Assembly (NCBI GenBank): GCA_028714735.1
Contig: JAQTLU010000008.1
Location: 1-64,000, forward strand
Origin: Gallionellaceae bacterium
Lineage (GTDB): Bacteria > Pseudomonadota > Gammaproteobacteria > Burkholderiales > Thiobacillaceae
Length of the DNA stretch: 64,000 nucleotides
Reading direction: 5' to 3'
Made by a program: the position numbers and the translations under genes. The notes beneath the pieces were generated by a model that saw only the letters and a program-made list of their open reading frames with translations, had not been told where the DNA came from and did no database searches. Shown one piece after another: positions 1 through 64,000 of this stretch (position 1 is the first letter of the stretch; the number at the start of each line of letters is the position of its first letter).

Positions 1-929
<929 letters not shown>

Positions 930-930
<1 letters not shown>

Positions 931-1571
931 TGCGGGCCGTCGTCCTCCTCTCCGGGCGCGGCTCCAACATGGAGGCGCTGCTCAGGGCCGATCTGCCGGT
1001 CGAGTTCGCCGCCGTCATCAGCAACCAGCCGGACGCCGAGGGTCTCGCCGTGGCGACCTCGTTGGGTGTGGCGATAGCCGTGGTCGATCATCGCCAGCAT
1101 GACGGCCGCGAGGCCTTCGACACGGCGCTGGCGGCCGAGATCGATCGCCATGCCCCCGACCTGGTGATCCTGGCTGGCTTCATGCGGGTGCTGACGGCCG
1201 ATTTCGTGCGCCATTACCAGGGCCGCATGATCAATATCCACCCCGCCTTGCTGCCCGCCTTCCCGGGCCTGCATACCCATGCCAGGGCGCTTGCGGCCGG
1301 GGTACGGGTGCATGGCTGCACGGTGCACTTCGTCACCCCGGAGGTCGATGTCGGTCCCATCATCGTCCAGGCCGCCGTGCCGGTATTCCAGGACGACGAC
1401 GAGGCCAGCCTGTCCGCCCGTGTGCTGGAGCAGGAACATCGCATCTTCCCGCTCGCCGTGCGCTGGTATGCCGAGGGCAGGCTGGATCTGCGCAAAGACG
1501 CCACGGTGCGCGTCGAAGGCGTAGCGGCTTCGGCAAGCGCGCTGATTTCGCCCCCGCCCGACGCCGGCTGA
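930..1571 (+). CDS. purN: Phosphoribosylglycinamide formyltransferase
   Basis: PurN transfers a formyl group from 10-formyl-THF to GAR, the third step of purine synthesis. The ORF is open further upstream, but the ATG at 930 overlaps the purM stop and gives MRAVVLLSGRGSN, the standard family start; the resulting length of 213 residues fits the family. The phosphate-binding GRGSN is at residues 9-13. The catalytic set is N102 and H104 (in INIHPALLPAFPG) and D140 (in EVDVGPII). It is cotranscribed with purM, and the DUF3108 gene follows after 6 nt. Confidence 0.97.
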
Positions 1572-1577
1572 TTTGCC

Positions 1578-2624
1578 ATGGGGCGCAACCGTGTCCTGTT
1601 ATGGGCTCTGGCGGTGTCCCTGGCGGCTCATCTGTTGTTGCTCGGTTCGGCCGGGGATGTCTTGTTCAAGCCGGTACCGGAACTGGAATTTCCCATCGAG
1701 GCCAATCTTCTGGAGCCGGAAGCGGCGCCGGTCAAGCCGCCGCCGCAGGCCGCTCAACGGCCATCGCCGCCGCCTGCGGTCTTGCCCGACCCTGTCCCGG
1801 TGCCCAGGGCCACGCCAGAACCCGTGCCAGCGGCCGTTGCCGAGCCGGAACCCATGCCGATCAGCACACCGGAGCCGCCTCCGGCCGAGCCGGCACCCAG
1901 CCGTCCGGCCGCGCCGGCCGCGCCGGTATCGCCGCCTGCCCCAAGGGCGCCGGCGCGGCCTGTCGTGCGTTCCTTCTCGAACGATTTGGCCATACGCTAC
2001 AGCGTACAGACCGGCGAGGGCGATTCCGGCTTTGTCGCCGGTCGCGCCACCTATATCTGGCATAGCCAGCAGGGCCGGTATTCGCTGGTCAGTACGCTGG
2101 AGGCGACCGGAATCGCCTCGTTGTTCGTCAGCGGCCGCATCATCCAGGTCAGCGAGGGCGTGATCGATGCCTACGGCTTGCACCCGGACCAGTACTGGCT
2201 GAAGCGGAACGAGCGCAAGCAGGATGTGGCCCGCTTCGACTGGAACCTGAACCAGCTGACCCTGGACGGGCATGGCGGGGTGGCTTTGTCGCCACAGGCC
2301 CAGGACCTGTTGAGCTTGCCTTTCCATCTGGCCATGACAGCAAGCGAAGGCGATCCGGATTTCCAGATGGGGGTGACCAATGGCCGCAAGTTCAACGAGT
2401 TCGGTTTTCGCGTCCTGGGCCGGGAGCGGATTGAACTGAAAGGGCTGCAGTTGGAGACGCTGCACCTGCAGGGCGCCAAGTCTGGCGAAGGGACACTGGA
2501 TGTCTGGCTGGACCTGGCCCGCTCGGGATTGCCGGCACGCATACGCACCCTGGATCGCAAGGGCAAGGTGATGGAACTGCGGCTGGAGGGGGCGGAAAAA
2601 ACCGCCGGGGGTTCAGGCGGTTAG
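1578..2624 (+). CDS. DUF3108 protein with TonB-like membrane anchor and proline-rich linker
   Basis: This is a 348-residue envelope protein of unknown function. Residues about 7-25 form one hydrophobic segment (LWALAVSLAAHLLLLGSAG), followed by a Pro/Ala/Glu-rich linker over roughly residues 45-130. The layout resembles the N-terminus and periplasm-spanning arm of TonB. The rest of the protein matches the DUF3108 pattern: a beta-rich periplasmic domain with YSVQTGEGDSGF and a terminal region reading LARSGLPARIRTLDRKG. It follows purN by 6 nt, an arrangement seen in many betaproteobacteria. It lacks a TonB C-terminal domain, so I do not call it TonB. The last 12 nt overlap a convergent gene. 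Confidence 0.85.
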   Translation: MGRNRVLLWALAVSLAAHLLLLGSAGDVLFKPVPELEFPIEANLLEPEAAPVKPPPQAAQRPSPPPAVLPDPVPVPRATPEPVPAAVAEPEPMPISTPEPPPAEPAPSRPAAPAAPVSPPAPRAPARPVVRSFSNDLAIRYSVQTGEGDSGFVAGRATYIWHSQQGRYSLVSTLEATGIASLFVSGRIIQVSEGVIDAYGLHPDQYWLKRNERKQDVARFDWNLNQLTLDGHGGVALSPQAQDLLSLPFHLAMTASEGDPDFQMGVTNGRKFNEFGFRVLGRERIELKGLQLETLHLQGAKSGEGTLDVWLDLARSGLPARIRTLDRKGKVMELRLEGAEKTAGGSGG

Positions 2625-3014
2625 ACGAAGCAGCTGGCTGCGCTGGCGGGAGTCGTCTTCGACTTCGATCAAGGCCAGTTGACCCTTGGAGGGGACCTGG
2701 TAAATGAGGACGCCCTTCTCGTTGTTGACCTTCATGACCTGACGGGTGCCCTCGTATTCAAAGGCGAAGCCATGCACCTGGGCAACCTCGGTGCTGGGGG
2801 GACTGGGATCTTTCTTGCGCGCGGCTTCCTGAAGGGCTTTCTGCGCCTCTTCCGTAGACAGCCTGGTCTGGTCGGCCGTGGCCTGACCCTTGCTGTCCAG
2901 GACGGCAGCGTAGTCCTGGGTTGCTGCCCCGCCATTGCCACGCCCGCCCGTCTGGGCAGGGTAACTCTGCACTGGCGGGTAGGTGGCGGTGGTGGAGGCG
3001 ACGCTTAGGTCCAT
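2613..3014 (-). CDS. Small FlaG-like protein
   Basis: This protein of 133 residues has a low-complexity N-terminal half (Ser/Thr/Gly/Gln and a charged stretch). Its C-terminal half, from about residue 82, reads FAFEYEGTRQVMKVNNEKG, then VLIYQVPSKGQLALIE. That pattern of a short beta unit with K-V-x-(N/D)-x-x-x-G-x-(L/V)-I-x-Q-(I/V)-P-S is typical of FlaG C-termini, which are linked to flagellar filament length. The FlaG assignment is inference from pattern only; the usual FlaG is flanked by fliC/fliD and no flagellar gene lies here. It is downstream of, and in the same direction as, the 115-aa gene (gap 28 nt). Its 3' end overlaps the DUF3108 gene by 12 nt. Confidence 0.6.
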   Translation of the reverse strand: MDLSVASTTATYPPVQSYPAQTGGRGNGGAATQDYAAVLDSKGQATADQTRLSTEEAQKALQEAARKKDPSPPSTEVAQVHGFAFEYEGTRQVMKVNNEKGVLIYQVPSKGQLALIEVEDDSRQRSQLLRLTA

Positions 3015-3042
3015 GGTCGGGTCCGTTCAGTAATCTCTCTGT

Positions 3043-3390
3043 TCAGATATTCGAGGTGCTGCGATATTGATTGAGTGCCTGGTCGACCGTGCTGGCACCT
3101 TGGGACCGCACCACCTCGGGGGCAGGAGGCGCCTGCTGGGGTTTCGCGGCCGCACTCTCGTTCGTCGGGTTGACCGTATTCCGGCTGTTGTCCTGGCTGT
3201 TTTGCGTGCTCAGGCGCAATGCCTCGCCGCTGAAGCTGACATTGTCGTTCCGTTTCGGTTCGGTGACTGGCGTCGCATCGACCGACTGGTTGTCGCGGTC
3301 GCGCGGACGTGGCGTCCCCTGCTGCTGCTGCGTGGTATAGGCGGCCAGCGCTAGCGACTGGCTGATATTGCTGCTGGTGCTGACTTCCAT
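3043..3390 (-). CDS. Hypothetical Gln/Asn/Ser-rich small protein
   Basis: I do not recognise this 115-residue protein. It is rich in Q, N, S and P, has no signal peptide or membrane segment, and looks largely disordered. The stretch DNVSFSGEALRLS is reminiscent of the polar, helix-poor sequences of small motility-associated proteins. An AAAGGAG ribosome site sits 7-8 nt upstream of the ATG and decides the start. It is followed 28 nt later by the FlaG-like gene, so the two probably form a pair. Upstream on the minus strand a TAAA-N15-GCGGACTT sequence loosely resembles a sigma-28 promoter, but with only about half of the -10 matching. Confidence 0.55.
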   Translation of the reverse strand: MEVSTSSNISQSLALAAYTTQQQQGTPRPRDRDNQSVDATPVTEPKRNDNVSFSGEALRLSTQNSQDNSRNTVNPTNESAAAKPQQAPPAPEVVRSQGASTVDQALNQYRSTSNI

Positions 3391-3527
3391 GGAATCGCTC
3401 CTTTAGCCTGGACTCGATTGTCGCCGGATAACTGATGCACGGCTTCTAAGTCCGCTCGAATGCATTTCATTTTATAGATCAAATGCTTGCGAGTGCAAGC
3501 GAGCGTTTCGGCGGGCGCTGGTGCGGG

Positions 3528-4661
3528 CTAGTCCGATATGCCCAGTTCTCCGCGGCTTGTCTCCGCCAGTGCGATGGCGGCCTCGACGGTCGCGGCAAGG
3601 CAATTGTAGTGTCCCATCTTGCGGCCGGGTCGGGCCTCGGTCTTGCCGTACAGATGCAGTTGCACGCCGGGATGGGCGAGCAACTTGTCCCAGGCCGGTT
3701 GCGGACGCCAGATGTCGCCCAGGATGTTGACCATGACCACCGGTGTGAGCAGGCGGCTGTCGCCCAAGGGCAGCCCGGCCAGGGCGCGGACCTGTTGCTG
3801 GAACTGGTCGGTGGCGCAGGCATCGAGGGTGTAGTGGCCGCTGTTGTGCGGCCGGGGCGCCATTTCGTTGAACACGATGCGGCCGTCGGCGAGGACGAAG
3901 AACTCCACCGCCAGGATGCCGACGTAGTCCAGGCCGGCGGCGATGTGGCCGGCCATGTCGCGCGCCCGGTCGGCCAGTTCTTCCGGCACCCGGGCGGGCA
4001 CGATGCTGACGTCGAGGATGCCGTTGCGATGCCGGTTCTCGGCAACCGGGAAAAAGGCGATCTCGCCCTGGGGGTTGCGGGCCAGCACCACCGAGACTTC
4101 CTGGTTCAGGTCGAGCCGGCCTTCCAGCAGGCAGGGGACGCGGCCGAGATGGTCGAAGGCGGCGACCAGTTCATCCAGGTTGTCGACCCGAACCTGGCCC
4201 TTGCCGTCATAGCCGAGGCGCCGGGTCTTCAGCAGGGCGGGGCCGTCAATCTGGGTCCAGGCGGCGACCAGATAGCCTTCGTCCTCGATATTGGCGAAGG
4301 GCGCGGTGTCGCAGCCGAATTCCTGGGCGCGGGACTTTTCCAGCAGGCGGTCCTGAGCCACCGCGACGGCAGCCGGGGAGGGGGCGACGAAACAGTTCTT
4401 CGCCAGCATCTCCAGGCTTTGCGCCGGGACGTTCTCGAATTCGGTGGTGACGGCCTGGCACAGGTTGGCCATGTGCAGGAGGGCGGCGGCATCGGTATAC
4501 CCCGCCTTGAGATGGATGTCGGCGACTTGGCCGGCCGGTGATTGCGGGTCGGGGTCGAGCACGACGACCTGGTAGCCCATGACGCGGGCGGCCAGGGTGA
4601 ACATGCGGCCGAGCTGGCCGCCGCCGAGTACGCCCAGGGTGGCACCGGGTAATAACATCAT
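3528..4661 (-). CDS. purK: N5-carboxyaminoimidazole ribonucleotide synthase
   Basis: PurK uses ATP and bicarbonate to carboxylate AIR to N5-CAIR, the substrate of PurE. The 377 residues match the family length. The N-terminal nucleotide fold starts [13 protein letters not shown], the ATP-grasp core contains [12 protein letters not shown], and the metal-binding end motif reads [14 protein letters not shown]. The start ATG overlaps the purE stop by 4 nt (ATGA), giving the usual purE-purK order in the minus-strand operon. A weak GCTTGC/GCAAGC hairpin at 3485-3500, downstream of the stop, may contribute to 3'-end formation but has no clear U tract. Confidence 0.97.
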
Positions 4662-5146
4662 GCCTCCGGGAGCGTCATGGCCAGCACGCTGTCGGTTTGT
4701 TTCTCGCGGAAGGCGACCAGGCGCCCGCGGATGTCCGGGAATTCATTGGCCAGCAGGGCAGCGGCGAACAGGGCCGCGTTGGCGGCGCCGGCTTCGCCGA
4801 TGGCAAAGGTGGCGACCGGGATGCCCTTGGGCATCTGGACGATGGAAAGCAGGGAGTCGATGCCCTTCAGGGCGCGCGACTGCACCGGTACGCCGAGCAC
4901 CGGCAGGTGGGTCTTGGCGGCCACCATGCCGGGCAGGTGGGCGGCCCCGCCGGCCCCGGCGATGATGCACTTGAGGCCGCGGTCGGCGGCGGTCTCGGCG
5001 TATTCGAACAGCAGGTCCGGGGTGCGGTGGGCGGAAACCACCCGCTTCTCGAACGGAATGCCGAGTTGAGTGAGCAGGTCGGCGGCCTGGCGCATGGTTT
5101 CCCAGTCGCTCACGCTGCCCATGATGACGCCTACGAGGGGTGACAT
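4658..5146 (-). CDS. purE: N5-carboxyaminoimidazole ribonucleotide mutase
   Basis: PurE is the class I mutase converting N5-CAIR to CAIR; 162 residues is the normal size. The phosphate-binding [10 protein letters not shown] is at the N-terminus, followed by SAHRTPD with the catalytic histidine, and [11 protein letters not shown]. It lies directly upstream of purK with a 4-nt overlap and 51 nt downstream of corA, and is probably read from the same minus-strand transcript as the phosphomannomutase and corA genes. Confidence 0.97.
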
Positions 5147-5197
5147 GGCCGGTCCAGATTCATAAAAGCGGCATGATACGTGCGCTGGGGCGCGCCC

Positions 5198-6151
5198 TCA
5201 AATCCAGCCGCGCCGTTTCAGGTGGCGGTAGAGGCCATAACAGGCCGCGCCGGTGCCCAGCAGGACGGCCGGGTAGCCCCAGGGCAGGGCGAGTTCGGGC
5301 ATGACATGGAAGTTCATGCCGTACAGGCTGAACACCAGGGTCGGTACCGCCAGGATGGCGCCCCAGCCGGCCAGCTTCTGCACCGACTCGTTCTGCCTGA
5401 GCGATAGCGTGGCGAGGCTGAAGTGCATGGCGTCGCTGAGCATTTCGCGCATCTGGAACAGGTCGCGGTTCAGTCGCGTCAGGTGGTCCTCGACATCCCG
5501 GTAATAGGCCTTGAGGCCTTTTTCGACGACCTCGGGATGCATGCGGATGAGTTCGTGCACCATGTCGGCCATGGGTTCGAAGGTTTGCGTCAGGAGCAGG
5601 GTTTGCCGTTTGAGGGTATAGATGCGCGGCAGGTTTTCCTCCGCGCGCTCGGTCTCCAGCAGGGCGGATTCATAGCTGTCGTAGCGATCGGCCAGATGGT
5701 CCGCCACCGGCCGATAGGCATCGACGATCTGATCCAGTATGTGGTACAGGCCGGCGCCCGGCGAGGGTTGAAAGCGGCCGGCCTTCAGGTGCTCGAGGGC
5801 GTGGCCGTAGCCTGGGCCAGGCCCGTGATGTACCGCGATGAGGTAGCGCTGGCCCAGAAAGACGTGGGTCTCGCCATATTCGACATCCTTGTTCCACTCC
5901 AGCACGGTGCGCATGGCCAGGAACAGGCTGCCATTGGGGTATTCCTCGATCTTGGGGCGCTGACGGGCCGAAAGGGCGTCTTCAAGGGCCAGTTCGTGCA
6001 GTCCCAGGCTGCGACCGAGCCTTTCCAGCAAACGGTGGTCGCTGCTTTTCAGTTCCAGCCAGATGAATCCGCTCGGCTGGACGAGTTCGGCGTCCAGGCG
6101 GTCGGGCTGGATTTCATGCCAGCCGGCGTCACTGTGTATCCAGCAGTCCAT
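5198..6151 (-). CDS. corA: CorA-family magnesium/cobalt transporter
   Basis: This 317-residue protein has the CorA plan: a long cytosolic domain rich in charged helices (about residues 1-255), then two C-terminal membrane segments. The first of these ends in the signature YGMNF, the GMN selectivity motif. The loop after it reads HVMPELALPWGYP, and the second segment ends in a basic tail (YRHLKRRGWI). It mediates Mg2+ (and Co2+/Ni2+) passage as a homopentamer in the inner membrane. It begins 1 nt after the phosphomannomutase stop, so the two genes are cotranscribed. Whether it is the housekeeping Mg2+ channel or a Zn/Co type cannot be settled from sequence. Confidence 0.93.
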   Translation of the reverse strand: MDCWIHSDAGWHEIQPDRLDAELVQPSGFIWLELKSSDHRLLERLGRSLGLHELALEDALSARQRPKIEEYPNGSLFLAMRTVLEWNKDVEYGETHVFLGQRYLIAVHHGPGPGYGHALEHLKAGRFQPSPGAGLYHILDQIVDAYRPVADHLADRYDSYESALLETERAEENLPRIYTLKRQTLLLTQTFEPMADMVHELIRMHPEVVEKGLKAYYRDVEDHLTRLNRDLFQMREMLSDAMHFSLATLSLRQNESVQKLAGWGAILAVPTLVFSLYGMNFHVMPELALPWGYPAVLLGTGAACYGLYRHLKRRGWI

Positions 6152-6152
6152 A

Positions 6153-7529
6153 TCAGAACGGTAGCACGGCGTCCGGCGCGGCCGCCAGGATGACCCGGCG
6201 GAAGGCGTCCTGGATGCGCGCCAGGGCGGCAGCGTTGTCGGCCTCGAAGCGCAGGACGACGACCGGGGTGGTGTTGGACGGCCGCATCAGGCCGAAGCCG
6301 TCCGGGTATTCGACCCGCAGGCCGTCCAGGGTGATGACCTCGCTGGCGCCCTCGAAGCGGGCGGTCTCCTTCAGTTGCGCAATCAGGCGATGCGGCTCGC
6401 CTTCCGGCATGCGGATGTGCAGTTCGGGGGTGTTCACGCTGTCCGGCAGACCATGCAGGGTGGCGTCGATATCCGTCTGTTTCGACAGGTATTCAAGCAG
6501 GCGGGCGCCGGCATAGAGGCCGTCGTCGAAGCCGTACCAGCGTTCCTTGAAGAAGACGTGGCCGCTCATTTCGCCGGCCAGCAGGGCGCCGGTCTCCTGC
6601 ATGCGTGCCTTGATCAGCGAGTGGCCGGTCTTCCAGAGCATGGGTTCGCCGCCGTGCTTGCGTATCCACGGGTACAGGTTGCGGGTGGATTTGATGTCGA
6701 AGATGATCAGCGCGCCGGGGTTGCGGCTGAGTACATCGGCGGCGTACAGCATCAGTTGCCGGTCCGGGTAGATGATCCGGCCATCCCTGGCGACCACGCC
6801 CAGGCGGTCGCCGTCGCCGTCGAAGGCCAGGCCGATCTCGGCGTCGCCGGCCTGGAGCCGGGCGATCAGGTCGGCCAGGTTGTTCGGCTCGGACGGGTCC
6901 GGGTGGTGGTTGGGGAAATCGCCGTCGACCTCGCAGTACATCTCCTCGACCTGGCAGCCCATGGCCCGGTACAGAGCCGGGGCGTAGGCGCCGGCGACGC
7001 CGTTGCCGGCATCGACGATGATCTTCATCGGCCGGGCCAGCCGGACGTCGCCGGTGATGCGGGCAAGGTAATCGGGAGCGATGTCGTGCTGCCGGTAGGC
7101 GCCGGCGCCCCTGGCCAGCTCGCCGGCCTCGATGCGCCGGCGCAAGGCCTGGATGGCCTCGCCGGACAGAGTTTCCCCGGCCAGCACCATCTTGAGGCCG
7201 TTGTAGTCGGGCGGGTTATGCGAGCCGGTGACCATGACCGCGCAGTCGGTGCCCAGATGGTGGGCGGCGAAGTAGGTCATCGGGGTGGCGACCAGGCCGA
7301 GGTCGACCACGTCGACGCCCGCCGCCTGGATGCCGCGCGCCAGGGCGGCGGCCAGGTCCGGCCCGGACAGGCGGCCGTCGCGGCCGATGGCGATCTCCTT
7401 CTGGCCGCGGGCGAGGGCCTCCGTGCCCAGTGCCTGGCCCACCTGCTCGACGATCCCGGGCGTCAGCGTCCTGCCGACGATGCCGCGGATGTCGTAGGCC
7501 TTGAAGATCTCTGCGGGAAGCTTGGCCAT
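6153..7529 (-). CDS. Phosphomannomutase/phosphoglucomutase
   Basis: This is an alpha-D-phosphohexomutase of the AlgC/ManB type (458 residues) that interconverts hexose 1- and 6-phosphates for exopolysaccharide and LPS sugar supply. The active phosphoserine is S103 in TGSHNPPDYNG, the Mg2+ loop is DGDGDRLGV, the sugar loop is GEMSGHVFF and the C-terminal phosphate loop is RPSNTTPV. The frame is open to 7661, but the upstream 44 codons run through a transcription terminator hairpin. I therefore place the start at 7529 (MAKLPAEIFKAYDIRG, the family N-terminus). It heads the minus-strand cluster with corA, purE and purK. Confidence 0.94.
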   Translation of the reverse strand: MAKLPAEIFKAYDIRGIVGRTLTPGIVEQVGQALGTEALARGQKEIAIGRDGRLSGPDLAAALARGIQAAGVDVVDLGLVATPMTYFAAHHLGTDCAVMVTGSHNPPDYNGLKMVLAGETLSGEAIQALRRRIEAGELARGAGAYRQHDIAPDYLARITGDVRLARPMKIIVDAGNGVAGAYAPALYRAMGCQVEEMYCEVDGDFPNHHPDPSEPNNLADLIARLQAGDAEIGLAFDGDGDRLGVVARDGRIIYPDRQLMLYAADVLSRNPGALIIFDIKSTRNLYPWIRKHGGEPMLWKTGHSLIKARMQETGALLAGEMSGHVFFKERWYGFDDGLYAGARLLEYLSKQTDIDATLHGLPDSVNTPELHIRMPEGEPHRLIAQLKETARFEGASEVITLDGLRVEYPDGFGLMRPSNTTPVVVLRFEADNAAALARIQDAFRRVILAAAPDAVLPF

Positions 7530-7588
7530 GTTCGCCCCTGTGATAACGGGGCCATTATCCGGGCTTTGCCTGCACCCGGCCAGCAGGC

Positions 7589-7653
7589 AAAAAAAAACGG
7601 CACTGGATACCAGTGCCGTGTAGAAAACCGCCGTTGCGGCGGTCAGGGAGGTA
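7589..7653 (-). ncRNA. Candidate small RNA (or attenuated leader) with two hairpins and a rho-independent terminator
   Basis: Read on the minus strand, a sigma-70-like promoter is followed by about 65 nt of RNA. The 5' single-stranded part contains ACCUCCCUGA. Hairpin 1 (7627-7643) has the stem ACCGCC/GGCGGT with a 5-nt loop. A short UUUUCUAC linker leads to hairpin 2 (7597-7619), whose perfect 10-bp stem ACGGCACTGG/CCAGTGCCGT has a 3-nt loop, and then nine U (7589-7597). It is either a free-standing sRNA whose CCUCCC could pair with Shine-Dalgarno sequences, or an attenuated leader of the phosphomannomutase gene starting 60 nt further on. No homology search was possible, so the class is inferred from architecture. 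Confidence 0.65.
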
Positions 7654-7659
7654 GATTCC

Positions 7660-7687
7660 ATTATGCCATAAAAGATATACCTGTCCA
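7660..7687 (-). promoter_or_regulatory. Sigma-70-type promoter for the candidate sRNA / mutase operon
   Basis: On the minus strand, TGGACA (7682-7687) and CATAAT (7660-7665) are separated by 16 nt, close to the TTGACA/TATAAT consensus. Transcription would begin around 7652-7653, immediately before the CCUCCC segment. A GGTATAT run lies in the spacer. Confidence 0.6.
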
Positions 7688-7745
7688 GTAAAACTTATAC
7701 TTTCGATATAGGCCTGATATCGGCATGGTCATTACCCGGGACGGT

Positions 7746-7759
7746 TTGATCAATAACAA
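7746..7759 (+). promoter_or_regulatory. FNR/ANR-type box upstream of hemN
   Basis: TTGATCAATAACAA differs from the FNR consensus TTGAT-N4-ATCAA at one position. It lies 70 nt upstream of the hemN start. Anaerobic activation of hemN by FNR/ANR is established in gamma- and betaproteobacteria. Its centre is about -41 from a start near 7793 and about -52 from the better promoter at 7769-7798. Confidence 0.55.
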
Positions 7760-7768
7760 GGCTTTACC

Positions 7769-7798
7769 TTGCCTAGACCGGATACGCCTGCCTACAAT
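7769..7798 (+). promoter_or_regulatory. Probable hemN promoter
   Basis: TTGCCT (7769-7774) and TACAAT (7793-7798) are spaced by 18 nt, with the expected start near 7805. An alternative weak -10, GATACG at 7781-7786, would place the upstream FNR-like box in the class II activator position. Confidence 0.45.
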
Positions 7799-7828
7799 CG
7801 AGCCAGTCTCTCTTGAAGTGTCCTTAAT

Positions 7829-9199
7829 ATGACCGCTCTTACCACGCTGCTGGAAAAGTACAGCAAGCCAGGCCCGCGCTATACCTCCTATCCCACGGCG
7901 CCCTATTTCCACACCGAGTTCACCGAGGCGGACTGGCGCGCCGAGCTGACCGCCTCGCAGGATCCCGAGCGCGGCCTGTCGCTGTATTTTCACATTCCGT
8001 TCTGCGACACGCTCTGCTACTACTGCGGTTGCAACATGGTCGCCACGGGTGATTACAACAAGGCCTACCAGTACCTGGATTTCCTGGACAAGGAGATGGC
8101 CCAGGTCGCCGCCTTGACCGATTCGTCGCGTCGGGTGAAGCAGCTGCACTTCGGCGGCGGCACGCCGACCTTCCTGCGGCCGCAGGACATCCGCCGCCTG
8201 ATGGGCCTGATCCGCAACCGCTTCACCATCGCCGACGATGCCGAGATGGGCTGTGAGACCGATCCGCGCGAACTGACCCGGGAGCACCTGGTGGCGTTGC
8301 GCGAGACCGGCTTCAACCGTTTGTCCATCGGCGTGCAGGACCTCGACGACCGGGTCCAGAAGTCGGTCAACCGGGTGCAGCCCGAGGGCATGATCAAGGA
8401 GGTCTACGGCTGGGCGCGCGATCTGGGTTTCGCCAGCATCAACATGGACCTGATCGTCGGCCTGCCGCATCAAACCGTGGACAGCTTCGCCCGCACCCTG
8501 GACAAGGTGGTGACCTGGTCGCCCGACCGGCTGGCGGTGTTCGGCTACGCCCATGTGCCCTGGATGAAGAAGCACCAGAAGCTGATCCATGAAAAGGATC
8601 TGCCCAATTTCGCCACCCGGCTGGATCTGCAACAGCTGATCCACGACAAGCTGGGTGCGGCCGGCTATGTCAACATCGGCCTCGATCACTTCGCCAAGGC
8701 CGACGACGAGATCGTCAAGGCCCAGAACAGCAAGACCCTGTGGCGCAATTTCCAGGGCTATACCACGCACAAGGACTGCGACATCTACGCCTTCGGGGTA
8801 TCCAGCATCAGCCAGACGCCGGATACCTATGTGCAGAACGACAAGAATTTGAAGTCCTACCAGGAACGGGTCGCCGAGGGCCACCTGCCGGTCGAGCGCG
8901 GCCTGCGCCTGACCCGCGACGACCAGATCCGCCGTGACGCCATCACCAAGGTCATGTGCGATCTGGAACTGGACAAGGCGAATTTCTCAGCGGCCTGGGG
9001 CATCGACTTCGACAGCTACTTCGCCGACGCATTGGTCGATCTGCAGCCTTTGGCCGAGGATGGCCTGGTGCGCGTCGATGCCCGCTACGTCGCGGTCACC
9101 GAACTGGGCCGCCTGTTCCTGCGCAACATCGCCATGTGCTTCGATGCCTACCTGAAGCTGGCCTCGGAGTCGGGCCCGCGTTATTCGCGCACGGCCTGA
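7829..9199 (+). CDS. hemN: Oxygen-independent coproporphyrinogen III oxidase
   Basis: HemN is a radical-SAM enzyme that decarboxylates coproporphyrinogen III to protoporphyrinogen IX without oxygen, in haem synthesis. The 456 residues match the true HemN length rather than the shorter HemW. The 4Fe-4S-binding cysteines are C59, C63 and C66, with the extra C68 typical of HemN (FCDTLCYYCGC). GGGTPTFL and the GVQDLDDRVQKSVNR segment are also present. It is monocistronic: an FNR-like box lies upstream and a strong bidirectional terminator follows the stop by about 17 nt. Confidence 0.96.
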   Translation: MTALTTLLEKYSKPGPRYTSYPTAPYFHTEFTEADWRAELTASQDPERGLSLYFHIPFCDTLCYYCGCNMVATGDYNKAYQYLDFLDKEMAQVAALTDSSRRVKQLHFGGGTPTFLRPQDIRRLMGLIRNRFTIADDAEMGCETDPRELTREHLVALRETGFNRLSIGVQDLDDRVQKSVNRVQPEGMIKEVYGWARDLGFASINMDLIVGLPHQTVDSFARTLDKVVTWSPDRLAVFGYAHVPWMKKHQKLIHEKDLPNFATRLDLQQLIHDKLGAAGYVNIGLDHFAKADDEIVKAQNSKTLWRNFQGYTTHKDCDIYAFGVSSISQTPDTYVQNDKNLKSYQERVAEGHLPVERGLRLTRDDQIRRDAITKVMCDLELDKANFSAAWGIDFDSYFADALVDLQPLAEDGLVRVDARYVAVTELGRLFLRNIAMCFDAYLKLASESGPRYSRTA

Positions 9200-9216
9200 G
9201 CCTCCGTCAGGCATGG

Positions 9217-9247
9217 AAAAGGGCGCCTTATAGGCGCCCTTTTTTTG
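9217..9247. terminator. Bidirectional rho-independent terminator
   Basis: The palindrome AAAAGGGCGCC-TTATA-GGCGCCCTTTT is flanked by A on the left and a run of T on the right. It can therefore end both hemN (plus strand) and the DUF302 gene (minus strand). Confidence 0.85.
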
Positions 9248-9259
9248 GCAGGAACGGTT

Positions 9260-9775
9260 CTATTCGACGATGCCCTTGAGGATGGCATCCTCATCGGCGC
9301 CGATGAAGCTCATCATCTTGCCGGCCTCGCCCTCGATGCCCTTGGCTATAAAGGCCGAGTTCAACCGCATCACGTAGGTCTTGCCGTCCTGGCCCTCGAA
9401 CACGGTGAACCGGCAGGGGTGCGGCGGCAGCTTGCCCTGGCTGGCCTTGGCTAGCTGGTCGTTGAAGCCGGCCGGGCAGGCCTCCAGCACCTTCATGCGT
9501 TTGCCGGCGGCGGCACCGGACTTGGCCATGGCGGCCTGGGCGTCGTGGATCGGGCCGGGTTTCCAGCCCTGCCGGGCAATGGCGGCGCCGAGCGCCGTGA
9601 CCGTTTCGTCAAAGCCGAGCCGGGAATGCCGATAGTCGAACGTCGCCGCCATCACCTGCATCTGCCGGGCCATGAGCTGTTGCGCCTGCTCCTGGGTGAG
9701 CTGGGGCGCGGGCGTCTGGGCGCCGGCGCTGCCGGCGTAGACCAGGGCGGCGAACAGGAACGGCAGTGCTTTCAT
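9260..9775 (-). CDS. Exported DUF302-family protein
   Basis: This is a 171-residue protein with a clear Sec signal peptide (MKALPFLFAALVYAGSAGA, cleavage near residue 19). A Gln-rich helix follows (about 25-45), then a DUF302-like domain: GAAIARQGWKPGPI, KVLEACPAGFNDQLAKA, PCRFTVFEGQDGKTYVMRLN. The two cysteines around the mid-domain are typical of the fold. The function of DUF302 is not established; many members sit near redox or sulfur genes. It is the last gene of the minus-strand run ilvE, zinc-finger gene, DUF302, and is separated by 9 nt from the zinc-finger gene. Confidence 0.75.
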   Translation of the reverse strand: MKALPFLFAALVYAGSAGAQTPAPQLTQEQAQQLMARQMQVMAATFDYRHSRLGFDETVTALGAAIARQGWKPGPIHDAQAAMAKSGAAAGKRMKVLEACPAGFNDQLAKASQGKLPPHPCRFTVFEGQDGKTYVMRLNSAFIAKGIEGEAGKMMSFIGADEDAILKGIVE

Positions 9776-9784
9776 GCGATCTCC

Positions 9785-9973
9785 TCAGTGGTGGCCGTGC
9801 TTGACCGGGCCGGTCAGCTTGTACACCGTGCTGCAATAGGGGCAACGTGCCTCGCCCTTGTCTTCGATGGGCAGGAACACGCGCGGGTGGCTGATCGAGT
9901 CGCCCTGGCCCGGCATCGGACAATGCAGCGGCAGGTCGGCGGCGGTGACTTCGACGGTTTTCTGTTCGCGCAT
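9785..9973 (-). CDS. Zinc-finger (zf-CHCC) small protein
   Basis: This is a 62-residue protein with the CHCC zinc-finger domain also found in the NDUFS6 subunit of complex I. The metal ligands are visible as C18 in LHCPMPG, H29 in SHPRVFLP, and the C-P-Y-C pair in ARCPYCSTVYKL. In betaproteobacteria it commonly follows ilvE, as here (10 nt). Its role is unknown. The start is chosen at MREQKTVEV, with an AGGAAACCGCC ribosome site. Confidence 0.85.
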   Translation of the reverse strand: MREQKTVEVTAADLPLHCPMPGQGDSISHPRVFLPIEDKGEARCPYCSTVYKLTGPVKHGHH

Positions 9974-9983
9974 GGCGGTTTCC

Positions 9984-10904
9984 TCAGACGTGGGCGAGCC
10001 AGCCGGCGTGGGCTGCCGAGCGGCCCTGGACGCAGTCGAAATAGAGCGCCTGCAGCTTCTCGGTGATCGGGCCGCGTTTGCCTTCGCCGATCTGGCGGTT
10101 GTCGAGTTCGCGGATCGGCGTCACTTCGGCGGCGGTGCCGGTGAAGAAGGCCTCGTCGGCGACATAGACCTCGTCGCGGGTGATGCGCTTCTCGATCACC
10201 GGGATGCCCAGTTCGCCGGCGAGCTGGATGATGGTGTCGCGGGTGATGCCTTCCAGGGCGGCGGTCAGGTCCGGGGTGTACAGCTTGCCGTTGCGGACCA
10301 GGAAGAAGTTCTCGCCCGAGCCCTCGGCGACGAAACCGTCGACGTCGAGCAGCAGCGCCTCCTGGTAGCCGTCCATCTCGGCCTCGCGGTGGGCCAGGAT
10401 GGAGTTCATGTAGTTGCCGTTCGCCTTGGCCTTGCACATGGTGATGTTGACGTGGTGGCGGCTGAACGACGAGGTCTTGACCCGGATGCCCTGGCTGAGC
10501 GCCTCGGCGCCCATGTAGGCGCCCCACGGCCAGGCCGCGACGATGACGTGGGTGGACAGGGTCTTGGCCGAGATGCCCATCGCCTCGGCACCGTAGAAGG
10601 CCATCGGGCGCAGGTAGCCGGACTTGAGGCCGTTCTCGCGCACCACCAGCTTCTGGGCCTCGCTCAGGGTCGCCTTGTCCCAGGGCATCTTCATGCCCAG
10701 GATGTGGGCCGAGCGGAACAGCCGGTCGGTGTGTTCCTGCAGCCGGAAGATGGAGGTGCCGGTGGGGGTTTCATAGGCGCGCACGCCTTCGAACACGCCC
10801 ATGCCGTAGTGCAGGGTGTGGGTGAGCACGTGGGTGGTGGCTTCCCGCCAGGGAACCAGTTTGCCGTCATACCAGATGACGCCGTCGCGGTCGGCCATGG
10901 ACAT
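9984..10904 (-). CDS. ilvE: Branched-chain amino acid aminotransferase
   Basis: IlvE is a fold-type IV PLP enzyme that makes or degrades Leu, Ile and Val by transamination with glutamate/2-oxoglutarate. Its 306 residues match the bacterial family. HYGMGVFEGVRAY lies near the N-terminus, the PLP lysine sits in CKAKANGNYMNS, and the cofactor-anchoring EGSGENFFLV and GITRDTI follow. It is preceded by glnE (gap 66 nt) and followed by the zinc-finger gene. Confidence 0.96.
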   Translation of the reverse strand: MSMADRDGVIWYDGKLVPWREATTHVLTHTLHYGMGVFEGVRAYETPTGTSIFRLQEHTDRLFRSAHILGMKMPWDKATLSEAQKLVVRENGLKSGYLRPMAFYGAEAMGISAKTLSTHVIVAAWPWGAYMGAEALSQGIRVKTSSFSRHHVNITMCKAKANGNYMNSILAHREAEMDGYQEALLLDVDGFVAEGSGENFFLVRNGKLYTPDLTAALEGITRDTIIQLAGELGIPVIEKRITRDEVYVADEAFFTGTAAEVTPIRELDNRQIGEGKRGPITEKLQALYFDCVQGRSAAHAGWLAHV

Positions 10905-10970
10905 TGCCGAACTCCTTGAATCAGAGAAAATGAGAAGCGGACATTCTAGCGCAACGGTCGTCAGGCCGCG

Positions 10971-13652
10971 CTACTGGCCGAACACCGCTTGCCAGAGCGA
11001 ACCGACCGCCGTGATCTCGCCGGCGATCTCCCCGGCCGGCAGACGGGCATGTTCGGCCCCTTGCAGCTTCACCTGATGTTGCCGGCGGCGCAGCTCCCGG
11101 TAGGCGTCGGCCGCGTCGGCGGCCACGCCGGCCGGGATCAGCCCGAGCCCGCCGGCGATGCCGAGCAGGGCGATGTTGCCGCGGTTGGCGGTCAGTTCGG
11201 GGTGCGCGGCGCTGTGGGCCAGGATCAGGTACTGCATCGCGAACTCCACATCGACCAGGCCGCCCCGGTCGTGCTTGAGGTCGAACAGCTCGCTCGCGTT
11301 GGGGTGGCCGTCGCGCATTTTCTGGCGCATCTCCAGGACATCGGTGCGCAGCTTGGCCGGATCGCGCGGCAGGCGCAGGATGGCGTCGCGGATGGTGGCG
11401 AACTGTTCGCCAACGGTTGCGTCGCCGCAGGAGTAGCGGGCCCGGGTGATGGCCTGGTGTTCCCAGGTCCAGGCGTGATGGTGCTGGTAATCGTCGAAGG
11501 CCTCGATCGAGCTGACCAGCAGCCCGGCAGCGCCATCCGGGCGCAGCCGGAGGTCGGTTTCGTACAGGACGCCGGCACCGGTCAGGGTCGACATCCAGGT
11601 GTTCATGCGCTTGCCCAGGCGGGCGTAGAGGTCCTGGGCGTCCGGGTGCGGGTCGTCGTAGAGGAAGACGATGTCGAGGTCGGAGGCGTAGCCGAGTTCC
11701 TTGCCACCCAGCTTGCCGTAGGCGATCACCGCGAAGGCCGGGCGCGCGCAGTGCTTGCGCGGCAGGTCGGCCCAGACCAGCTCCAGGGTCTGGGCCAGGA
11801 GCAGGTCGGCCAGTGCGGCCAACTGGTCGGACAACCTTTCCAGGGTCCACATCCCGGCCAGGTCCTGAGCCAGCAGGCGGAAGGTCTCGCTCTGCTTGAA
11901 ATGGCGCAGCTCATCCATCTGGCGTTCAAGGTCGCCGTCGAAGGCGGCCAGGCGCGACTTCAGTTCGTCGCGCAGCAGCGACCAGTCCGGCGTCGACATC
12001 AGGGCGCGCGGGTCGAGCAGCTCGTCGAGCAGGTGCGGCTGGTTGGTCAGGTATCGCGCCGCCCACGGGCTGGCGCCGACGATGCGGGCGACCTGGGCCA
12101 GGGTCTGCGGGTATTCCCGCAACAGCAGCAGGTACGGGGCGCGTCGGCTGATCGCCTCCAGCAGGGTCAGGATACGGGTCAGGGTGTCGTCCGGATTGGC
12201 CTGGCGGGCGGCGACCTCGATCAGCGGCGGCAGCAGGCCGTCCAGGGCGGTCTTGTTGACCGCCGGCAGGCCGGCATAGCGGCTGCTGCTGCGCAGTGCA
12301 GCCAGTCGTTCCAGGACGGCGGCGCAGTCGTCGTAGCCCAGTGCGTCCAGACGGCTGCGGGCCGCTTCCGGGGGTTGGTTGCACAGTCCGGCCAGCGGGT
12401 GGTTGGACTGGTCCTCCTGGGGCGCGCCGAAGACCTGCTCGAACTGGCCGGCAACCTTGCGCCGGATCGAGTTGAGGTGGGCCTCGAAGCCTTCCCAGTC
12501 GGCATACGCCATGGTCCGGGCGAGCAACCCGCGCTCCTCGGAGGCATGCGGCAGCTGTTGAGTTTGCAGGTCGTCGCGGTACTGCAGCCGGTGCTCGAGG
12601 TCGCGCAGCATGACATAGGCGGCCTCAAGGTCGCTGGCGACCTGCTCGGGCAGCAGGTCCATGGCCGCCAACTGGCGCAGGACGCGGCGGGTGGGTCGGG
12701 TCTGCAGGGCGGGTGTCTTGCCGCCCCGGATCAACTGGAAGACCTGGGCGATGAACTCGATCTCGCGGATGCCGCCCGGCCCCAGCTTGATGTTGTCGGT
12801 CTTGTCCTTGCGCGCCACTTCCCGGCGGATCTGGGCGTGCAGGTCGCGCATGGCGGCGAAGGCGCCGAAGTCGAGGTATTTGCGGAACACGAAGGGTTTG
12901 CGCAATTCCTCCAGCTCGTCGTGACGCGCGCCGGTGAGCGGACGGGCCTTGATCCAGGCGTAACGCTCCCATTCCCTGGCCTGGGTGTAGAAGTATTCCT
13001 CCAGCATGGCGAAACTGGAGACGAGGGGCCCTTCGTCGCCGTAGGGCCTGAGGCGCATGTCGACCCGGAACACGAAGCCGTCCACCGTGGTCTCGCCGAT
13101 GGCGCTGATCATGCGCCGGCCAAGGCGGACGAAGAACTCGTGGCTGGCGAGCTTGCGCGGCCCGGCGGTTTCGCCGTCCTCCGGATAGACGAAGATCGGA
13201 TCGACGTCGGAAGAGACGTTGAGCTCGCGCCCGCCCAGCTTGCCCATGCCGACCACGATCAGCCTTTGCGGCCGGCCCAGGCTGTCGAGGGGCTCGCCGT
13301 GGACCTCGGCGAGGTCGCGGTGGAGCCAGTCGCAGGCCAGGGCGAAGGCGGCCTCGGCGAGATCGGTGCAGGTGCGGGTCACTTCGGCGAGGTCGGCCAA
13401 ACCGTTCAGATCGCGTACGATGACGACCGCCATGATGCGCTGGCGCAAGTCGCGCAGGCGTCGTTTCAGCGCATCCTCGTCGATAATCGGGGTTTCGGCC
13501 AGGAAGGCGTCCATTGCCTGGCGTGTAAACGGCACCTGGCAGGCGTCTGTCAGCCAGTCGCCGAGCTCCGGTCGGGCGTCGAGCCGGCCGCGCAGATAGC
13601 GGCTGAAATCGGCCGCTTTGGCGATGGCGATCTGAGAGTCGAATGGGGTCAT
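10971..13652 (-). CDS. glnE: Glutamine synthetase adenylyltransferase / adenylyl-removing enzyme
   Basis: This bifunctional 893-residue enzyme adenylylates and deadenylylates glutamine synthetase under PII control. Two nucleotidyltransferase domains are visible. The N-terminal removase core is GGRELNVSSDVDPIFVY (about residue 145) and the C-terminal transferase core is GGKELGYASDLDIVFLYDD (about residue 650). Each has the paired acidic residues that bind metal, and a GlnD-UR-like helical linker lies between them. It is somewhat shorter than the E. coli enzyme, mainly at the N-terminus. It is divergent from acs, with 134 nt between the starts. Confidence 0.96.
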   Translation of the reverse strand: MTPFDSQIAIAKAADFSRYLRGRLDARPELGDWLTDACQVPFTRQAMDAFLAETPIIDEDALKRRLRDLRQRIMAVVIVRDLNGLADLAEVTRTCTDLAEAAFALACDWLHRDLAEVHGEPLDSLGRPQRLIVVGMGKLGGRELNVSSDVDPIFVYPEDGETAGPRKLASHEFFVRLGRRMISAIGETTVDGFVFRVDMRLRPYGDEGPLVSSFAMLEEYFYTQAREWERYAWIKARPLTGARHDELEELRKPFVFRKYLDFGAFAAMRDLHAQIRREVARKDKTDNIKLGPGGIREIEFIAQVFQLIRGGKTPALQTRPTRRVLRQLAAMDLLPEQVASDLEAAYVMLRDLEHRLQYRDDLQTQQLPHASEERGLLARTMAYADWEGFEAHLNSIRRKVAGQFEQVFGAPQEDQSNHPLAGLCNQPPEAARSRLDALGYDDCAAVLERLAALRSSSRYAGLPAVNKTALDGLLPPLIEVAARQANPDDTLTRILTLLEAISRRAPYLLLLREYPQTLAQVARIVGASPWAARYLTNQPHLLDELLDPRALMSTPDWSLLRDELKSRLAAFDGDLERQMDELRHFKQSETFRLLAQDLAGMWTLERLSDQLAALADLLLAQTLELVWADLPRKHCARPAFAVIAYGKLGGKELGYASDLDIVFLYDDPHPDAQDLYARLGKRMNTWMSTLTGAGVLYETDLRLRPDGAAGLLVSSIEAFDDYQHHHAWTWEHQAITRARYSCGDATVGEQFATIRDAILRLPRDPAKLRTDVLEMRQKMRDGHPNASELFDLKHDRGGLVDVEFAMQYLILAHSAAHPELTANRGNIALLGIAGGLGLIPAGVAADAADAYRELRRRQHQVKLQGAEHARLPAGEIAGEITAVGSLWQAVFGQ

Positions 13653-13676
13653 GCCGTCAGGGACGTGTCAGGAAAT

Positions 13677-13705
13677 TTGAAAATAATATGATTTTGTCCT
13701 AATTT
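13677..13705 (+). promoter_or_regulatory. Probable acs promoter
   Basis: TTGAAA (13677-13682) and TAATTT (13700-13705) are separated by 17 nt in the AT-rich gap between glnE and acs. This gives a 5' leader of about 75 nt. Confidence 0.5.
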
Positions 13706-13786
13706 CGCCCCTTGCAGCGGTTCTTTGGCTTCCTGGGGAGGAAGTAACCGGTTTTTCAGCATGTGCTGTCTAGGAGATTTTTTAAG

Positions 13787-15775
<1,989 letters not shown>

Positions 15776-15829
15776 ATCGACCGGTAGTGGGTTCCCGCAG
15801 GCATGGGATTGCGGGGTTTCAGTGAAGGC

Positions 15830-15853
15830 TAACCTGCCGCTTGCGGCAGGTTA
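15830..15853. repeat. Perfect 11-bp inverted repeat in the acs scar region
   Basis: TAACCTGCCGC, two bases, then GCGGCAGGTTA forms a strong hairpin between the acs stop and the duplicated acs tail. No T tract follows, so it is not a classical terminator; it may be a small palindromic insert. Confidence 0.6.
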
Positions 15854-15877
15854 AGCGCGAAGCGCGGCCGGAACTAA

Positions 15878-15919
15878 AACCCGGCGATCCTGGATCAGTT
15901 GAAGGAAGCGGTGAAGTAA
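15878..15919 (+). pseudogene. Diverged remnant of an acs 3' end
   Basis: These 14 codons encode [13 protein letters not shown] plus TAA, exactly the C-terminus of the intact acs at 15734-15775. Seven codons differ by eight bases and every difference is synonymous. That pattern means the remnant derives from a separately evolved, functional acs rather than from a simple slippage duplication. A TAA sits directly before it, so it is not translated as a gene. It is followed 21 nt later by a terminator that probably belonged to the original acs. Confidence 0.85.
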
Positions 15920-15940
15920 GGCCAGTCCATTTCAAGAAAC

Positions 15941-15970
15941 AAAAAACGCGGCTACTGCCGCGTTTTTTTT
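15941..15970 (+). terminator. Rho-independent terminator after acs
   Basis: AAAAAACGCGGC-TACT-GCCGCGTTTTTTTT has a 7-bp GC-rich stem, a 4-nt loop and a T8 tract. The A-rich left flank would allow it to act in both directions. Confidence 0.9.
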
Positions 15971-16019
15971 GGGTCTTGGGTTTTGCGGTGGTGGTTGTCA
16001 GGCAGTTTGTTCGTGACTA

Positions 16020-16037
16020 GACTAACCGGACTTAGTC
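16020..16037. promoter_or_regulatory. Candidate operator of the Phd/PIN toxin-antitoxin pair
   Basis: GACTAA-CCGGAC-TTAGTC is a perfect 6-bp inverted repeat with a 6-nt spacer, immediately upstream of the antitoxin start. Autorepression through such palindromes is typical for Phd/YefM antitoxins; binding here is inferred. Confidence 0.45.
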
Positions 16038-16052
16038 CATATGGTGCCCGTC

Positions 16053-16298
16053 ATGCAAACCGTTAACATCCACGAAGCCAAAACGCATCTGTCGCGTCTG
16101 GTCGACCAGGCCGCCAAGGGCGAACCGTTCGTGATCGCCAAGGCCGGCAAACCGCTGGTCAAGGTGATCGCCCTGAATGCCCCCGAGGCCGGGCAGCAAA
16201 AGAGGCTGGGCTTCATGGTGGGGCAATTGAGTGTGCCCGACGACTTTGACAGGATGGGCGACGAGGAAGTGGAACAGTTGTTTGGCGGCAACCTATGA
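16053..16298 (+). CDS. Phd/YefM-family antitoxin
   Basis: This 81-residue antitoxin starts MQTVNIHEAKTHLSRLVDQAAKGEPFVIAKAG, the standard Phd/YefM DNA-binding N-terminus. The tail (DDFDRMGDEEVEQLF) is acidic and would wrap the toxin. An in-frame ATG at 16041 is also possible (85 residues), but it lies in the putative operator and gives an atypical N-terminus. The stop overlaps the toxin start by 4 nt (ATGA), so the two are translationally coupled. Confidence 0.88.
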   Translation: MQTVNIHEAKTHLSRLVDQAAKGEPFVIAKAGKPLVKVIALNAPEAGQQKRLGFMVGQLSVPDDFDRMGDEEVEQLFGGNL

Positions 16299-16681
16299 AA
16301 CTGCTTTTGGACACGCATTTGCTGCTCTGGGCGGCAGGGTTGCCGGAACGGCTTTCCGCTCAGGCACGCCGCCTGATCGAGGCGGCGGACAGCGAACTGT
16401 TTTTCAGTGCGGCCAGCCTGTGGGAGATTGCCATCAAGCGTGGGCTTGGACGCGAGGATTTCCAGGTTGACGTCCGGTTGCTGCGCCGGGGATTGCTGGA
16501 CAATGGTTACAGCGAACTGCCTATCGGCAGCGAACACGCGGTCGCCGTCGACAGCCTGCCGGCCATCCACAAAGACCCGTTCGACCGGATACTGGTTGCG
16601 CAGGCCATGCTGGAGGGCATTACGCTTATTACTTCCGACACGGTGGTCGCGCAGTATCCCGGCCCAGTGCGGAAAGTGTGA
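16295..16681 (+). CDS. PIN-domain toxin (VapC-like)
   Basis: This 128-residue PIN-domain ribonuclease is the toxin partner of the upstream Phd-type antitoxin. The acidic catalytic set is visible: D6 in LLLDTHLLLWA, E44 in SAASLWEIAIKRGLG, D94 in HKDPFDRILVAQA, and D114 in ITSDTVV. The HKDPFDR motif marks the PIN subgroup that commonly pairs with Phd antitoxins. It lies in an accessory patch next to the acs recombination scar. Confidence 0.9.
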   Translation: MKLLLDTHLLLWAAGLPERLSAQARRLIEAADSELFFSAASLWEIAIKRGLGREDFQVDVRLLRRGLLDNGYSELPIGSEHAVAVDSLPAIHKDPFDRILVAQAMLEGITLITSDTVVAQYPGPVRKV

Positions 16682-16724
16682 GGCGAAAAGCGCGAACCAT
16701 GCCCCTTTTGATGATGCTGCACGC

Positions 16725-17258
16725 TTACTGACGGGGCGAAAACCAACGGAGGATCTTGAGAAATACCCCCGAAAAACCGGCACTAAGCAACGCGACTACG
16801 ACGACCTGAAAAAGACTTGCCTTTACAAGCTCGTATGCCTTGGTGTTCTGATTTAACTGAAAGTCGATGACTGTTGGTTCCAACCACATAACAGCGCCAA
16901 TGCTGAAGCAGGCGAGCATAAAAATGAAGTGAGTTACCGTGTCCTCGATACTGATGTACTCAAGGCTGTTATCAGGTACGGGACTGCCCAAAATTATCTT
17001 GCGGTATATGCCGTATGCGCTGTTGTTCCGTTCTCTCTGAGCGGCTTTTGAGTTGGCAACAAAAAGCTTCCATGACTCTGGTTTGACGGGTCGGAAGAAA
17101 CAAAGCCGAAGTGCGAAAAGCAATCCAGAAAGCCCGCTCCCAATCAGCCAAATTGTGATTTTTGACTCAGGATCAATTTCCGCCATCGCTGCGGCAGCGG
17201 TCAGAAGTGCCGCTAGAGGGGCGCTTCCCTGTAACAAAGCTTTATAGTTGATCCGCAT
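16725..17258 (-). CDS. Hypothetical inner-membrane protein
   Basis: I do not recognise this 177-residue protein. Four hydrophobic segments are visible at about residues 12-27, 35-55, 105-128 and 145-168, with a charged loop between the second and third (SKAAQRERNNSAYGIYRK). The base composition is clearly AT-richer than its neighbours, with codons such as ATA and AAA that are rare elsewhere in the window, suggesting transfer. It is convergent with the PIN toxin and stands alone on the minus strand. Confidence 0.6.
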   Translation of the reverse strand: MRINYKALLQGSAPLAALLTAAAAMAEIDPESKITIWLIGSGLSGLLFALRLCFFRPVKPESWKLFVANSKAAQRERNNSAYGIYRKIILGSPVPDNSLEYISIEDTVTHFIFMLACFSIGAVMWLEPTVIDFQLNQNTKAYELVKASLFQVVVVALLSAGFSGVFLKILRWFSPRQ

Positions 17259-17309
17259 GATTGTTGCAGTCCTGAATGCGATAGAGCAGGGTAGCCAACG
17301 TACGGCTGG

Positions 17310-17936
17310 TCAATTGCCCGCTCGCGCCTGCTTGCCGGGCACAGCCGCATCCTCGTCGTAGTCCCAGTGGTTCTTCCAGGCCGCCAGGACCATGTTCGGG
17401 TATTCCGGCTGGCCCAGGCTGCCGTTGTAGCGGCCGAGCGCCCGGTACAAGTCGCCCTTTTCGATGTCGAGGTAGTGGCGCAGGATGGTACAGCCGTATT
17501 TCAGGTTGGTGCGCAGGTGGAACAGGTTGTGTTCCGGAGTGCCGATCAGGTCGACCCAGAACGGCATCACCTGCATGAAGCCGCGTGCTCCGGCCGAGGA
17601 CACCGCGTACTTGCGGAAGCCGCTTTCCACTTCCATGAGGCCCATCACCATGTCCGGCTCCAGGCCGGCGCGGCTGGCCTCGTAATAAACCGAGCCGAGC
17701 AGGTCCAGGCGGAAGTCCTGGTCGGGGACCCGGCGCACCAGCCGGCGCGACATCTCGGCAACCCAGGCCCTGGCGGCGGGGGTTTCCAGGAAGCGTGAAT
17801 CGGCGGCACGGTCGGAGATGGCCTTGGACAGACTGGCCTGGACGCTGGTCGACAACGGCTCATACTTCTGCGCGCCTGCCAGCGCCGGTGCCGCGCATAA
17901 GAGTGTCAACCAGATCAGATATTTCAGCTTCGACAT
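17310..17936 (-). CDS. Exported lytic transglycosylase (SLT domain)
   Basis: This is a periplasmic muramidase-like enzyme that cleaves peptidoglycan to 1,6-anhydromuropeptides. The 208 residues start with a signal peptide ([16 protein letters not shown], cleavage near 21). The SLT core has the catalytic glutamate E104 in MEVESGF, followed by [17 protein letters not shown] and the RYNGS motif. Its start overlaps the end of proS by 13 nt, so it is coupled to proS, an arrangement common in betaproteobacteria. Confidence 0.92.
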
Positions 17937-19663
17937 GCCTTGATGCGTTCCTCTATGAAGGCGACAGCATCGGCCTGGGCGATCTTGCTCGCCTGGGCGT
18001 CGCTGCGGGCCTGGTATTCGAGCAGGCCTTCCTTCAGGCCGCGCTCGCTCACCACCAAGCGGTGGCCGACGCCGACCAGTTCCATGTCGGCAAACATCAC
18101 GCCCGGTCGCTCGTCGCGGTCGTCCAGCACTACGTCGATGCCGGCCGCCGTCAATTCACTGTATAGCTTATCGGCCGTTTCGCGGACTTCCTGATTGCGG
18201 CCGTAGCCGAGCGGTACGATGGCCAGTTCGAACGGTGCGATGGCCTGCGGGAAGACAATGCCGCGCTCGTCGTTGCCCTGCTCGATGGCGGCGCCGACGA
18301 TGCGGGAGACGCCGATGCCGTAGCAGCCCATGACCAGGGTGCGGGCCTTGCCCTGCTCGTCCAGCACGGTGGCATTCAGGGCCTCGGAGTACTTGGTGCC
18401 GAGCTTGAAGATGTGGCCGACCTCGATGCCGCGGCACAGGTCCAGTTCTCCCTGGCCATCCGAACTGGGATCGCCTGCGACCACGTTGCGGATGTCGGTG
18501 ACGAGATCAGGTTCAGGCAGGTCGCGGCCCCAGTTGACGCCGGCGGTGTGGAACTTGGGCTTGTTGGCGCCGCAGACGAAATCGGCCATGGCGGCCACGG
18601 TGCGGTCGGCAATGGCACGGATCTTCGAGCGGTCGAGGCCGACCGGGCCGAGGAAGCCGGGCGGGCAGGCGAAGGTGGCGCGGATTTCCTCGTCGGAGGC
18701 GAAACGGAAGTCGGCCAGTCCCTCGATCTTGCTGGTCTTGACCTCGTTCAGCGTATGGTCGCCACGGATCAGCAGGACGTGCAACTTGGCTTGTCCATTT
18801 GCGTCTGGGGCCATCACGGCGATCAGCTTGACCGTGCGTTGCAGGGGGATGCCGAGCAGGGCGGCGACGTCCTCGCAGGTGGTCTGCTTGGGCGTGTCGA
18901 CGTCGCGTAGGGCTTCGGTCGCGGCCGGACGCGGGGCGGCAGGCGCCAGGGCCTCGGCCATCTCGACGTTGGCGGCGTAGTCGGAGGCCGGGCAGAAGGC
19001 GATGGCGTCCTCGCCCGAATCGGCCAGGACGTGGAATTCGTGCGAGCCGCTGCCGCCGATGGCTCCGGTGTCGGCGGCGACGGCGCGGAACTTCAGGCCC
19101 AGGCGGGTGAAGATGCGCGAGTAGGCCTGGTACATGGCCTGGTAGGTCTCATCCAGGCTGGCCTCGTCGAGGTGGAAGGAATAGGCGTCCTTCATCAGGA
19201 ATTCGCGCGCCCGCATCACCCCGAAGCGGGGCCGGATCTCGTCGCGGAACTTGGTCTGGACCTGGTAGAAATTGACCGGCAACTGCTTGTAGCTGCGCAG
19301 TTCCTTGCGCGCCAGGTCGGTGATGACCTCCTCGTGGGTCGGCCCGAAGCAGAAGTCGCGCGCGTGGCGGTCCTTGATCTTCAGCATCTGCGGGCCGAAC
19401 ACTGCCCAGCGGCCGGATTCCTGCCACAACTCGGCCGGCTGAACGGCGGGCATCAGCAGTTCGATGGCGCCGGCCCGGTTCATTTCCTCGCGCACGATGG
19501 CCTCGACCTTGCGCAGTATGCGCAGTCCCAGCGGCATCCAGGTATACAGGCCGGAGCCCAGGCGCTTGATCAGGCCGGCTCGGAGCATCAGCTTGTGCGA
19601 GGCCAGTTCGGCTTCGGCGGGGGCTTCCTTGCTGGTGGAAAGGAAAAAACGGGAGGTGCGCAT
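17924..19663 (-). CDS. proS: Prolyl-tRNA synthetase
   Basis: ProS is a class II aminoacyl-tRNA synthetase charging tRNA-Pro. Its 579 residues match the bacterial form with a YbaK-like editing domain inserted between motifs 2 and 3 (about residues 225-400). [10 protein letters not shown] and [21 protein letters not shown] form the motif 2 region, [10 protein letters not shown] is motif 3, and a C-terminal anticodon-binding domain follows. It is divergent from the spermidine-synthase-like gene (39 nt) and runs into the transglycosylase gene. Confidence 0.97.
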
Positions 19664-19702
19664 GGTAGGCTTTAGGGCTTTATAAAACGCGAATTCTACC
19701 TA

Positions 19703-20482
19703 ATGCGCCCGTTCGGCAGACAAAGACTGACACCCGATCACGATCCGGTCGAGATCAGCGAGAAGAAAGGCATCCGTTATCTCCACCTGGGTGGCCCGGC
19801 CATCCAGAGCGCCATGCGGATCAAGGACCCGTATGCGCTGGAGCTGGAATATACCCGTGCCATGCTGGCCTTCCTGCTATACAACGAGGCGCCTGGCAAG
19901 ATCGCCCTGATCGGTCTGGGTGGTGCCTCGGTGGCCAAGTTCATCCACCGCAACCTGCCGGATTCCCATTTGACGGCCCTGGAGATCAACCCGAGCGTGG
20001 TGTCGGCAGCGCGCAGTTTCTTCCTCCTGCCGGAAGACGACGACCGCTTGTCCGTGATCGTCGGCGACGGTGCGCAATACGTGCGGGAGCAGTCTGCTGC
20101 GCTCGATGTCCTGCTGGTCGACGGTTACGATGCACAGCGCATCGTCGAGGCCCTGGCCTCGGAGGATTTCTATGCCGCCTGCCTGGATGCCCTGGCCCCC
20201 GGGGGGGTCGCGGTATTCAACCTGTGGGGCTCCGACCGGTTTTTCGATATCTATTTCGACCGGGTCGCCCGTGCCTTCGACAATCACACCCTGATCCTGC
20301 CGGCCGAGAAGAAGGGCAACATCCAGCTGTTTGCCTTCAAGCCGCCGCTGCCGGATTTGAGGTTTGCCAGCCTGAATGAACGCGCGCGCCGGCTGGAGGC
20401 GCGCCTGGGTCTGGAAATGCCCGTCTTCGTCGAGCGCATGAAGCAATACAACACGACGGATGCCGGGGGCTTCCGGCCCTGA
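19703..20482 (+). CDS. Spermidine-synthase-like methyltransferase-fold protein
   Basis: This 259-residue Rossmann-fold protein belongs to the spermine/spermidine synthase superfamily. The nucleotide-binding loop is [14 protein letters not shown], followed by the acidic [10 protein letters not shown] and [13 protein letters not shown]. It lacks the N-terminal beta domain of true SpeE, so it may be a related aminopropyl- or methyltransferase of unknown substrate. rppH follows in the same direction after 76 nt. Confidence 0.75.
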
Positions 20483-20558
20483 TCCGGTTTGTTGTCTTTG
20501 CAAGCCCGGCGAAGGATGGGAGAATCCCCTACAGTGCAAGAAATTGTTGAGGACGGCC

Positions 20559-21095
20559 ATGATCGACAAAGACGGTTACCGGCCGAATGTGGGTATAGTC
20601 GTATGCAATGCCCGGAACGAGGTATTTTGGGGCAAGCGGGTCAGGCAGGATTCCTGGCAGTTTCCCCAAGGTGGCATCAAGCATGGCGAGACGCCCGAGT
20701 TGGCGATGTTCCGCGAACTCCAGGAGGAAGTCGGCCTGCGACCGGAACACGTCCACATTCTGGGTCGAACCCGTAACTGGCTACGCTACGATGTGCCCAG
20801 GGAATGGGTGCGGCGGGAATGGCGTGGCCATTACCGGGGCCAGAAGCAGATCTGGTTCCTGTTGCGCTTGACCGGGCGCGACAACGACTTCTGTCTGCGT
20901 GCCTCTACGCACCCGGAATTCGATGCCTGGCGCTGGAACGAGTATTGGAATCCGGTCAAGACGGTGGTGGAGTTCAAGCAGGAGGTCTATCGCCTGGCCC
21001 TGGAAGAACTGGAGCATTTTCTCCAGGTCGACAGCCATACCCGTGCCCGCCATCAGTTCGGCTGCGGCATGAAAGCCCACAACGGGCGTTGTTAA
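20559..21095 (+). CDS. rppH: RNA pyrophosphohydrolase
   Basis: RppH removes pyrophosphate from mRNA 5' ends and triggers 5'-end-dependent decay. The ORF is open to 20460, but the ATG at 20559 gives the conserved [15 protein letters not shown] and a length of 178 residues. The Nudix box reads [22 protein letters not shown], with the catalytic REL-EE glutamates. The C-terminal tail [17 protein letters not shown] is a lineage-specific extension. It lies close to proS, as in many betaproteobacteria. Confidence 0.95.
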
Positions 21096-21111
21096 ATCGG
21101 AAAGAGGAACC

Positions 21112-21702
21112 ATGAGTACCGCTTATCGTACGTTGCCCGTGGCGCCCCTGCAGAAGGGCGCGACCTACATGAACCCACGGCAACAGGTGACCGAATCGGT
21201 CACTCTGGATCAGCCGGCCCTGTCGGTGATGACCGACTTCTCCGTGGTGACGGCACAGACCATTCTGCCCCTGGAAAGCATCGAGACCGCGCGCACCAAG
21301 ATGATCCACCATGGCGTCCGCTTGCTGCTGGTGGCCGACGACCAGAACCATATCCTCGGCCTGGTCACCGCCACCGACCTGACCAGCGAGCGGCCGATCC
21401 GGGTCATCCAGACCCAGGGTATCCGCCACGCCGACGTGCTGGTCAAGGACATCATGACGCCGCGGGAAAAGCTCGATGTGATCTGCATCGACGACCTGCA
21501 AGTCGCGCGGGTGGGCGACGTGGTGTCCACCCTGCAAGGCCAGGGTCGCCAGCACGCCCTGGTGGTCGAGCGCCTGCCCGACCGCAGCCAGATCCTGCGC
21601 GGCATGTTCTCCACCTCGCAGATCGGTCGTCAACTCGACATGACCATCCATACCTTGCCGGTCGCGCACAGCTTTGCCGACATCGCCCAGCTGAGCGATT
21701 GA
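21112..21702 (+). CDS. CBS-domain protein
   Basis: This 196-residue cytosolic protein contains a pair of CBS domains (about residues 55-105 and 115-185). Recognisable elements are the regularly spaced L-L-L-V-A-D-D-Q-N-H-I-L-G-L-V-T repeat end and VKDIMTPREKLDV. Such Bateman modules bind adenosine nucleotides and regulate partners; no effector domain is attached here. It follows rppH by 16 nt and is probably cotranscribed. Confidence 0.8.
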   Translation: MSTAYRTLPVAPLQKGATYMNPRQQVTESVTLDQPALSVMTDFSVVTAQTILPLESIETARTKMIHHGVRLLLVADDQNHILGLVTATDLTSERPIRVIQTQGIRHADVLVKDIMTPREKLDVICIDDLQVARVGDVVSTLQGQGRQHALVVERLPDRSQILRGMFSTSQIGRQLDMTIHTLPVAHSFADIAQLSD

Positions 21703-21709
21703 TACGGCG

Positions 21710-21784
21710 ATTGCCGGGTCAGGCTGGGCGGGCACCCCGACGGGTGGCACACTCGTCGTTACAACAAGCGTGCCACCCGGCAAT
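21710..21784 (+). other. Two mutually exclusive stems upstream of apbC
   Basis: CGGGTGGCAC (21741-21750) can pair with GTGCCACCCG (21770-21779). Alternatively, ATTGCCGGGT (21710-21719) can pair with ACCCGGCAAT (21775-21784). The two 10-bp stems share 21775-21779, so they cannot fully form together. No T tract follows. It may be a structured leader or simply the end of the CBS transcript. Confidence 0.35.
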
Positions 21785-21886
21785 TGATCGAGTAAAATGA
21801 TCGACTATTTGCCCATGGCTTGAATAACTCGCCGGCGCCCATATCTGTCCGGCAGCCCTTTTTTATTTATTGATCCGAGGTACAAC

Positions 21887-22975
21887 ATGTCGGTTTCCGA
21901 ACAGCAAGTCCAGGCCGCTCTGAAAGAGCTGGTCGATCCCAATACCCAGAAGGATTTCATCTCCTCCAAGTCGGCCCGCAACATCAAGGTCGACGGTGGC
22001 AAGGTCACCCTGGACGTGGTGTTGCCCTATCCGGCCAAGATGGTCATGAATGAAATCAAGGCCCGGGTCGAGGACCAGATCAAGACCGTGCCGGGCGTCG
22101 AAAGTGCGGTAGCGAGCATCTCCTGGAAGATCGTCGCCCATAGCGTGCAGCGCGGCGTCAAGCTGATTCCGGGCGTCAAGAACATCATCGCCGTGGCCTC
22201 CGGCAAGGGCGGCGTCGGCAAGTCCACCACCGCCGTCAACCTGGCCCTGGCCCTGGCCGCCGAAGGCGCTTCGGTCGGCATGCTGGACGCCGACATCTAC
22301 GGCCCGTCGCAGCCGACCATGCTGGGCATCGTCGGCCGGCCGGTTTCCGACGACGGCCAGTCCCTGGAGCCGATGATCGGCCACGGCCTGCAGGCCATGT
22401 CGATCGGCTTCCTGATCGACGTCGACACCCCCATGGTCTGGCGTGGTCCGATGGTCACCCAGGCCCTGGAACAACTGCTCAACCAGACCAAGTGGAAGGA
22501 ACTCGACTACCTGGTGGTCGACCTGCCTCCGGGTACCGGTGACATCCAGCTGACCCTGGCCCAGCGCGTGCCGGTGACCGGTGCGGTGATCGTCACCACG
22601 CCGCAGGACATCGCCCTGATCGACGCCCGCAAGGGCCTCAAGATGTTCGAGAAGGTTGGCGTGCCCATCCTCGGCGTGGTCGAGAACATGTCCCTGCACA
22701 TCTGTTCCAAGTGCGGCAACGAGGAGCCGATCTTCGGCGCCGGCGGTGGCCAGAAGATGTGTACCGACTACGGTGTCGAGTTCCTCGGCGGCCTGCCCCT
22801 GGATATCCGCATCCGCGAGGAGACCGACGCCGGCAAGCCGACCGTGGTGGCCGAGCCGGAATCGCGCATCGCCGAGATCTACCGGCAGATCGCCCGCCGG
22901 GTCGCGGTCAAGGTCGGCGATCTGGCCGTGGACCACAGCGCCAAGTTCCCCAGCATCGTGATTCAGAACACCTAA
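21887..22975 (+). CDS. apbC: Iron-sulfur cluster carrier ATPase (Mrp/ApbC)
   Basis: ApbC is a P-loop NTPase that carries and inserts 4Fe-4S clusters. Its 362 residues comprise an N-terminal FSCA/DUF59 domain (about 1-85) and a Mrp ATPase with the deviant Walker A GKGGVGKST. DADIYGPSQPTM follows, and the cluster-bridging pair is C-S-K-C in HICSKCGNEEPIF. It is adjacent to dcd, a common betaproteobacterial pairing. The ribosome site is GATCCGAGGTAC. Confidence 0.95.
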   Translation: MSVSEQQVQAALKELVDPNTQKDFISSKSARNIKVDGGKVTLDVVLPYPAKMVMNEIKARVEDQIKTVPGVESAVASISWKIVAHSVQRGVKLIPGVKNIIAVASGKGGVGKSTTAVNLALALAAEGASVGMLDADIYGPSQPTMLGIVGRPVSDDGQSLEPMIGHGLQAMSIGFLIDVDTPMVWRGPMVTQALEQLLNQTKWKELDYLVVDLPPGTGDIQLTLAQRVPVTGAVIVTTPQDIALIDARKGLKMFEKVGVPILGVVENMSLHICSKCGNEEPIFGAGGGQKMCTDYGVEFLGGLPLDIRIREETDAGKPTVVAEPESRIAEIYRQIARRVAVKVGDLAVDHSAKFPSIVIQNT

Positions 22976-23093
22976 AGCCGTCAGCGCTCGGCTTTCAGCG
23001 GTCAGCGGGTTGTGCGCGGCGTCGCCGCGCGCTTTAATGCTGGCCGCTGTTGTTTTTTCTGACAGCTGATCGCCAATTGCTGAAAGCTGAACT

Positions 23094-23660
23094 ATGAGTA
23101 TCAAATCCGACAAGTGGATCCGCCGCACGGTACAGGAACACGGCATGATCGAGCCCTTCGAGCCGGGTCAGGTCAAGTCCGTCAACGGCGAGAAGATCGT
23201 CTCCTACGGTACTTCGAGCTACGGCTACGATGTGCGCTGCTCGGACGAATTCAAGCTGTTCACCAATATCAATTCGACCATCGTCGATCCCAAGCATTTC
23301 GATCCGAACTCGTTCGTCGAGGTGAAGGGCGACTACTGCATCATCCCGCCCAACTCGTTCGCCTTGGCGCGAACCGTGGAGTATTTCCGCATCCCGCGTA
23401 ACGTCCTGGTGGTCTGCCTGGGCAAGAGCACCTATGCCCGCTGCGGCATCATCGTCAACGTGACGCCGCTGGAGCCGGAATGGGAGGGTCATGTGACCCT
23501 GGAGTTCTCCAATACCACGCCGCTGCCGGCCCGCATCTACGCCAACGAGGGCGTGGCCCAGATGCTGTTCTTCGAGTCGGACGAGGTGTGCGAGACTTCC
23601 TACCGCGACCGCGGCGGCAAATACCAGGGCCAGACCGGCGTCACACTGCCCAAGATTTAG
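23094..23660 (+). CDS. dcd: dCTP deaminase
   Basis: Dcd deaminates dCTP to dUTP for thymidylate synthesis. The 188 residues match the family, with [22 protein letters not shown], the catalytic glutamate region [15 protein letters not shown] and the C-terminal Y[10 protein letters not shown] tail that closes the active site. It starts 118 nt after apbC. That gap contains a GC-rich inverted segment (GCGCGGCGTCGCCGCGCGC at about 23014) and repeats of CAGCG-type words, but no clear promoter. Confidence 0.96.
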
Positions 23661-23734
23661 TCGATCCGGTCGCTGACGGCAACAAGGCGCATAGGCCGCG
23701 CACGGAAGCCTGAAGGCGCCTTCTCCCCGATTCA

Positions 23735-24214
23735 TCAGGCTGGCCCCAAAGGCCGCCTCTCGCGACGGCGCCCGGCCGGGCCGGTGGGTGGAGGGCGGCT
23801 AGGTGTGCCAGGCTCGCCACCGGCAGTCACCATGATGCCGTTTGCCGTCGCCGTGGCCGCGAACGCCCGCACACCAAGGCCGAAGCCCGCCGCCCGCATG
23901 AAGCGTCTGCGCCCGGTCTGCCCGGCCGACGGCGCCAGTTCGCACAATACGATGGCCAGTATCGCGGTCGCGCCGAGCAGGGCGAGGATCGCGAACTAGC
24001 CAAGGAAATCGAGCCAATCCCTGTGCATGCACCACCCCAGATAGTTCGATGAAGCGGTCTGGATGGCCGGAGCGGGGAGGCGGATCAGTAAAAAGCTACG
24101 CAGCAGCTGGGGGGAAAGGGAGCATACCAGCCTCATGGGCCATTCGCCCTGCCCTGATACCGGCCGTGCACAGATGACCACGTTCCCCGACTTGGAGGGG
24201 CAGTACTGGGCCAT
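23735..24214 (-). pseudogene. Probable broken minus-strand ORF
   Basis: Two open segments in the same frame (23996-24214 and 23735-23995) are separated by one in-frame TAG at 23996-23998. Directly after the stop the translation reads FAILALLGATAILAIVL, a convincing membrane segment, followed by a basic stretch (GRRRFMRAAGFGLGVRAF). This looks like a small membrane protein interrupted by a nonsense mutation. I do not recognise the family and the upstream part has weak coding character. The rest of the 23661-24365 gap shows no other gene. Confidence 0.3.
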
Positions 24215-24365
24215 AACTCACCGATGAGGTTTGGATATTGTCTGCCCGCCGACGCAATGATCCGGTCTTTCAAGTACGCCTGGATGGCATCTGCCCTGCC
24301 CAGATTCAACCAATTCAACGTCAACGCATAGAGTGCTACAGTGATCGAAAGCAATCTCGACTCAT

Positions 24366-25865
24366 ATGCTTATTGTTGTGATTTGCACTCCGCAAAACGA
24401 CTGTTTTCATCTGATTGCCAATGCCATGCATCCGGATCGTCATCGAAAAATTCGATCGTTGTTCGATGAGTACATCGAGATGTACGCGTCGCGTGACGAC
24501 CGCCTGGTAACGCACTTCAGTGAAAATTTCAGCGGTTACACGGGCGGTGGAAATTTTCTGGTCAAGGACCGGGACGAGTGGGTGAGCATCACCCGACAAG
24601 ATTTTTCACAAGTACAAGGGCAGATTCGCATCGAAATGCTGGATATTTCGATGCAGGATATAAGCGACCACGTAGTGGTTGTAACAGCCTTCTTTCACAT
24701 TCACCTGCCTGTCCCAGATCATGTTCTCTCGCATGAGGTGGCAAGGTTGGTCCTGATTTTTCGTCTCGAGGGTGAGGACTGGAAGATTGTGCACAGTGGC
24801 ATTTCAATTCCCTACCACTTGGTACAGGACGGCGAGGTTTATCCACTCAAGCAATTGCAGGAGCGAAACCGCGCCCTTGAAGCCCTGGTCGAGGAACGGA
24901 CCAAGGCGCTTCATGAAAGTGAGGCGCTGTATCGCTTGCTGACAGAAGACGCCATGGATGTGCTTTGGAAAACCGACTGCAATTTTTGTATCACGTATAT
25001 CAGCCCAGCGGACGAACGTCTTCGTGGCTACAAGCCTGACGAGGTTATTGGTCATCATGTGTTTGACTTGTTCACCGAAGAAGGGATTGCCATCGTTACT
25101 GAGGCGATACGTAAAAGGCAGTCAGCTGAACAGGATGGCACAGAGTTAGGGTTTCTAACCTTCGAAGCACCGCATCGCTGCAAGGACGGCAGGTTGAAAT
25201 GGGGGGAGGTTTTCTCCAAGCCCGAGCGAGACGCGCTCGGTAGGATTACCGGCTATCACGGCATCACTCGGGAAATCACCGAGCGCAAACAGATGCAAGA
25301 CGAAGTGCGGGAATTGGCGTTCTATGACTCGCTCACCAACCTGCCCAACCGCCGTTTGCTCAACGACCGATTGCGTCAGGCCCTGGCTGCCAGCAGTCGC
25401 AGTGGTTGCTATGGAGCGTTGATGTTTGTCGATCTGGATGATTTCAAGCCGCTGAATGACAGACATGGGCATGCCGTTGGCGATTTGTTGTTGATTGAAG
25501 CGGCGGATCGATTAAGTAAGTGTGTCCGGGAGATGGACACCGTGGCGCGCTTCGGTGGCGACGAGTTTGTGGTGATGCTCAGTATGTTGAATACAGATAA
25601 AGCGAGATCCACATTACAGGCTGAGGTCGTGGCAGAAAAGATTCGTAGAGCTTTATCAGGCACTTACCTGCTGGAAATCAAGCGTGCAGGGCAAGCAGAT
25701 ACTACCGTTGAGCATCAGTGTTCAGCGAGCATTGGCGTGGTGTTGTTTGTCGATGATGAAGCCAGTCAGGATGACATCCTTAAATGGGCTGACCAGGCCA
25801 TGTACCAAGCAAAAGAAGCAGGACGAAATGCCATTCGGTTTTATCAAGCCGATGGCCAACATTGA
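24366..25865 (+). CDS. NTF2-like/PAS/GGDEF diguanylate cyclase
   Basis: This cytosolic sensor makes c-di-GMP. Residues about 21-150 form an NTF2/SnoaL-like domain (RSLFDEYIEMYASRD ... WKIVHSGISIPYH), a short coiled coil follows, and a PAS/PAC domain lies at about 185-310. The GGDEF domain has the active GGDEF at 397-401 and an RxxD inhibitory site (REMD) five residues before it. It begins at 24366 or, less two tens of residues, at the ATG at 24426; neither has a strong ribosome site. The region is AT-richer and uses codons unlike its neighbours, suggesting acquisition. Confidence 0.88.
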   Translation: MLIVVICTPQNDCFHLIANAMHPDRHRKIRSLFDEYIEMYASRDDRLVTHFSENFSGYTGGGNFLVKDRDEWVSITRQDFSQVQGQIRIEMLDISMQDISDHVVVVTAFFHIHLPVPDHVLSHEVARLVLIFRLEGEDWKIVHSGISIPYHLVQDGEVYPLKQLQERNRALEALVEERTKALHESEALYRLLTEDAMDVLWKTDCNFCITYISPADERLRGYKPDEVIGHHVFDLFTEEGIAIVTEAIRKRQSAEQDGTELGFLTFEAPHRCKDGRLKWGEVFSKPERDALGRITGYHGITREITERKQMQDEVRELAFYDSLTNLPNRRLLNDRLRQALAASSRSGCYGALMFVDLDDFKPLNDRHGHAVGDLLLIEAADRLSKCVREMDTVARFGGDEFVVMLSMLNTDKARSTLQAEVVAEKIRRALSGTYLLEIKRAGQADTTVEHQCSASIGVVLFVDDEASQDDILKWADQAMYQAKEAGRNAIRFYQADGQH

Positions 25866-26018
25866 GCGGTGGGCGGCGTCCGTGGCAAAAGCCACACAGG
25901 CCCATGGCCCTCGGTCGACGGCGGTATGATGCACGCGGTCCGGGTCGGCCAGATCGGAAATGCGGCGCGGCGGAAGCCGAAAGCTTAAAATTTAATCTGT
26001 ATCCTGGCCCGCAGTTCG

Positions 26019-26024
26019 TATAAT
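26019..26024 (+). promoter_or_regulatory. Probable -10 element of the decarboxylase gene
   Basis: A consensus TATAAT lies 38 nt upstream of the decarboxylase ATG in an AT-rich stretch. No good -35 is visible at 16-18 nt, so activator dependence is possible. Confidence 0.4.
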
Positions 26025-26061
26025 CCCGCGATTATATTCACCGTCCAGCGAGGACAGGTCC

Positions 26062-28296
26062 ATGCGTTTCCATTTCCCGGTCATCATCATCGATGAGGAC
26101 TTCCGCTCCGAGAACGCCTCGGGTCTCGGCATCCGCGCCCTGGCCAAGGCCCTGGAGGAAGAGGGCATGGAGGTGCTCGGCGTCACCAGCTACGGCGACC
26201 TGTCTTCCTTCGCGCAGCAGCAGAGCCGGGCCTCGGGTTTCATCCTGTCCGTGGATGACGAGGATTTTTCTTCCGGCGAGGCCGAGGAGACCATCGCCGA
26301 GCTGCGCTCCTTCGTCGAGGAAATCCGCTTCCGCAACTCGGATATCCCCATCTTCCTGTACGGCGAGACCCGCACCAGCCGGCATATCCCCAACGATGTC
26401 CTGCGCGAACTGCACGGCTTCATCCACATGTTCGAGGACACGCCGGAGTTCGTCGCCCGCCTGATCGTGCGCGAGACCAAGACCTATCTGGATTCGCTGC
26501 CGCCGCCCTTCTTCCGCGCCCTGACCCACTACGCCGCCGACGGCTCCTATTCCTGGCACTGCCCCGGCCACTCCGGCGGCGTCGCCTTCCTGAAGTCGCC
26601 GGTCGGCCAGATGTTCCACCAGTTCTTCGGCGAAAACATGCTGCGTGCGGACGTCTGCAATGCGGTCGAGGAACTCGGCCAGTTGCTCGACCACACCGGC
26701 CCGGTCGCCGCCTCGGAGCGCAATGCCGCACGCATCTTCCAGGCCGACCACCTGTTCTTCGTCACCAACGGCACCTCGACCTCGAACAAGATCGTCTGGC
26801 ACTCCACCGTGGCGCCGGGCGACGTGGTGGTGGTCGACCGCAATTGCCACAAGTCGATCCTGCACGCCATCATCATGACCGGCGCCATCCCGGTGTTCCT
26901 GATGCCGACCCGCAACCACTACGGCATCATCGGGCCGATCCCGAAGTCCGAGTTCGAGTGGCAGAACATCAAGAAGAAGATCGCCGCCCACCCGTTCGCG
27001 GACAAGGACGCCAAGCCGCGCGTGCTGACCATCACCCAGTCGACCTACGACGGCATCCTCTACAACGTGGAGGAGATCAAGGAGATGCTGGACGGCAAGA
27101 TCGACAGCCTGCACTTCGACGAGGCCTGGCTGCCGCACGCGGTGTTCCACGATTTCTACGGCGACTACCACGCCATCGGCGCCGACCGGCCGCGCTGCAA
27201 GGACTCGATGGTGTTCGCCACCCAGTCCACCCACAAGCTGCTGGCCGGCTTGAGCCAGGCCTCGCAGATCCTGGTGCAGGACTCGCAGACCCGCAAGCTC
27301 GACCAGGATGTCTTCAACGAGGCCTTCCTGATGCACACCTCGACCTCGCCGCAATACGCCATCATCGCTTCCTGCGATGTCGCCGCGGCGATGATGGAGG
27401 AGCCGGGCGGGCGCGCCCTGGTCGAGGAATCGATTGCCGAGGCGCTCGACTTCCGCCGCGCCATGCGCAAGGTCGGCACCGAACTGGGCGACGACTGGTG
27501 GTTCAAGGTCTGGGGCCCGAAGGACCTGTCCGAAGAGGGTATCGAGGAGCGCGAGGCCTGGACCCTCAAGGCGGGCGAGAAGTGGCACGGCTTCGGCCAG
27601 CTGGCGACCGGCTTCAACCTGCTCGATCCGATCAAGGCCACGGTCATCACCCCCGGCCTGGATGTCGACGGCGACTTTGCCGACTGGGGCATCCCGGCGG
27701 CCATGCTGACCAAGTACCTGGCTGAGCACGGCGTCATCGTCGAGAAGACCGGCCTCTATTCCTTCTTCATCATGTTCACCATCGGCATTACCAAGGGCCG
27801 CTGGAACACCATGGTGACCGAGCTGCAGCAGTTCAAGGACGACTACGACCGCAACCAGCCCCTGTGGCGCATCATGCCCGACTTCGTCGCCAAGCATCCG
27901 CGTTACGAGCGGGTCGGCCTCAAGGATCTTTGCGGCCAGATCCATGAAGTCTACAAGGCCAACGACGTCGCCCGCCTGACCACCGAGATGTACCTGTCCG
28001 ACATGGTGCCGGCGATGCGTCCGGCCGATGCCTTCGCCAGGATGGCGCACCGGGAGATCGAACGGGTCGAGATCGACCACCTGGAAGGGCGCATCACCTC
28101 GATCCTGCTGACGCCCTATCCGCCGGGCATTCCGCTGCTGATTCCGGGCGAGCGTTTCAACAACACCATCGTGCGCTATCTCAAGTTCGCGCGCGAGTTC
28201 AACGAGAAATTCCCTGGCTTCGAGACCGACGTGCACGGCCTGGTCAAGGACCGCAGCAACGGCCACACCCGCTATTACGTCGACTGCGTGGCCTAG
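26062..28296 (+). CDS. Orn/Lys/Arg decarboxylase (large, wing-domain type)
   Basis: This 744-residue fold-type I PLP decarboxylase is of the AdiA/LdcA/SpeF family. Residues 1-125 form the receiver-like wing domain, and the catalytic domain carries the PLP lysine in TQSTHKLLAG, with HFDEAWLPHA and SWHCPGHSGG. The C-terminal domain ends in TPYPPGIPLLIPGERF. Substrate (arginine, lysine or ornithine) cannot be fixed from sequence alone; betaproteobacterial homologues next to dcd are usually called arginine or lysine decarboxylase. The product could be agmatine or a diamine for polyamine synthesis or acid resistance. Its TAG overlaps the convergent oxidoreductase stop on CTAG. Confidence 0.93.
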   Translation: MRFHFPVIIIDEDFRSENASGLGIRALAKALEEEGMEVLGVTSYGDLSSFAQQQSRASGFILSVDDEDFSSGEAEETIAELRSFVEEIRFRNSDIPIFLYGETRTSRHIPNDVLRELHGFIHMFEDTPEFVARLIVRETKTYLDSLPPPFFRALTHYAADGSYSWHCPGHSGGVAFLKSPVGQMFHQFFGENMLRADVCNAVEELGQLLDHTGPVAASERNAARIFQADHLFFVTNGTSTSNKIVWHSTVAPGDVVVVDRNCHKSILHAIIMTGAIPVFLMPTRNHYGIIGPIPKSEFEWQNIKKKIAAHPFADKDAKPRVLTITQSTYDGILYNVEEIKEMLDGKIDSLHFDEAWLPHAVFHDFYGDYHAIGADRPRCKDSMVFATQSTHKLLAGLSQASQILVQDSQTRKLDQDVFNEAFLMHTSTSPQYAIIASCDVAAAMMEEPGGRALVEESIAEALDFRRAMRKVGTELGDDWWFKVWGPKDLSEEGIEEREAWTLKAGEKWHGFGQLATGFNLLDPIKATVITPGLDVDGDFADWGIPAAMLTKYLAEHGVIVEKTGLYSFFIMFTIGITKGRWNTMVTELQQFKDDYDRNQPLWRIMPDFVAKHPRYERVGLKDLCGQIHEVYKANDVARLTTEMYLSDMVPAMRPADAFARMAHREIERVEIDHLEGRITSILLTPYPPGIPLLIPGERFNNTIVRYLKFAREFNEKFPGFETDVHGLVKDRSNGHTRYYVDCVA

Positions 28297-29213
28297 GGCA
28301 GGCTCAGTTCGACGGCCTTGGCGGCGGCCAGGCCCTGGGCGATGGCGGTCGGCACCGAGGGCTGGATGTTGTCGGTGACGTCGCCAGCGGCGTAGATGCC
28401 CGGCGCCGAGGTGCGCTGGTCCCGTTCGACATGGATGTAGCCGCTATCGGCCAGGCGGGGCCGTATCGCCGGCTCGAACCGCTCCAGAATCGCGGTGTTG
28501 GGCTGATAGCCGTACATCACCAGCAGCCAGTCATAGGTTTCCTCACGGGCGTCCCAGGTGGCCGAGATGACGTCCTCGCGCGCAACCAGCGCGTCCGGCT
28601 GGCAGCCCTTGCGCAGCTCGATTTCCGTCCTGCCGGCGCAGGCCGCCTGGAACTGCCGGCGGGCGGAATATTCGCCCCGGGCACAGACCGTGACCCGGTT
28701 GCCGCGTTCGGCCAGATAAAGGGCATGGTCGAGGGCATTGTCGCCGCCGCCCAGGATGAGCACCCGGCTGCCTTGGATGCCATCCTGGATGGTTTTCGAC
28801 AAAGGCCCGATGATGACCCGATCCGATTGCCGGGCCATGGCCGCCAGCGCTGGAGTCGAGCGGGGCTGGCTGCCGGTGGCGAGCACCAGGGCGGCGACAT
28901 CCAGCAGGCGTTCGACTCCCGCCTGGGCCAGGCGGAGCCGGAAGCCGGTATCCCTGCCGGCGACGGCCAGGATGTCGGCCTGCAGGTGGGTGACGATGGC
29001 CAGGTCGAAATAGTGGCTGGCCAGACGTTCGGTGATCCCGCTGCCGGTCTCGCCGGGCATGCCCAGCATCCACAGGTTGGGATGGAAGTTGGCGCGCTGG
29101 ATGCCGCCGACGTGGTCGGCGCGCTCGATCACCACCGGTTCCAGGCCAAAGCTGAGCAGGGCGTTGGCGCAGGACATGCCGGCCGGGCCGGCACCGATGA
29201 CCGCCACCTTCAT
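28293..29213 (-). CDS. TrxR-like NAD(P)/FAD oxidoreductase
   Basis: This 306-residue flavoprotein has the two-dinucleotide-fold layout of thioredoxin reductases. It has the FAD motif VAVIGAGPAGMSCANAL, the NADPH motif VLILGGGDNALDHAL and the C-terminal FAD motif GIYAAGDVTDNIQPSVPTAIAQG. The redox CxxC of thioredoxin reductase is absent from the NADPH domain, so it resembles the TrxR-like ferredoxin/flavodoxin-NADP reductases. I set the start at 29213 (MKVAVIGAG), which overlaps the stop of the upstream cysteine-rich gene by 4 nt; the longer ORF to 29384 has no family support. The partner is probably that cysteine-rich protein. Confidence 0.88.
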   Translation of the reverse strand: MKVAVIGAGPAGMSCANALLSFGLEPVVIERADHVGGIQRANFHPNLWMLGMPGETGSGITERLASHYFDLAIVTHLQADILAVAGRDTGFRLRLAQAGVERLLDVAALVLATGSQPRSTPALAAMARQSDRVIIGPLSKTIQDGIQGSRVLILGGGDNALDHALYLAERGNRVTVCARGEYSARRQFQAACAGRTEIELRKGCQPDALVAREDVISATWDAREETYDWLLVMYGYQPNTAILERFEPAIRPRLADSGYIHVERDQRTSAPGIYAAGDVTDNIQPSVPTAIAQGLAAAKAVELSLP

Positions 29214-29656
29214 GAGCGGCGTGGGCGCGGCTCGAAGTGCACCACCGCCCGCATGATCTCGGAATAGGGGAAGTGGTCTAGGTCGCCATACTTCAGGATG
29301 CCCTCGTTGACCAGCAGGGCGACGTCGGCCTGGACGCCGGGCTGGGTTTCCAGTACCTCGGCCAGCCCCTGCACGCCGCCGCACTGGGCGCGGATCTCCT
29401 TGCCGAAGGGCCAGGGCTGGTGCGGCTCGACATGGAGCGCGAAGCGGGCGTTATCGTGCAGGGTGGCGTGGAAGGTCTGGCAGAGCTGGCAGGCGCGTTC
29501 CTCGGTGCAACTGATCACCTCGCGCTCGGCCAGCAACAGCTTGCGGGCCTTGAAGCAGACCACGCATTGGGACAGCAGGGCCCGCTCGAACGGGCAGGCC
29601 AGGGTAATGGCCGACTGGCGTGCTTCGCGGTAGGCGTCTTCGTTGTATCCGGACAT
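29210..29656 (-). CDS. Cysteine-rich hypothetical protein, coupled to the oxidoreductase
   Basis: This is a 148-residue cytosolic protein of unknown function. Six cysteines cluster in the N-terminal half: C21, then the pair in QCVVC, then C50 in ISCTEERACQLC with a second C-x2-C. The arrangement could hold an iron-sulfur cluster or zinc. The C-terminal part (VQADVALLVNEGILKYGDLDHFPYSEIMRAVVHF) is free of cysteine. Its stop overlaps the oxidoreductase start (ATGA), so the two are made together. I infer an electron-transfer or metal-binding role from the cysteines and the partner only. Confidence 0.7.
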   Translation of the reverse strand: MSGYNEDAYREARQSAITLACPFERALLSQCVVCFKARKLLLAEREVISCTEERACQLCQTFHATLHDNARFALHVEPHQPWPFGKEIRAQCGGVQGLAEVLETQPGVQADVALLVNEGILKYGDLDHFPYSEIMRAVVHFEPRPRRS

Positions 29657-29669
29657 GGACCGGAATGTG

Positions 29670-30011
29670 TCAGAGATCGGCCAGCACGTCTATCTTGGCC
29701 GCACAGATGAAGTCGCTCTCGGACAGGCCGCCGATGGCGTGGGTGACGTACTCCACCCGGCAGGTGTTGTAGCCAACCGCCAGGTCAGGGTGGTGACCCT
29801 GCTTGTGGGAGATCCAGGCCACCGCGTTGACGAAGGTCATGGTCACATAGTGGTCGGGGAACTTGAAGTCCTTGCGCAGCTTGCCGTCGACCACCTGCCA
29901 GTCCTGCAGATCCTTCAGGTTGGTTTCGATCTCGGCTGCCGTCAGGGGTGGGATGCCGCCCTCGCAGGGTTTGCACTTGCCCTTGGCCAGGTCGCAGAAG
30001 GTCTCGTTCAT
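29670..30011 (-). CDS. phhB: Pterin-4a-carbinolamine dehydratase
   Basis: PhhB dehydrates the 4a-carbinolamine formed by pterin-dependent hydroxylases such as PhhA, and can act as a coactivator. The ATG at 30011 follows AAGGAGAACGCC and gives 113 residues. The N-terminus CDLAKGKCKPCEGGIPPL is common in bacterial members. The active site is W-I-S-H-K-Q-G-H-H-P-D-L, with the His-His-Pro motif, and the tail GLSESDFICAAKID is conserved. No phenylalanine hydroxylase gene is in the window. It sits in a minus-strand run with the 76-residue protein. Confidence 0.93.
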   Translation of the reverse strand: MNETFCDLAKGKCKPCEGGIPPLTAAEIETNLKDLQDWQVVDGKLRKDFKFPDHYVTMTFVNAVAWISHKQGHHPDLAVGYNTCRVEYVTHAIGGLSESDFICAAKIDVLADL

Positions 30012-30021
30012 GGCGTTCTCC

Positions 30022-30252
30022 TTAATAGTCGTCACCCGCGTAGGTGGTGATGTCGACCTCGCGAAGCTGCGACAGGGTGTCCTCGGCCTGCAGCTCGTTC
30101 TCGGCGAAGATCATCTTGATCACGGTGCCGGTGCTGGGGTCGAGGCCCTTGCGCAGCTCGTTGGCGACCGCCTTGGCTTCCTTGAAGTTGTCGGCCTGGG
30201 CTTGCTTGTTGAGGATGCTCAGGGGACCGACCTTGTAAATGTAGTAAGGCAT
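30022..30252 (-). CDS. Conserved-looking 76-residue protein of unknown function
   Basis: This small soluble protein starts MPYYIYKVGPLSILNKQAQ, has a Lys/Ala-rich amphipathic middle (FKEAKAVANELRKGL) and a C-terminal half reading TGTVIKMIFAENELQAEDTLSQLRE. No membrane segment or cysteine is present. It has a good ATG and a plausible promoter upstream, and ends 10 nt before the phhB start, so the two are probably cotranscribed. I do not know the family's function. Confidence 0.7.
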   Translation of the reverse strand: MPYYIYKVGPLSILNKQAQADNFKEAKAVANELRKGLDPSTGTVIKMIFAENELQAEDTLSQLREVDITTYAGDDY

Positions 30253-30276
30253 GGGATCGTTCCGGACTAAAGTTGA

Positions 30277-30305
30277 CTTATATTGTCGGGTAAAAGTGGC
30301 GCCAA
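30277..30305 (-). promoter_or_regulatory. Probable promoter of the 76-aa gene/phhB unit
   Basis: On the minus strand, TTGGCG (30300-30305) and TATAAG (30277-30282) are separated by 17 nt. The expected start is about 18-20 nt before the 76-residue gene. Confidence 0.45.
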
Positions 30306-30320
30306 CTCAAGTGCGCAGCG

Positions 30321-30683
30321 TCAGGTCTGGGGCGCGATAACGGATTTCCGGCCGAGATCGTCCAGGCAGACGAAGGTGACCGTGGTGGCAAAGACCGCGT
30401 CCTCGGTGCCGCTCTCGATGTCGTCGCAGAAGACTTCCACGTGGTAACGCACCGAACTGTTGCCCATCTCGCCGCGCTGGGCCGAGAAGCGCAGGATGGC
30501 ACCCTGGCGCACGCTCTTCCTGAATTCCACCCGGTCCATCGCTACGGTGACGAACTTGCAGCCGGGGAAGTCCCGGCTGGCGGCAATCCAGGACACCTCG
30601 TCGGTCCACTTCAGCATGTTGCCGCCGAACAGGTAGCCGTAGTGGTTCAGGTGCTCGGGCAGAACGAGTTTGTAGCTTTCCAT
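30321..30683 (-). CDS. Acyl-CoA thioesterase (hotdog fold)
   Basis: This 120-residue hotdog-fold hydrolase is of the YciA/cytosolic acyl-CoA thioesterase type. The signature [19 protein letters not shown] lies at residues 13-31, with the catalytic aspartate/glutamate in the following helix. [18 protein letters not shown] and a beta strand [12 protein letters not shown] follow. It probably hydrolyses medium/long-chain acyl-CoA; the natural substrate cannot be read from the sequence. It starts 13 nt after the secA stop. Confidence 0.9.
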
Positions 30684-30696
30684 GCCGGCTTTCCGA

Positions 30697-33438
<2,742 letters not shown>

Positions 33439-33512
33439 GAGTAAGTTACCGCTAGGATTGGGGAAATCGGCGAATGTTACCATAGCGGACACTGCCGCCT
33501 TCTTACAGTTCC

Positions 33513-33956
33513 ATGGCCATACGTACATCCTTCCAGCGTATCCGCGTCCTGATCGGTCAGGAGCGTGGCCTGGCCGTCCTCCTGCCGGAGGCACGGCGGC
33601 TGCGCGCACTTAACGACCGCCTGGTCACGGTGTTGCCGCGCGCGGTGGCCCAGGCCTGCCAGGTGGTGGCCGTCGCCAACGGCGAGGCCCTGGTCCTGTG
33701 CGGCAACGGCTCGGCCGCCTCGCGGCTGCGCAGCCAGGCCAACAGCGTGGCGCGTGCGCTGTCCTCCGAGGCGCAAACGGTGGACCGGATCAAGGTGCGC
33801 GTGCAGGCCGACTGGGCGCGCCCGGACCGCCCGGCCAAGACCGGGCTGGGCCGGGGCGCCCTGACAGCCTGGGACGAACTGGAGCACAAGCTGCCGGACG
33901 GCGACCTCAAGTCGGCCATCGACCGCCTGCTCGACCACCATCGACGCTCGCGCTGA
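33513..33956 (+). CDS. DciA/DUF721-family protein
   Basis: This 147-residue protein has the N-terminal DUF721 (DciA) domain. [37 protein letters not shown] is followed by [29 protein letters not shown], the typical K-homology-like core. DciA loads or recruits the DnaB helicase in most bacteria without DnaC. The C-terminal part is basic and probably disordered. Its place beside secA is conserved in betaproteobacteria. The start has no strong ribosome site, but 33513 is the only in-frame ATG giving the domain. Confidence 0.8.
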
Positions 33957-33973
33957 TCGCGTAAAATGCCGCC

Positions 33974-34594
33974 ATGATCCCGAGCGACAACATTTTCCTG
34001 ATCGGCCTGATGGGCGCCGGCAAGACCACCATCGGCAAGATGCTGGCCAAGCATCGCGACCTGGATTTTCTCGATTCCGACCACGAGATCGAGGCCCGTT
34101 GCGGCGTGTCCATCCCGACCATCTTCGAGATCGAGGGCGAGGCGGGCTTCCGCCGGCGCGAACTGTGCATGATCGACGAACTCAGCCGGCGCCACGGCAT
34201 CGTCCTCGGCACCGGCGGCGGCGCCGTGCTCAACCCGCTCAACCGGGAACGGCTCAAGGCGCGCGGCGTGGTGATCTATCTGCGCTGCCATCCCCATGAG
34301 CTCTACCAGCGCACCCGGCACGACCGCAACCGGCCGCTGCTGCAGACCGAGGACCCGCTGGCCCGGCTGCAGGCCTTGTACGACCAGCGCCACCCGCTCT
34401 ACATGCAGACCGCCGACATCGTCCTCGATACCGGCCGCCAGAGCGTGCATTGCCTGGTGCGCAAGCTGGAGGGCGTGCTCGAGTTGTCGGTCGGCTCAGC
34501 CCCTGCCGCGCCGGCGGTCCAGGAGGAGGCGCTGGATGCGAGCTGCACCGACTATCCGCTCAACCAGATAAGCGAGCGCCAGCCAGGGCCATAG
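33974..34594 (+). CDS. aroK: Shikimate kinase
   Basis: AroK phosphorylates shikimate in the pathway to chorismate. The P-loop is GLMGAGKTTIGKML (residues 10-23), the shikimate-binding DSDHEIE follows, then FRRRE and the GTGGGAVL motif; the lid carries the RHDRNRPLL segment. The 206-residue ORF exceeds the usual ~175. The last 33 residues are Pro/Ala-rich and coincide with the 99-nt antisense overlap with the VanZ gene, so the extension is probably unconserved. The usual downstream aroB is missing; a convergent gene follows instead. Confidence 0.93.
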   Translation: MIPSDNIFLIGLMGAGKTTIGKMLAKHRDLDFLDSDHEIEARCGVSIPTIFEIEGEAGFRRRELCMIDELSRRHGIVLGTGGGAVLNPLNRERLKARGVVIYLRCHPHELYQRTRHDRNRPLLQTEDPLARLQALYDQRHPLYMQTADIVLDTGRQSVHCLVRKLEGVLELSVGSAPAAPAVQEEALDASCTDYPLNQISERQPGP

Positions 34595-35563
34595 CGCCGC
34601 CAGGTGGCGGGCCAGGCCGATCAGGTTGAGCAGGCTGCCGGACGGCCACAACGGCGACGGCACCCACCACAGCCGGCCAAGCACGATGACGGTCAGCAGG
34701 GTAAACGCGACCGCCTGCCGATGTCGGGACACCGAGGGCAGCAGCAACAGCCACAGTGCCAGCACGAAGGCGGCCAGGGTCTCCAGCGACAGGATGCCGC
34801 CCAGCACGCGCAGCTTCAGCATCACCGCCGCCACCAGCAGTTTGAGTGCGAAGGCGGACAGGGTCAGCAGGAAGATCGCGCTGGCATAGCGCCCCGGCCG
34901 CAGCAGGCAGGCGGCAAAGGCGCCGAGCGCGGAGATCTCCAGGAACATGGCGAAGAACCAGGGCAGGTTCAGTTGCTGGAAGCGGTCCGGCGGCATGTCG
35001 ATCGGGCGCAGATGCAGTTCCAGCCAGCCGACGCCGGGCTGCGGCACCAGGGCGAACTGGGTCAGCCCCCACAGCAGCAGCAGCCAGAGCCCCAGCGTGG
35101 CCACGCCATGGGGCAGGAACCAGTCCACCCGCCAGTGCTGCAGGTTGCGCCAGGTCCGCAGCCAGCGGGCATGATGCAGCGCCAGCAGGCCGCCGATCAG
35201 AGCGCCCAGGCTGTTCAGGAAGATGTCCAGGTTGGACGCGACGCGGCCAGGCAGCCAGGCCTGCAGGCTCTCCATGGCCAGGCTCATCAGGCCGCCGGCC
35301 AGGCAGGCCAGCAGGATGGGAATGGCGCGCCGGCCGGGGCGGAACAGGCGCACTGCCAGCAGGTAGCCGAACGGCAGGTAGGCCAGCAGGTTGGTGCTGA
35401 TGTCGTTGCGGGTGATGTAGCGCGGCCAGGGCGCGGTCAGGAAGTGGTCCTTCAGGCCGGTCGGCGCGGTCCAGCCGGAGAACGGGTACAGGCTGGCGAT
35501 GGCGATCACGGCGCAATAGGCAACCAGGATATAGCTGAGCGAACGTGCTTTGGTTGTGCCCAT
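34496..35563 (-). CDS. VanZ-family membrane protein
   Basis: This 355-residue polytopic membrane protein has an N-terminal VanZ-like domain. ILVAYCAVIAIASLYPFSGW, a loop, then DISTNLLAYLPFGYLLAVRLF and SLAMESLQAWLPGRVASNLDIFLNSLGALIGGLL are the standard VanZ signature pieces. About eight more hydrophobic segments follow. VanZ-like proteins are linked to glycopeptide tolerance or to cell-envelope remodelling, but function is not proven here. I place the start at 35563 (MGTTKARSL); the longer TTG ORF would overlap the divergent DHH gene. Confidence 0.82.
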   Translation of the reverse strand: MGTTKARSLSYILVAYCAVIAIASLYPFSGWTAPTGLKDHFLTAPWPRYITRNDISTNLLAYLPFGYLLAVRLFRPGRRAIPILLACLAGGLMSLAMESLQAWLPGRVASNLDIFLNSLGALIGGLLALHHARWLRTWRNLQHWRVDWFLPHGVATLGLWLLLLWGLTQFALVPQPGVGWLELHLRPIDMPPDRFQQLNLPWFFAMFLEISALGAFAACLLRPGRYASAIFLLTLSAFALKLLVAAVMLKLRVLGGILSLETLAAFVLALWLLLLPSVSRHRQAVAFTLLTVIVLGRLWWVPSPLWPSGSLLNLIGLARHLAALWPWLALAYLVERIVGAARIQRLLLDRRRGRG

Positions 35564-35628
35564 CGGGGACAATTGGATAATCTCGGCCAGTAACGGCGCG
35601 AGCCTGCCCGCTTTATGGAGAAAGCTCA

Positions 35629-36585
35629 ATGATTTTCGATGTCTTCAACGGCGATGCCGACGGCATTTGCGCATTGCATCAACTACGCCTGGCGGAACCG
35701 CTGGACTCCGAACTGGTGACCGGGGTGAAGCGCGACCTCGCCCTGCTGAAACGGGTCGACGCCCATGCCGGCGACCGGGTCACGGTGCTCGACGTCACGG
35801 TGGAAAAGAACCTGGCGCCGCTGACCGCCCTGCTGGCGGCCGGTGTCCAGGTGCGCTGGTTCGATCACCACAATCCGGGCGAGATGCCCAGCCACGCCCA
35901 CTTCGAGCCTCACATCGACACCTCGGCCGAGGTCTGCACCAGCCTCCTGGTCGACCGCCACCTGGCTGGCCGCTATCGGGCCTGGGCGGTGGCGGCGGCC
36001 TTCGGCGACAACCTGCATGCCTCGGCGCGCAAGGCGGCGGAGCCGCTCGGACTGGCTGAAGGCCAGCTTGACGCCCTGCGCGAACTGGGCGAGTGCCTCA
36101 ACTACAACGCCTACGGCGACAGTGTCGCGGACCTGCATTTCGATCCCGCCGAGTTGTACCGCCGACTGCATGGCTATGCCGACCCGTTCGCCTTCATCGC
36201 CGAGGCGCCCGAGTTCGCCACCCTGAAGGACGGCTACGCCACCGACATGGCCCGGGCCGAGGCGCTGCAGCCGCACGAGGCGCGGCCAGCCGGGGCGATC
36301 TATGTGCTGCCGGACGCGGCCTGGGCGCGCCGGGTGTCGGGCGTCTATGCCAACGATCTGGCGACACGCCATCCCGACCGCGCCCATGCCCTGGTCACCC
36401 GCTCGCCCAGGGGCGGCTACGTGGTCAGCGTGCGCGCCCCGGTCAACAACCGCGTTGGTGCCGACACCCTGTGCATGCAGTTCGAATCCGGCGGCGGCCG
36501 CAAGGCGGCGGCGGGGATCAACAACCTCCCCGATGCCCGCCTGGACGACTTCGCGCAGGCCTTCTTCGCGGCCTATCCTGGCTAG
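35629..36585 (+). CDS. DHH-family phosphoesterase-like protein
   Basis: This 318-residue soluble protein is of the DHH superfamily. The first motif is FNGDADGICALHQLR, with DADG in place of the common DADG/DxDG metal site. The DHH motif is WFDHHNPGEMPSHAHFEPH, and the C-terminal substrate-binding motif is ESGGGRKAAAGINNLP, a GGG-x-R-x-A-AG DHHA1 motif. Members act as oligoribonucleases, exopolyphosphatases or cyclic-dinucleotide phosphodiesterases; this one resembles a compact group of unknown substrate. It has GGAGAAAGCTCA upstream of ATG. Its TAG overlaps the convergent symporter stop on CTAG. Confidence 0.8.
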   Translation: MIFDVFNGDADGICALHQLRLAEPLDSELVTGVKRDLALLKRVDAHAGDRVTVLDVTVEKNLAPLTALLAAGVQVRWFDHHNPGEMPSHAHFEPHIDTSAEVCTSLLVDRHLAGRYRAWAVAAAFGDNLHASARKAAEPLGLAEGQLDALRELGECLNYNAYGDSVADLHFDPAELYRRLHGYADPFAFIAEAPEFATLKDGYATDMARAEALQPHEARPAGAIYVLPDAAWARRVSGVYANDLATRHPDRAHALVTRSPRGGYVVSVRAPVNNRVGADTLCMQFESGGGRKAAAGINNLPDARLDDFAQAFFAAYPG

Positions 36586-38024
36586 GTCGCCGGCTCGTGG
36601 CGGGGCTCGTGGTGGCCCCGGTGCACCAGTTGCTTCGGCGACAGCGAGCCCACGACCATGCCCGCGATGCTCATCAGCAGGCCGGCGAACTGGGGCGGCC
36701 AGAAGCCGTCCGGGTCGGCATAGGACAGGCCCAGCCAGGTGACGATGCCCAGGATCATGGCCAGCAAGGCGCCCTGGGTGGTGGCCGGGCGCCAGTAGAC
36801 GCCCGCTGCCAGGGGCACGAAGGCGGCCACCAGGGTGACCTGGTAGGCGTTCTCGACCATGGCGTAGATGCTCATCTGGCTGTTCAGGGCGAACACCACG
36901 ATGCCGCAGGTGAAGATCACCACCACCACGCGCATGGCCAGGAGTTGGTGCTTGTCGCTCTTGAACTTCACGAACACCTTGAGGATGTTCTCGGTGAAGG
37001 TGGCCGAGGGGGCCAGGATGGTGCCGCTGGCGGTCGACATGATGGCCGACAGCAGGGCGCCGAAGAACATCACCTGGGCGAAAATCGGCATGCGCTCCAG
37101 GATCAGGTTGGGCAGGATCAGCTGGGCGTCTTCGCTGAGGAACCTGTTCACCATGTCCGGCATGAGCAGGAAGGCCGAGTAGGCGATGAAGATGGGGATG
37201 AAGGCGAACAGGAAGTACAGGCTGCCGCCCAGGATGGAACCGCGCACCGCGGTCTTCTCGTCCTTGGCCGACATGACGCGCTGGAACACGTCCTGCTGCG
37301 GGATGGAGCCGAACATCATGGTGGTCCAGGCGGCCAGGAACAGGACGATGTCGCGCGGGTTGAGCGCCGGCAGCAGGTTGAACTTGCCGTGCTCGGCGGC
37401 GTGCTGGATCACCACCCCAGCACCGCCGGCCATGTCGCCGACGACCCAGGCGATGTAGCCGAGGCCGACGATGATGATGGTCATCTGGAAGAAGTCGGTC
37501 AGGGCCACCGACCACATGCCGCCGAACAGGGTGTACAGCAGCACGATGGCGGCGCCGATGACGATGCCGGTCTGGTTGTCGATCTGGCCGCCCGACAGGA
37601 TGTTGAACACCAGGCCGAGCGCGGTCATCTGGGCCGAAACCCAGCCCAGGTAGGACAGGATGATGCAGATGCTGGTGGCCACCTCCACAACGTGGTTGTA
37701 GCGCCGCCGGTAGTAGTCGCCGATGGTCAGCAGGCGCATCCGGTACAGCGGCCGGGCGAAGAACAGGCCGACCAGGATCAGGCACAGCGAAGAGCCGAAC
37801 GGGTCGGCGACGATGCCGTGCATGCCCTCCTGCAGGAAGGTCGCCGAGATGCCGAGCACCGTCTCCGAGCCGAACCAGGTGGCGAATACCGTCGCGGTGA
37901 CGATGTAGATCGGCAGCGAGCGGCCGGCCACCACGTAGTCGCGCGAGTTCTTCACACGGGTGGCGGCGTAGACGCCGATCATGATCGACAGGAGCAGATA
38001 CAGGATGACGAACCAGACAAGCAT
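36582..38024 (-). CDS. Sodium:solute symporter family protein
   Basis: This is a 480-residue SSS/SLC5-family transporter with about 13 hydrophobic segments. The start ATG at 38024 opens directly into TM1 (MLVWFVILYLLLSIMIGVYAATR). Recognisable SSS features are RVKNSRDYVVAGRSLP, FATWFGSETVLGISA, the TM5-TM6 AYSAFLL region and the SAIMSTASGTILAPSATFTENI segment lining the Na+2 site. The substrate is unknown; the closest well-known relatives carry proline, pantothenate or short carboxylates. The ORF to 38231 is not supported by homology. Confidence 0.9.
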   Translation of the reverse strand: MLVWFVILYLLLSIMIGVYAATRVKNSRDYVVAGRSLPIYIVTATVFATWFGSETVLGISATFLQEGMHGIVADPFGSSLCLILVGLFFARPLYRMRLLTIGDYYRRRYNHVVEVATSICIILSYLGWVSAQMTALGLVFNILSGGQIDNQTGIVIGAAIVLLYTLFGGMWSVALTDFFQMTIIIVGLGYIAWVVGDMAGGAGVVIQHAAEHGKFNLLPALNPRDIVLFLAAWTTMMFGSIPQQDVFQRVMSAKDEKTAVRGSILGGSLYFLFAFIPIFIAYSAFLLMPDMVNRFLSEDAQLILPNLILERMPIFAQVMFFGALLSAIMSTASGTILAPSATFTENILKVFVKFKSDKHQLLAMRVVVVIFTCGIVVFALNSQMSIYAMVENAYQVTLVAAFVPLAAGVYWRPATTQGALLAMILGIVTWLGLSYADPDGFWPPQFAGLLMSIAGMVVGSLSPKQLVHRGHHEPRHEPAT

Positions 38025-38325
38025 GGCGGTGGGTCCTCGTACGTGTTTCAGCGCGGTTTGATTCTGGTCCGGATACGGCTCGGCAGCCAGCGGCGGGGGC
38101 CCGGGCCCTCTGCCCGCCTCAGTCGCCCAAGCCTGTCCGGGTCGGAAAACGGCGGAATTATCGGCGATTTTCAGGCCGGTTGGCGCATCGCCTGACCAGG
38201 TGCCAGGCGGCAATCTTGGTCGGCATGTCATCAGGGGTTTTTATTCGGACCTACCAGAATACTGATCCATGCCTGGCGAGCAATTGACTACCATTCCAAG
38301 GATTTCGCCAGACAGAAAGAAAACC
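38025..38325. other. Intergenic gap between the symporter and FadL-type genes
   Basis: The region holds the divergent leaders of the two genes. It is GC-rich with several short GC hairpins (for example around 38090-38120), and an AT-richer tract TTTTTATTC at about 38240. I see no convincing -35/-10 pair, RNA gene or repeat. Confidence 0.5.
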
Positions 38326-39612
38326 GTGAACAACCTCCAAGCCGTAAGGGCGACACTGCCTGCGCTCGCCTTGTCCTTTGCCGCCTTTTCGGCCCACGCC
38401 ACCAACGGCATGAACCTGGAGGGTTACGGTCCGCTCGGCATGAGCATGGGCGGCGCCTCGATGGCCTACGACAGCGGCCTGGCCGCGATGATGAACAACC
38501 CGGCCACCCTGGCCCTGACCAGCCAGGGCACGCAACTGGCGCTGGCCCTGCACCACATGGGCCCCGATGTTACGGTGACCAGCCCGTTCGTGGCCGAATC
38601 CGGCGGCAACTCCTATTTCATGCCGGCAGTCGGCTGGGGCCGCAAGGACGGCAGGCTGACCTATGGCGTCGGCATGTTCGCCCAGGGCGGCATGGGCACC
38701 GAATATGGCCGCAACTCACCGTTTTCCATGGGCACGGGTGAGGAAGTGCGTTCGGAACTGGGGGTCGGCCGCCTGATCTTCCCGGTGGCCTATGAAATCA
38801 CGCCGGACCTGGCGCTCGGCGCCTCGCTCGATTACGTCTGGGCCATGCTGGATCTCGGCATGGTGGCGACGCGCGAGCAGGTCCAGGGCATGACCAATGG
38901 CGGCATGGATATCGGTCCCGGCAACACCGCCTACATCTCCTTCTCGGACGACAACGACTTCACCGGCAAGGCCAAGGGCAGCGGCTGGGCCGGCAAGCTG
39001 GGGCTGACCTACAAGCTCAGTCCGATCCTGACGGTCGGGGCGGCCTATCACAGCAAGACCAGCCTGAGCGACCTCAAGACCTCGGGCAACGGGGCTTCGA
39101 TGACGCTGTACAACGGCGCGACGCCGTTCTATTCGCAGGCTGGCAAGATGTCCGTCATCGATTTCCAGTGGCCGGAGACCTACGCGGCCGGCCTGGCCTG
39201 GCAGGCCACGGCCAAGCTGATGCTGGCGGCCGATGTCCGCCGCCTCATGTGGTCCGATGCCATGCAGAATTTCCGCATGTCCTTCTCGGGAGCGGGGTTC
39301 ACCATGCCCCAGGAATGGCGCGACCAGAACGTCTATTCGCTGGGCGTGCAGTACCGTGTGGACGACAGGCTGGGCCTGCACGCGGGTTTCAACTACGGCA
39401 AGAATCCGGTGCCGGAAACCTGGCTGAATCCGCTCTTTCCCGCCACCGTTGAGCGGCACTACACGGCGGGATTCGACTATCGCCTCGGCGACCAGGGCTG
39501 CATCGCCGTGGCGCTGTCCTACGCGCCGGAGGTATCGGACGTCAACGGCAGCGGCATGACCATCACCCATAGCCAGCTGTCGGGCATGGTCGGCTACAAC
39601 CACCACTTTTGA
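38326..39612 (+). CDS. OmpP1/FadL-family outer-membrane transport protein
   Basis: This beta-barrel outer-membrane protein imports long-chain fatty acids or other hydrophobic compounds. I start at the GTG at 38326 because it places a clean signal peptide (LQAVRATLPALALSFAAFSAHA) at the N-terminus; the ATG at 38269 would add 19 residues of poor character. After cleavage the mature N-terminus NGMNLEGYGPLGMSMGGASMAY forms the FadL hatch, and MMNNPATLAL is the conserved NPA motif. The C-terminal strand ends in GYNHHF, with the terminal aromatic needed for BAM recognition. The substrate is not predictable. Confidence 0.88.
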   Translation: MNNLQAVRATLPALALSFAAFSAHATNGMNLEGYGPLGMSMGGASMAYDSGLAAMMNNPATLALTSQGTQLALALHHMGPDVTVTSPFVAESGGNSYFMPAVGWGRKDGRLTYGVGMFAQGGMGTEYGRNSPFSMGTGEEVRSELGVGRLIFPVAYEITPDLALGASLDYVWAMLDLGMVATREQVQGMTNGGMDIGPGNTAYISFSDDNDFTGKAKGSGWAGKLGLTYKLSPILTVGAAYHSKTSLSDLKTSGNGASMTLYNGATPFYSQAGKMSVIDFQWPETYAAGLAWQATAKLMLAADVRRLMWSDAMQNFRMSFSGAGFTMPQEWRDQNVYSLGVQYRVDDRLGLHAGFNYGKNPVPETWLNPLFPATVERHYTAGFDYRLGDQGCIAVALSYAPEVSDVNGSGMTITHSQLSGMVGYNHHF

Positions 39613-39689
39613 TCTGACGGGCAGTTAAGCAGAGGAAACATGGGTAAAGGGGCCAGGCTCGGGTGCCTCCCTCTGCCTTGCCGTGCAGC

Positions 39690-40022
39690 TCATTCCATCG
39701 TTTTCAACAATCTACGCAGCAGCAATGATTTCATGTCGCGGCGGCAGTCGGCGATGAGGTGCACGTAAACGGTTTGCTGTCGGACTTCGTAGACGATCCT
39801 GTTTTGGTTCGAAATGATCTGCCGGAACTGGCCGAGTTGGATCTGTTCGAGGGGTTCCGGGATGGCGCCACTGTGGGGAAAGGCCGCTAGATCGCGTATG
39901 GAGGCCTTGATGCCGGCGTAGCTGTCCAGCCAGACATCGCGACCGAAGTTCCTGGTCAGGTAGGCCTTCAGTTCGTGCAAATCCTGTTCGGCCTGCCGCA
40001 GGATGACGATGCGGCAGGTCAT
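39690..40022 (-). CDS. RelE/ParE-family toxin
   Basis: This 110-residue protein has the RelE/ParE fold: MTCRIVILRQAEQDLHELKAYLTRNFG, a middle helix (WLDSYAGIKASIRDLAAFPHSG) and the basic C-terminal strands RIVYEVRQQTVYVHLIADCRRDMKSLL. It starts within the last codons of the upstream antitoxin (4-nt overlap), which makes it the toxin of a type II pair. Whether it cleaves mRNA at the ribosome or inhibits gyrase (ParE) cannot be decided from sequence. Confidence 0.88.
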   Translation of the reverse strand: MTCRIVILRQAEQDLHELKAYLTRNFGRDVWLDSYAGIKASIRDLAAFPHSGAIPEPLEQIQLGQFRQIISNQNRIVYEVRQQTVYVHLIADCRRDMKSLLLRRLLKTME

Positions 40023-40291
40023 GCCCGGTCTTCGTTTTCCAGGTCGGCGAAGACGTCATCGGCGTTGCGGTATTGGCCGGCTTCGATCTGCTGGTTGCCC
40101 ATCGCCAGGATTTTCAGTAGAGCCAGGGTTTCCTCGTGCTCCTCGTAGGACCGGATGTCCATCACCACCATCCTGGCTTCGCCGTTCTGGGTGATGAGCA
40201 GGGGCTGGCGGTCCTCGTTGATGGTCTTGGCGACCTCGGCGGCATGGCTCTTGAGCCAGGATATGGGCTTGATCTGGGTGGAGAAGTTCAT
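40019..40291 (-). CDS. Phd/YefM-family antitoxin
   Basis: This 90-residue antitoxin partners the downstream RelE/ParE toxin. It begins MNFSTQIKPISWLKSHAAEVAKTINEDRQPLLITQNG, the Phd/YefM DNA-binding half, and ends in an acidic tail (DDVFADLENEDRA) that binds the toxin. The start is at 40291; the longer reading to 40315 has no ribosome site. The gene order antitoxin-toxin with ATGA overlap is canonical. Confidence 0.88.
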   Translation of the reverse strand: MNFSTQIKPISWLKSHAAEVAKTINEDRQPLLITQNGEARMVVMDIRSYEEHEETLALLKILAMGNQQIEAGQYRNADDVFADLENEDRA

Positions 40292-40417
40292 GGCAGTGCC
40301 CCGTTTGGATGGCAAACAAGACCGAATTTAGTCCTTATCCGGTTTTGTGGCAACGTGTCGATTTTGCCTATGTATACGGGATACTCCGGCGCTTACCATG
40401 AGGGCGCCATCAGTCTC

Positions 40418-40480
40418 CGTCATGCCCGCGCAGGCGGGCATCCAGTGTTTTAACTGGGTTCCCGCCTGCGCGGGAACGAC
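40418..40480. repeat. REP/BIME-like palindromic repeat
   Basis: Two arms, one with CCCGCGCAGGCGGG (40425-40438) and one with CCCGCCTGCGCGGG (40461-40474), are inverted around a short AT-rich centre (AGTGTTTTAACT). The flanks CGTCATGC and GAACGAC are typical of genome-wide dispersed palindromes. It lies between the second toxin-antitoxin pair and the arginase gene and could also slow transcription read-through. Confidence 0.8.
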
Positions 40481-40514
40481 GAAATGGGGGCCTGGCGGGC
40501 ATACGTGTGCCACG

Positions 40515-41396
40515 TCAGCCGTGCCCGCCGCGCCCCTTCGCCAGCCGGTCGAGCACCTCGACGATGAGTTGCAGGGTGGCCTGGGCGCGGTCGTGTTCGG
40601 GGTTGTATTCGGCAATCTCCAGGGCCACCAGGCGGGGATCGGCCAGCAGCGGCGTCAGGGCGGCGAGGAATTCATGCGCCGGCAGTCCGGCCGGTTCCGG
40701 GCTGCCGACGCCGGGGGCCTCGCCGGGGTCGATGGCGTCGAGGTCGAAACTGATACCGAAGCCAGCCGTGCCCACGGTCACCCGGGCCAGGGCCTCGGCC
40801 AGGGTGGCCCGGAGGCCGCGTTCCTGAACCTCGGCCTGGCTGATGACGCGCACCTGCAGTCGGTCCAGCAGGACCGATTCGTCTTCCTCGTAGCTGCGCA
40901 CGGCCAGCAGGCAGACGTGTTCGGGCTGCACGACCGGTTGTTTGCCGGCCAGCGCGACCAGGCCCGGCTGGCCGCGGCCGAGCAGGGCGGCCAGGGGCAT
41001 GCCGTGGACGGCGTGGCTGGCCGAGGTCTCCGGGATGTGGCTGTCCATGTGGGCGTCGATCCACAGCAGCCCGAGCGGGCCGCGACCGGCAAGCGCCCGG
41101 GCGACGCCGCTCCAGGTGCCCATGGCGCAGGAATGGTCGCCGCCGACCACGACCGGGAAGTCGCCGTCGAACAGGGTGCGCTCCACTTCATGGCCGACCC
41201 GCTGGGCCAGGTCGGCCAGGCGTGTCCAGCGCTCGAGTCCGTCATGGGGATAGATGAGGTCGGACCATTCGGTGACCTCGGCCAGGCGGTGCATCCAGTG
41301 GCTGTGCTTGAGCGCCCAGGGGCCTTTCTCGCAGCCCGGGTCCTGGGCGCCAAGCCCCGAGGCCACGCCGATGAGCCGTATATTGCCCCGCTTCAT
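40515..41396 (-). CDS. rocF: Arginase
   Basis: This 293-residue ureohydrolase of the arginase family splits arginine to ornithine and urea. The binuclear Mn2+ motifs are GGDHSCAMGTWSG, WIDAHMDSHIPETSASHAVHGMPLA and SFDLDAIDPGEAPGVGSPEPAG. The last is the S-x-D-x-D-x-x-D-P motif of arginases rather than agmatinases, though agmatinase activity is not fully excluded. It may function with the Orn/Lys/Arg decarboxylase at 26 kb in arginine catabolism. It follows the ubiB stop by 25 nt. Confidence 0.92.
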   Translation of the reverse strand: MKRGNIRLIGVASGLGAQDPGCEKGPWALKHSHWMHRLAEVTEWSDLIYPHDGLERWTRLADLAQRVGHEVERTLFDGDFPVVVGGDHSCAMGTWSGVARALAGRGPLGLLWIDAHMDSHIPETSASHAVHGMPLAALLGRGQPGLVALAGKQPVVQPEHVCLLAVRSYEEDESVLLDRLQVRVISQAEVQERGLRATLAEALARVTVGTAGFGISFDLDAIDPGEAPGVGSPEPAGLPAHEFLAALTPLLADPRLVALEIAEYNPEHDRAQATLQLIVEVLDRLAKGRGGHG

Positions 41397-41421
41397 CCCG
41401 GCGCGGCCCCGGTCCGCATCG

Positions 41422-42936
41422 CTAGCGCAGCATTGTCGCCGCCAGCAACAAGGCCATCAGGATGGCCATCAGCGCCAGCCAGCGGTTGCGCGCCTGCTGC
41501 TGGCGCAGCATCAGCTCCAGGCCGAGCTCCAGCCGTTCCAGGCGGTCGGTCTTCATGGCCTGGTGCGCCAGGCGCGGCAGTTGCGGGATCAGCATGCCCC
41601 AGTAGGGCGCCTCTTCCTTGAGGGTGCGGGCCCAGCCGCGCCAGCCGACCTGCTCGCTCATCCAGCGCTCCAGGAAGGGCTTGGCGGTGGACCAGAGGTC
41701 GAGGTCGGGGTCGAGCTGGCGGCCCAGGCCTTCGATGTTGAGCAGGGTCTTCTGCAGCATCACCAGTTGCGGCTGGATCTCCATGCCGAACCGGCGCGAG
41801 GTCTGGAACAGGCGCAGCAGGACCTTGCCGAAGGCGATCTCCTTCAGCGGCCGGTCGAACACCGGCTCGCACACCGCGCGGATGGCGGCCTCGAATTCGT
41901 CCACCCGGGTGTCGGCCGAGATCCAGCCGGAATCCAGGTGGGTCTGGGCGACCCGCTTGTAGTCGCGCTGGAAGAAGGCCAGGAAGTTCTGCGCCAGGTA
42001 GTTCTTGTCGATGTCGTTCAGGGTGCCCATGATGCCGAAGTCGAGGGCGATGTACTTGCCGGCATCGGTGACCAGGACGTTGCCGGGGTGCATGTCGGCG
42101 TGGAAGTAGCCGTCCCGGAACACCTGGGTGAAGAAGATCTCCACCCCGGCGCGGGCCAGCTTCTTGATGTCGACGCCGCGCCGGCGCAGCTCGTCGATCT
42201 GCGAGATCGGGGTGCCGTCCATCCAGCTCATCACCATCACTTCGGTGGCGCAGTAGTCCCAGTACACCTCGGGCACCGCGAGCAGGGGCGAGCCGTCGAA
42301 GTTGCGCCGGAGCTGCGAGCCGTTGGCCGCCTCGCGCACCATGTCCAGTTCGTCGGCCAGGTGCTTGGCGAACTCGGCCACCACCTCGCGCGGCTTCAGG
42401 CGCTTGCCGTCCGACCAGAGCATCTCCAGCAGGCCGGCCAGGCTGTCGAGCAAGGCGATGTCGCTCTCGATCACCGGTCCGATGCCAGGCCGCAGCACCT
42501 TCACCGCCACCGCCTCGCCGGTCTTCAGGGTGGCGCGGTGGACCTGGGCCACCGAGGCCGAGGCCACCGGCACCGGGTCGAATTCGGCGAAGACGTCGTG
42601 GGCGTCGCGGCCGTAGGCGCGGCGCAGCACGGCCAGGGCCTGGTCGGACGGGAACGGCGGCACCCGGTCCTGCAGCTTGGCCAGTTCGTCGGCGATGTCG
42701 TTGGGCAGCATGTCGCGCCGGGTCGACAGGACCTGGCCGAACTTGACGAAGATCGGTCCCAGCGCTTCCAGGGCTAGGCGCAGGCGCACCGCGCGCGCTT
42801 GCTTGAGCGGGCGCCAGAAGAACAGCAGGTTGACCAGCCAGCGCAGGGCCCTGATCCGCTCGTGGCCGAGGAAGAATTCGTCCAGGCCGTAACGGGCGCC
42901 GGTGAAGATGATGCGGGTCAGGCGCAGGGCTCTCAT
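41422..42936 (-). CDS. ubiB: Ubiquinone biosynthesis ABC1-family protein UbiB
   Basis: UbiB is an atypical kinase-like ATPase needed for ubiquinone synthesis, probably by extracting lipid intermediates from the membrane. The 504 residues match the family. KxGQ is visible as [21 protein letters not shown], followed by AAVKVLRPG-like [13 protein letters not shown], the QLRRNF segment, and the Mg/ATP motifs [15 protein letters not shown] and [10 protein letters not shown]. The C-terminus ends in one or two hydrophobic segments ([18 protein letters not shown]). It overlaps ubiJ by 4 nt. Confidence 0.96.
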
Positions 42937-43508
42937 TTGGCTTTCTGTTCAAGCAGGGCCAGGCGCGCCTCCAGGCGGGCGACGTCGTCGCGCAGTGCGT
43001 CGACGTCGGCGACGAAGCGGCGCACCGCGTGCTTGTCGGCCAGGAGGTCGGTCTCGTAGGTGGCATATTCGGCCAGGGTCCGGCCGGCCGATTCGTGCGC
43101 CTGTGCGCGCCAGCGGCCGAACCCGGCGAAGGCCTGGGCGGCGCGCGCGGCCAGGATGTCGCCCAGATAGGGCCGCAGGGCCAGGGCCCAGTCGAACTGT
43201 CCGAGCGCGGCCGAAATGTCGGTGGCCAGCAGGCCGTCGCCGGAGACGGCGGCGCGGCTCAAGGCGTCCCGTTCGCCCAGCGCCAGGGCGATCAGGATTT
43301 CCGCCCCGACGCCGATCTCGGTGGCGATTCCGGCCTCCGGGTCGATCGCGCTGAGGCCGCCGTCCTCGGTCACCCTGAAATCCACGCTGAACAGCGGCAG
43401 ACGCAAACGGGCCTGCTTGCCGGCATGCCTTGCCAGGCAGGCGCGGGCGCCCGGCTGGTGGGTCAACTGGCGGTCGATCAGGGAGAGCAGGGTGGCGGCA
43501 GAGAACAT
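42933..43508 (-). CDS. ubiJ: UbiJ, SCP2-domain accessory factor of ubiquinone synthesis
   Basis: This 191-residue protein has an N-terminal SCP2 lipid-binding domain (about 5-110, with [31 protein letters not shown] and [14 protein letters not shown]) and a C-terminal coiled coil ([26 protein letters not shown]). UbiJ works with UbiK and the Ubi complex in the cytosol. The start is at 43508; the longer ORF to 43541 adds an unsupported N-terminus. The order ubiJ-ubiB with ATGA overlap matches many proteobacteria; ubiE, often upstream, is absent here. Confidence 0.9.
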
Positions 43509-43546
43509 GGGGCGGATTGTATTGCATTGCGGGATAATCACGCGCC

Positions 43547-44619
<1,073 letters not shown>

Positions 44620-44623
<4 letters not shown>

Positions 44624-45297
44624 TGCCGGCCATCCGCCAGCTCATCCTCAACATCCGGCCCGAGGCGGCGCCGCGCTTCGACAACTTCATGCCGGGCGAC
44701 AACCTGGAACTGCTGCTGGCGCTGGACACCCTGGCCCGGGGCGAGTTGCCGGAAGCGGTGGTCTACGTCTGGGGCAATCCCGGCAGCGGCCGCAGCCACC
44801 TGCTCAAGGCCACCGTGGCCGAGGCCGGGCTGCATGGCCGTGCGGCCCGTTACCTCGCGGCCGGCGAGGAACTGCCCGACGAACTGGCCGGCATCCTGGC
44901 GGTGGACGATTGCGAGCGCCTCGACGCCGAGGCCCAGGTGCGCCTGTTTTCCCTGATCAACCAGGCCCGCGACGGCGCCGGCACGGTGCTGGCCGGCGGC
45001 CCGGCCGCGCCGGCGCAACTGGCCCTGCGGGCGGACCTGGCCACGCGCCTGGGCTGGGGCCTGGTATTCGGCCTGCGCCCGCTCAACGAGGCCGAGCGGG
45101 CCACCGCCATCCATGAGCGGGCCGGCGCCCTCGGCCTGCACCTGTCCGAGGACGTGGTGCGCTATCTGCTCAGCCACGGCCGCCGCGACCTGCCCTCGCT
45201 GCTCGCCAGCGTCGACGCCCTGGACGCCTATTCGCTCAGCCTGAAGCGGCCGGTCACGGTGCCGCTGGTGCGGGAGTGGCTGCAGTCGCGGCCGTGA
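44620..45297 (+). CDS. hda: DnaA regulatory inactivator Hda
   Basis: Hda is a DnaA-like AAA+ protein that with the beta clamp stimulates hydrolysis of DnaA-ATP after initiation. It has 225 residues. The N-terminus RQLILNIRPEAAPRFDNFMPGDN includes the clamp-binding QLxL motif, the Walker A region is VYVWGNPGSGRSHLLKAT, and the Walker B-like ILAVDDCERLD follows. The arginine-finger region LATRLGWGLVFGLRPL is present. The start overlaps the mtnA stop; the longer ORF from 44245 is a shadow of mtnA. Confidence 0.92.
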
Positions 45298-46364
45298 AGC
45301 GCCTCTACGTCGCCATCAGCCATCACGGTCTCGGCCACCTGGCGCAGACCGCGCCGGTGCTCAACGCGCTGCACGCGCTCGACCCCGGCATCGGGTTCGT
45401 CCTGCGCACCGCCCTGCCGCGCGCGGCGCTGGATCTGCGCCTGGCGATGCCGTTCGAGCACCTGCCCGCGGCGTCCGACTGCAACCTGGTCATGCACGAC
45501 GCCATCCGCGCCGACCTGCCGGCCAGCCTGGCCGCCTACCGCGATTTCCACCGCGACTGGCCGCGCAAGGTCGCTGCCGAGGCGGAGCAGCTTGCCGACC
45601 TGAAGGTCGACGCGGTGTTCAGCAATGTCGGCTACCTGCCCCTGGCCGCCGCGCACCGGGCCGGCCTGCCGGCGGCGGCGATGTGCTCGCTCAACTGGGC
45701 CGACATCTTCCGCCACTACCTCGGCCATGAGCCGGAGGCCTGCGCCATCCTCGACCAGATGGCCGCGGCCTATGCCGGGGCGCGCGCCTTCCTGCGCCCG
45801 GAGCCGGCGATGCCGATGGCCGATCTGGCCAATGCCGTCGCCATCCCGCCGGTGGCCCAGGCCGGCCGCAACCGGCGCAGCGAGCTGCTTGAACGGCTCG
45901 GCCTCGCGCCCGCTGACCGGCTGGTCCTGGTCGGCATGGGCGGCATCGGCTACCGGCCGCCGGCGGAGCGTTGGCCTCGTATTCCCGGCGTGGTCTTCCT
46001 GGCGCCGGACGACTGGCAGGCCGGCCACTCCGGGCTGCGTGCCCTGCACGAAACCGGCATGGTGTTCCGCGACGTGCTGGCGTCGAGCGACGCCCTGGTC
46101 ACCAAGCCCGGCTACGGCAGTTATGCCGAGGCCGCCGCGACCGGGGTGCCGGTGCTCCATATCCCCCGGCCGGACTGGCCGGAGGCGCCCTATTTGAATC
46201 GCTGGCTGGCCGCAAACGCGCGGGCCCTGGAAATCCGCGAAGAGCAACTGCTGTCGGGCGAACTGGCCGCCCCCCTGGCGGCGCTGTGGGACCTGCCGAC
46301 GCCGTCGCCGGTGGCGGCGGACGGCGCCCAGGCGGCCGCCCGGCGGCTGCGCGAAATGCGCTGA
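45294..46364 (+). CDS. GT-B-type glycosyltransferase-like protein
   Basis: This 356-residue protein resembles the UDP-glycosyltransferase/MurG type. The N-terminal Rossmann domain begins MKRLYVAISHHGLGHLAQTAPVLNAL, and the C-terminal domain has LVLVGMGGIGYRPPAERWP and the acceptor/donor region LVTKPGYGSYAEAAATGVPVLHIPRPDWPE. The GTG start at 45294 overlaps the hda stop (GTGA); the earlier start at 45276 is less likely. It lies between hda and arfB in a tight operon. Substrates are unknown, and no sugar gene is adjacent. Confidence 0.78.
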   Translation: MKRLYVAISHHGLGHLAQTAPVLNALHALDPGIGFVLRTALPRAALDLRLAMPFEHLPAASDCNLVMHDAIRADLPASLAAYRDFHRDWPRKVAAEAEQLADLKVDAVFSNVGYLPLAAAHRAGLPAAAMCSLNWADIFRHYLGHEPEACAILDQMAAAYAGARAFLRPEPAMPMADLANAVAIPPVAQAGRNRRSELLERLGLAPADRLVLVGMGGIGYRPPAERWPRIPGVVFLAPDDWQAGHSGLRALHETGMVFRDVLASSDALVTKPGYGSYAEAAATGVPVLHIPRPDWPEAPYLNRWLAANARALEIREEQLLSGELAAPLAALWDLPTPSPVAADGAQAAARRLREMR

Positions 46365-46369
46365 CGACG

Positions 46370-46774
46370 ATGCGTCCCCGCATCACCATCCCGCCCGAGG
46401 AAGTCGAGATCACCCCCATCCGCGCCCAGGGTGCCGGCGGCCAGAACGTCAACAAGGTCAGCAACGCCGTGCACCTGCGTTTCGACATCGCCGCCTCGTC
46501 GCTGCCGGAGGCGCTGCGCGAGCGGCTGCTCAGGCTCGGCGACCAGCGCATCAGCAAGGACGGCGTGGTGATCATCAAGGCGCAGGAATTCCGCAGCCTG
46601 GAGAAGAACCGCGCCGAGGCGATGCGCCGCCTGGAAGACCTGGTTGCCGGTGTCGCCGTGGTGCCAAAGGCGCGCCGGCCGACCAAACCGACCCGGTCGT
46701 CGGTCAAGAAGCGGCTGGAGGGCAAGGCGCGCCGGGCGGCCGTGAAGTCAGGCCGCGGGCGGGTCGACGAATAG
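46370..46774 (+). CDS. arfB: Alternative ribosome-rescue factor ArfB (YaeJ)
   Basis: ArfB is a peptidyl-tRNA hydrolase of the RF1-domain family that frees stalled ribosomes lacking a stop codon. The 134 residues are the normal size. The catalytic GGQ is in [22 protein letters not shown], and the C-terminal tail is strongly basic ([27 protein letters not shown]), as needed to enter the mRNA channel. Its last 27 nt overlap the end of the convergent hybrid kinase gene. Confidence 0.95.
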
Positions 46775-49700
46775 GCCGCGCGAGGCCATTTCCCCGCGTG
46801 CCTGCGCCAGCGTCTCCTCCGCCTCGGCATAGAGGAAATGTGTGATCCGCTGCTCCAGTTCCTCGCCCAGGGGACCGAATGCGGCCTTGAGCAGCGCGCC
46901 ATGGCTCTCGACCAGCCGGTTTGCCAGCACGTCGGAATCGGCCAGCATGGCGGCCAGTTCAGTCAGCACCTGGCCGACCCGCGTCCAGTCCACGGTGTCC
47001 TCAGCGGACGCCGCCGCTTCCTCGGGAAGGGCGGCGCGGATGGCCGCGGCCAGCCCATGCAACTCGACTGCCACGGCATCGCTCAGCCGTTCTATCGCGC
47101 CCGCTTCCTGGCCCGCCTTGATGGCCTTCTCCAGCTCGGCGGCCAGACGCTGCACGCCGGTCATGCCCAGGTTGGCCGAGGTGCCCTTGAGGGTATGGAC
47201 CAGCCGCCGCGCCGTTTCCTGATCGGCCTTGGCCAGGTGTTCCCGCAACCGGCTCATGTCGTCGACATGATCGACCAGATAGGTGTGCAGCAGGCGCAGG
47301 TAGACGCCCAGATTGCCGTTCAGCAACCCGAGTCCCTGGGTGGCGTCGAGTCCGGGGATGGCTGCGAGCCCGGCCGGCAGCGCGGCCGCCTCCGGGGCGG
47401 CGACCGGCGCCGGAATCCCGGCACCCGGCAGCCAGCGCAGCAGGGTGTGGTAAAGCCCGTCGGGATCGACCGGCTTGGCGATGAAGTCGTCCATGCCGGC
47501 CTCGCGACAGCGCTCCCGATCCTCGTCGAAGGCGTTGGCGGTCATCGCCAGGATGGGCAGATCCGCATGGCCGGGCAGGGCGCGGATGGCGCGGGTGGCT
47601 TCGAGGCCGTCCATCCCCGGCATCTGCATATCCATCAGGATGAGGTCGTAGCGGCCGTTGCGCACCTTTGCAAGCGCTTCCGCCCCGTCGTTGGCGATCT
47701 CCACCTGCAACCCGAGGCTGGTCAGCAGTTCCACGGCCACTTCCTGGTTGATCCGGTTGTCTTCGGCCAGGAGCAGGCGGGCGCCCATCCGCAGTGCCTG
47801 CGGCCCCGGTGCGGTCGCCGCCGCCGCCTCGGCCAGGTCGCCCGGGCTGAGCCTGCTTTTGCCGAGGCGGCAGGTAAACCAGAAGGTGCTGCCCTGGCCG
47901 GGCACGCTGTGGGCGCCGGCCTCGCCGCCCATCAGGCGCGCCAGGCGCCGGGTGATGGCGAGGCCGAGCCCGGTGCCGCCGTAGCGGCGGGAAATGCTGG
48001 CATCGACCTGCTCGAAGGCCGCGAACAGGCTCGATAGCTTTTCCGGGGCGATGCCGATGCCGGTATCGCTCACTTCGAAGCGGACCAGCAGGTCGGTCTC
48101 CGATTCGCCTTCCTTGCTCAGGCGCACGTCGACCTGGCCCTGCCCGGTGAATTTCACGGCATTGGACAGGTAGTTCAGGAGGGCTTGCGCCAGCCGGGTG
48201 GCATCGCCCACCAGCACCGCCGGCAGGTCATCCCGCTGCAGGACGATGGTCAGCCCCTTTTCGCGCACCTTAGGGCCGATCATGGAGATGACGTTGTCGA
48301 GCATGCGGTCGAAGGCGAAATCGGTGATGTTGAGCGCCAGCTTGCCCGCCTCGATCTTGGAAAAGTCGAGGATGTCGTTGATGACCGAGAGCAGGTGCTG
48401 GGAGGAACTGACGATCTTGTCCAGCCTGACCCGTTGCGATAAATCGGTGGTGTCGCGCCGCAACAGGTGAGTGAGCCCGATGATGGCGTTCAGGGGGGTG
48501 CGGATCTCATGGCTCATGTTGGCGACGAAGGCGCTCTTGGCCTCGTTTGCGGCCTCGGCCGCGACCTTGGCCCGGGCCAGTTCATGGGTCCGGCTGTCGA
48601 CCAGCTCCTCAAGATGATGACGGTAGCGATCCAGTTCCTCGGCGTTGCGCTTGCGCTCGGTGATGTCCTCCTTCACCGAGACGTAGTGGCTGATGCGGCC
48701 ATCGGCCTGGCGGATCGGCGTGATGATGGCGAACTCGGTGTACTCGCTGCCGTCCTTGCGCCGGTTGATGAACTGGCCCTGCCAGAATTGGCCGTGGCTC
48801 AGGGCCGCCCACATGGCCTCGTAAGTCGCCCGCGGCGTCTTGCCGGACTGCAGGATGCGCGGGTTCTGCCCGATGATCTCCTCGCGGCCGTAGCCGGTGT
48901 TGTGCAGGAAGGCCTCGTTGACGTATTCGATGCGGGCGCCGAGATCGGTGATGACGATGTTCTCCGGGCTCTGCTCCACCGCCTGGGCCAGTTTGCGCAA
49001 CTGTTCTTCGGCCTGCCGGCTCTCGGTGATGTCCTCGCCCGAGCTGAGGCTGCCTGCGATGTGGCCGGCGTCGTCCAGGAGCAGGGCATTGTGCCAGCGC
49101 ACCAGGTGCCGGCGGTCGTCGCGGCTGACGACGTGGTTGTCGTTGTACTCGAGCGCGGACAGTTCGCCGGCCAGGATGTGCTGGAATACGGCAAGAGCCT
49201 CCTCGCTATCCCCCGGGGGCAGGCAGGTTGCGAACCAGTTGCGCCCGAGCAGCTCGCTTTCCTCCTGGCCCAGCAGTTCGCAGCCGGCGCGGTTGATCAT
49301 GGTGATCCTGCCCTCCCTGTCCAGGGCCACCATGAAGGACTGCACCGTATCGAGATACTGCTGGTTGCGGTCGTGCTCGCGCTGCAACTCCAGCTCGGCC
49401 TGCTTGCGGGTGGTGATGTCCAGCGCGGTGACCCGGATCAGATGGCTTTCCGGGACGAAATAGATGCGCAGTTCGTAGACGGCCGCCGCGAACATGGCCT
49501 CGTGGATGGCTTCCTGCAGTTCGCCGTTCCAGAACGCGGCAAACATCTCTTGCAGGCCGTCGAGCAGGTTGTGCCGTATCCCCTGCGTGGCCAGGTCCGG
49601 GAACAGCCATTCGGCGACCGGGTTGAGGAAGGTTATCGCCCCGGAGCTGTCGATCTCGAACACGGGGTCGGGATTCAGCCTGGGGAAGGAGGCCAGGCGG

Positions 49701-50089
49701 AGGATTTCCTGCTGGCCAAGCTGGCGGTCGACGGCATGGCGGACGTGCTGCAGCAGGTCGTCGATATCGTAGGGCTTCAGCAGGTAGGAGAAGGCGCCCT
49801 TGTTGGTCGCCTCGACGGCCGTTTCCAGGGCGGCATGGCCGGTCAGGATGATGACCTCGGTGAGGGGGGTGGCGAGCTTGATCCGGCCCATCACCTCGAT
49901 GCCGGACATGTCGGGCAGCATGAGGTCGATCAACGCCACGCTGACCAGCGCGCCCCCGGCCTCGGCGATCCCCTCGGCCCCGCTGCCGGCGGCGGCCACG
50001 TCATAGCCCTTGATGCGCAGGATGTCGGAGAGCGTCCGCCTGAGGTTGGCGTCGTCGTCCACCACCAGGATTCTGGGCTTGCCGGTCAT
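46748..50089 (-). CDS. Hybrid histidine kinase REC-PAS-PAS-PAS-HisKA-HATPase-REC-HPt
   Basis: This 1113-residue cytosolic phosphorelay kinase has no membrane segment. REC1 (about 5-120) carries D55, three PAS domains lie at about 130-225, 240-355 and 370-480, and a coiled coil leads to HisKA with H527 in [14 protein letters not shown]. HATPase has the N box [12 protein letters not shown] and G boxes DTGIGI and GGTGLGL. REC2 carries D820 and HPt carries H965 in [13 protein letters not shown]. The REC1 input suggests it is itself phosphorylated by the operon's other kinases. Its start overlaps the diguanylate cyclase stop by 4 nt and its end overlaps arfB by 27 nt. No output regulator of transcription is nearby. 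Confidence 0.95.
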
Positions 50090-51300
50090 TCGGCAGCGTC
50101 CTGGCCAGACAGGGTCTCGACCCGGTTCCGGCCCTGCGCCTTGGCCCGGTAGAGGGCATCGTCCACCCGCTTCAGGAGCGAATTCAGATCGTCGCGGACT
50201 GCGAATTCGGTGGCCCCGAAGCTGACCGTCAGTTGGCCGATGCGGTCGAAGGGGTGCCCGGCGATGGCCAGGCGCAACTTCTCCGCCGCCTCCCTGGCGG
50301 CCGGCAGGCCCGATTCCGGCATCAGCACCATGAATTCTTCCCCGCCCCAGCGCGCCAGGACGTCCGCGGCACGGGTGTTCTGCCGCACCAAGCGGGTGAC
50401 CTCCTGCAAGACTTGGTCGCCCACGTCATGGCCGTAGGTGTCGTTCACCCGCTTGAAGAAATCGAGGTCGTACATCAGCAGCGACATGGGCACGCCGTAT
50501 CTTTTTGCCCGTTCCACCTCGCGGCTCAGGATGGTGGTGAACTCGCGCCGGTTGATCAGGCCGGTCAGGCTGTCGGTGGTGGCGAGCAGGTGGATTTCCT
50601 CCTCGGCCTGCTTGCGTTGGGTGATCACCAGGACGTAGATGCGGATGAGTCCGACCTCCTGGACGTAGGAGATATGCAGTTCATAGGTCGCCCCGTCGAT
50701 ACTGACCTCATGCACCATCTCGCCCGACAGCCGGTGTTGCTGCAAGGCGGCGAACAGGGCCGCCGAGCCGTGCAGCAGGGGATGCGTCATCGCCAGCGCC
50801 GCCAGATCCGGAAACAGCCTCTCGGCGGCCGGGTTGAGGTAGGTCACCTCGCCGGCCGGATCGAGCTCGATCACCGGGCTGGGCAGCAGGCGCGGGAACG
50901 AGGCCAGGCGGAGTATCTCCTCCTGGGCCTGCTTGCGTTCGACCGCGTGGCGGATCTTCTGCAGCAGTTCATCCATCTGGTAGGGTTTGAGCAGGTAGGA
51001 AAAGGCGCCCCGGCTGGTGGCCTCGATGGCGGTGTCCATCGAGGCATGCCCGGTCAGGATGATCGCCTCGGTCAGCGGCGAGTTGGCCTTGATGCGCGCC
51101 ATCACTTCCAGCCCGGACAGGTCCGGCAGCATCAGGTCGACCAGGGCCAGGGCGAAGGTTTCCCGGTCCGCCGCCGCGATCGCCTCGGAGCCGTTGGCGG
51201 CGGCCTGCGTGGCATAGCCCTTGATGCTGAGGATGTCGGACAGCGTCTTCCTCAGGTTGGGGTCATCGTCCACCACCAGGATCTTTTCCTTCGCTTTCAC
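50086..51300 (-). CDS. Receiver-PAS-GGDEF diguanylate cyclase
   Basis: This 404-residue response regulator makes c-di-GMP when phosphorylated. REC (about 5-120) carries D55 with K105 in LLKPY; a PAS-like segment spans about 130-230. The GGDEF domain has GGEEF at 318-322 and an RxxD inhibitory site (RAAD, 309-312). Residues 1-165 are closely similar to the N-terminus of the hybrid kinase downstream, for example TLSDILxIKGY and [11 protein letters not shown], so the two share one receiver module. It lies between the double-REC gene (gap 13 nt) and the hybrid kinase (overlap). Confidence 0.96.
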
Positions 51301-51313
51301 CGTCCTTCTCCGG

Positions 51314-52060
51314 TCAGGCCGAGACGAGCATGCTTTTCAGCTTCTTGAGCCGGATCTCCTCGATCAGGAGAAACAGGTCATCCAGCTCCAGGGGCTTGTA
51401 CAGGCAAGTATAGGCGCCGATCCTGCGCGCCAGCTCGATCGAATCCGCCATTTCCTTGCGGTAGCCGGTCATCAGCACCACCGGCTTGCCCGGGTAGCGG
51501 GCCTGGATTTCTTCCATGACATCGACGCCGTTCACCGTGCCCAGCTTGAGGTCGAGCAGGACGATGGCCAGCTTGTAGTCCTGTTCCAGGTGATCCATCA
51601 CCCGTTCCGGTTCGCTCTCGGTTTCGACCCGGTAGCCCCGCATGGCCAGGATGTCCTGCAGCGTCCGGCAGAATGCGGGGTCGTCGTCGACCACCAGGAT
51701 GCTTTCCTCCTTGTCCAGCAGGGAAAGGAAGGACAGGACCATGGGGAAGTTGAGCGGTTTGCACAGGATGGCATAGGCGCCGGCGCGTCTCGCCTCGTCC
51801 AGGAGATCGTCCGCCGCATAGGCGCTGACCAGGACCACCGGGAGCGCGGGAACGATCTGCCGCATCCGCTTCAGCGCCTCGACCCCGTCGATGCCGGGCA
51901 TCTTGATGTCCATCAGCACGCAATCGGGCGGATCGTTCCTGACCTGCTCCACCCCCTCTTCTCCCGAATAGGCCGGAATGGCTTCGTGGCCCTTGATCTT
52001 CAGGATGTCGCAGGTCGTTCGCACGATGCGACGGTCGTCGTCCACCACCAGTATCCTCAT
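51314..52060 (-). CDS. Tandem receiver-domain protein without output domain
   Basis: This 248-residue protein is made of two REC domains. REC1 (1-115) has ILVVDDD, the phosphoacceptor D51 in VLMDIKMPG and K101 in LCKPLN. REC2 (about 118-240) has ILVVDDD, D170 in VLLDLKLG and a K in LYKPLEL. No effector domain follows, so it may act as a phosphate sink, an intermediate, or a scaffold between kinases and their targets. Gaps are 27 nt to the upstream kinase and 13 nt to the diguanylate cyclase. Confidence 0.95.
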   Translation of the reverse strand: MRILVVDDDRRIVRTTCDILKIKGHEAIPAYSGEEGVEQVRNDPPDCVLMDIKMPGIDGVEALKRMRQIVPALPVVLVSAYAADDLLDEARRAGAYAILCKPLNFPMVLSFLSLLDKEESILVVDDDPAFCRTLQDILAMRGYRVETESEPERVMDHLEQDYKLAIVLLDLKLGTVNGVDVMEEIQARYPGKPVVLMTGYRKEMADSIELARRIGAYTCLYKPLELDDLFLLIEEIRLKKLKSMLVSA

Positions 52061-52087
52061 TGCCTACCCCCCGTTCGTTATTTTGCT

Positions 52088-53143
52088 TTAGGACAATTCA
52101 TTCTTGCGACTACCCACGGTCTGCCCTGGCAGCGTGATGCTGAACACGCTGCCCTGGCCCGGTACGCTGACCACCACGACGCTGCCGCCGTTGGCCAGGG
52201 TCAGGTTCTTCACCACCACCAGGCCCAGCCCGACGCGCCGCGCCTTGGTGGTGAACATCGGCTGGAACAGGCGCGCCTGGTGTTCCGGCGCGATGCCGCT
52301 GCCGCTGTCCTCGATGGCGACCGTCACGGTATCCGCCACTATATCTGCACTCGCCCTGATGGCCAGTTCGCCGCCCTCCGGCATCGCCTCCACGGCATTG
52401 GTGACCAGGTTCCACAACACCTGATGCAGATGCATCGGGTCGACCCGGATCAGGGGCAGGGTGTGCGGGATGTCCTGCCTGACGGTGACAGCGGCGGGGA
52501 TGTCGCACTTGCGCAGGGTCTGGGCGAGCGCCTCGGCCAGGTTGACCAGCGCCGGGTGCGGCGGCTGGGTGCGCACCGCATCCAGCAGGTCGGACACGAT
52601 GCGATCCGCGTCCGCGATCTCGCCCTTGATGATGCCGAGATATTCCAGTGTGGTCGCGTCCGCGTCGGCCAGCACGGTTTGCAGGAAGTACACGGCATTG
52701 TTCATCACTCCGAGCGGGTTGCGCAGTTCGTGCCCCACGGTGTCCGCCACCTGGCCGAGCAGCGCCAGCTTCTCCGACCGCAGCAGTTCCTCCTGGGCCG
52801 CCAGCACCTGCCGGCTGCGTTCCGCCACTTTCGCCTCCAACTCGGCGTTCAGCCTGCGGGTTTCCATCTCGGCCTGCTGGCGCCGTCCGGCCTCGTCTCG
52901 GATCGTATCGAGCATGGCAATCACGAAGGCCACCAGGACCAGGCCGTCGAGGAAGGGCGTGACCACCCCGGCAAACTCCAACTCGGCGCTCAGGCGGCCG
53001 TCCCAGAGCAGATCGATGGTCAGGACGATCAGCACCGAGACCAGCACGGCCACACCCAGGAACAGCACGGCAAAGCGCCTCGAACTGATCCGGAGCAGGC
53101 GCTGAACCGCCTGTTTCATGACCCGGTTGAAGATATCCGGCAT
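52088..53143 (-). CDS. Membrane histidine kinase with minimal periplasmic sensor
   Basis: This 351-residue kinase has two membrane segments (about 25-44 and 62-79), with about 17 residues between them on the outside. A coiled coil leads to the DHp helix with H138 in VGHELRNPLGVMNNAVYFLQ. The HATPase region has NLVTNAVEAMPEGG and DSGSGIAP. I start at 53143 (MPDIFNR), where AGGAGAAATG lies directly before the ATG. With so little periplasmic mass it may sense through its membrane segments or a partner protein. It starts 1 nt after the dCache kinase stop. Confidence 0.93.
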   Translation of the reverse strand: MPDIFNRVMKQAVQRLLRISSRRFAVLFLGVAVLVSVLIVLTIDLLWDGRLSAELEFAGVVTPFLDGLVLVAFVIAMLDTIRDEAGRRQQAEMETRRLNAELEAKVAERSRQVLAAQEELLRSEKLALLGQVADTVGHELRNPLGVMNNAVYFLQTVLADADATTLEYLGIIKGEIADADRIVSDLLDAVRTQPPHPALVNLAEALAQTLRKCDIPAAVTVRQDIPHTLPLIRVDPMHLHQVLWNLVTNAVEAMPEGGELAIRASADIVADTVTVAIEDSGSGIAPEHQARLFQPMFTTKARRVGLGLVVVKNLTLANGGSVVVVSVPGQGSVFSITLPGQTVGSRKNELS

Positions 53144-53144
53144 G

Positions 53145-54923
53145 TCATTTCTCCTCGTGATCCGCTGCGGGCAGGGTGACTGAAAATACCGTGCCTTTGC
53201 CCTGGATGCTGGCGGCCTCGACCGTGCCGCCATTGGCCTCGACCAGGTTCCTGGCCACCACCAGGCCGAGGCCGATGCCGCGCGCCTTGGTGGTGAACAG
53301 GGGCTGGAACAGCCTGGCCATGTCTGCCGGCGCGATGCCGCCGCCGCTGTCGCGCACGCTGACGATGACCGCCTTGCCGTCTGCGGCCGCCCGGATTTCC
53401 AGCACGCCGCCCTCCGGCATGGCGTCCACCGCGTTGCCGACCAGGTTCTCGAAGGCCTGCCGGATCTGGCTGGCATCGACCCGGACGGCGGGCAGCGTGG
53501 CGGGAATGTCCAGGCGCACGGTCACCCCGGCGGGCGGGACGCATTTGCGCAAGACCTGCTCGACCAGAACTGCCACGCCATGCGAGGCGGGCATCGGGGG
53601 CCGGGTTTGCACCGCATCCGTCAGATCGGTCACGATGCGCTCCGAGCGGGCGATCTCGTCCCGGATGATGCCGAGGTATTCCTTTACGTCGGCGTCGGAG
53701 CCAGCATTCGTGGACTGGAGGAAATACACCGCGTTGCTCATCGCCGCCAGTGGATTGCGCAACTCATGCCCCACGCTGGCCGCGACCTGGCCCAGCAGCG
53801 CCTGCTTCTCCCTTTTTACCAGTGCGTCCTGGGCGGGCCGCAGCTTGTCGATCATGGTGTTGAAATTGGCCGCCAGTTCGCCGAACTCGTCCTCGCTGCG
53901 CACGACCAGCCTGCTATCGAGCTTGCCGCCTGCCACCTGCCGCACGCCTCGCACCAGTTCCCCCAGCGGTCTCAGGAAGTGCCGGCCGATGAGGCTGTAC
54001 AGTCCGGCCAGCACCAGCAGCACGGCGAACACCAGCACCGCCGTCGCCATGGCCATACGCCGGATCGGGGCAAAGACCTTGTCCGACGGCTGTTCCAGCG
54101 CCAGGCGCCAACCGCTGCCGCGATAGTCCTGCACCCCGCCTTGCGCCACTTCCACCTTCAGGGCTTCCCCGGCGCCGTGGCTGTCGTGGGGCGCTATGGC
54201 ATAGCCGGACTTTTCTTCCTCGGCGACCACGCGCTCCGCAGGGGCCGTCAATTCGTTATTGACGGTATCGACGCTGCGCCTGGCGATCACAGCCCCGGCG
54301 CGGTCAAGCAGGTGGACCGTGGCGGCCGGGTCGGTGTGATCGAGGATGCCCTGGACGTCCGCCCAGCGGTAATGGGCGACCACCACGCCCACCACCCGGC
54401 TCCGGTCGGCCTGGCCATAAACGGGCGCGGCAAAGATCACCACCGGCATCCCGGTGCGGCGACGGACCACCCGGTCCGTATAGTTGATTTCGCCGTTCAG
54501 GGCGCGTTGAAAACCAGGCACGCTGGTGACATAGGCCGAAATGGCCGTTTCATCGCCCAGCGGCTTGGGCGCAATTACGGCGTGGCCATCGGCATCGAAC
54601 ACCGCGAGTGCGTCCCAGGGGCCCGTGAGGCGTTCCCGCTCTTCCAGTTCGTCCGCCACCATCCCGGCCATGGCGCGATTGGAGGGCGACTCGAGAAACC
54701 CGGCCAGCAGTTCATCGGCGGCGATCGTGCTGACGCCCTGGTAGGCATGGTACATGGCGGTATCGATCTCGCGCATGATGCCCCGGGCACTCTGGACCTG
54801 CTCCTGGATGATGCGTTCCTGCAATATGAAACGGGCCTGGAAGAACACCGCGGCCCCGAGCAGCGGCCCGATGATCAGCGCCGCCGTGGCGGCGCTGAGG
54901 CCGATTTTATTGGCGAAGCGCAT
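53145..54923 (-). CDS. dCache-HAMP histidine kinase
   Basis: This 592-residue membrane kinase is built as follows. TM1 is at about 8-28, the periplasmic dCache domain is at about 35-285 (VFDADGHAVIAP ... FQRALNGEINYTDRVVRRRTGMPVVIFAAPVYG), TM2 is at about 291-312 and a HAMP domain is at about 313-365. The DHp helix carries H386 in SVGHELRNPLAAMSNAVYFL, and the HATPase has DSGGGIAP and LGLVVARNLVEANGGT. dCache domains usually bind small ligands such as amino acids or carboxylates; the ligand is unknown. The start overlaps the preceding kinase stop by 1 nt (TGATG). Confidence 0.95.
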   Translation of the reverse strand: MRFANKIGLSAATAALIIGPLLGAAVFFQARFILQERIIQEQVQSARGIMREIDTAMYHAYQGVSTIAADELLAGFLESPSNRAMAGMVADELEERERLTGPWDALAVFDADGHAVIAPKPLGDETAISAYVTSVPGFQRALNGEINYTDRVVRRRTGMPVVIFAAPVYGQADRSRVVGVVVAHYRWADVQGILDHTDPAATVHLLDRAGAVIARRSVDTVNNELTAPAERVVAEEEKSGYAIAPHDSHGAGEALKVEVAQGGVQDYRGSGWRLALEQPSDKVFAPIRRMAMATAVLVFAVLLVLAGLYSLIGRHFLRPLGELVRGVRQVAGGKLDSRLVVRSEDEFGELAANFNTMIDKLRPAQDALVKREKQALLGQVAASVGHELRNPLAAMSNAVYFLQSTNAGSDADVKEYLGIIRDEIARSERIVTDLTDAVQTRPPMPASHGVAVLVEQVLRKCVPPAGVTVRLDIPATLPAVRVDASQIRQAFENLVGNAVDAMPEGGVLEIRAAADGKAVIVSVRDSGGGIAPADMARLFQPLFTTKARGIGLGLVVARNLVEANGGTVEAASIQGKGTVFSVTLPAADHEEK

Positions 54924-56566
54924 CAGGCGGCCCCTTCGGCCGGACCGGCGCAGGGCAGGGTGACCGTGAAGACCGTGCCCCGGCCGGGTTCGCTCTGCAC
55001 TTCGATCCTGCCGCCGTTGGCTTCGGTCAGGTTCTTCACCACCACCAGGCCGAGGCCGATGCCGCGCGCCTTGGTGGTGTAGAGGGGCTGGAACAGCCGG
55101 GTCATCTGCTCCGGCGCGATGCCGCTGCCGGTGTCCCGCACGCTGATGCTGACCGCCCCGTCCGCCTCGGCTGCCGCTATGGTCAGGGTGCCGCCTGTCG
55201 CCATGGCGTCGATGCCGTTGCTGATCAGGTTGCGCAGCACCTGCTGGACCTGCTGCGGGTCCACCCGCAGGGGCGGCAGCGTGGCCGGGATGGCCTGCTC
55301 GACGGTCACGCCGTCGGGGACCGGGAGCTTGCGCAGGGTCTGGCCGATCAGTTCCGCCAGCCAGACCGTTCCGGCTTGCGGCGGCTTGGTGCGCACCGAA
55401 TCGAGCAGGTCGGACACGATGCGTTCGGCCGTGGCGATCTCGGTCTTGATCAGGACCAGGTATTCCTGGGTGGTCGCGTCGGCCTCCGACAGCACGGTCT
55501 GCAGGAAGTACACCGCGTTGTTCATCACCCCGAGCGGGTTGCGCAACTCGTGGCCGACGCTGCCGGCCACCTGGCCCAGCACCGCCAGTTTTTCCTTGCG
55601 TACCAGGTCCTCCTGGGCCGCCAGCAGTTGTCGGGTGCGCTCCTGCACCTTTTCTTCGAGTTCTTCGTTGAGCCGGCGGACCTGTTCTTCCGCCTGCCTG
55701 CGCTCGGTGACGTCCCTGGCGATGCAGATGGCGGCAATTTCACCGCCGGGGTCCATCGGCACGATGCTCAGCTCGGAATCGAAATATTCGCCCGACGCCT
55801 TGGCGATCTTCAGTGCGAAAACCGGCGTGGAGTGGCCGGCAAGGGTGTTCCGGAAGACCTCGATGGCCCGCGGCAGGTCGTCCGGGTGGATGATCTGCGC
55901 GAAGGGCTTGCCGAGCCAGTTTTCGGGTTGCCAGCCGGTCAGGCGCGCGAACGCCGGGTTGAGCGAGCAGAACCTGCCATCCGGCGCCAGCAGGCAAATG
56001 ATGTCGTCGGCGTACTCGAAAATGCCGCGGTAGCGGGCCTCGCTTTGCCTGGCCAGGTTCTGCGCCCGATACAGGCTGCGTATCGGCAGATGCCAGAGCA
56101 CCGCAAACATGCCCAGGCCGGCCGCGATGACGATCAATCCGAGCAGCCCGGTCTGCAACAGCAGGGGCCGGAGGGAACGCGAGATCTCGACCTGGCCGAC
56201 GACGCCGCCGGCATCGGTCAGGGTACGCGAACAGCTTATGACCGGAAATTTCGGGACGCCGGCTATCCTGGCGATAACCTCTTTTTTCTGGTTGAAAATG
56301 CGTCCGCCCTGGCTCTCATCCGAAGACAGCAGGCGCGAGAAGTACTCCTCCATCCGCACTTGTTCGAATTCCCAATAAACCGGATTCCGGCTGACGATGT
56401 TCTGGGTGATGGCATGGGCGATGACCTCGGTCTCGCTTTCCAGGCTCCCGGTCATGTAGCGATAAGTGATATACGAATAGCCCGCGGGTACGGCGAGCAC
56501 GGTGACGCCGACGAATAGCGCCACCAGCCATGCCACGGTGCGAGCCAGGTTGGCCGTGGGGGCCAT
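54923..56566 (-). CDS. Membrane histidine kinase with periplasmic loop and PAS
   Basis: This 547-residue kinase has TM1 at about 11-31, a periplasmic segment at about 32-135 with weak similarity to sCache-type loops, TM2 at about 136-158, and a PAS/PAC domain at about 175-290. A coiled coil leads to the DHp helix with H339 in SVGHELRNPLGVMNNAVYFL and a HATPase domain. The DNA for its last 260 or so codons is nearly identical to that of the 908-residue kinase. It starts 3 nt after the binding-protein stop, so this kinase could read the bound state of that protein. Confidence 0.94.
   Translation of the reverse strand: MAPTANLARTVAWLVALFVGVTVLAVPAGYSYITYRYMTGSLESETEVIAHAITQNIVSRNPVYWEFEQVRMEEYFSRLLSSDESQGGRIFNQKKEVIARIAGVPKFPVISCSRTLTDAGGVVGQVEISRSLRPLLLQTGLLGLIVIAAGLGMFAVLWHLPIRSLYRAQNLARQSEARYRGIFEYADDIICLLAPDGRFCSLNPAFARLTGWQPENWLGKPFAQIIHPDDLPRAIEVFRNTLAGHSTPVFALKIAKASGEYFDSELSIVPMDPGGEIAAICIARDVTERRQAEEQVRRLNEELEEKVQERTRQLLAAQEDLVRKEKLAVLGQVAGSVGHELRNPLGVMNNAVYFLQTVLSEADATTQEYLVLIKTEIATAERIVSDLLDSVRTKPPQAGTVWLAELIGQTLRKLPVPDGVTVEQAIPATLPPLRVDPQQVQQVLRNLISNGIDAMATGGTLTIAAAEADGAVSISVRDTGSGIAPEQMTRLFQPLYTTKARGIGLGLVVVKNLTEANGGRIEVQSEPGRGTVFTVTLPCAGPAEGAA
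54935..55718 (-). repeat. Kinase-module repeat copy A
   Basis: This ~784-bp block matches 57445-58228 without indels at a constant offset of 2510. Most 60-base stretches carry 0-3 differences, apart from one divergent patch near 55145-55195. It spans the coiled coil, DHp and HATPase of the 547-residue kinase. Confidence 0.95.
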
Positions 56567-56569
56567 GGC

Positions 56570-57406
56570 TTACTTCCGCGGCCCGACGACGTAGTTCCCT
56601 AACTCATCCAGTAGCCGTGCGACAGGTTGCGAATGCACGAACTCGATGAATCTTCGCACCCGTTCGGGCGGGTTGGGCTGGGTGACCAGATATAAGCCCA
56701 TGACCAGCGGATAGGTACCGTTGGCGATGTTCGCTGCGCTGGGCACGACACCATTGAAGGGCAGAACCTTCATCTGGCGGTTTTCGGAACGGATCAGGCT
56801 CAGGGTCGAAAACCCGATGGCGTCCGGAATTTTTTCTATCAGATCGGCGGCCTCCTGCGAGGTCAGCGCGACCGTTGCGTCCGCGCGCGAGGCGAGCCTG
56901 CGCTCGATGGCAGCCCCGATTTCGGGAAAGCGTCTGCTGATCAGGGTGGACTCTGCATCGTTTGTCGGGCGCAATATCGGCCGCATGCGCTGGCCTTGGG
57001 GCCGGCCGACCTTGAGCATGTTCAAGAACCCGGCCTCGCTCAGGCCCGTCAAGGGATGGCCAGCCTTGACGGCAAAAACCAGCGGGGTCCGCGCATATTC
57101 GGTGACGTCCAGTCCCAGCTTCTGTTCCTGGTCGGTCAGTAATCGGGCGCTCAGGCCGATGTCGATGGCCCCCTTGGCGACCGCCTTGATGCCGCCGCTG
57201 GTACCCAGGCTGGGCAGCACGACCACCGTGTAGCCGGGATGGGATTGCTCGAAAGCGCTGCCCAGCCGCTTCATGGTGCCCAGGGCGCCGCCGTTGCCTC
57301 CGAGCGTGAGCGTTTCCCCGGCCAGGGTGGGCTGCGCCGTCAGGCAACCGACGATGGCCAGGACGCAGGATAGTGCCACCCTGTATTTTTTTTTGGTTAA
57401 CGACAT
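56570..57406 (-). CDS. PstS-like periplasmic phosphate/oxyanion-binding protein
   Basis: This 278-residue exported protein has a signal peptide (VALSCVLAIVGCLTAQPTLAGE) followed by a type 2 periplasmic-binding-protein fold of the PstS class. LTLGGNGGALGTMKRLGSAFEQSHPGY and the anion-loop signature LPSLGTSGGIKAVAKGAIDIGLSAR are visible. The ATG at 57406 has AAAGGATTTGAT upstream; an earlier ATG/GTG (57433/57436) overlaps the preceding kinase stop. No permease or ATPase gene is present, so I infer a sensory role, presenting ligand to one of the flanking kinases. Confidence 0.88.
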   Translation of the reverse strand: MSLTKKKYRVALSCVLAIVGCLTAQPTLAGETLTLGGNGGALGTMKRLGSAFEQSHPGYTVVVLPSLGTSGGIKAVAKGAIDIGLSARLLTDQEQKLGLDVTEYARTPLVFAVKAGHPLTGLSEAGFLNMLKVGRPQGQRMRPILRPTNDAESTLISRRFPEIGAAIERRLASRADATVALTSQEAADLIEKIPDAIGFSTLSLIRSENRQMKVLPFNGVVPSAANIANGTYPLVMGLYLVTQPNPPERVRRFIEFVHSQPVARLLDELGNYVVGPRK

Positions 57407-57432
57407 ATCAAATCCTTTGCTCGGATACCGCA

Positions 57433-60159
57433 TCACGTCGCCTCTTCGGCCGGACCGGCGCAGGGCAGGGTGACCGTGAAGACCGTGCCCCGGCCGGGTT
57501 CGCTCTGCACTTCGATCCTGCCGCCATTGGCCTCGGTGAGGTTCTTCACCACCACCAGGCCGAGGCCGATACCGCGCGCCTTGGTGGTGTAGAGGGGCTG
57601 GAACAGCCGGGCCATCTGCTCCGGCGCGATGCCGCTGCCGGTGTCCCGCACGCTGACGGCCACGCTCATGCCATCGGCGGCCGCCGTTATGGTCAGGGTG
57701 CCGCCTTCGGCCATGGCGTCGATGCCGTTGCTGATCAGATTGCGCAACACCTGCTGGACCTGCTGCGGGTCCACCCGCAGGGGCGGCAGCGTGGCCGGGA
57801 TGGCCTGCTCGACGGTCACGCCGTCGGGGACCGGGAGCTTGCGCAGGGTCTGGCCGATCAGTTCCGCCAGCCAGACCGTTCCGGCTTGCGGCGGCTTGGT
57901 GCGCACCGAGTCGAGCAGATCGGACACGATGCGTTCGGCCGTGGCGATCTCGGTCTTGATCAGGACCAGGTATTCCTGGGTGGTCGCGTCGGCCTCCGAC
58001 AGCACGGTCTGCAGGAAGTACACCGCGTTGTTCATCACCCCGAGCGGGTTGCGCAACTCGTGGCCGACGCTGCCGGCCACCTGGCCCAGCACCGCCAGTT
58101 TCTCCTTCCGCACCAGGTCCTCCTGGGCCGCCAGCAGTTGTCGGGTGCGTTCCTGTACCTTTTCTTCGAGTTCTTCGTTGAGCCGGCGGACCTTTTCTTC
58201 CGCCTGCCTGCGCTCGGTGACGTCATGGAAGATGCCGGCCAGGAAGGGATGTCCCGAAAGCGTCATGGGCGAGGCGCTGACATCGGCAAAGAATACCGAA
58301 CCGTCCTTGCGTTGCACCGGCAGATTGAGCGCCACCCGGATCTCGCCTTTCAACTGGCGTTCGAACTGCTGCCGCACGTTAGGCAGCGCCTCTGCCGGGT
58401 GGATGTCTTCCATGCTGAGCCGGTACAACTCCTCCTGCGTGTAACCCAGCATGGCGCAGACCGCCTGGTTGGCGATGACGAACTGGTGGGTATGGCCATC
58501 CGCCACCAGGATGCCGTCGACGGCGGACTCGAGTATGGTCCTGAACCTGAGTTCGGACTCCTCAAGGGCCTGCGCGGCCAGCTTGCTCTCGGTGATGTCT
58601 TCGTAGACCCCCATCACGCCGATGGTTTCATGGGCTTCGTTGCGCAAGGGCACCTTGGAGGTGCGCAGCCAGATGCGGCCGCCGTCCGGCGTGGTCTGCG
58701 GCTCGTCGTAGGAGAGTGTAGGGTTGTTGGTATCCATTACCCGGCGGTCATCGGCCCGATAAAGCTCCGCCCGGTCCTGCCAGCCCATGTCGAAGTCGGT
58801 CTTGCCGATCATCGTGTCCGGATCGGCCATCCCGGCGTCGTGCGCAAACAGGGTATTGCAACCCAGGTAGCGCAGGTCGCGGTCCTTCCAGAACACCCGC
58901 ATGGGGATGGTCTCGATGATCAGTGAGGTCAGTTCCTGCTGCCGGCGGATTTCCTCCTCCGCCCGCTTGCGCTCGGTGACGTCCCGGGCGATGCCGATGG
59001 CGGCAATCTTGCTGCCCGGGCCGACCGGGACGATGCTCAGTTCGGAATCGAAATAACCGCCCGATTTACGGGCGAGGCGCAGTTCGAACACCGGCGTCGA
59101 CTGGCCGGCCAGGGTGTTCCGGAAAATCTCGGCGGCACGCGGCTGGTCGTCCGGGTGGACGATGGGCATGAAGGGCTTGCCGAGCCACTCTTCGGCCGGC
59201 CAGCCGGTCAGGTGCTCGAAGGCGGGGTTGAGCGAGTGGATGTTTCCCTCCGGCGTCAGCAGGTAGATGATGTCGTCGGCGTATTCGAAGATGCCCCGGT
59301 AGCGGGCCTCGCTTTCACTGATCCTTTCTTCCGCCTGCCGGCGCTGGACCAGTTCCTGTTCCAGCAAGGAGTTGGTCTGCCGCAGTTCGGCGGTGCGCTG
59401 GACGACCTTCTCCTCCAGTTGCTGGCGTTGTTGTGCCAGCTCGTCGTCCTGGATCTGGATCTGCACCAGCATGTCGTTGAAACCCTGCGCCAGGGTTCCC
59501 ACCTCGTCCTTGCCGGTCAACTCCGCGCGCAGGCCATAGTTCTTTTCCCGCGAGACGGTGCTCATCAGTCCGACCAGGTATTGCAAGGGGTCGGTAATGG
59601 CCGGAAGCAGGCGCAATACCAGCGTCACCGCCACCAGCAAGGCGCCCGTCGACGCGACGACGATCATCAGCAGGCTCCACGCCAGGGCCTCGTACACCGG
59701 TGCCATGCTGGAACGGACATGGAGCGAACCGAGCCGCTCCTGCTTCAGGACCACGGGAAGGACGATTTCGAAGTGGGTCATCGTGTAGATGTTGCCCATC
59801 CCCTCAGCGCCATGATGACGATGGGGCGGCATGGCCGACCCCGGCCGTACATAGGCCGCCAAATCCTGGCCATCCTTGCCGAACAATTCGGCAAACTCGA
59901 TGTTGTCGATGACGGCCAGGGCATCGAGGGTTTGCTCCGCCGCCTCGCGGTCGTTGAAGGCCAGGGCCGCCGTGCTGTTGGCCGCGACGATGCTGGCCTG
60001 GGCGTAGACATTCCGTTCCAGCGCATTGCGCTGCTGGAACCACTGCTGGGCCGTCAATGCCAGCATGGCAAACAGCGTCGCCGCCACGGTGGCGACAAAG
60101 GCGGTGAACATCAGCTTGCCGCGGATGGAGGCGTCCTTGAACGCGGCAGGGAGTCTCAT
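57433..60159 (-). CDS. CHASE8-HAMP-triple-PAS histidine kinase
   Basis: This is a 908-residue membrane kinase. TM1 (about 14-35) precedes a periplasmic CHASE8-type domain (about 36-165, with QQRNALERNVYAQASIVAANSTAALAFND), TM2 is at about 165-188, and HAMP is at about 189-240. A coiled coil is followed by three PAS/PAC units (about 285-400, 405-525, 535-655) and the DHp helix with H700 in SVGHELRNPLGVMNNAVYFL. The HATPase completes it. The TGA overlaps the start of the YfiR-like gene reading frame by 4 nt at its 5' side. Three cytosolic PAS domains suggest added inputs such as redox or small ligands. Confidence 0.94.
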   Translation of the reverse strand: MRLPAAFKDASIRGKLMFTAFVATVAATLFAMLALTAQQWFQQRNALERNVYAQASIVAANSTAALAFNDREAAEQTLDALAVIDNIEFAELFGKDGQDLAAYVRPGSAMPPHRHHGAEGMGNIYTMTHFEIVLPVVLKQERLGSLHVRSSMAPVYEALAWSLLMIVVASTGALLVAVTLVLRLLPAITDPLQYLVGLMSTVSREKNYGLRAELTGKDEVGTLAQGFNDMLVQIQIQDDELAQQRQQLEEKVVQRTAELRQTNSLLEQELVQRRQAEERISESEARYRGIFEYADDIIYLLTPEGNIHSLNPAFEHLTGWPAEEWLGKPFMPIVHPDDQPRAAEIFRNTLAGQSTPVFELRLARKSGGYFDSELSIVPVGPGSKIAAIGIARDVTERKRAEEEIRRQQELTSLIIETIPMRVFWKDRDLRYLGCNTLFAHDAGMADPDTMIGKTDFDMGWQDRAELYRADDRRVMDTNNPTLSYDEPQTTPDGGRIWLRTSKVPLRNEAHETIGVMGVYEDITESKLAAQALEESELRFRTILESAVDGILVADGHTHQFVIANQAVCAMLGYTQEELYRLSMEDIHPAEALPNVRQQFERQLKGEIRVALNLPVQRKDGSVFFADVSASPMTLSGHPFLAGIFHDVTERRQAEEKVRRLNEELEEKVQERTRQLLAAQEDLVRKEKLAVLGQVAGSVGHELRNPLGVMNNAVYFLQTVLSEADATTQEYLVLIKTEIATAERIVSDLLDSVRTKPPQAGTVWLAELIGQTLRKLPVPDGVTVEQAIPATLPPLRVDPQQVQQVLRNLISNGIDAMAEGGTLTITAAADGMSVAVSVRDTGSGIAPEQMARLFQPLYTTKARGIGLGLVVVKNLTEANGGRIEVQSEPGRGTVFTVTLPCAGPAEEAT
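57445..58228 (-). repeat. Kinase-module repeat copy B
   Basis: This is the partner of the block at 54935-55718, in the same orientation and 2510 bp further on. It lies in the 3' part of the 908-residue kinase gene. Unequal crossing over between the two copies would delete the binding-protein gene. Confidence 0.95.
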
Positions 60160-60707
60160 TGCCGGCCGCCCGGTTCCGCCACGATGCGGGCCACCTTGAG
60201 CAGTTGCGAGCTGATCTTCAGCCCGGCGCGCCCGGCGGCGGCCGGATTGATTTCAAAGCGCACCTTGTTCTGCTCCAGGTAGAAGTTGATCGCCACGCCC
60301 TGGGCGGCGTAGCCCTCGCTGTCGGCCACGGTCAGGACCGGGCTGCCCTTGAGGCCGTCGAGCAGGCGCGGCAGCTTGTCCGCCTCGGAGGCCTCGATGA
60401 ACAGCACCTGGCATTCGCCCAGGTCGCTGCGGCTGCCGACCGGCACCACCTCCCAGGCCGCGCCGCCGACCCGCTTGCCGCGCAAGCCCTCGGCGGCTTC
60501 GGCGAACTGGCCCTGCCCCAGGATGCACAGGCGCAGGCTGGAACGCGCCTTGATGGCGGCCGGCCACTCGACATACTTGGCGAAATTGTGGACGAAGGCG
60601 GCCTTGACTTCGTACTCCGCCAGCGGTGCCGCCGGCACGCCCGCGCAGTACAGCGCGAGCAGCGCGGCCCAGAGGATGGCGAGCGGCCGGTTCAGGGAGG
60701 TTTTCAA
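60156..60707 (-). CDS. YfiR-like (DUF4154) periplasmic protein
   Basis: This 183-residue exported protein is of the YfiR family. A signal peptide (LAILWAALLALYCAGVPAA) is followed by the characteristic YEVKAAFVHNFAKYVEWP, then CILGQGQF, VLFIEASEADKLPRLL, LTVADSEGYAAQGVAINF and NKVRFEINPAAAGRAGLKISSQLLKVARIV. In Pseudomonas YfiR is a redox-responsive periplasmic repressor of a diguanylate cyclase; here a kinase and a diguanylate cyclase lie in the same operon. The start is probably the TTG at 60707 (GGGGGCGCCACC upstream); an ATG at 60764 would extend into the receptor gene. It follows the TonB receptor by 16 nt. Confidence 0.85.
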   Translation of the reverse strand: MKTSLNRPLAILWAALLALYCAGVPAAPLAEYEVKAAFVHNFAKYVEWPAAIKARSSLRLCILGQGQFAEAAEGLRGKRVGGAAWEVVPVGSRSDLGECQVLFIEASEADKLPRLLDGLKGSPVLTVADSEGYAAQGVAINFYLEQNKVRFEINPAAAGRAGLKISSQLLKVARIVAEPGGRQ

Positions 60708-60723
60708 GGTGGCGCCCCCGGCT

Positions 60724-62739
60724 CTAGAAACGATAGACGGCCTTGAGCCGGAAGCTGCGGCCATCCTGTCCGATCAGGTCCTCGACATGCTCGGGGCGGC
60801 CGGGGTCGGCATAGTGCCGGTCGAACAGGTTGTAGACGCTGGCGGAGACCTCCAGTCCCTCGGCCAGCTTCCGGTTCAACAGGGTCAGGTTGGCGATGGC
60901 GTAGCTGCCCGCCCTGGCGCCGGCCAGGGTCTTGCGGGCGCTGGTGTACTGCAGTTCCATCCCGGCCCGCCAGGCCTCGCCGAACAGGGGCATGGAATAG
61001 TTGAGCTTGGCCAGGTGGCGGGGCGAATTCTCCAGGGTCGTGCCGGTATCCTGGGAGCGGGTGATCTGCCAGGCGTAGCTGGCCCGCAGCCGGGTATCGT
61101 CGGCCCAGGCGCGCTCGACCTCGAACTCGGCGCCGTTGGCCTTGAACTGGCCGATGTTGCGGAAGACGTTGTAGCCGTCCGTGTCGGTGATCTGGCTGAT
61201 CAGGTTGCTGATCTCGTTCTGGTAGACGGAGGCGGAAACGCGGAAGTTGGCCTGGAACTGGTGCTCGACGACGATCTCGTAGCTGGTGACCTCCTCCGGT
61301 TCGAGGCCGACACTCGGTTTCGAGCCCAGGCTGGCGCTGGAGTAGTACATCTCGTAGGCGTTGGGGGCGCGGAAGGCGGTGCCGTAGAGCAGCTTGACCG
61401 CCGTCTCCGGCTGCGGCGTGTAGATCAGCGCCAGGCGCGGGTTCCAGGTGCCGCCCACGGTGGAGAAGTGATCGTAGCGCAGTCCCGCATTGAGCCGCAG
61501 TCGCTCGCCCAGGGGCAGGTCATCCTGGATGTACACGGCCTGGCGCTGACTGCTGTGCTGTTCATCCAGATAGACCTCATAGGGCGCCTGATCGTAGTTC
61601 TTCATGTCCTGGCGGAAGTTGTCCTGGTACTCCGCCCCGAATACCAGCTTGTGGCGATCGAACTGCCCGACCAGCCTGGCTTCGGCGCCCCACCATTCGG
61701 CCCAGGCCTGGTCCTTGTTGAGGGTGACCGGCGGCGCGTCATAAGGAAAGACGGAGTCGTAGAAATAGCCGCCGTAGAACACCCGGCCGGACAGGTCGAG
61801 GCGTTCGCCCAGCTTGCCGGCGTAGGCCAGGTCGAGCACGGCCTGGGAATCCACCGTCTGGGTGCGGGGGTCGTTGAACACGCTGCCGAAGGAGGCCGTG
61901 GGTACCCCTTGGGTGCTTTCTGAATATGCGCTGGTCAGGGTAAAACCTGCATAGGACAACTTGCCGTAGAAGTTCTGGTAGCTGCCATGATCCCGTTTCC
62001 GGGCGATGCCGTTGTTGGTGTCCGGGCTGTCGAACTCCGGGAAATACAGGTTCTGCCCCCGGCTGTCGGAATAGCTCGTCGACAACAGGATTTCGGCACC
62101 GTTATCAAGCTGCCGGCCATAAGTCAGGCGCCCCTTGCCGGTGCCGTAGCTCGCGGCCGACCCGGCCGCCTCCCAGCCGTTGTAGTCGCGTCCGCGTTTG
62201 CTGATGACGTTGACCACGCCGAAAAAGGCGTTGCTGCCGTAGATCGAGGAGCCCGGTCCGCGCACCACTTCCACCCGGTCGATGAGGTCGACGTCGAGGA
62301 AGAGTTCGTTGCCGATCGAGGCGGTGTCGTAATTGGCGTCGTTGACCCGGATGCCGTCCACCAGCAACAGGATGCGGCTGTTGTAGTCGCCGGGACGGTT
62401 GAAGCCGCGCACCCCGACGTATCGGTAGTTGCGGTCGCTGGTGACGAACAGGCCGCGCAGGCTGCCCAGGATGTCAGCCAGGGTGCGGTAGCCGTAGTTC
62501 CTGATGTCGGCGGCGGTGACGATGCTGACCGCGGCCGGGGCCTCGGTGGTCTTCTGGGCAAACCGGCTGGCGCTGTAGACCTCGACCGAGAGCAGTTCCT
62601 CGATCGAAAGTTGGGTCAGGTCGGCGGCTTCCTCGGCGCTCGCGGGGGTGGCCAGGACAAGCAGCAGCGCGCCGGCGCAGGCCGTGAGGCGCAGGCAGGG
62701 CGATCGATCGGCGGCAAGGACGGGCAAGACGATAACCAT
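60724..62739 (-). CDS. TonB-dependent outer-membrane receptor
   Basis: This 671-residue outer-membrane receptor starts with a signal peptide (LRLTACAGALLLVLATPASA). A TonB-box-like start (LTQLSIEELLSVEVYSAS) leads to the plug domain (about 45-180, with PAAVSIVTAADIRNYGYRTLADIL, GVRGFNRPGDYN and VEVVRGPGSSIYGSNAFFGVVNVI). The barrel ends in the aromatic FRLKAVYRF, with YSSASLGSKPSVGLEPEEVTSYEI as a receptor signature. The ligand cannot be named; the plug resembles siderophore/cobalamin receptors. It heads the ten-gene signalling operon, with AGAGGGGATATCAG before the ATG. No ExbB/ExbD or full TonB gene is in the window. Confidence 0.93.
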   Translation of the reverse strand: MVIVLPVLAADRSPCLRLTACAGALLLVLATPASAEEAADLTQLSIEELLSVEVYSASRFAQKTTEAPAAVSIVTAADIRNYGYRTLADILGSLRGLFVTSDRNYRYVGVRGFNRPGDYNSRILLLVDGIRVNDANYDTASIGNELFLDVDLIDRVEVVRGPGSSIYGSNAFFGVVNVISKRGRDYNGWEAAGSAASYGTGKGRLTYGRQLDNGAEILLSTSYSDSRGQNLYFPEFDSPDTNNGIARKRDHGSYQNFYGKLSYAGFTLTSAYSESTQGVPTASFGSVFNDPRTQTVDSQAVLDLAYAGKLGERLDLSGRVFYGGYFYDSVFPYDAPPVTLNKDQAWAEWWGAEARLVGQFDRHKLVFGAEYQDNFRQDMKNYDQAPYEVYLDEQHSSQRQAVYIQDDLPLGERLRLNAGLRYDHFSTVGGTWNPRLALIYTPQPETAVKLLYGTAFRAPNAYEMYYSSASLGSKPSVGLEPEEVTSYEIVVEHQFQANFRVSASVYQNEISNLISQITDTDGYNVFRNIGQFKANGAEFEVERAWADDTRLRASYAWQITRSQDTGTTLENSPRHLAKLNYSMPLFGEAWRAGMELQYTSARKTLAGARAGSYAIANLTLLNRKLAEGLEVSASVYNLFDRHYADPGRPEHVEDLIGQDGRSFRLKAVYRF

Positions 62740-63270
62740 CTGATATCCCCTCTATCAACCTGAAACGCGCACTGTGGTCCATCGACCCCACGCTCCCATT
62801 CATGGGGGGATGGTAAATGGGCAGTGCAGGTACAAGATCCGGGGCGCTGCTTTTGCCCTGCCCATCATGGAAATGCTAGTTCAAGATCCGGGTTCCCGTG
62901 CAGGGGAAGCCGTTGACCTGCTTTGCGACAGCGCCGATTTATCGCCTCCTGATGCTAACACCATTCCCGTTCGGTAACCCTTGATACAAAAAGGTTTTCC
63001 AGGCAAACCGGGGCCAGGCCAGGGGCGGATGCAGGATGCCTGAAGGGGGCCGGACCGATGTGGACAAGCGAAGATGCCGGGCAGGCTTCGAGATCGGCGG
63101 CGTAGAATGACCTGGCCATCCGGTTTCTGCCCGTCAGGGCGTCCTTACCGGTTCTCCCCACGGTTGCCTTGCCGCCGTGCCCGCCATCGGGACGAAGTCA
63201 GTCCATTCAGAACGGCCCGTCGCGCGCGCAAGCGAACGGCGACGGCCGTCACACTCCATCGGGAGGCTAC
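62740..63270. other. Intergenic gap between the TonB receptor and RRM gene
   Basis: This 531-bp gap separates two divergent genes. It contains the leaders and ribosome sites for both, a pair of 11-bp direct repeats (see 62833-62892), and a GC-rich stretch before the RRM gene. A weak plus-strand TTGACC-N17-GATTTA occurs around 62913. I saw no RNA gene, terminator or known riboswitch; the cobalamin box pattern was looked for and not found. Confidence 0.5.
62833..62892. repeat. Two 11-bp direct repeats upstream of the signalling operon
   Basis: CAAGATCCGGG occurs at 62833-62843 and again at 62882-62892, 49 bp apart and about 95-150 bp upstream of the TonB receptor start. The spacing is near five helical turns, which would suit a regulator bound to one face. 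Regulatory function is inferred only. Confidence 0.3.
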
Positions 63271-63537
63271 ATGGATCTTTTCGTAGGCAATCTGGCCCCG
63301 CAAACCTCGGAAGACGAGTTGTCGGCGCTGTTCAAGACCTTTGGCGAGGTCCGCTCGGTGCAGATCAAGCGCGACCTGTTCAGCGGCGTTTCCAAGGGCT
63401 TCGGCTTCATCGAGATGCCGGGGCGGCAGCATTCCCTGAATGCGATGGCCGGCCTCAACGGCAAGGACCTCAACGGCCAGCCGCTGACGGTCAACGAGTC
63501 GCAGCCGCGCCAGGGCGGCGGGGGCCGGCGCCGCTGA
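63271..63537 (+). CDS. RRM-domain RNA-binding protein
   Basis: This 88-residue protein consists of a single RRM. RNP2 is LFVGNLAPQ (MDLFVGNLAPQTSEDELSALFK) and RNP1 is KGFGFIEM; a Gly/Arg-rich tail (PRQGGGGRRR) follows. Such Rbp-type proteins bind single-stranded RNA and are often cold-induced in proteobacteria and cyanobacteria. The start ATG at 63271 follows GGGAGGCTAC; the longer ORF to 63169 is not supported. It is divergent from the TonB receptor and convergent with yaeQ (gap 4 nt). Confidence 0.93.
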   Translation: MDLFVGNLAPQTSEDELSALFKTFGEVRSVQIKRDLFSGVSKGFGFIEMPGRQHSLNAMAGLNGKDLNGQPLTVNESQPRQGGGGRRR

Positions 63538-63541
63538 GCGG

Positions 63542-64000
63542 TCAGCCCCCCCGCTTGACCGGTTCGATGTGCGCGGTGTGCTTGCCGTCGGTGAGCATCA
63601 CCTGGCCGTCCTGGACCGTGCATTGCAGGCGCATGGAGCGGCTGGCCAGGGCGCGCAGTTCGTCGACCGACTCGGTCGGCAGGTTCAGCACGGTGAGCTT
63701 GTCCAGGCGGGCCAGGGCGTTCCTGTTCTGCTCCCACCAGATATCCGACGGCCGGCCGTTGTAGTTGATCAGCACGACCTGCTCGGAACGGTTGCAGGCC
63801 TTGCGCAGCCATTTCTCGTCCGGCAGGCCGACGTCGATCCAGAGCTTGATCGTGCCGGTGAGGTCCTTCAGCCAGAGGTCGGGCTCGTCGTCGACGCACA
63901 GGCCCTTGCCGAAGCCCAGGCCGTCGCAGGCGTAGAGCACGAAGGCGAGCAGGCGGACCATCATCCGCTCGTCGGTTTCCGAGGGGTGGCGGGCGAGGGT
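63542..64000 (-). CDS. yaeQ: YaeQ-family protein, 5' end outside the window
   Basis: This is the C-terminal part (about 153 codons visible) of a YaeQ protein, a restriction-endonuclease-like fold of uncertain function. Family residues are LARHPSETDERMMVRLLAFVLYA, LCVDDEPDLWLKDLTG, WIDVGLPDEKWLRKACNRSEQVVLINYN and IWWEQNRNALARL. The reading frame stays open to base 64000, so the start lies beyond the window. It runs convergent with the RRM gene. Confidence 0.93.
   Translation of the reverse strand, partial: TLARHPSETDERMMVRLLAFVLYACDGLGFGKGLCVDDEPDLWLKDLTGTIKLWIDVGLPDEKWLRKACNRSEQVVLINYNGRPSDIWWEQNRNALARLDKLTVLNLPTESVDELRALASRSMRLQCTVQDGQVMLTDGKHTAHIEPVKRGG

Follow-up and report, generated by a model that had tools for sequence, protein, structure and literature searches.

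Small RNA Element Upstream of algC

The short intergenic stretch between the divergent genes hemN and algC in the window (the whole 64,000-nucleotide piece of Gallionellaceae bacterium contig JAQTLU010000008.1 that was analysed) raises the question of whether it encodes a small RNA of its own or a leader of the genes downstream. The initial annotation had named both options: a terminated RNA of about 65 nt or, in case of read-through, a leader controlling the phosphomannomutase, corA, purE and purK genes. The downstream genes are indeed those named, the mutase being identified by its Pfam domains (Table 1). Promoter, ACCUCCCUG, hairpin 1, a U-rich linker, a 10-bp terminator and a U tract follow one another on the minus strand, so that the predicted RNA with its promoter, CCUCCC segment, U-rich linker and terminator was borne out by the sequence, at a length of about 64 nt.

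Table 1. Predicted features of the hemN–algC region of the window.
Feature	Position	Strand	Remarks
algC, phosphomannomutase/phosphoglucomutase	6153..7529	minus	downstream neighbour; Pfam PGM_PMM I–IV
GATAAT, candidate separate algC −10 box	7554..7559	minus	behind the sRNA terminator; no good −35 in the window
Terminator U tract	7589..7596	minus	possible Hfq contact; T run in all aligned copies
Small RNA, ~64 nt	7589..7652	minus	A7652 through the end of the U tract; based on R2 score, fold z and homology start
Intrinsic terminator stem, 10 pairs	7597..7619	minus	loop TAT
Hairpin 1, 8 pairs, apical GCAAY	7626..7644	minus	98–100% of cells paired
5' segment ACCUCCCUG, putative anti-Shine-Dalgarno seed	7644..7652	minus	last G doubles as closing base of hairpin 1
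Extended −10 element (TGG)CATAAT	7660..7665	minus	7 nt before A7652; CATAAT identical in L001–L008
−35 element TGGACA	7682..7687	minus	TGGACA in 6/7 same-genus loci; TAGACA in the seventh and in genus g4
Conserved element TATATCGAAAGTATAA	7695..7710	minus	upstream of −35; possible activator site
hemN, oxygen-independent coproporphyrinogen III oxidase	7829..9199	plus	divergent neighbour; TIGR00538, 588 bits (cut-off 325)

Hairpin 1, initially described as a 6-bp stem, consists of 8 pairs formed by the arms GACCGCCG/CGGCGGUU around a CAA loop. The second hairpin was described accurately as a perfect 10-bp stem followed by nine U: it is followed by 8 T, or 9 if the paired one is included. Folding of a 66-nt RNA gave −30.7 kcal/mol, as compared to −13.3 ± 2.6 kcal/mol for shuffled sequences (z = −6.7), and none of the 200 shuffles was equally stable. 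In this fold, ACCUCCCU at the 5' end is left unpaired. The window copy scores 87.6 bits with the covariance model R2 described below, and is itself one of the 38 copies from which the model was built.

The near-consensus promoter TGGACA-N16-CATAAT was found as reported; it agrees with the consensus at 10 of 12 positions and has a TG one base ahead of the −10 hexamer. Two promoter-like sites are present in the 1.8-kb region, as against 0.3 ± 0.6 per shuffle. Upstream of the −35 element, a sequence resembling TATATCGAAAGTATAA occurs in loci L001–L008 and in the paralogous locus L044, and the genus of the window has the element TATATCnAAAGTwwnA in common at this position. Genome-wide, the motif TATAWCNAAAGTWWNA had 8 matches, hardly above the 4 of the reversed control, and defined no clear regulon. 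Between hemN and the small RNA (7743–7761), there is also a TTGTT-N4-ATCAA sequence, one mismatch away from an FNR-type box, which probably concerns hemN.

Distribution and Covariation

A DNA search of 61 genomes detected the element in 27, one of which (L027) looks like a chance match within a coding sequence. In most family members, the homology begins at about query position 149, where the RNA is predicted to start. Scanning named genomes with a sequence pattern yielded 47 contigs, including assemblies of Thiobacillus, Parasulfuritortus, Hydrogenophilales and Thiobacillaceae. The covariance model R2, built from an alignment (A2) of 38 distinct copies, had matches at E ≤ 0.001 in 51 of the 117 Thiobacillaceae genomes; three genomes, which belong to genus g6, have weak scores (28–34 bits), and strong scores were obtained for 48 genomes representing 9 of the 12 genera. 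Outside the family, seven genomes of the order sample had weak matches (28–36 bits), and no match to the RNA was found in the plasmids searched.

Among the 38 distinct core copies, ACCUCCCUG is invariant, though for some of them it was part of the pattern by which they were collected. In the same set, 99.2% of the stem cells pair and 10 of the 17 pairs have changed on both sides. The covariation score was reached by none of 500 shuffles, and the signal was destroyed when the pairing partners were slid against each other. Compensatory changes affect 8 of the 9 counted terminator pairs in the core set and 9 of 9 in the paralogs; hairpin 1 has double changes in 6 of its 8 pairs among the paralogs. 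The collecting pattern fixed parts of hairpin 1; since it allowed each of the variable positions to differ on its own, the double changes there were not forced by the way the sequences had been collected. When 32 members including paralogs were considered, double changes were seen in 15 of the 17 pairs, with a score of 0.650 versus 0.173 for shuffles, in an alignment fitted to the model and hence favouring the structure. While the stems vary, two parts of the family remain constant: the 5' end reads CCUCCCUG, as it also does in most of the paralogs that the covariance model detected, and the loop reads GCAAY or differs little from it. Thus, the core set shows no variation in CCUCCC, and both stems have been maintained through compensatory changes, as the initial annotation had expected of a genuine RNA; the exposed CCUCCC, invariant and unpaired in the fold, also retains its proposed role as a putative anti-Shine-Dalgarno seed.

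The same data bear on two further readings. An open reading frame that starts at ATG 7661, looks lipoprotein-like and runs in frame through algC (7661–6153) might encode a leader peptide or extend AlgC at its N terminus. L004 has lost this ATG (CATAATTG), the frame stops ahead of algC in L002, and the changes in the stems preserve pairing, which makes a coding role extremely improbable. It is just as hard to believe that the element is a functionless, untranscribed remnant of a degenerate promoter and terminator, given that it is conserved in nine genera, that its covariation is strict and that the promoter boxes are kept in register.

Promoter, RNA element, structure and distribution are all supported by sequence evidence, and it is almost certain that the 64-nt stretch ahead of algC specifies a small regulatory RNA common to most Thiobacillaceae genera. 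No paper on sRNAs of Thiobacillus was found in the literature library searched, and post-transcriptional control seems to have received almost no attention in chemolithoautotrophic sulfur oxidisers; the interest of this sRNA family lies in its being conserved, short, easily deleted and spread over most genera of the Thiobacillaceae.

Small RNA Gene or Leader of algC

The gene hemN adjoins the small RNA in nearly all of the core loci, and hemN–sRNA–algC is the usual order; therefore, the reading as an attenuator or leader, in which a regulated terminator and read-through transcription would control algC–corA–purE–purK, needed testing. Such a conserved order is expected of a leader, and, in the stretch examined around hemN, genomes that lack the RNA also lack this arrangement. 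Several observations speak against it. In most hemN–algC loci, a hexamer of the NATAAT/TACAAT type (GATAAT, TATAAT or TACAAT) lies 2–50 nt behind the terminator, so that a −10-like box separates the terminator from algC in most relatives. The RNA is not always positioned before algC: in L011, a convergent gene comes next and no algC lies downstream, and in L013 a cytochrome-c-like gene takes the place of algC, these algC-less cases occurring in two genera. Paralogs sit at unrelated sites, the terminator stem pairs with itself in 98–99% of cells, and the folds contain no alternative antiterminator pairing. Sharing of a transcript with algC was judged indirectly, by the −10-like boxes. Taken together, the −10-like boxes, the algC-less loci and the paralogs at unrelated sites disfavour the read-through leader that the initial annotation had offered as its second option, and we consider it unlikely.

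The preferred reading is that an sRNA gene in its own right lies between hemN and algC and that its product would pair in trans with Shine-Dalgarno regions, to which we assign a probability of roughly 0.83.

Comparison with Known RNAs

Scored against Rfam, the window has no match at or above a family's gathering score. The closest known type is RF02278 ('Betaproteobacteria toxic small RNA'), which comprises bdhR1/ncS27 and its paralogs of Burkholderia cenocepacia and S17S of Bordetella pertussis, RNAs of about 60–70 nt with several copies in some genomes (PMC5688073, PMC7011215, PMC11722255). Both RF02278 and the window RNA have an unpaired 5' anti-Shine-Dalgarno segment, a short hairpin, a U-rich linker and an intrinsic terminator, and the model R3, a covariance model generalised over the paralogs, gives RF02278 copies 29–31 bits, which hints at common descent with the window RNA. 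Matches of R3 outside the family (about 30–41 bits) are mixed, including RF02278-like sequences, other CCUCCC hairpins and probably chance matches. Simple membership of the window RNA in RF02278 is, nevertheless, very unlikely. Against the gathering score of 50 bits, no match was obtained at 7400–7850 even at E ≤ 10, and the conserved segments differ, being UCUCCUCCAUCC in the window and ACCUCCCUGACC in RF02278. Moreover, a separate, full and single copy of RF02278 (L031; 57.4 bits) is located elsewhere in the same genome (G000:C14:70130–70191, minus strand). RF02278 is present in 108 of the 117 Thiobacillaceae genomes and coexists with the window RNA in most genomes having the latter. The window RNA is thus a separate gene, and the two families, coexisting as they do, can be compared as siblings.

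Identity with S17S, suggested at first by a match in the literature, was likewise rejected: the S17-specific primer (sense strand TGGTGGATTTAGCCC...) and this genome's separate RF02278 copy placed S17S with the RF02278 type. S17S binds Hfq and represses a sigma54 activator; its pairing with ribosome-binding sites involves the 5' end (PMC11722255). RNase E generates S17S from a longer RNA of 190 nt; in the window copy, by contrast, a promoter directly adjoins the 5' end.

Two other registered sRNAs, which gave the highest scores below threshold, share parts of the layout. The Burkholderia sRNA ncS54 (RF02871) likewise has two hairpins and a U tract and aligns end to end, but it has another 5' segment and the score of 25.3 bits is below membership (gathering score, 43). 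The alphaproteobacterial suhB/MmgR (RF00519) also has a CCUCCCU segment and a terminator hairpin, but its CCUCCC lies between hairpins instead of at the 5' end, and the score is 22.8 bits against a gathering score of 41. The analogue alpha-r14/NfeR1 ('cuckoo RNA') resembles the window RNA in having an ultraconserved unpaired anti-Shine-Dalgarno motif, which is retained throughout its family, and freely differing stems; NfeR1 represses ntrB via its anti-Shine-Dalgarno motifs (PMC10746234). NfeR1 differs in having three hairpins, each with CCUCCUCCC, in its alphaproteobacterial origin and in its independence of Hfq, and homology is not implied.

Three features of trans-acting anti-Shine-Dalgarno sRNAs are present in the window RNA: a predicted promoter and intrinsic terminator of its own, a conserved unpaired CCUCC-type seed with covarying stems, and the lack of a tie to one downstream gene, although the core copy is mostly syntenic with algC. 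The best reading is that it represents an Rfam-unregistered family of anti-Shine-Dalgarno sRNAs, a known functional kind.

Paralogs and Promoter Exchange

Members of genus g3 have additional copies of the RNA elsewhere, next to unrelated neighbours; as many as six matches occur in a single genome. Across the family, 69 distinct upstream regions, sigma54 loci included, were examined; 23 of them have a −10-like hexamer exactly 6 or 7 nt ahead of the RNA, as compared to about 3 expected from shuffles. Based on this pile-up, the transcription start was placed at the A of ACCUCCC.

Sigma54-type −24/−12 elements with 11 or 12 of 13 matches were found in 19 of the 48 distinct core upstream regions, starting 49–86 nt before the RNA. 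These fall in genera g3, g8 and g11, along with a 10/13 site in g9; genera g1, g2, g4, g7 and g10, as well as a few g3 loci, have no such element. The hemN-linked copy stands behind a sigma54 promoter in four genera, the multi-copy genus included. At the sigma54 loci, the predicted start is about 22–60 nt upstream of ACCUCCC, so the seed would be 5'-terminal there only after processing. Upstream of paralogs L131, L132, L135 and L146, TTGTCATC...CGTCATC repeats that appear Pho-box-like by eye are followed by TACACT, and these direct repeats suggest phosphate-controlled copies.

As an unchanged RNA stands behind promoters of different types (sigma70, sigma54, Pho-like), a single silencing device has apparently been connected to several signals. 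The genus-wise exchange of sigma70 and sigma54 promoters before an almost unchanged RNA provides a clean natural case for the rewiring of an sRNA regulon. We tentatively propose, at somewhat less than even odds, that the copies are lineage-specific sibling anti-Shine-Dalgarno sRNAs, in which a fixed seed-plus-loop module has been duplicated and now stands behind unrelated controls (sigma70 with an activator, sigma54 and probably PhoB), each stress deploying one silencer on shared targets.

Proposed Mechanism and Targets

From the sequence and its conservation, we infer transcription, Hfq dependence and target repression as follows. RNA polymerase would start at about A7652 from the RNA's own sigma70 promoter and stop at the terminator, yielding an RNA of about 64 nt that displays an unpaired 5' ACCUCCCU and a GCAAY hairpin loop, with the U tract as the likely Hfq handle. 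This RNA would most likely pair in trans with GGGAGGU-like Shine-Dalgarno regions of several mRNAs, and the pairing would block ribosome binding, as demonstrated by others for S17S and NfeR1. The studies on these two RNAs support the proposed mechanism by analogy. The members of this sRNA family are probably Hfq-dependent repressors, although NfeR1 works without Hfq. The genome encodes two Hfq genes, at G000:C1:120638 (95.9 bits) and G000:C11:22121 (93.2 bits).

Exact AGGGAGGU sites 3–9 nt before an ATG number 36 in seven genomes of the same genus, versus 4 in the reversed control, an excess equal to what Shine-Dalgarno sites alone would yield. The short motif CCUCC fits a large number of ribosome-binding sites, and across the seven genomes no orthologous gene had a recurring AGGGAGGU-N3–9-ATG. 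The best-looking candidate, the gene of a SoeB/DsrO-like iron-sulfur subunit, was rejected: it has a good match in this genome, and the site is lost in most relatives.

Other Candidate RNAs

Elsewhere in the same genome (G000:C9:98396–98461, minus strand; L083, L227), a sigma54 promoter-like CTGGCACGGGCATTGCT precedes TCCTCCTTAG and a nine-T terminator hairpin, making this locus a candidate second anti-Shine-Dalgarno sRNA. In other members of the order (L275, L285, L286 and L287), R3 matches hairpins that have CCUCCCUG in the loop, e.g., CCTGCTTCACCTCCCTGAGCAGG; these apparently represent another type of RNA with the same motif.

Follow-up and report, generated by a model that had tools for sequence, protein, structure and literature searches.

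Several features of the locus described here have precedents, given below as far as the accessible parts of the cited papers go. In the YfiBNR system of Pseudomonas aeruginosa, as in our locus, a YfiR-like periplasmic protein adjoins a CHASE8-HAMP membrane protein, and in distant Yfi systems sensor histidine kinases replace the YfiN GGDEF (Malone et al. 2012, PMC3375315). MrrA of Caulobacter is an output-less receiver phosphorylated by at least six kinases in a bow-tie layout (PMC5964349), and in GacS/RetS-type multikinase networks several kinases act on one output. Duplication and input-domain shuffling have been described for histidine kinases (PMC4603909), and ChrS of Corynebacterium glutamicum is a pseudokinase, i.e., a histidine kinase acting without normal kinase function (PMC9491836).

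The window, a stretch of 64,000 nucleotides of Gallionellaceae DNA, contains a ten-gene cluster that a sequence-only reading had described as linking a TonB receptor to a multi-kinase c-di-GMP phosphorelay. We find it fairly probable that the cluster is an expandable multi-sensor array, in which sensor cassettes on one common kinase core would feed shared receivers that set c-di-GMP. This reading builds on a shared core, its recurrence, the variety of sensors and outputs and a near-copied core, all observed in the sequences. The parts are known in the accessible portions of the literature, namely Yfi systems with kinase outputs (PMC3375315), many-kinase receiver hubs (PMC5964349) and input shuffling (PMC4603909). 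The one-locus array of same-core kinases, a double receiver and c-di-GMP outputs is apparently new, its description being absent from the open-licence literature searched, among the matches listed. The cluster and its upstream region comprise the following features:

g1, 60724 to 62739, minus strand: TonB-dependent receptor with plug and barrel, 671 aa (Pfam); proposed input partner of g2 and g3
g2, 60156 to 60764, minus strand: YfiR-like periplasmic protein, 202 aa; DUF4154 (YfiR/HmsC-like) and NF053591; aligns with solved YfiR
g3, 57433 to 60159, minus strand: CHASE8-HAMP-PAS(x3)-HisKA-HATPase kinase, 908 aa (Pfam); shared core 57436-58125
g4, 56570 to 57436, minus strand: PstS-like periplasmic binding protein (PBP_like_2), 288 aa (Pfam)
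g5, 54923 to 56566, minus strand: membrane PAS-HisKA-HATPase kinase, 547 aa (Pfam); shared core 54929-55615
g6, 53145 to 54923, minus strand: dCache_1-HAMP-HisKA-HATPase kinase, 592 aa (Pfam); shared core 53151-53831
g7, 52088 to 53143, minus strand: HisKA-HATPase, last kinase before the hub, 351 aa (Pfam); shared core 52124-52795; member of the hub-adjacent clade
g8, 51314 to 52060, minus strand: double receiver REC-REC without output domain; REC1 51746-52054, REC2 51365-51700; hub landmark
g9, 50086 to 51300, minus strand: REC-PAS-GGDEF, predicted diguanylate cyclase (Pfam); GGEEF and RxxD in the translation
g10, 46748 to 50089, minus strand: REC-PAS-PAS-HisKA-HATPase-REC-Hpt hybrid (Pfam); N-terminal REC-PAS resembling that of g9
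Repeats, 62820 to 62892, strand not applicable: two direct repeats (62820-62843 and 62869-62892) upstream of g1, a candidate operator of the array promoter

All ten open reading frames lie on the minus strand, from 62739 down to 46748 (ORF list and translations), with junction distances from g1 to g10 of -41, -4, -4, 3, -1, 1, 27, 13 and -4 nt in order; the start of g7 was taken as the ATG at 53143 (351 aa), replacing the listed ORF start at 53476. These coordinates (-41 to +27 nt) agree with the earlier description of ten same-strand genes separated by at most 27 nt. Pfam bore out the domain orders with two soft spots, a dCache_1 in g6 that barely passes (45.5 bits, cut-off 45) and a PAS in g9 below threshold (19.4 bits, cut-off 22.6). 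Among the ten proteins Pfam detected no transcription factor, as had been claimed, and no phosphodiesterase. By sequence, the closest solved structures to g1 are the colicin I receptor, followed by BtuB and ferric enterobactin receptors, and that to g4 is the periplasmic substrate-binding protein 1twy, followed by PstS proteins. A FecA-type N-terminal STN domain is absent from g1, for which Pfam at E<=0.01 gave the plug, the barrel and a weak barrel match only. In g9, the translation contains GGEEF with RxxD five residues upstream, and together with the REC (95.5 bits) and GGDEF (152.6 bits) matches this corresponds to a PleD-like domain content with predicted activity; the protein scores below the cut-off of the PleD equivalog model (220 against 474).

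The first three genes invite comparison with Yfi systems, since g2 matches DUF4154 at 155 bits (cut-off 24.9) and NF053591 at 134 bits (cut-off 125); NF053586, sequest_YfiR, reaches just 51.3 bits (cut-off 85). The window differs from YfiBNR in that a TonB receptor, rather than YfiB, is the outer-membrane neighbour, with no YfiB (PAL-type lipoprotein) among the ten proteins; in that the CHASE8-HAMP protein g3 has a kinase output instead of the GGDEF of YfiN; and in that the TonB-YfiR-CHASE8 set is one cassette among several. The NCBIfam TOL_0244/TOL_0243/YfiR-associated kinase set comprises the same three gene kinds, and its NF053591 passes, whereas NF053590 (158.9 against 645) and NF053592 (160.9 against 194) stay below their cut-offs and the models are silent on an array. 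A full-text search of open-licence papers for TOL_0243 returned no paper.

The proposal that the TonB receptor is the organising link did not hold. TonB receptor homologues occur in just 7 of 33 other loci, five of which also have a YfiR homologue (none was found in L017 and L020 under the ORF choice used). In the same genome, a second TonB-YfiR-CHASE8 set is coupled to a hybrid kinase; the core of that kinase and the array core share 30% identity. For both reasons, the receptor was rejected as the main idea and as the organising signal.

What unites the cluster is its kinase core. In a whole-genome search with the g3 core (~225-230 aa), the cores of g5, g7 and g6 were 95%, 67% and 61% identical, compared with 28-47% for 21 other kinases of the genome matching at E<=1e-15, the higher of these values covering only part of the core. 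The sequence-only reading had assigned the kinases to separate families; its domain orders stand, and it missed that all four are one shared core under different sensors. The motif HELRNP is present in the translations of all four, and g3, g5 and g7 differ very little in their donor helix, so that the window appears to hold several kinases with a common donor interface, as in multikinase networks. Compared with those of the GacS/RetS type, the array kinases are same-core paralogues encoded at a single locus, and the linked output is c-di-GMP.

A search for the same gene order in other genomes, suggested by the earlier reading, revealed that the double receiver and same-core kinases recur together, a recurrence which that reading had missed. 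Scanning genome contigs with g8 yielded 33 loci, four of which (L034-L037) were dropped because they matched just portions of the receiver, at 32-44%; the 34 loci compared consist of those retained, four loci from same-order genomes and the window, L046 being left out as presumably the same record as L018, whose contig has the same length. They span Betaproteobacteria, Methylococcaceae, Desulfobulbaceae and others, mostly metagenome-assembled. A kinase was counted as an array member if it matched the g3 core at >=44% identity along >=180 aa, a rule that misses split or cut kinases (e.g., in L005). By this count, 82 same-core kinases accompany the double receiver in 33 of the 34 loci, which is more than chance; the exception, L006, is cut off by a contig end a short way upstream of its double receiver. 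The number of kinases per locus is one (8 loci), two (10), three (9), four (4), five (1) or six (1), in each case a lower bound because many loci stop at contig ends.

The arrangement around the double receiver is also conserved. In 27 of 32 loci, no more than 265 nt separate it from the last kinase, and in 26 of 33 a REC-PAS-GGDEF gene follows it immediately. Of the remaining seven loci, two stop at this point and one is truncated by a contig end; the next gene encodes a receiver-containing GGDEF-EAL protein in three (L009, L024, G294) and a kinase in one (L030). The window contains all three defining elements, i.e., double receiver, REC-PAS-GGDEF and same-core kinases. The earlier suggestion of several inputs near shared receivers is retained in extended form, as comparison places one core beside recurring receivers. 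As far as the source goes, the hub g8 resembles MrrA in being a receiver without output domain; MrrA is a single receiver, whereas the array hub is a double one with neighbouring kinases and outputs and one common kinase core.

Across loci, HELRNP is found in 79 of the 82 cores, and in all 79 position H+11 is Asn, H+12 Ala and H+16 Leu, despite varied sensors and phyla; the distant loci L026-L033 have cores just 45-61% identical to that of g3. These three positions presumably play a part in receiver recognition. With a phosphate-donating helix that hardly varies, the kinases of an array may all be able to address the same receivers.

On the receiver side, the N-terminal REC-PAS halves of g9 and g10 are 59% identical, a shared half that had been overlooked. 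An alpha-1 signature, K/R-T-x-x-D-I-L-x-x-K/R-G, is matched at 7 of 7 positions in REC1 and REC2 of g8, in the g9 receiver and in the N-terminal g10 receiver, at 2 of 7 in the C-terminal g10 receiver, and at 0-4 of 7 in 81 other receivers of the genome (84 non-cluster matches, three partial ones left out). The signature was chosen after inspection of the array receivers, and plain identity over the stretch lies within background (REC1 6/16, REC2 8/16; background maximum 8); for these reasons it is consistent with shared recognition without proving it. Over the whole domain, the g8 receivers are 32-35% identical to those of g9 and g10, which does not exceed the identity of REC1 to unrelated receivers (35%).

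That distance would suit insulated parallel pathways, in which each kinase has one preferred receiver (e.g., g7 to g8, g3 to g9, g5 or g6 to g10) and the cluster merely co-expresses them. There are four kinases and four possible target receivers in the cluster, and 20 of 32 hub-adjacent kinases form their own clade (starred, 99; core tree, quick method), making a dedicated partner possible. Nevertheless, we regard insulation as unlikely: the donor helix of g3, g5 and g7 is nearly the same, and loci have between one and six kinases whereas the double receiver and REC-PAS-GGDEF persist.

If the array is indeed shared, each input cassette would be a sensor, with or without a partner (TonB receptor and YfiR, solute-binding protein, ODP, FIST), joined to the common HisKA/HATPase core. 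Phosphotransfer, the direction of effect and the ligands are what we infer. Ligand events at each sensor would move the attached core between a kinase and a phosphatase state, and the cores would compete for g8, a possible phosphate hub or buffer distributing phosphate, and for the REC-PAS modules of g9 and g10. Phosphorylated g9 would make c-di-GMP, its output following the kinase/phosphatase balance over all inputs; the HisKA members keep H+4 Asn. The TonB/YfiR signal would enter via g3, the g4 ligand via g5, and other signals via g6 and g7. By analogy with Yfi systems, within the accessible part of the source (PMC3375315), YfiR may restrain the CHASE8 kinase g3 and the TonB receptor may alter YfiR.

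The sensors under the common core are diverse. Pfam identified PAS (PF00989) in 32 of the 82 array kinases, HAMP in 26, CHASE8 in 12 and dCache_1 in 11, while Phosphonate-bd, Tll0287-like, MASE3, dCache_3 and sCache_3_2 occur in two each and CHASE3 in one. Partner genes beside the array encode ODP (L012, L022, L024), NMT1 (L022, L031), ABC_sub_bind (L023, L028), FIST (L032) and PBP_like_2 (window, L027).

Outputs were compared through 20 hub-side proteins of other loci, a subset of those in existence. According to Pfam all contain a receiver, 16 carry c-di-GMP domains (GGDEF, EAL or HD_5) and 4 are receiver-kinases; by type there are eight HD_5 proteins (HD-GYP-type, one cut), seven GGDEF-EAL, one GGDEF and the four kinases. 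Enzymes of c-di-GMP thus appear to be the usual hub-side output, in agreement with the output proposed earlier. The downstream phosphorelay via the hybrid kinase, proposed alongside it, survives as an optional branch only, given 4 receiver-kinases against 16 c-di-GMP proteins. Accordingly placed as such an option, g10 would form a second relay branch ending in Hpt, with a partner regulator outside the cluster. The window, whose cluster closes with a kinase-Hpt gene and lacks a phosphodiesterase, represents a less common form in this sample.

One could argue that the g10 relay, from Hpt to an unlinked regulator, is the main output and c-di-GMP a side branch, as g10 is the largest protein, its Hpt is intact and a similar REC-PAS-kinase-REC-Hpt protein is encoded in L005. 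We consider this quite improbable, since the L005 protein is the sole Hpt match among the four receiver-kinases and c-di-GMP proteins make up the other 16. The g8-type double receiver is also kept in loci where no Hpt protein was seen. In L005 a receiver GGDEF-EAL protein follows the hub, and a close copy of it elsewhere in the window's genome was considered and rejected: the best match that includes the receiver is at 40%, and the best overall, at 47%, leaves it out.

Returning to the array reading, it would have such loci grow by copying of the core under a new sensor, with g3 and g5 as a case in point. Their coiled coil and core (785 nt) are 95.5% identical, their PAS regions (375 nt) 81.6%. 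Across 160 core codons dN is 0 and dS 0.084; dS is 0.091 for the whole core segment and 0.353 for the PAS, and synonymous change is lower in the core than in the PAS (p 2.6e-5, Fisher). One duplication accounts for these values less well than a core that was later converted or copied a second time. One 32-codon island in the core is more diverged, which complicates a simple-copy view.

Gene order carries a further hint. A dCache kinase directly follows the CHASE8 kinase in L018, L020, G294, G308 and G337, G294 being the window's nearest hub relative (99/94, hub tree); another gene follows it in seven other CHASE8-kinase loci, and in the window g4 and g5 lie between the CHASE8 kinase g3 and the dCache kinase g6. 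The Nitrospirae locus L027 has a PstS-like protein (39%) beside a kinase with a g5-like N-terminus (29%). Given the position of g4 and g5, the near-copy core and the L027 pair, it is probable that the lineage of the window acquired a binding-protein sensor on top of a core copied from its neighbour.

Similar events may have left traces elsewhere. In the core tree (quick method), starred same-locus kinase groups occur in six loci (window, L008, L014, L015, L022, L024), and four dCache kinases form a clade. Five kinases of L022 group together (97), including one beside ODP, one with Tll0287 and one beside NMT1. Of the 74 kinases from multi-kinase loci, 16 have their closest core within the same locus and 58 in a different one, so most cassettes would be old; general concerted evolution of array kinases is unsupported. 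As far as the source describes it, the process resembles the known duplication and shuffling (PMC4603909), differing in its repetition inside one locus beside a conserved receiver hub.

The hub is patchily distributed. The double receiver was detected in at least 3 of 117 family genomes (E<=1e-60), at least 5 of 399 order genomes and at least 1 of 398 phylum genomes, the window's own genome included and the counts being lower bounds with 6 to 23 candidates scored per genome. Plasmid carriage was dismissed, g8 having no match in the plasmid collection at E<=1e-30. In the hub tree, which lacks L031, L032 and L033 (two too short, one without assigned double receiver), the Desulfobulbaceae/Desulfocapsaceae rows fall inside a starred 25-row set with betaproteobacterial rows and apart from Nitrospirae, Desulfuromonadales and Geobacteraceae. 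Forcing the seven deltaproteobacteria-labelled rows together was rejected (p 0.0002). The tree suggests hub transfer between phyla, a reading open to binning errors because nearly all named records are metagenome-assembled. As a separate matter of nomenclature, the seven rows may not form one phylum in newer taxonomy.

Patchiness and near-copy cores would also be produced by recent tandem duplicates of little function, kinases accumulating by duplication and horizontal transfer with no real integration. This is doubtful in our view: almost all of the 82 cores retain their catalytic motifs, and between G308 and G337 all three kinases are under purifying selection, with core dN/dS of 0.10-0.15 (rough, as dS is near or above 1).

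The phospho-His is replaced by Asn in three of the 82 kinases (L030_k1, G308_k2, G337_k2; AAC/AAT codons), in which H+1 Glu and H+4 Asn are intact, as are the N box and both G boxes; in L030 the His-less kinase is the one behind TonB and YfiR. Between G308 and G337, core dN/dS is 0.145 for the His-less kinase and 0.131 and 0.098 for its neighbours. Because these values match, the G308/G337 His-less kinase seems to be kept for a function independent of its own His, which would be as a phosphatase or mixed-dimer partner. As described in the accessible part of its source, ChrS differs in that the three array members lack the phospho-His only and lie beside intact same-core kinases.

Mixed dimers are conceivable given how little the dimerising, phosphate-accepting helices differ, those of g3 and g5 having identical amino acids. 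Array kinases with different sensors could then associate, so that signal integration would take place within the dimer, ahead of any contact with a receiver; we put this forward tentatively, as an improbable extension. If true, His-less members could be ATP-binding trans-phosphorylating partners or phosphatases, one input could drive or veto another, and each copied core would be a new input plugging at once into the kinase pool. The array would offer a direct test case of whether near-identical kinases integrate via receiver competition or mixed dimers.

Receiver specificity usually separates two-component pathways. The array seems to favour the reverse, with one interface kept and sensors exchanged beside c-di-GMP outputs. 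If true, it would represent a natural plug-in design for adding inputs to the c-di-GMP decision between biofilm and swimming, and its natural sensor-core fusions (including ODP, FIST, MASE3 and Tll0287 inputs) could be useful for engineering. Record labels include many iron-oxidising, sulfur-cycling and methane-oxidising genera, for which, speculatively, attachment decisions could matter.

Upstream of g1, the next listed minus-strand ORF lies ~500 bases away. Promoter-like and terminator-like matches are near chance (3 against a shuffled expectation of 1.9 +/- 1.1, and 14 against 10.0 +/- 2.0). An RNA element in the leader was dismissed, as Rfam at gathering scores gave no match over 44-64 kb and the leader fold is ordinary (z 0.21). 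A conserved operator was likewise discarded, since every match to the window's upstream repeat in the 33 other loci carries 3 or more mismatches. Within the genome, the direct-repeat pattern has two copies at <=1 mismatch, both located here.

A pair of direct repeats lies 5' of the TonB receptor gene g1:

window 62820-62892: two direct repeats of 24 nt each, spaced 49 nt apart, upstream of g1

The pattern common to both copies had no further site in the genome at ≤1 mismatch, and the pair is a possible operator for the array promoter.

The same genome carries another TonB–YfiR–CHASE8 set (segment C5:16000-31000, positions 6728-12263 within it). The kinase linked with this second set is a hybrid that carries a receiver and an Hpt in place of an array core.

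Among the compared loci, array kinases were found in which Asn replaces the phosphate-accepting His and the remaining catalytic motifs are intact:

L030 4694-6334: array kinase
L042 9227-11128: second kinase of locus G308
L044 13961-15790: second kinase of locus G337

Array kinases are adjoined by ODP (diiron beta-lactamase-fold) genes in L022 (504-2280), L012 (5855-7637) and L024 (2118-4992); an ODP feeding a histidine kinase as input may be of separate interest. In L032 (1878-4249), a FIST sensor protein gene adjoins an array kinase gene that immediately precedes the receiver gene. Upstream of the array kinase, the Nitrospirae locus L027 (692-9999) encodes a chemoreceptor-like protein (4HB-HAMP-MCP signal) together with additional receiver and kinase genes. 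In L031 (9675-11422), the double receiver is divided between two separate receiver ORFs with another, 210-aa ORF in between.
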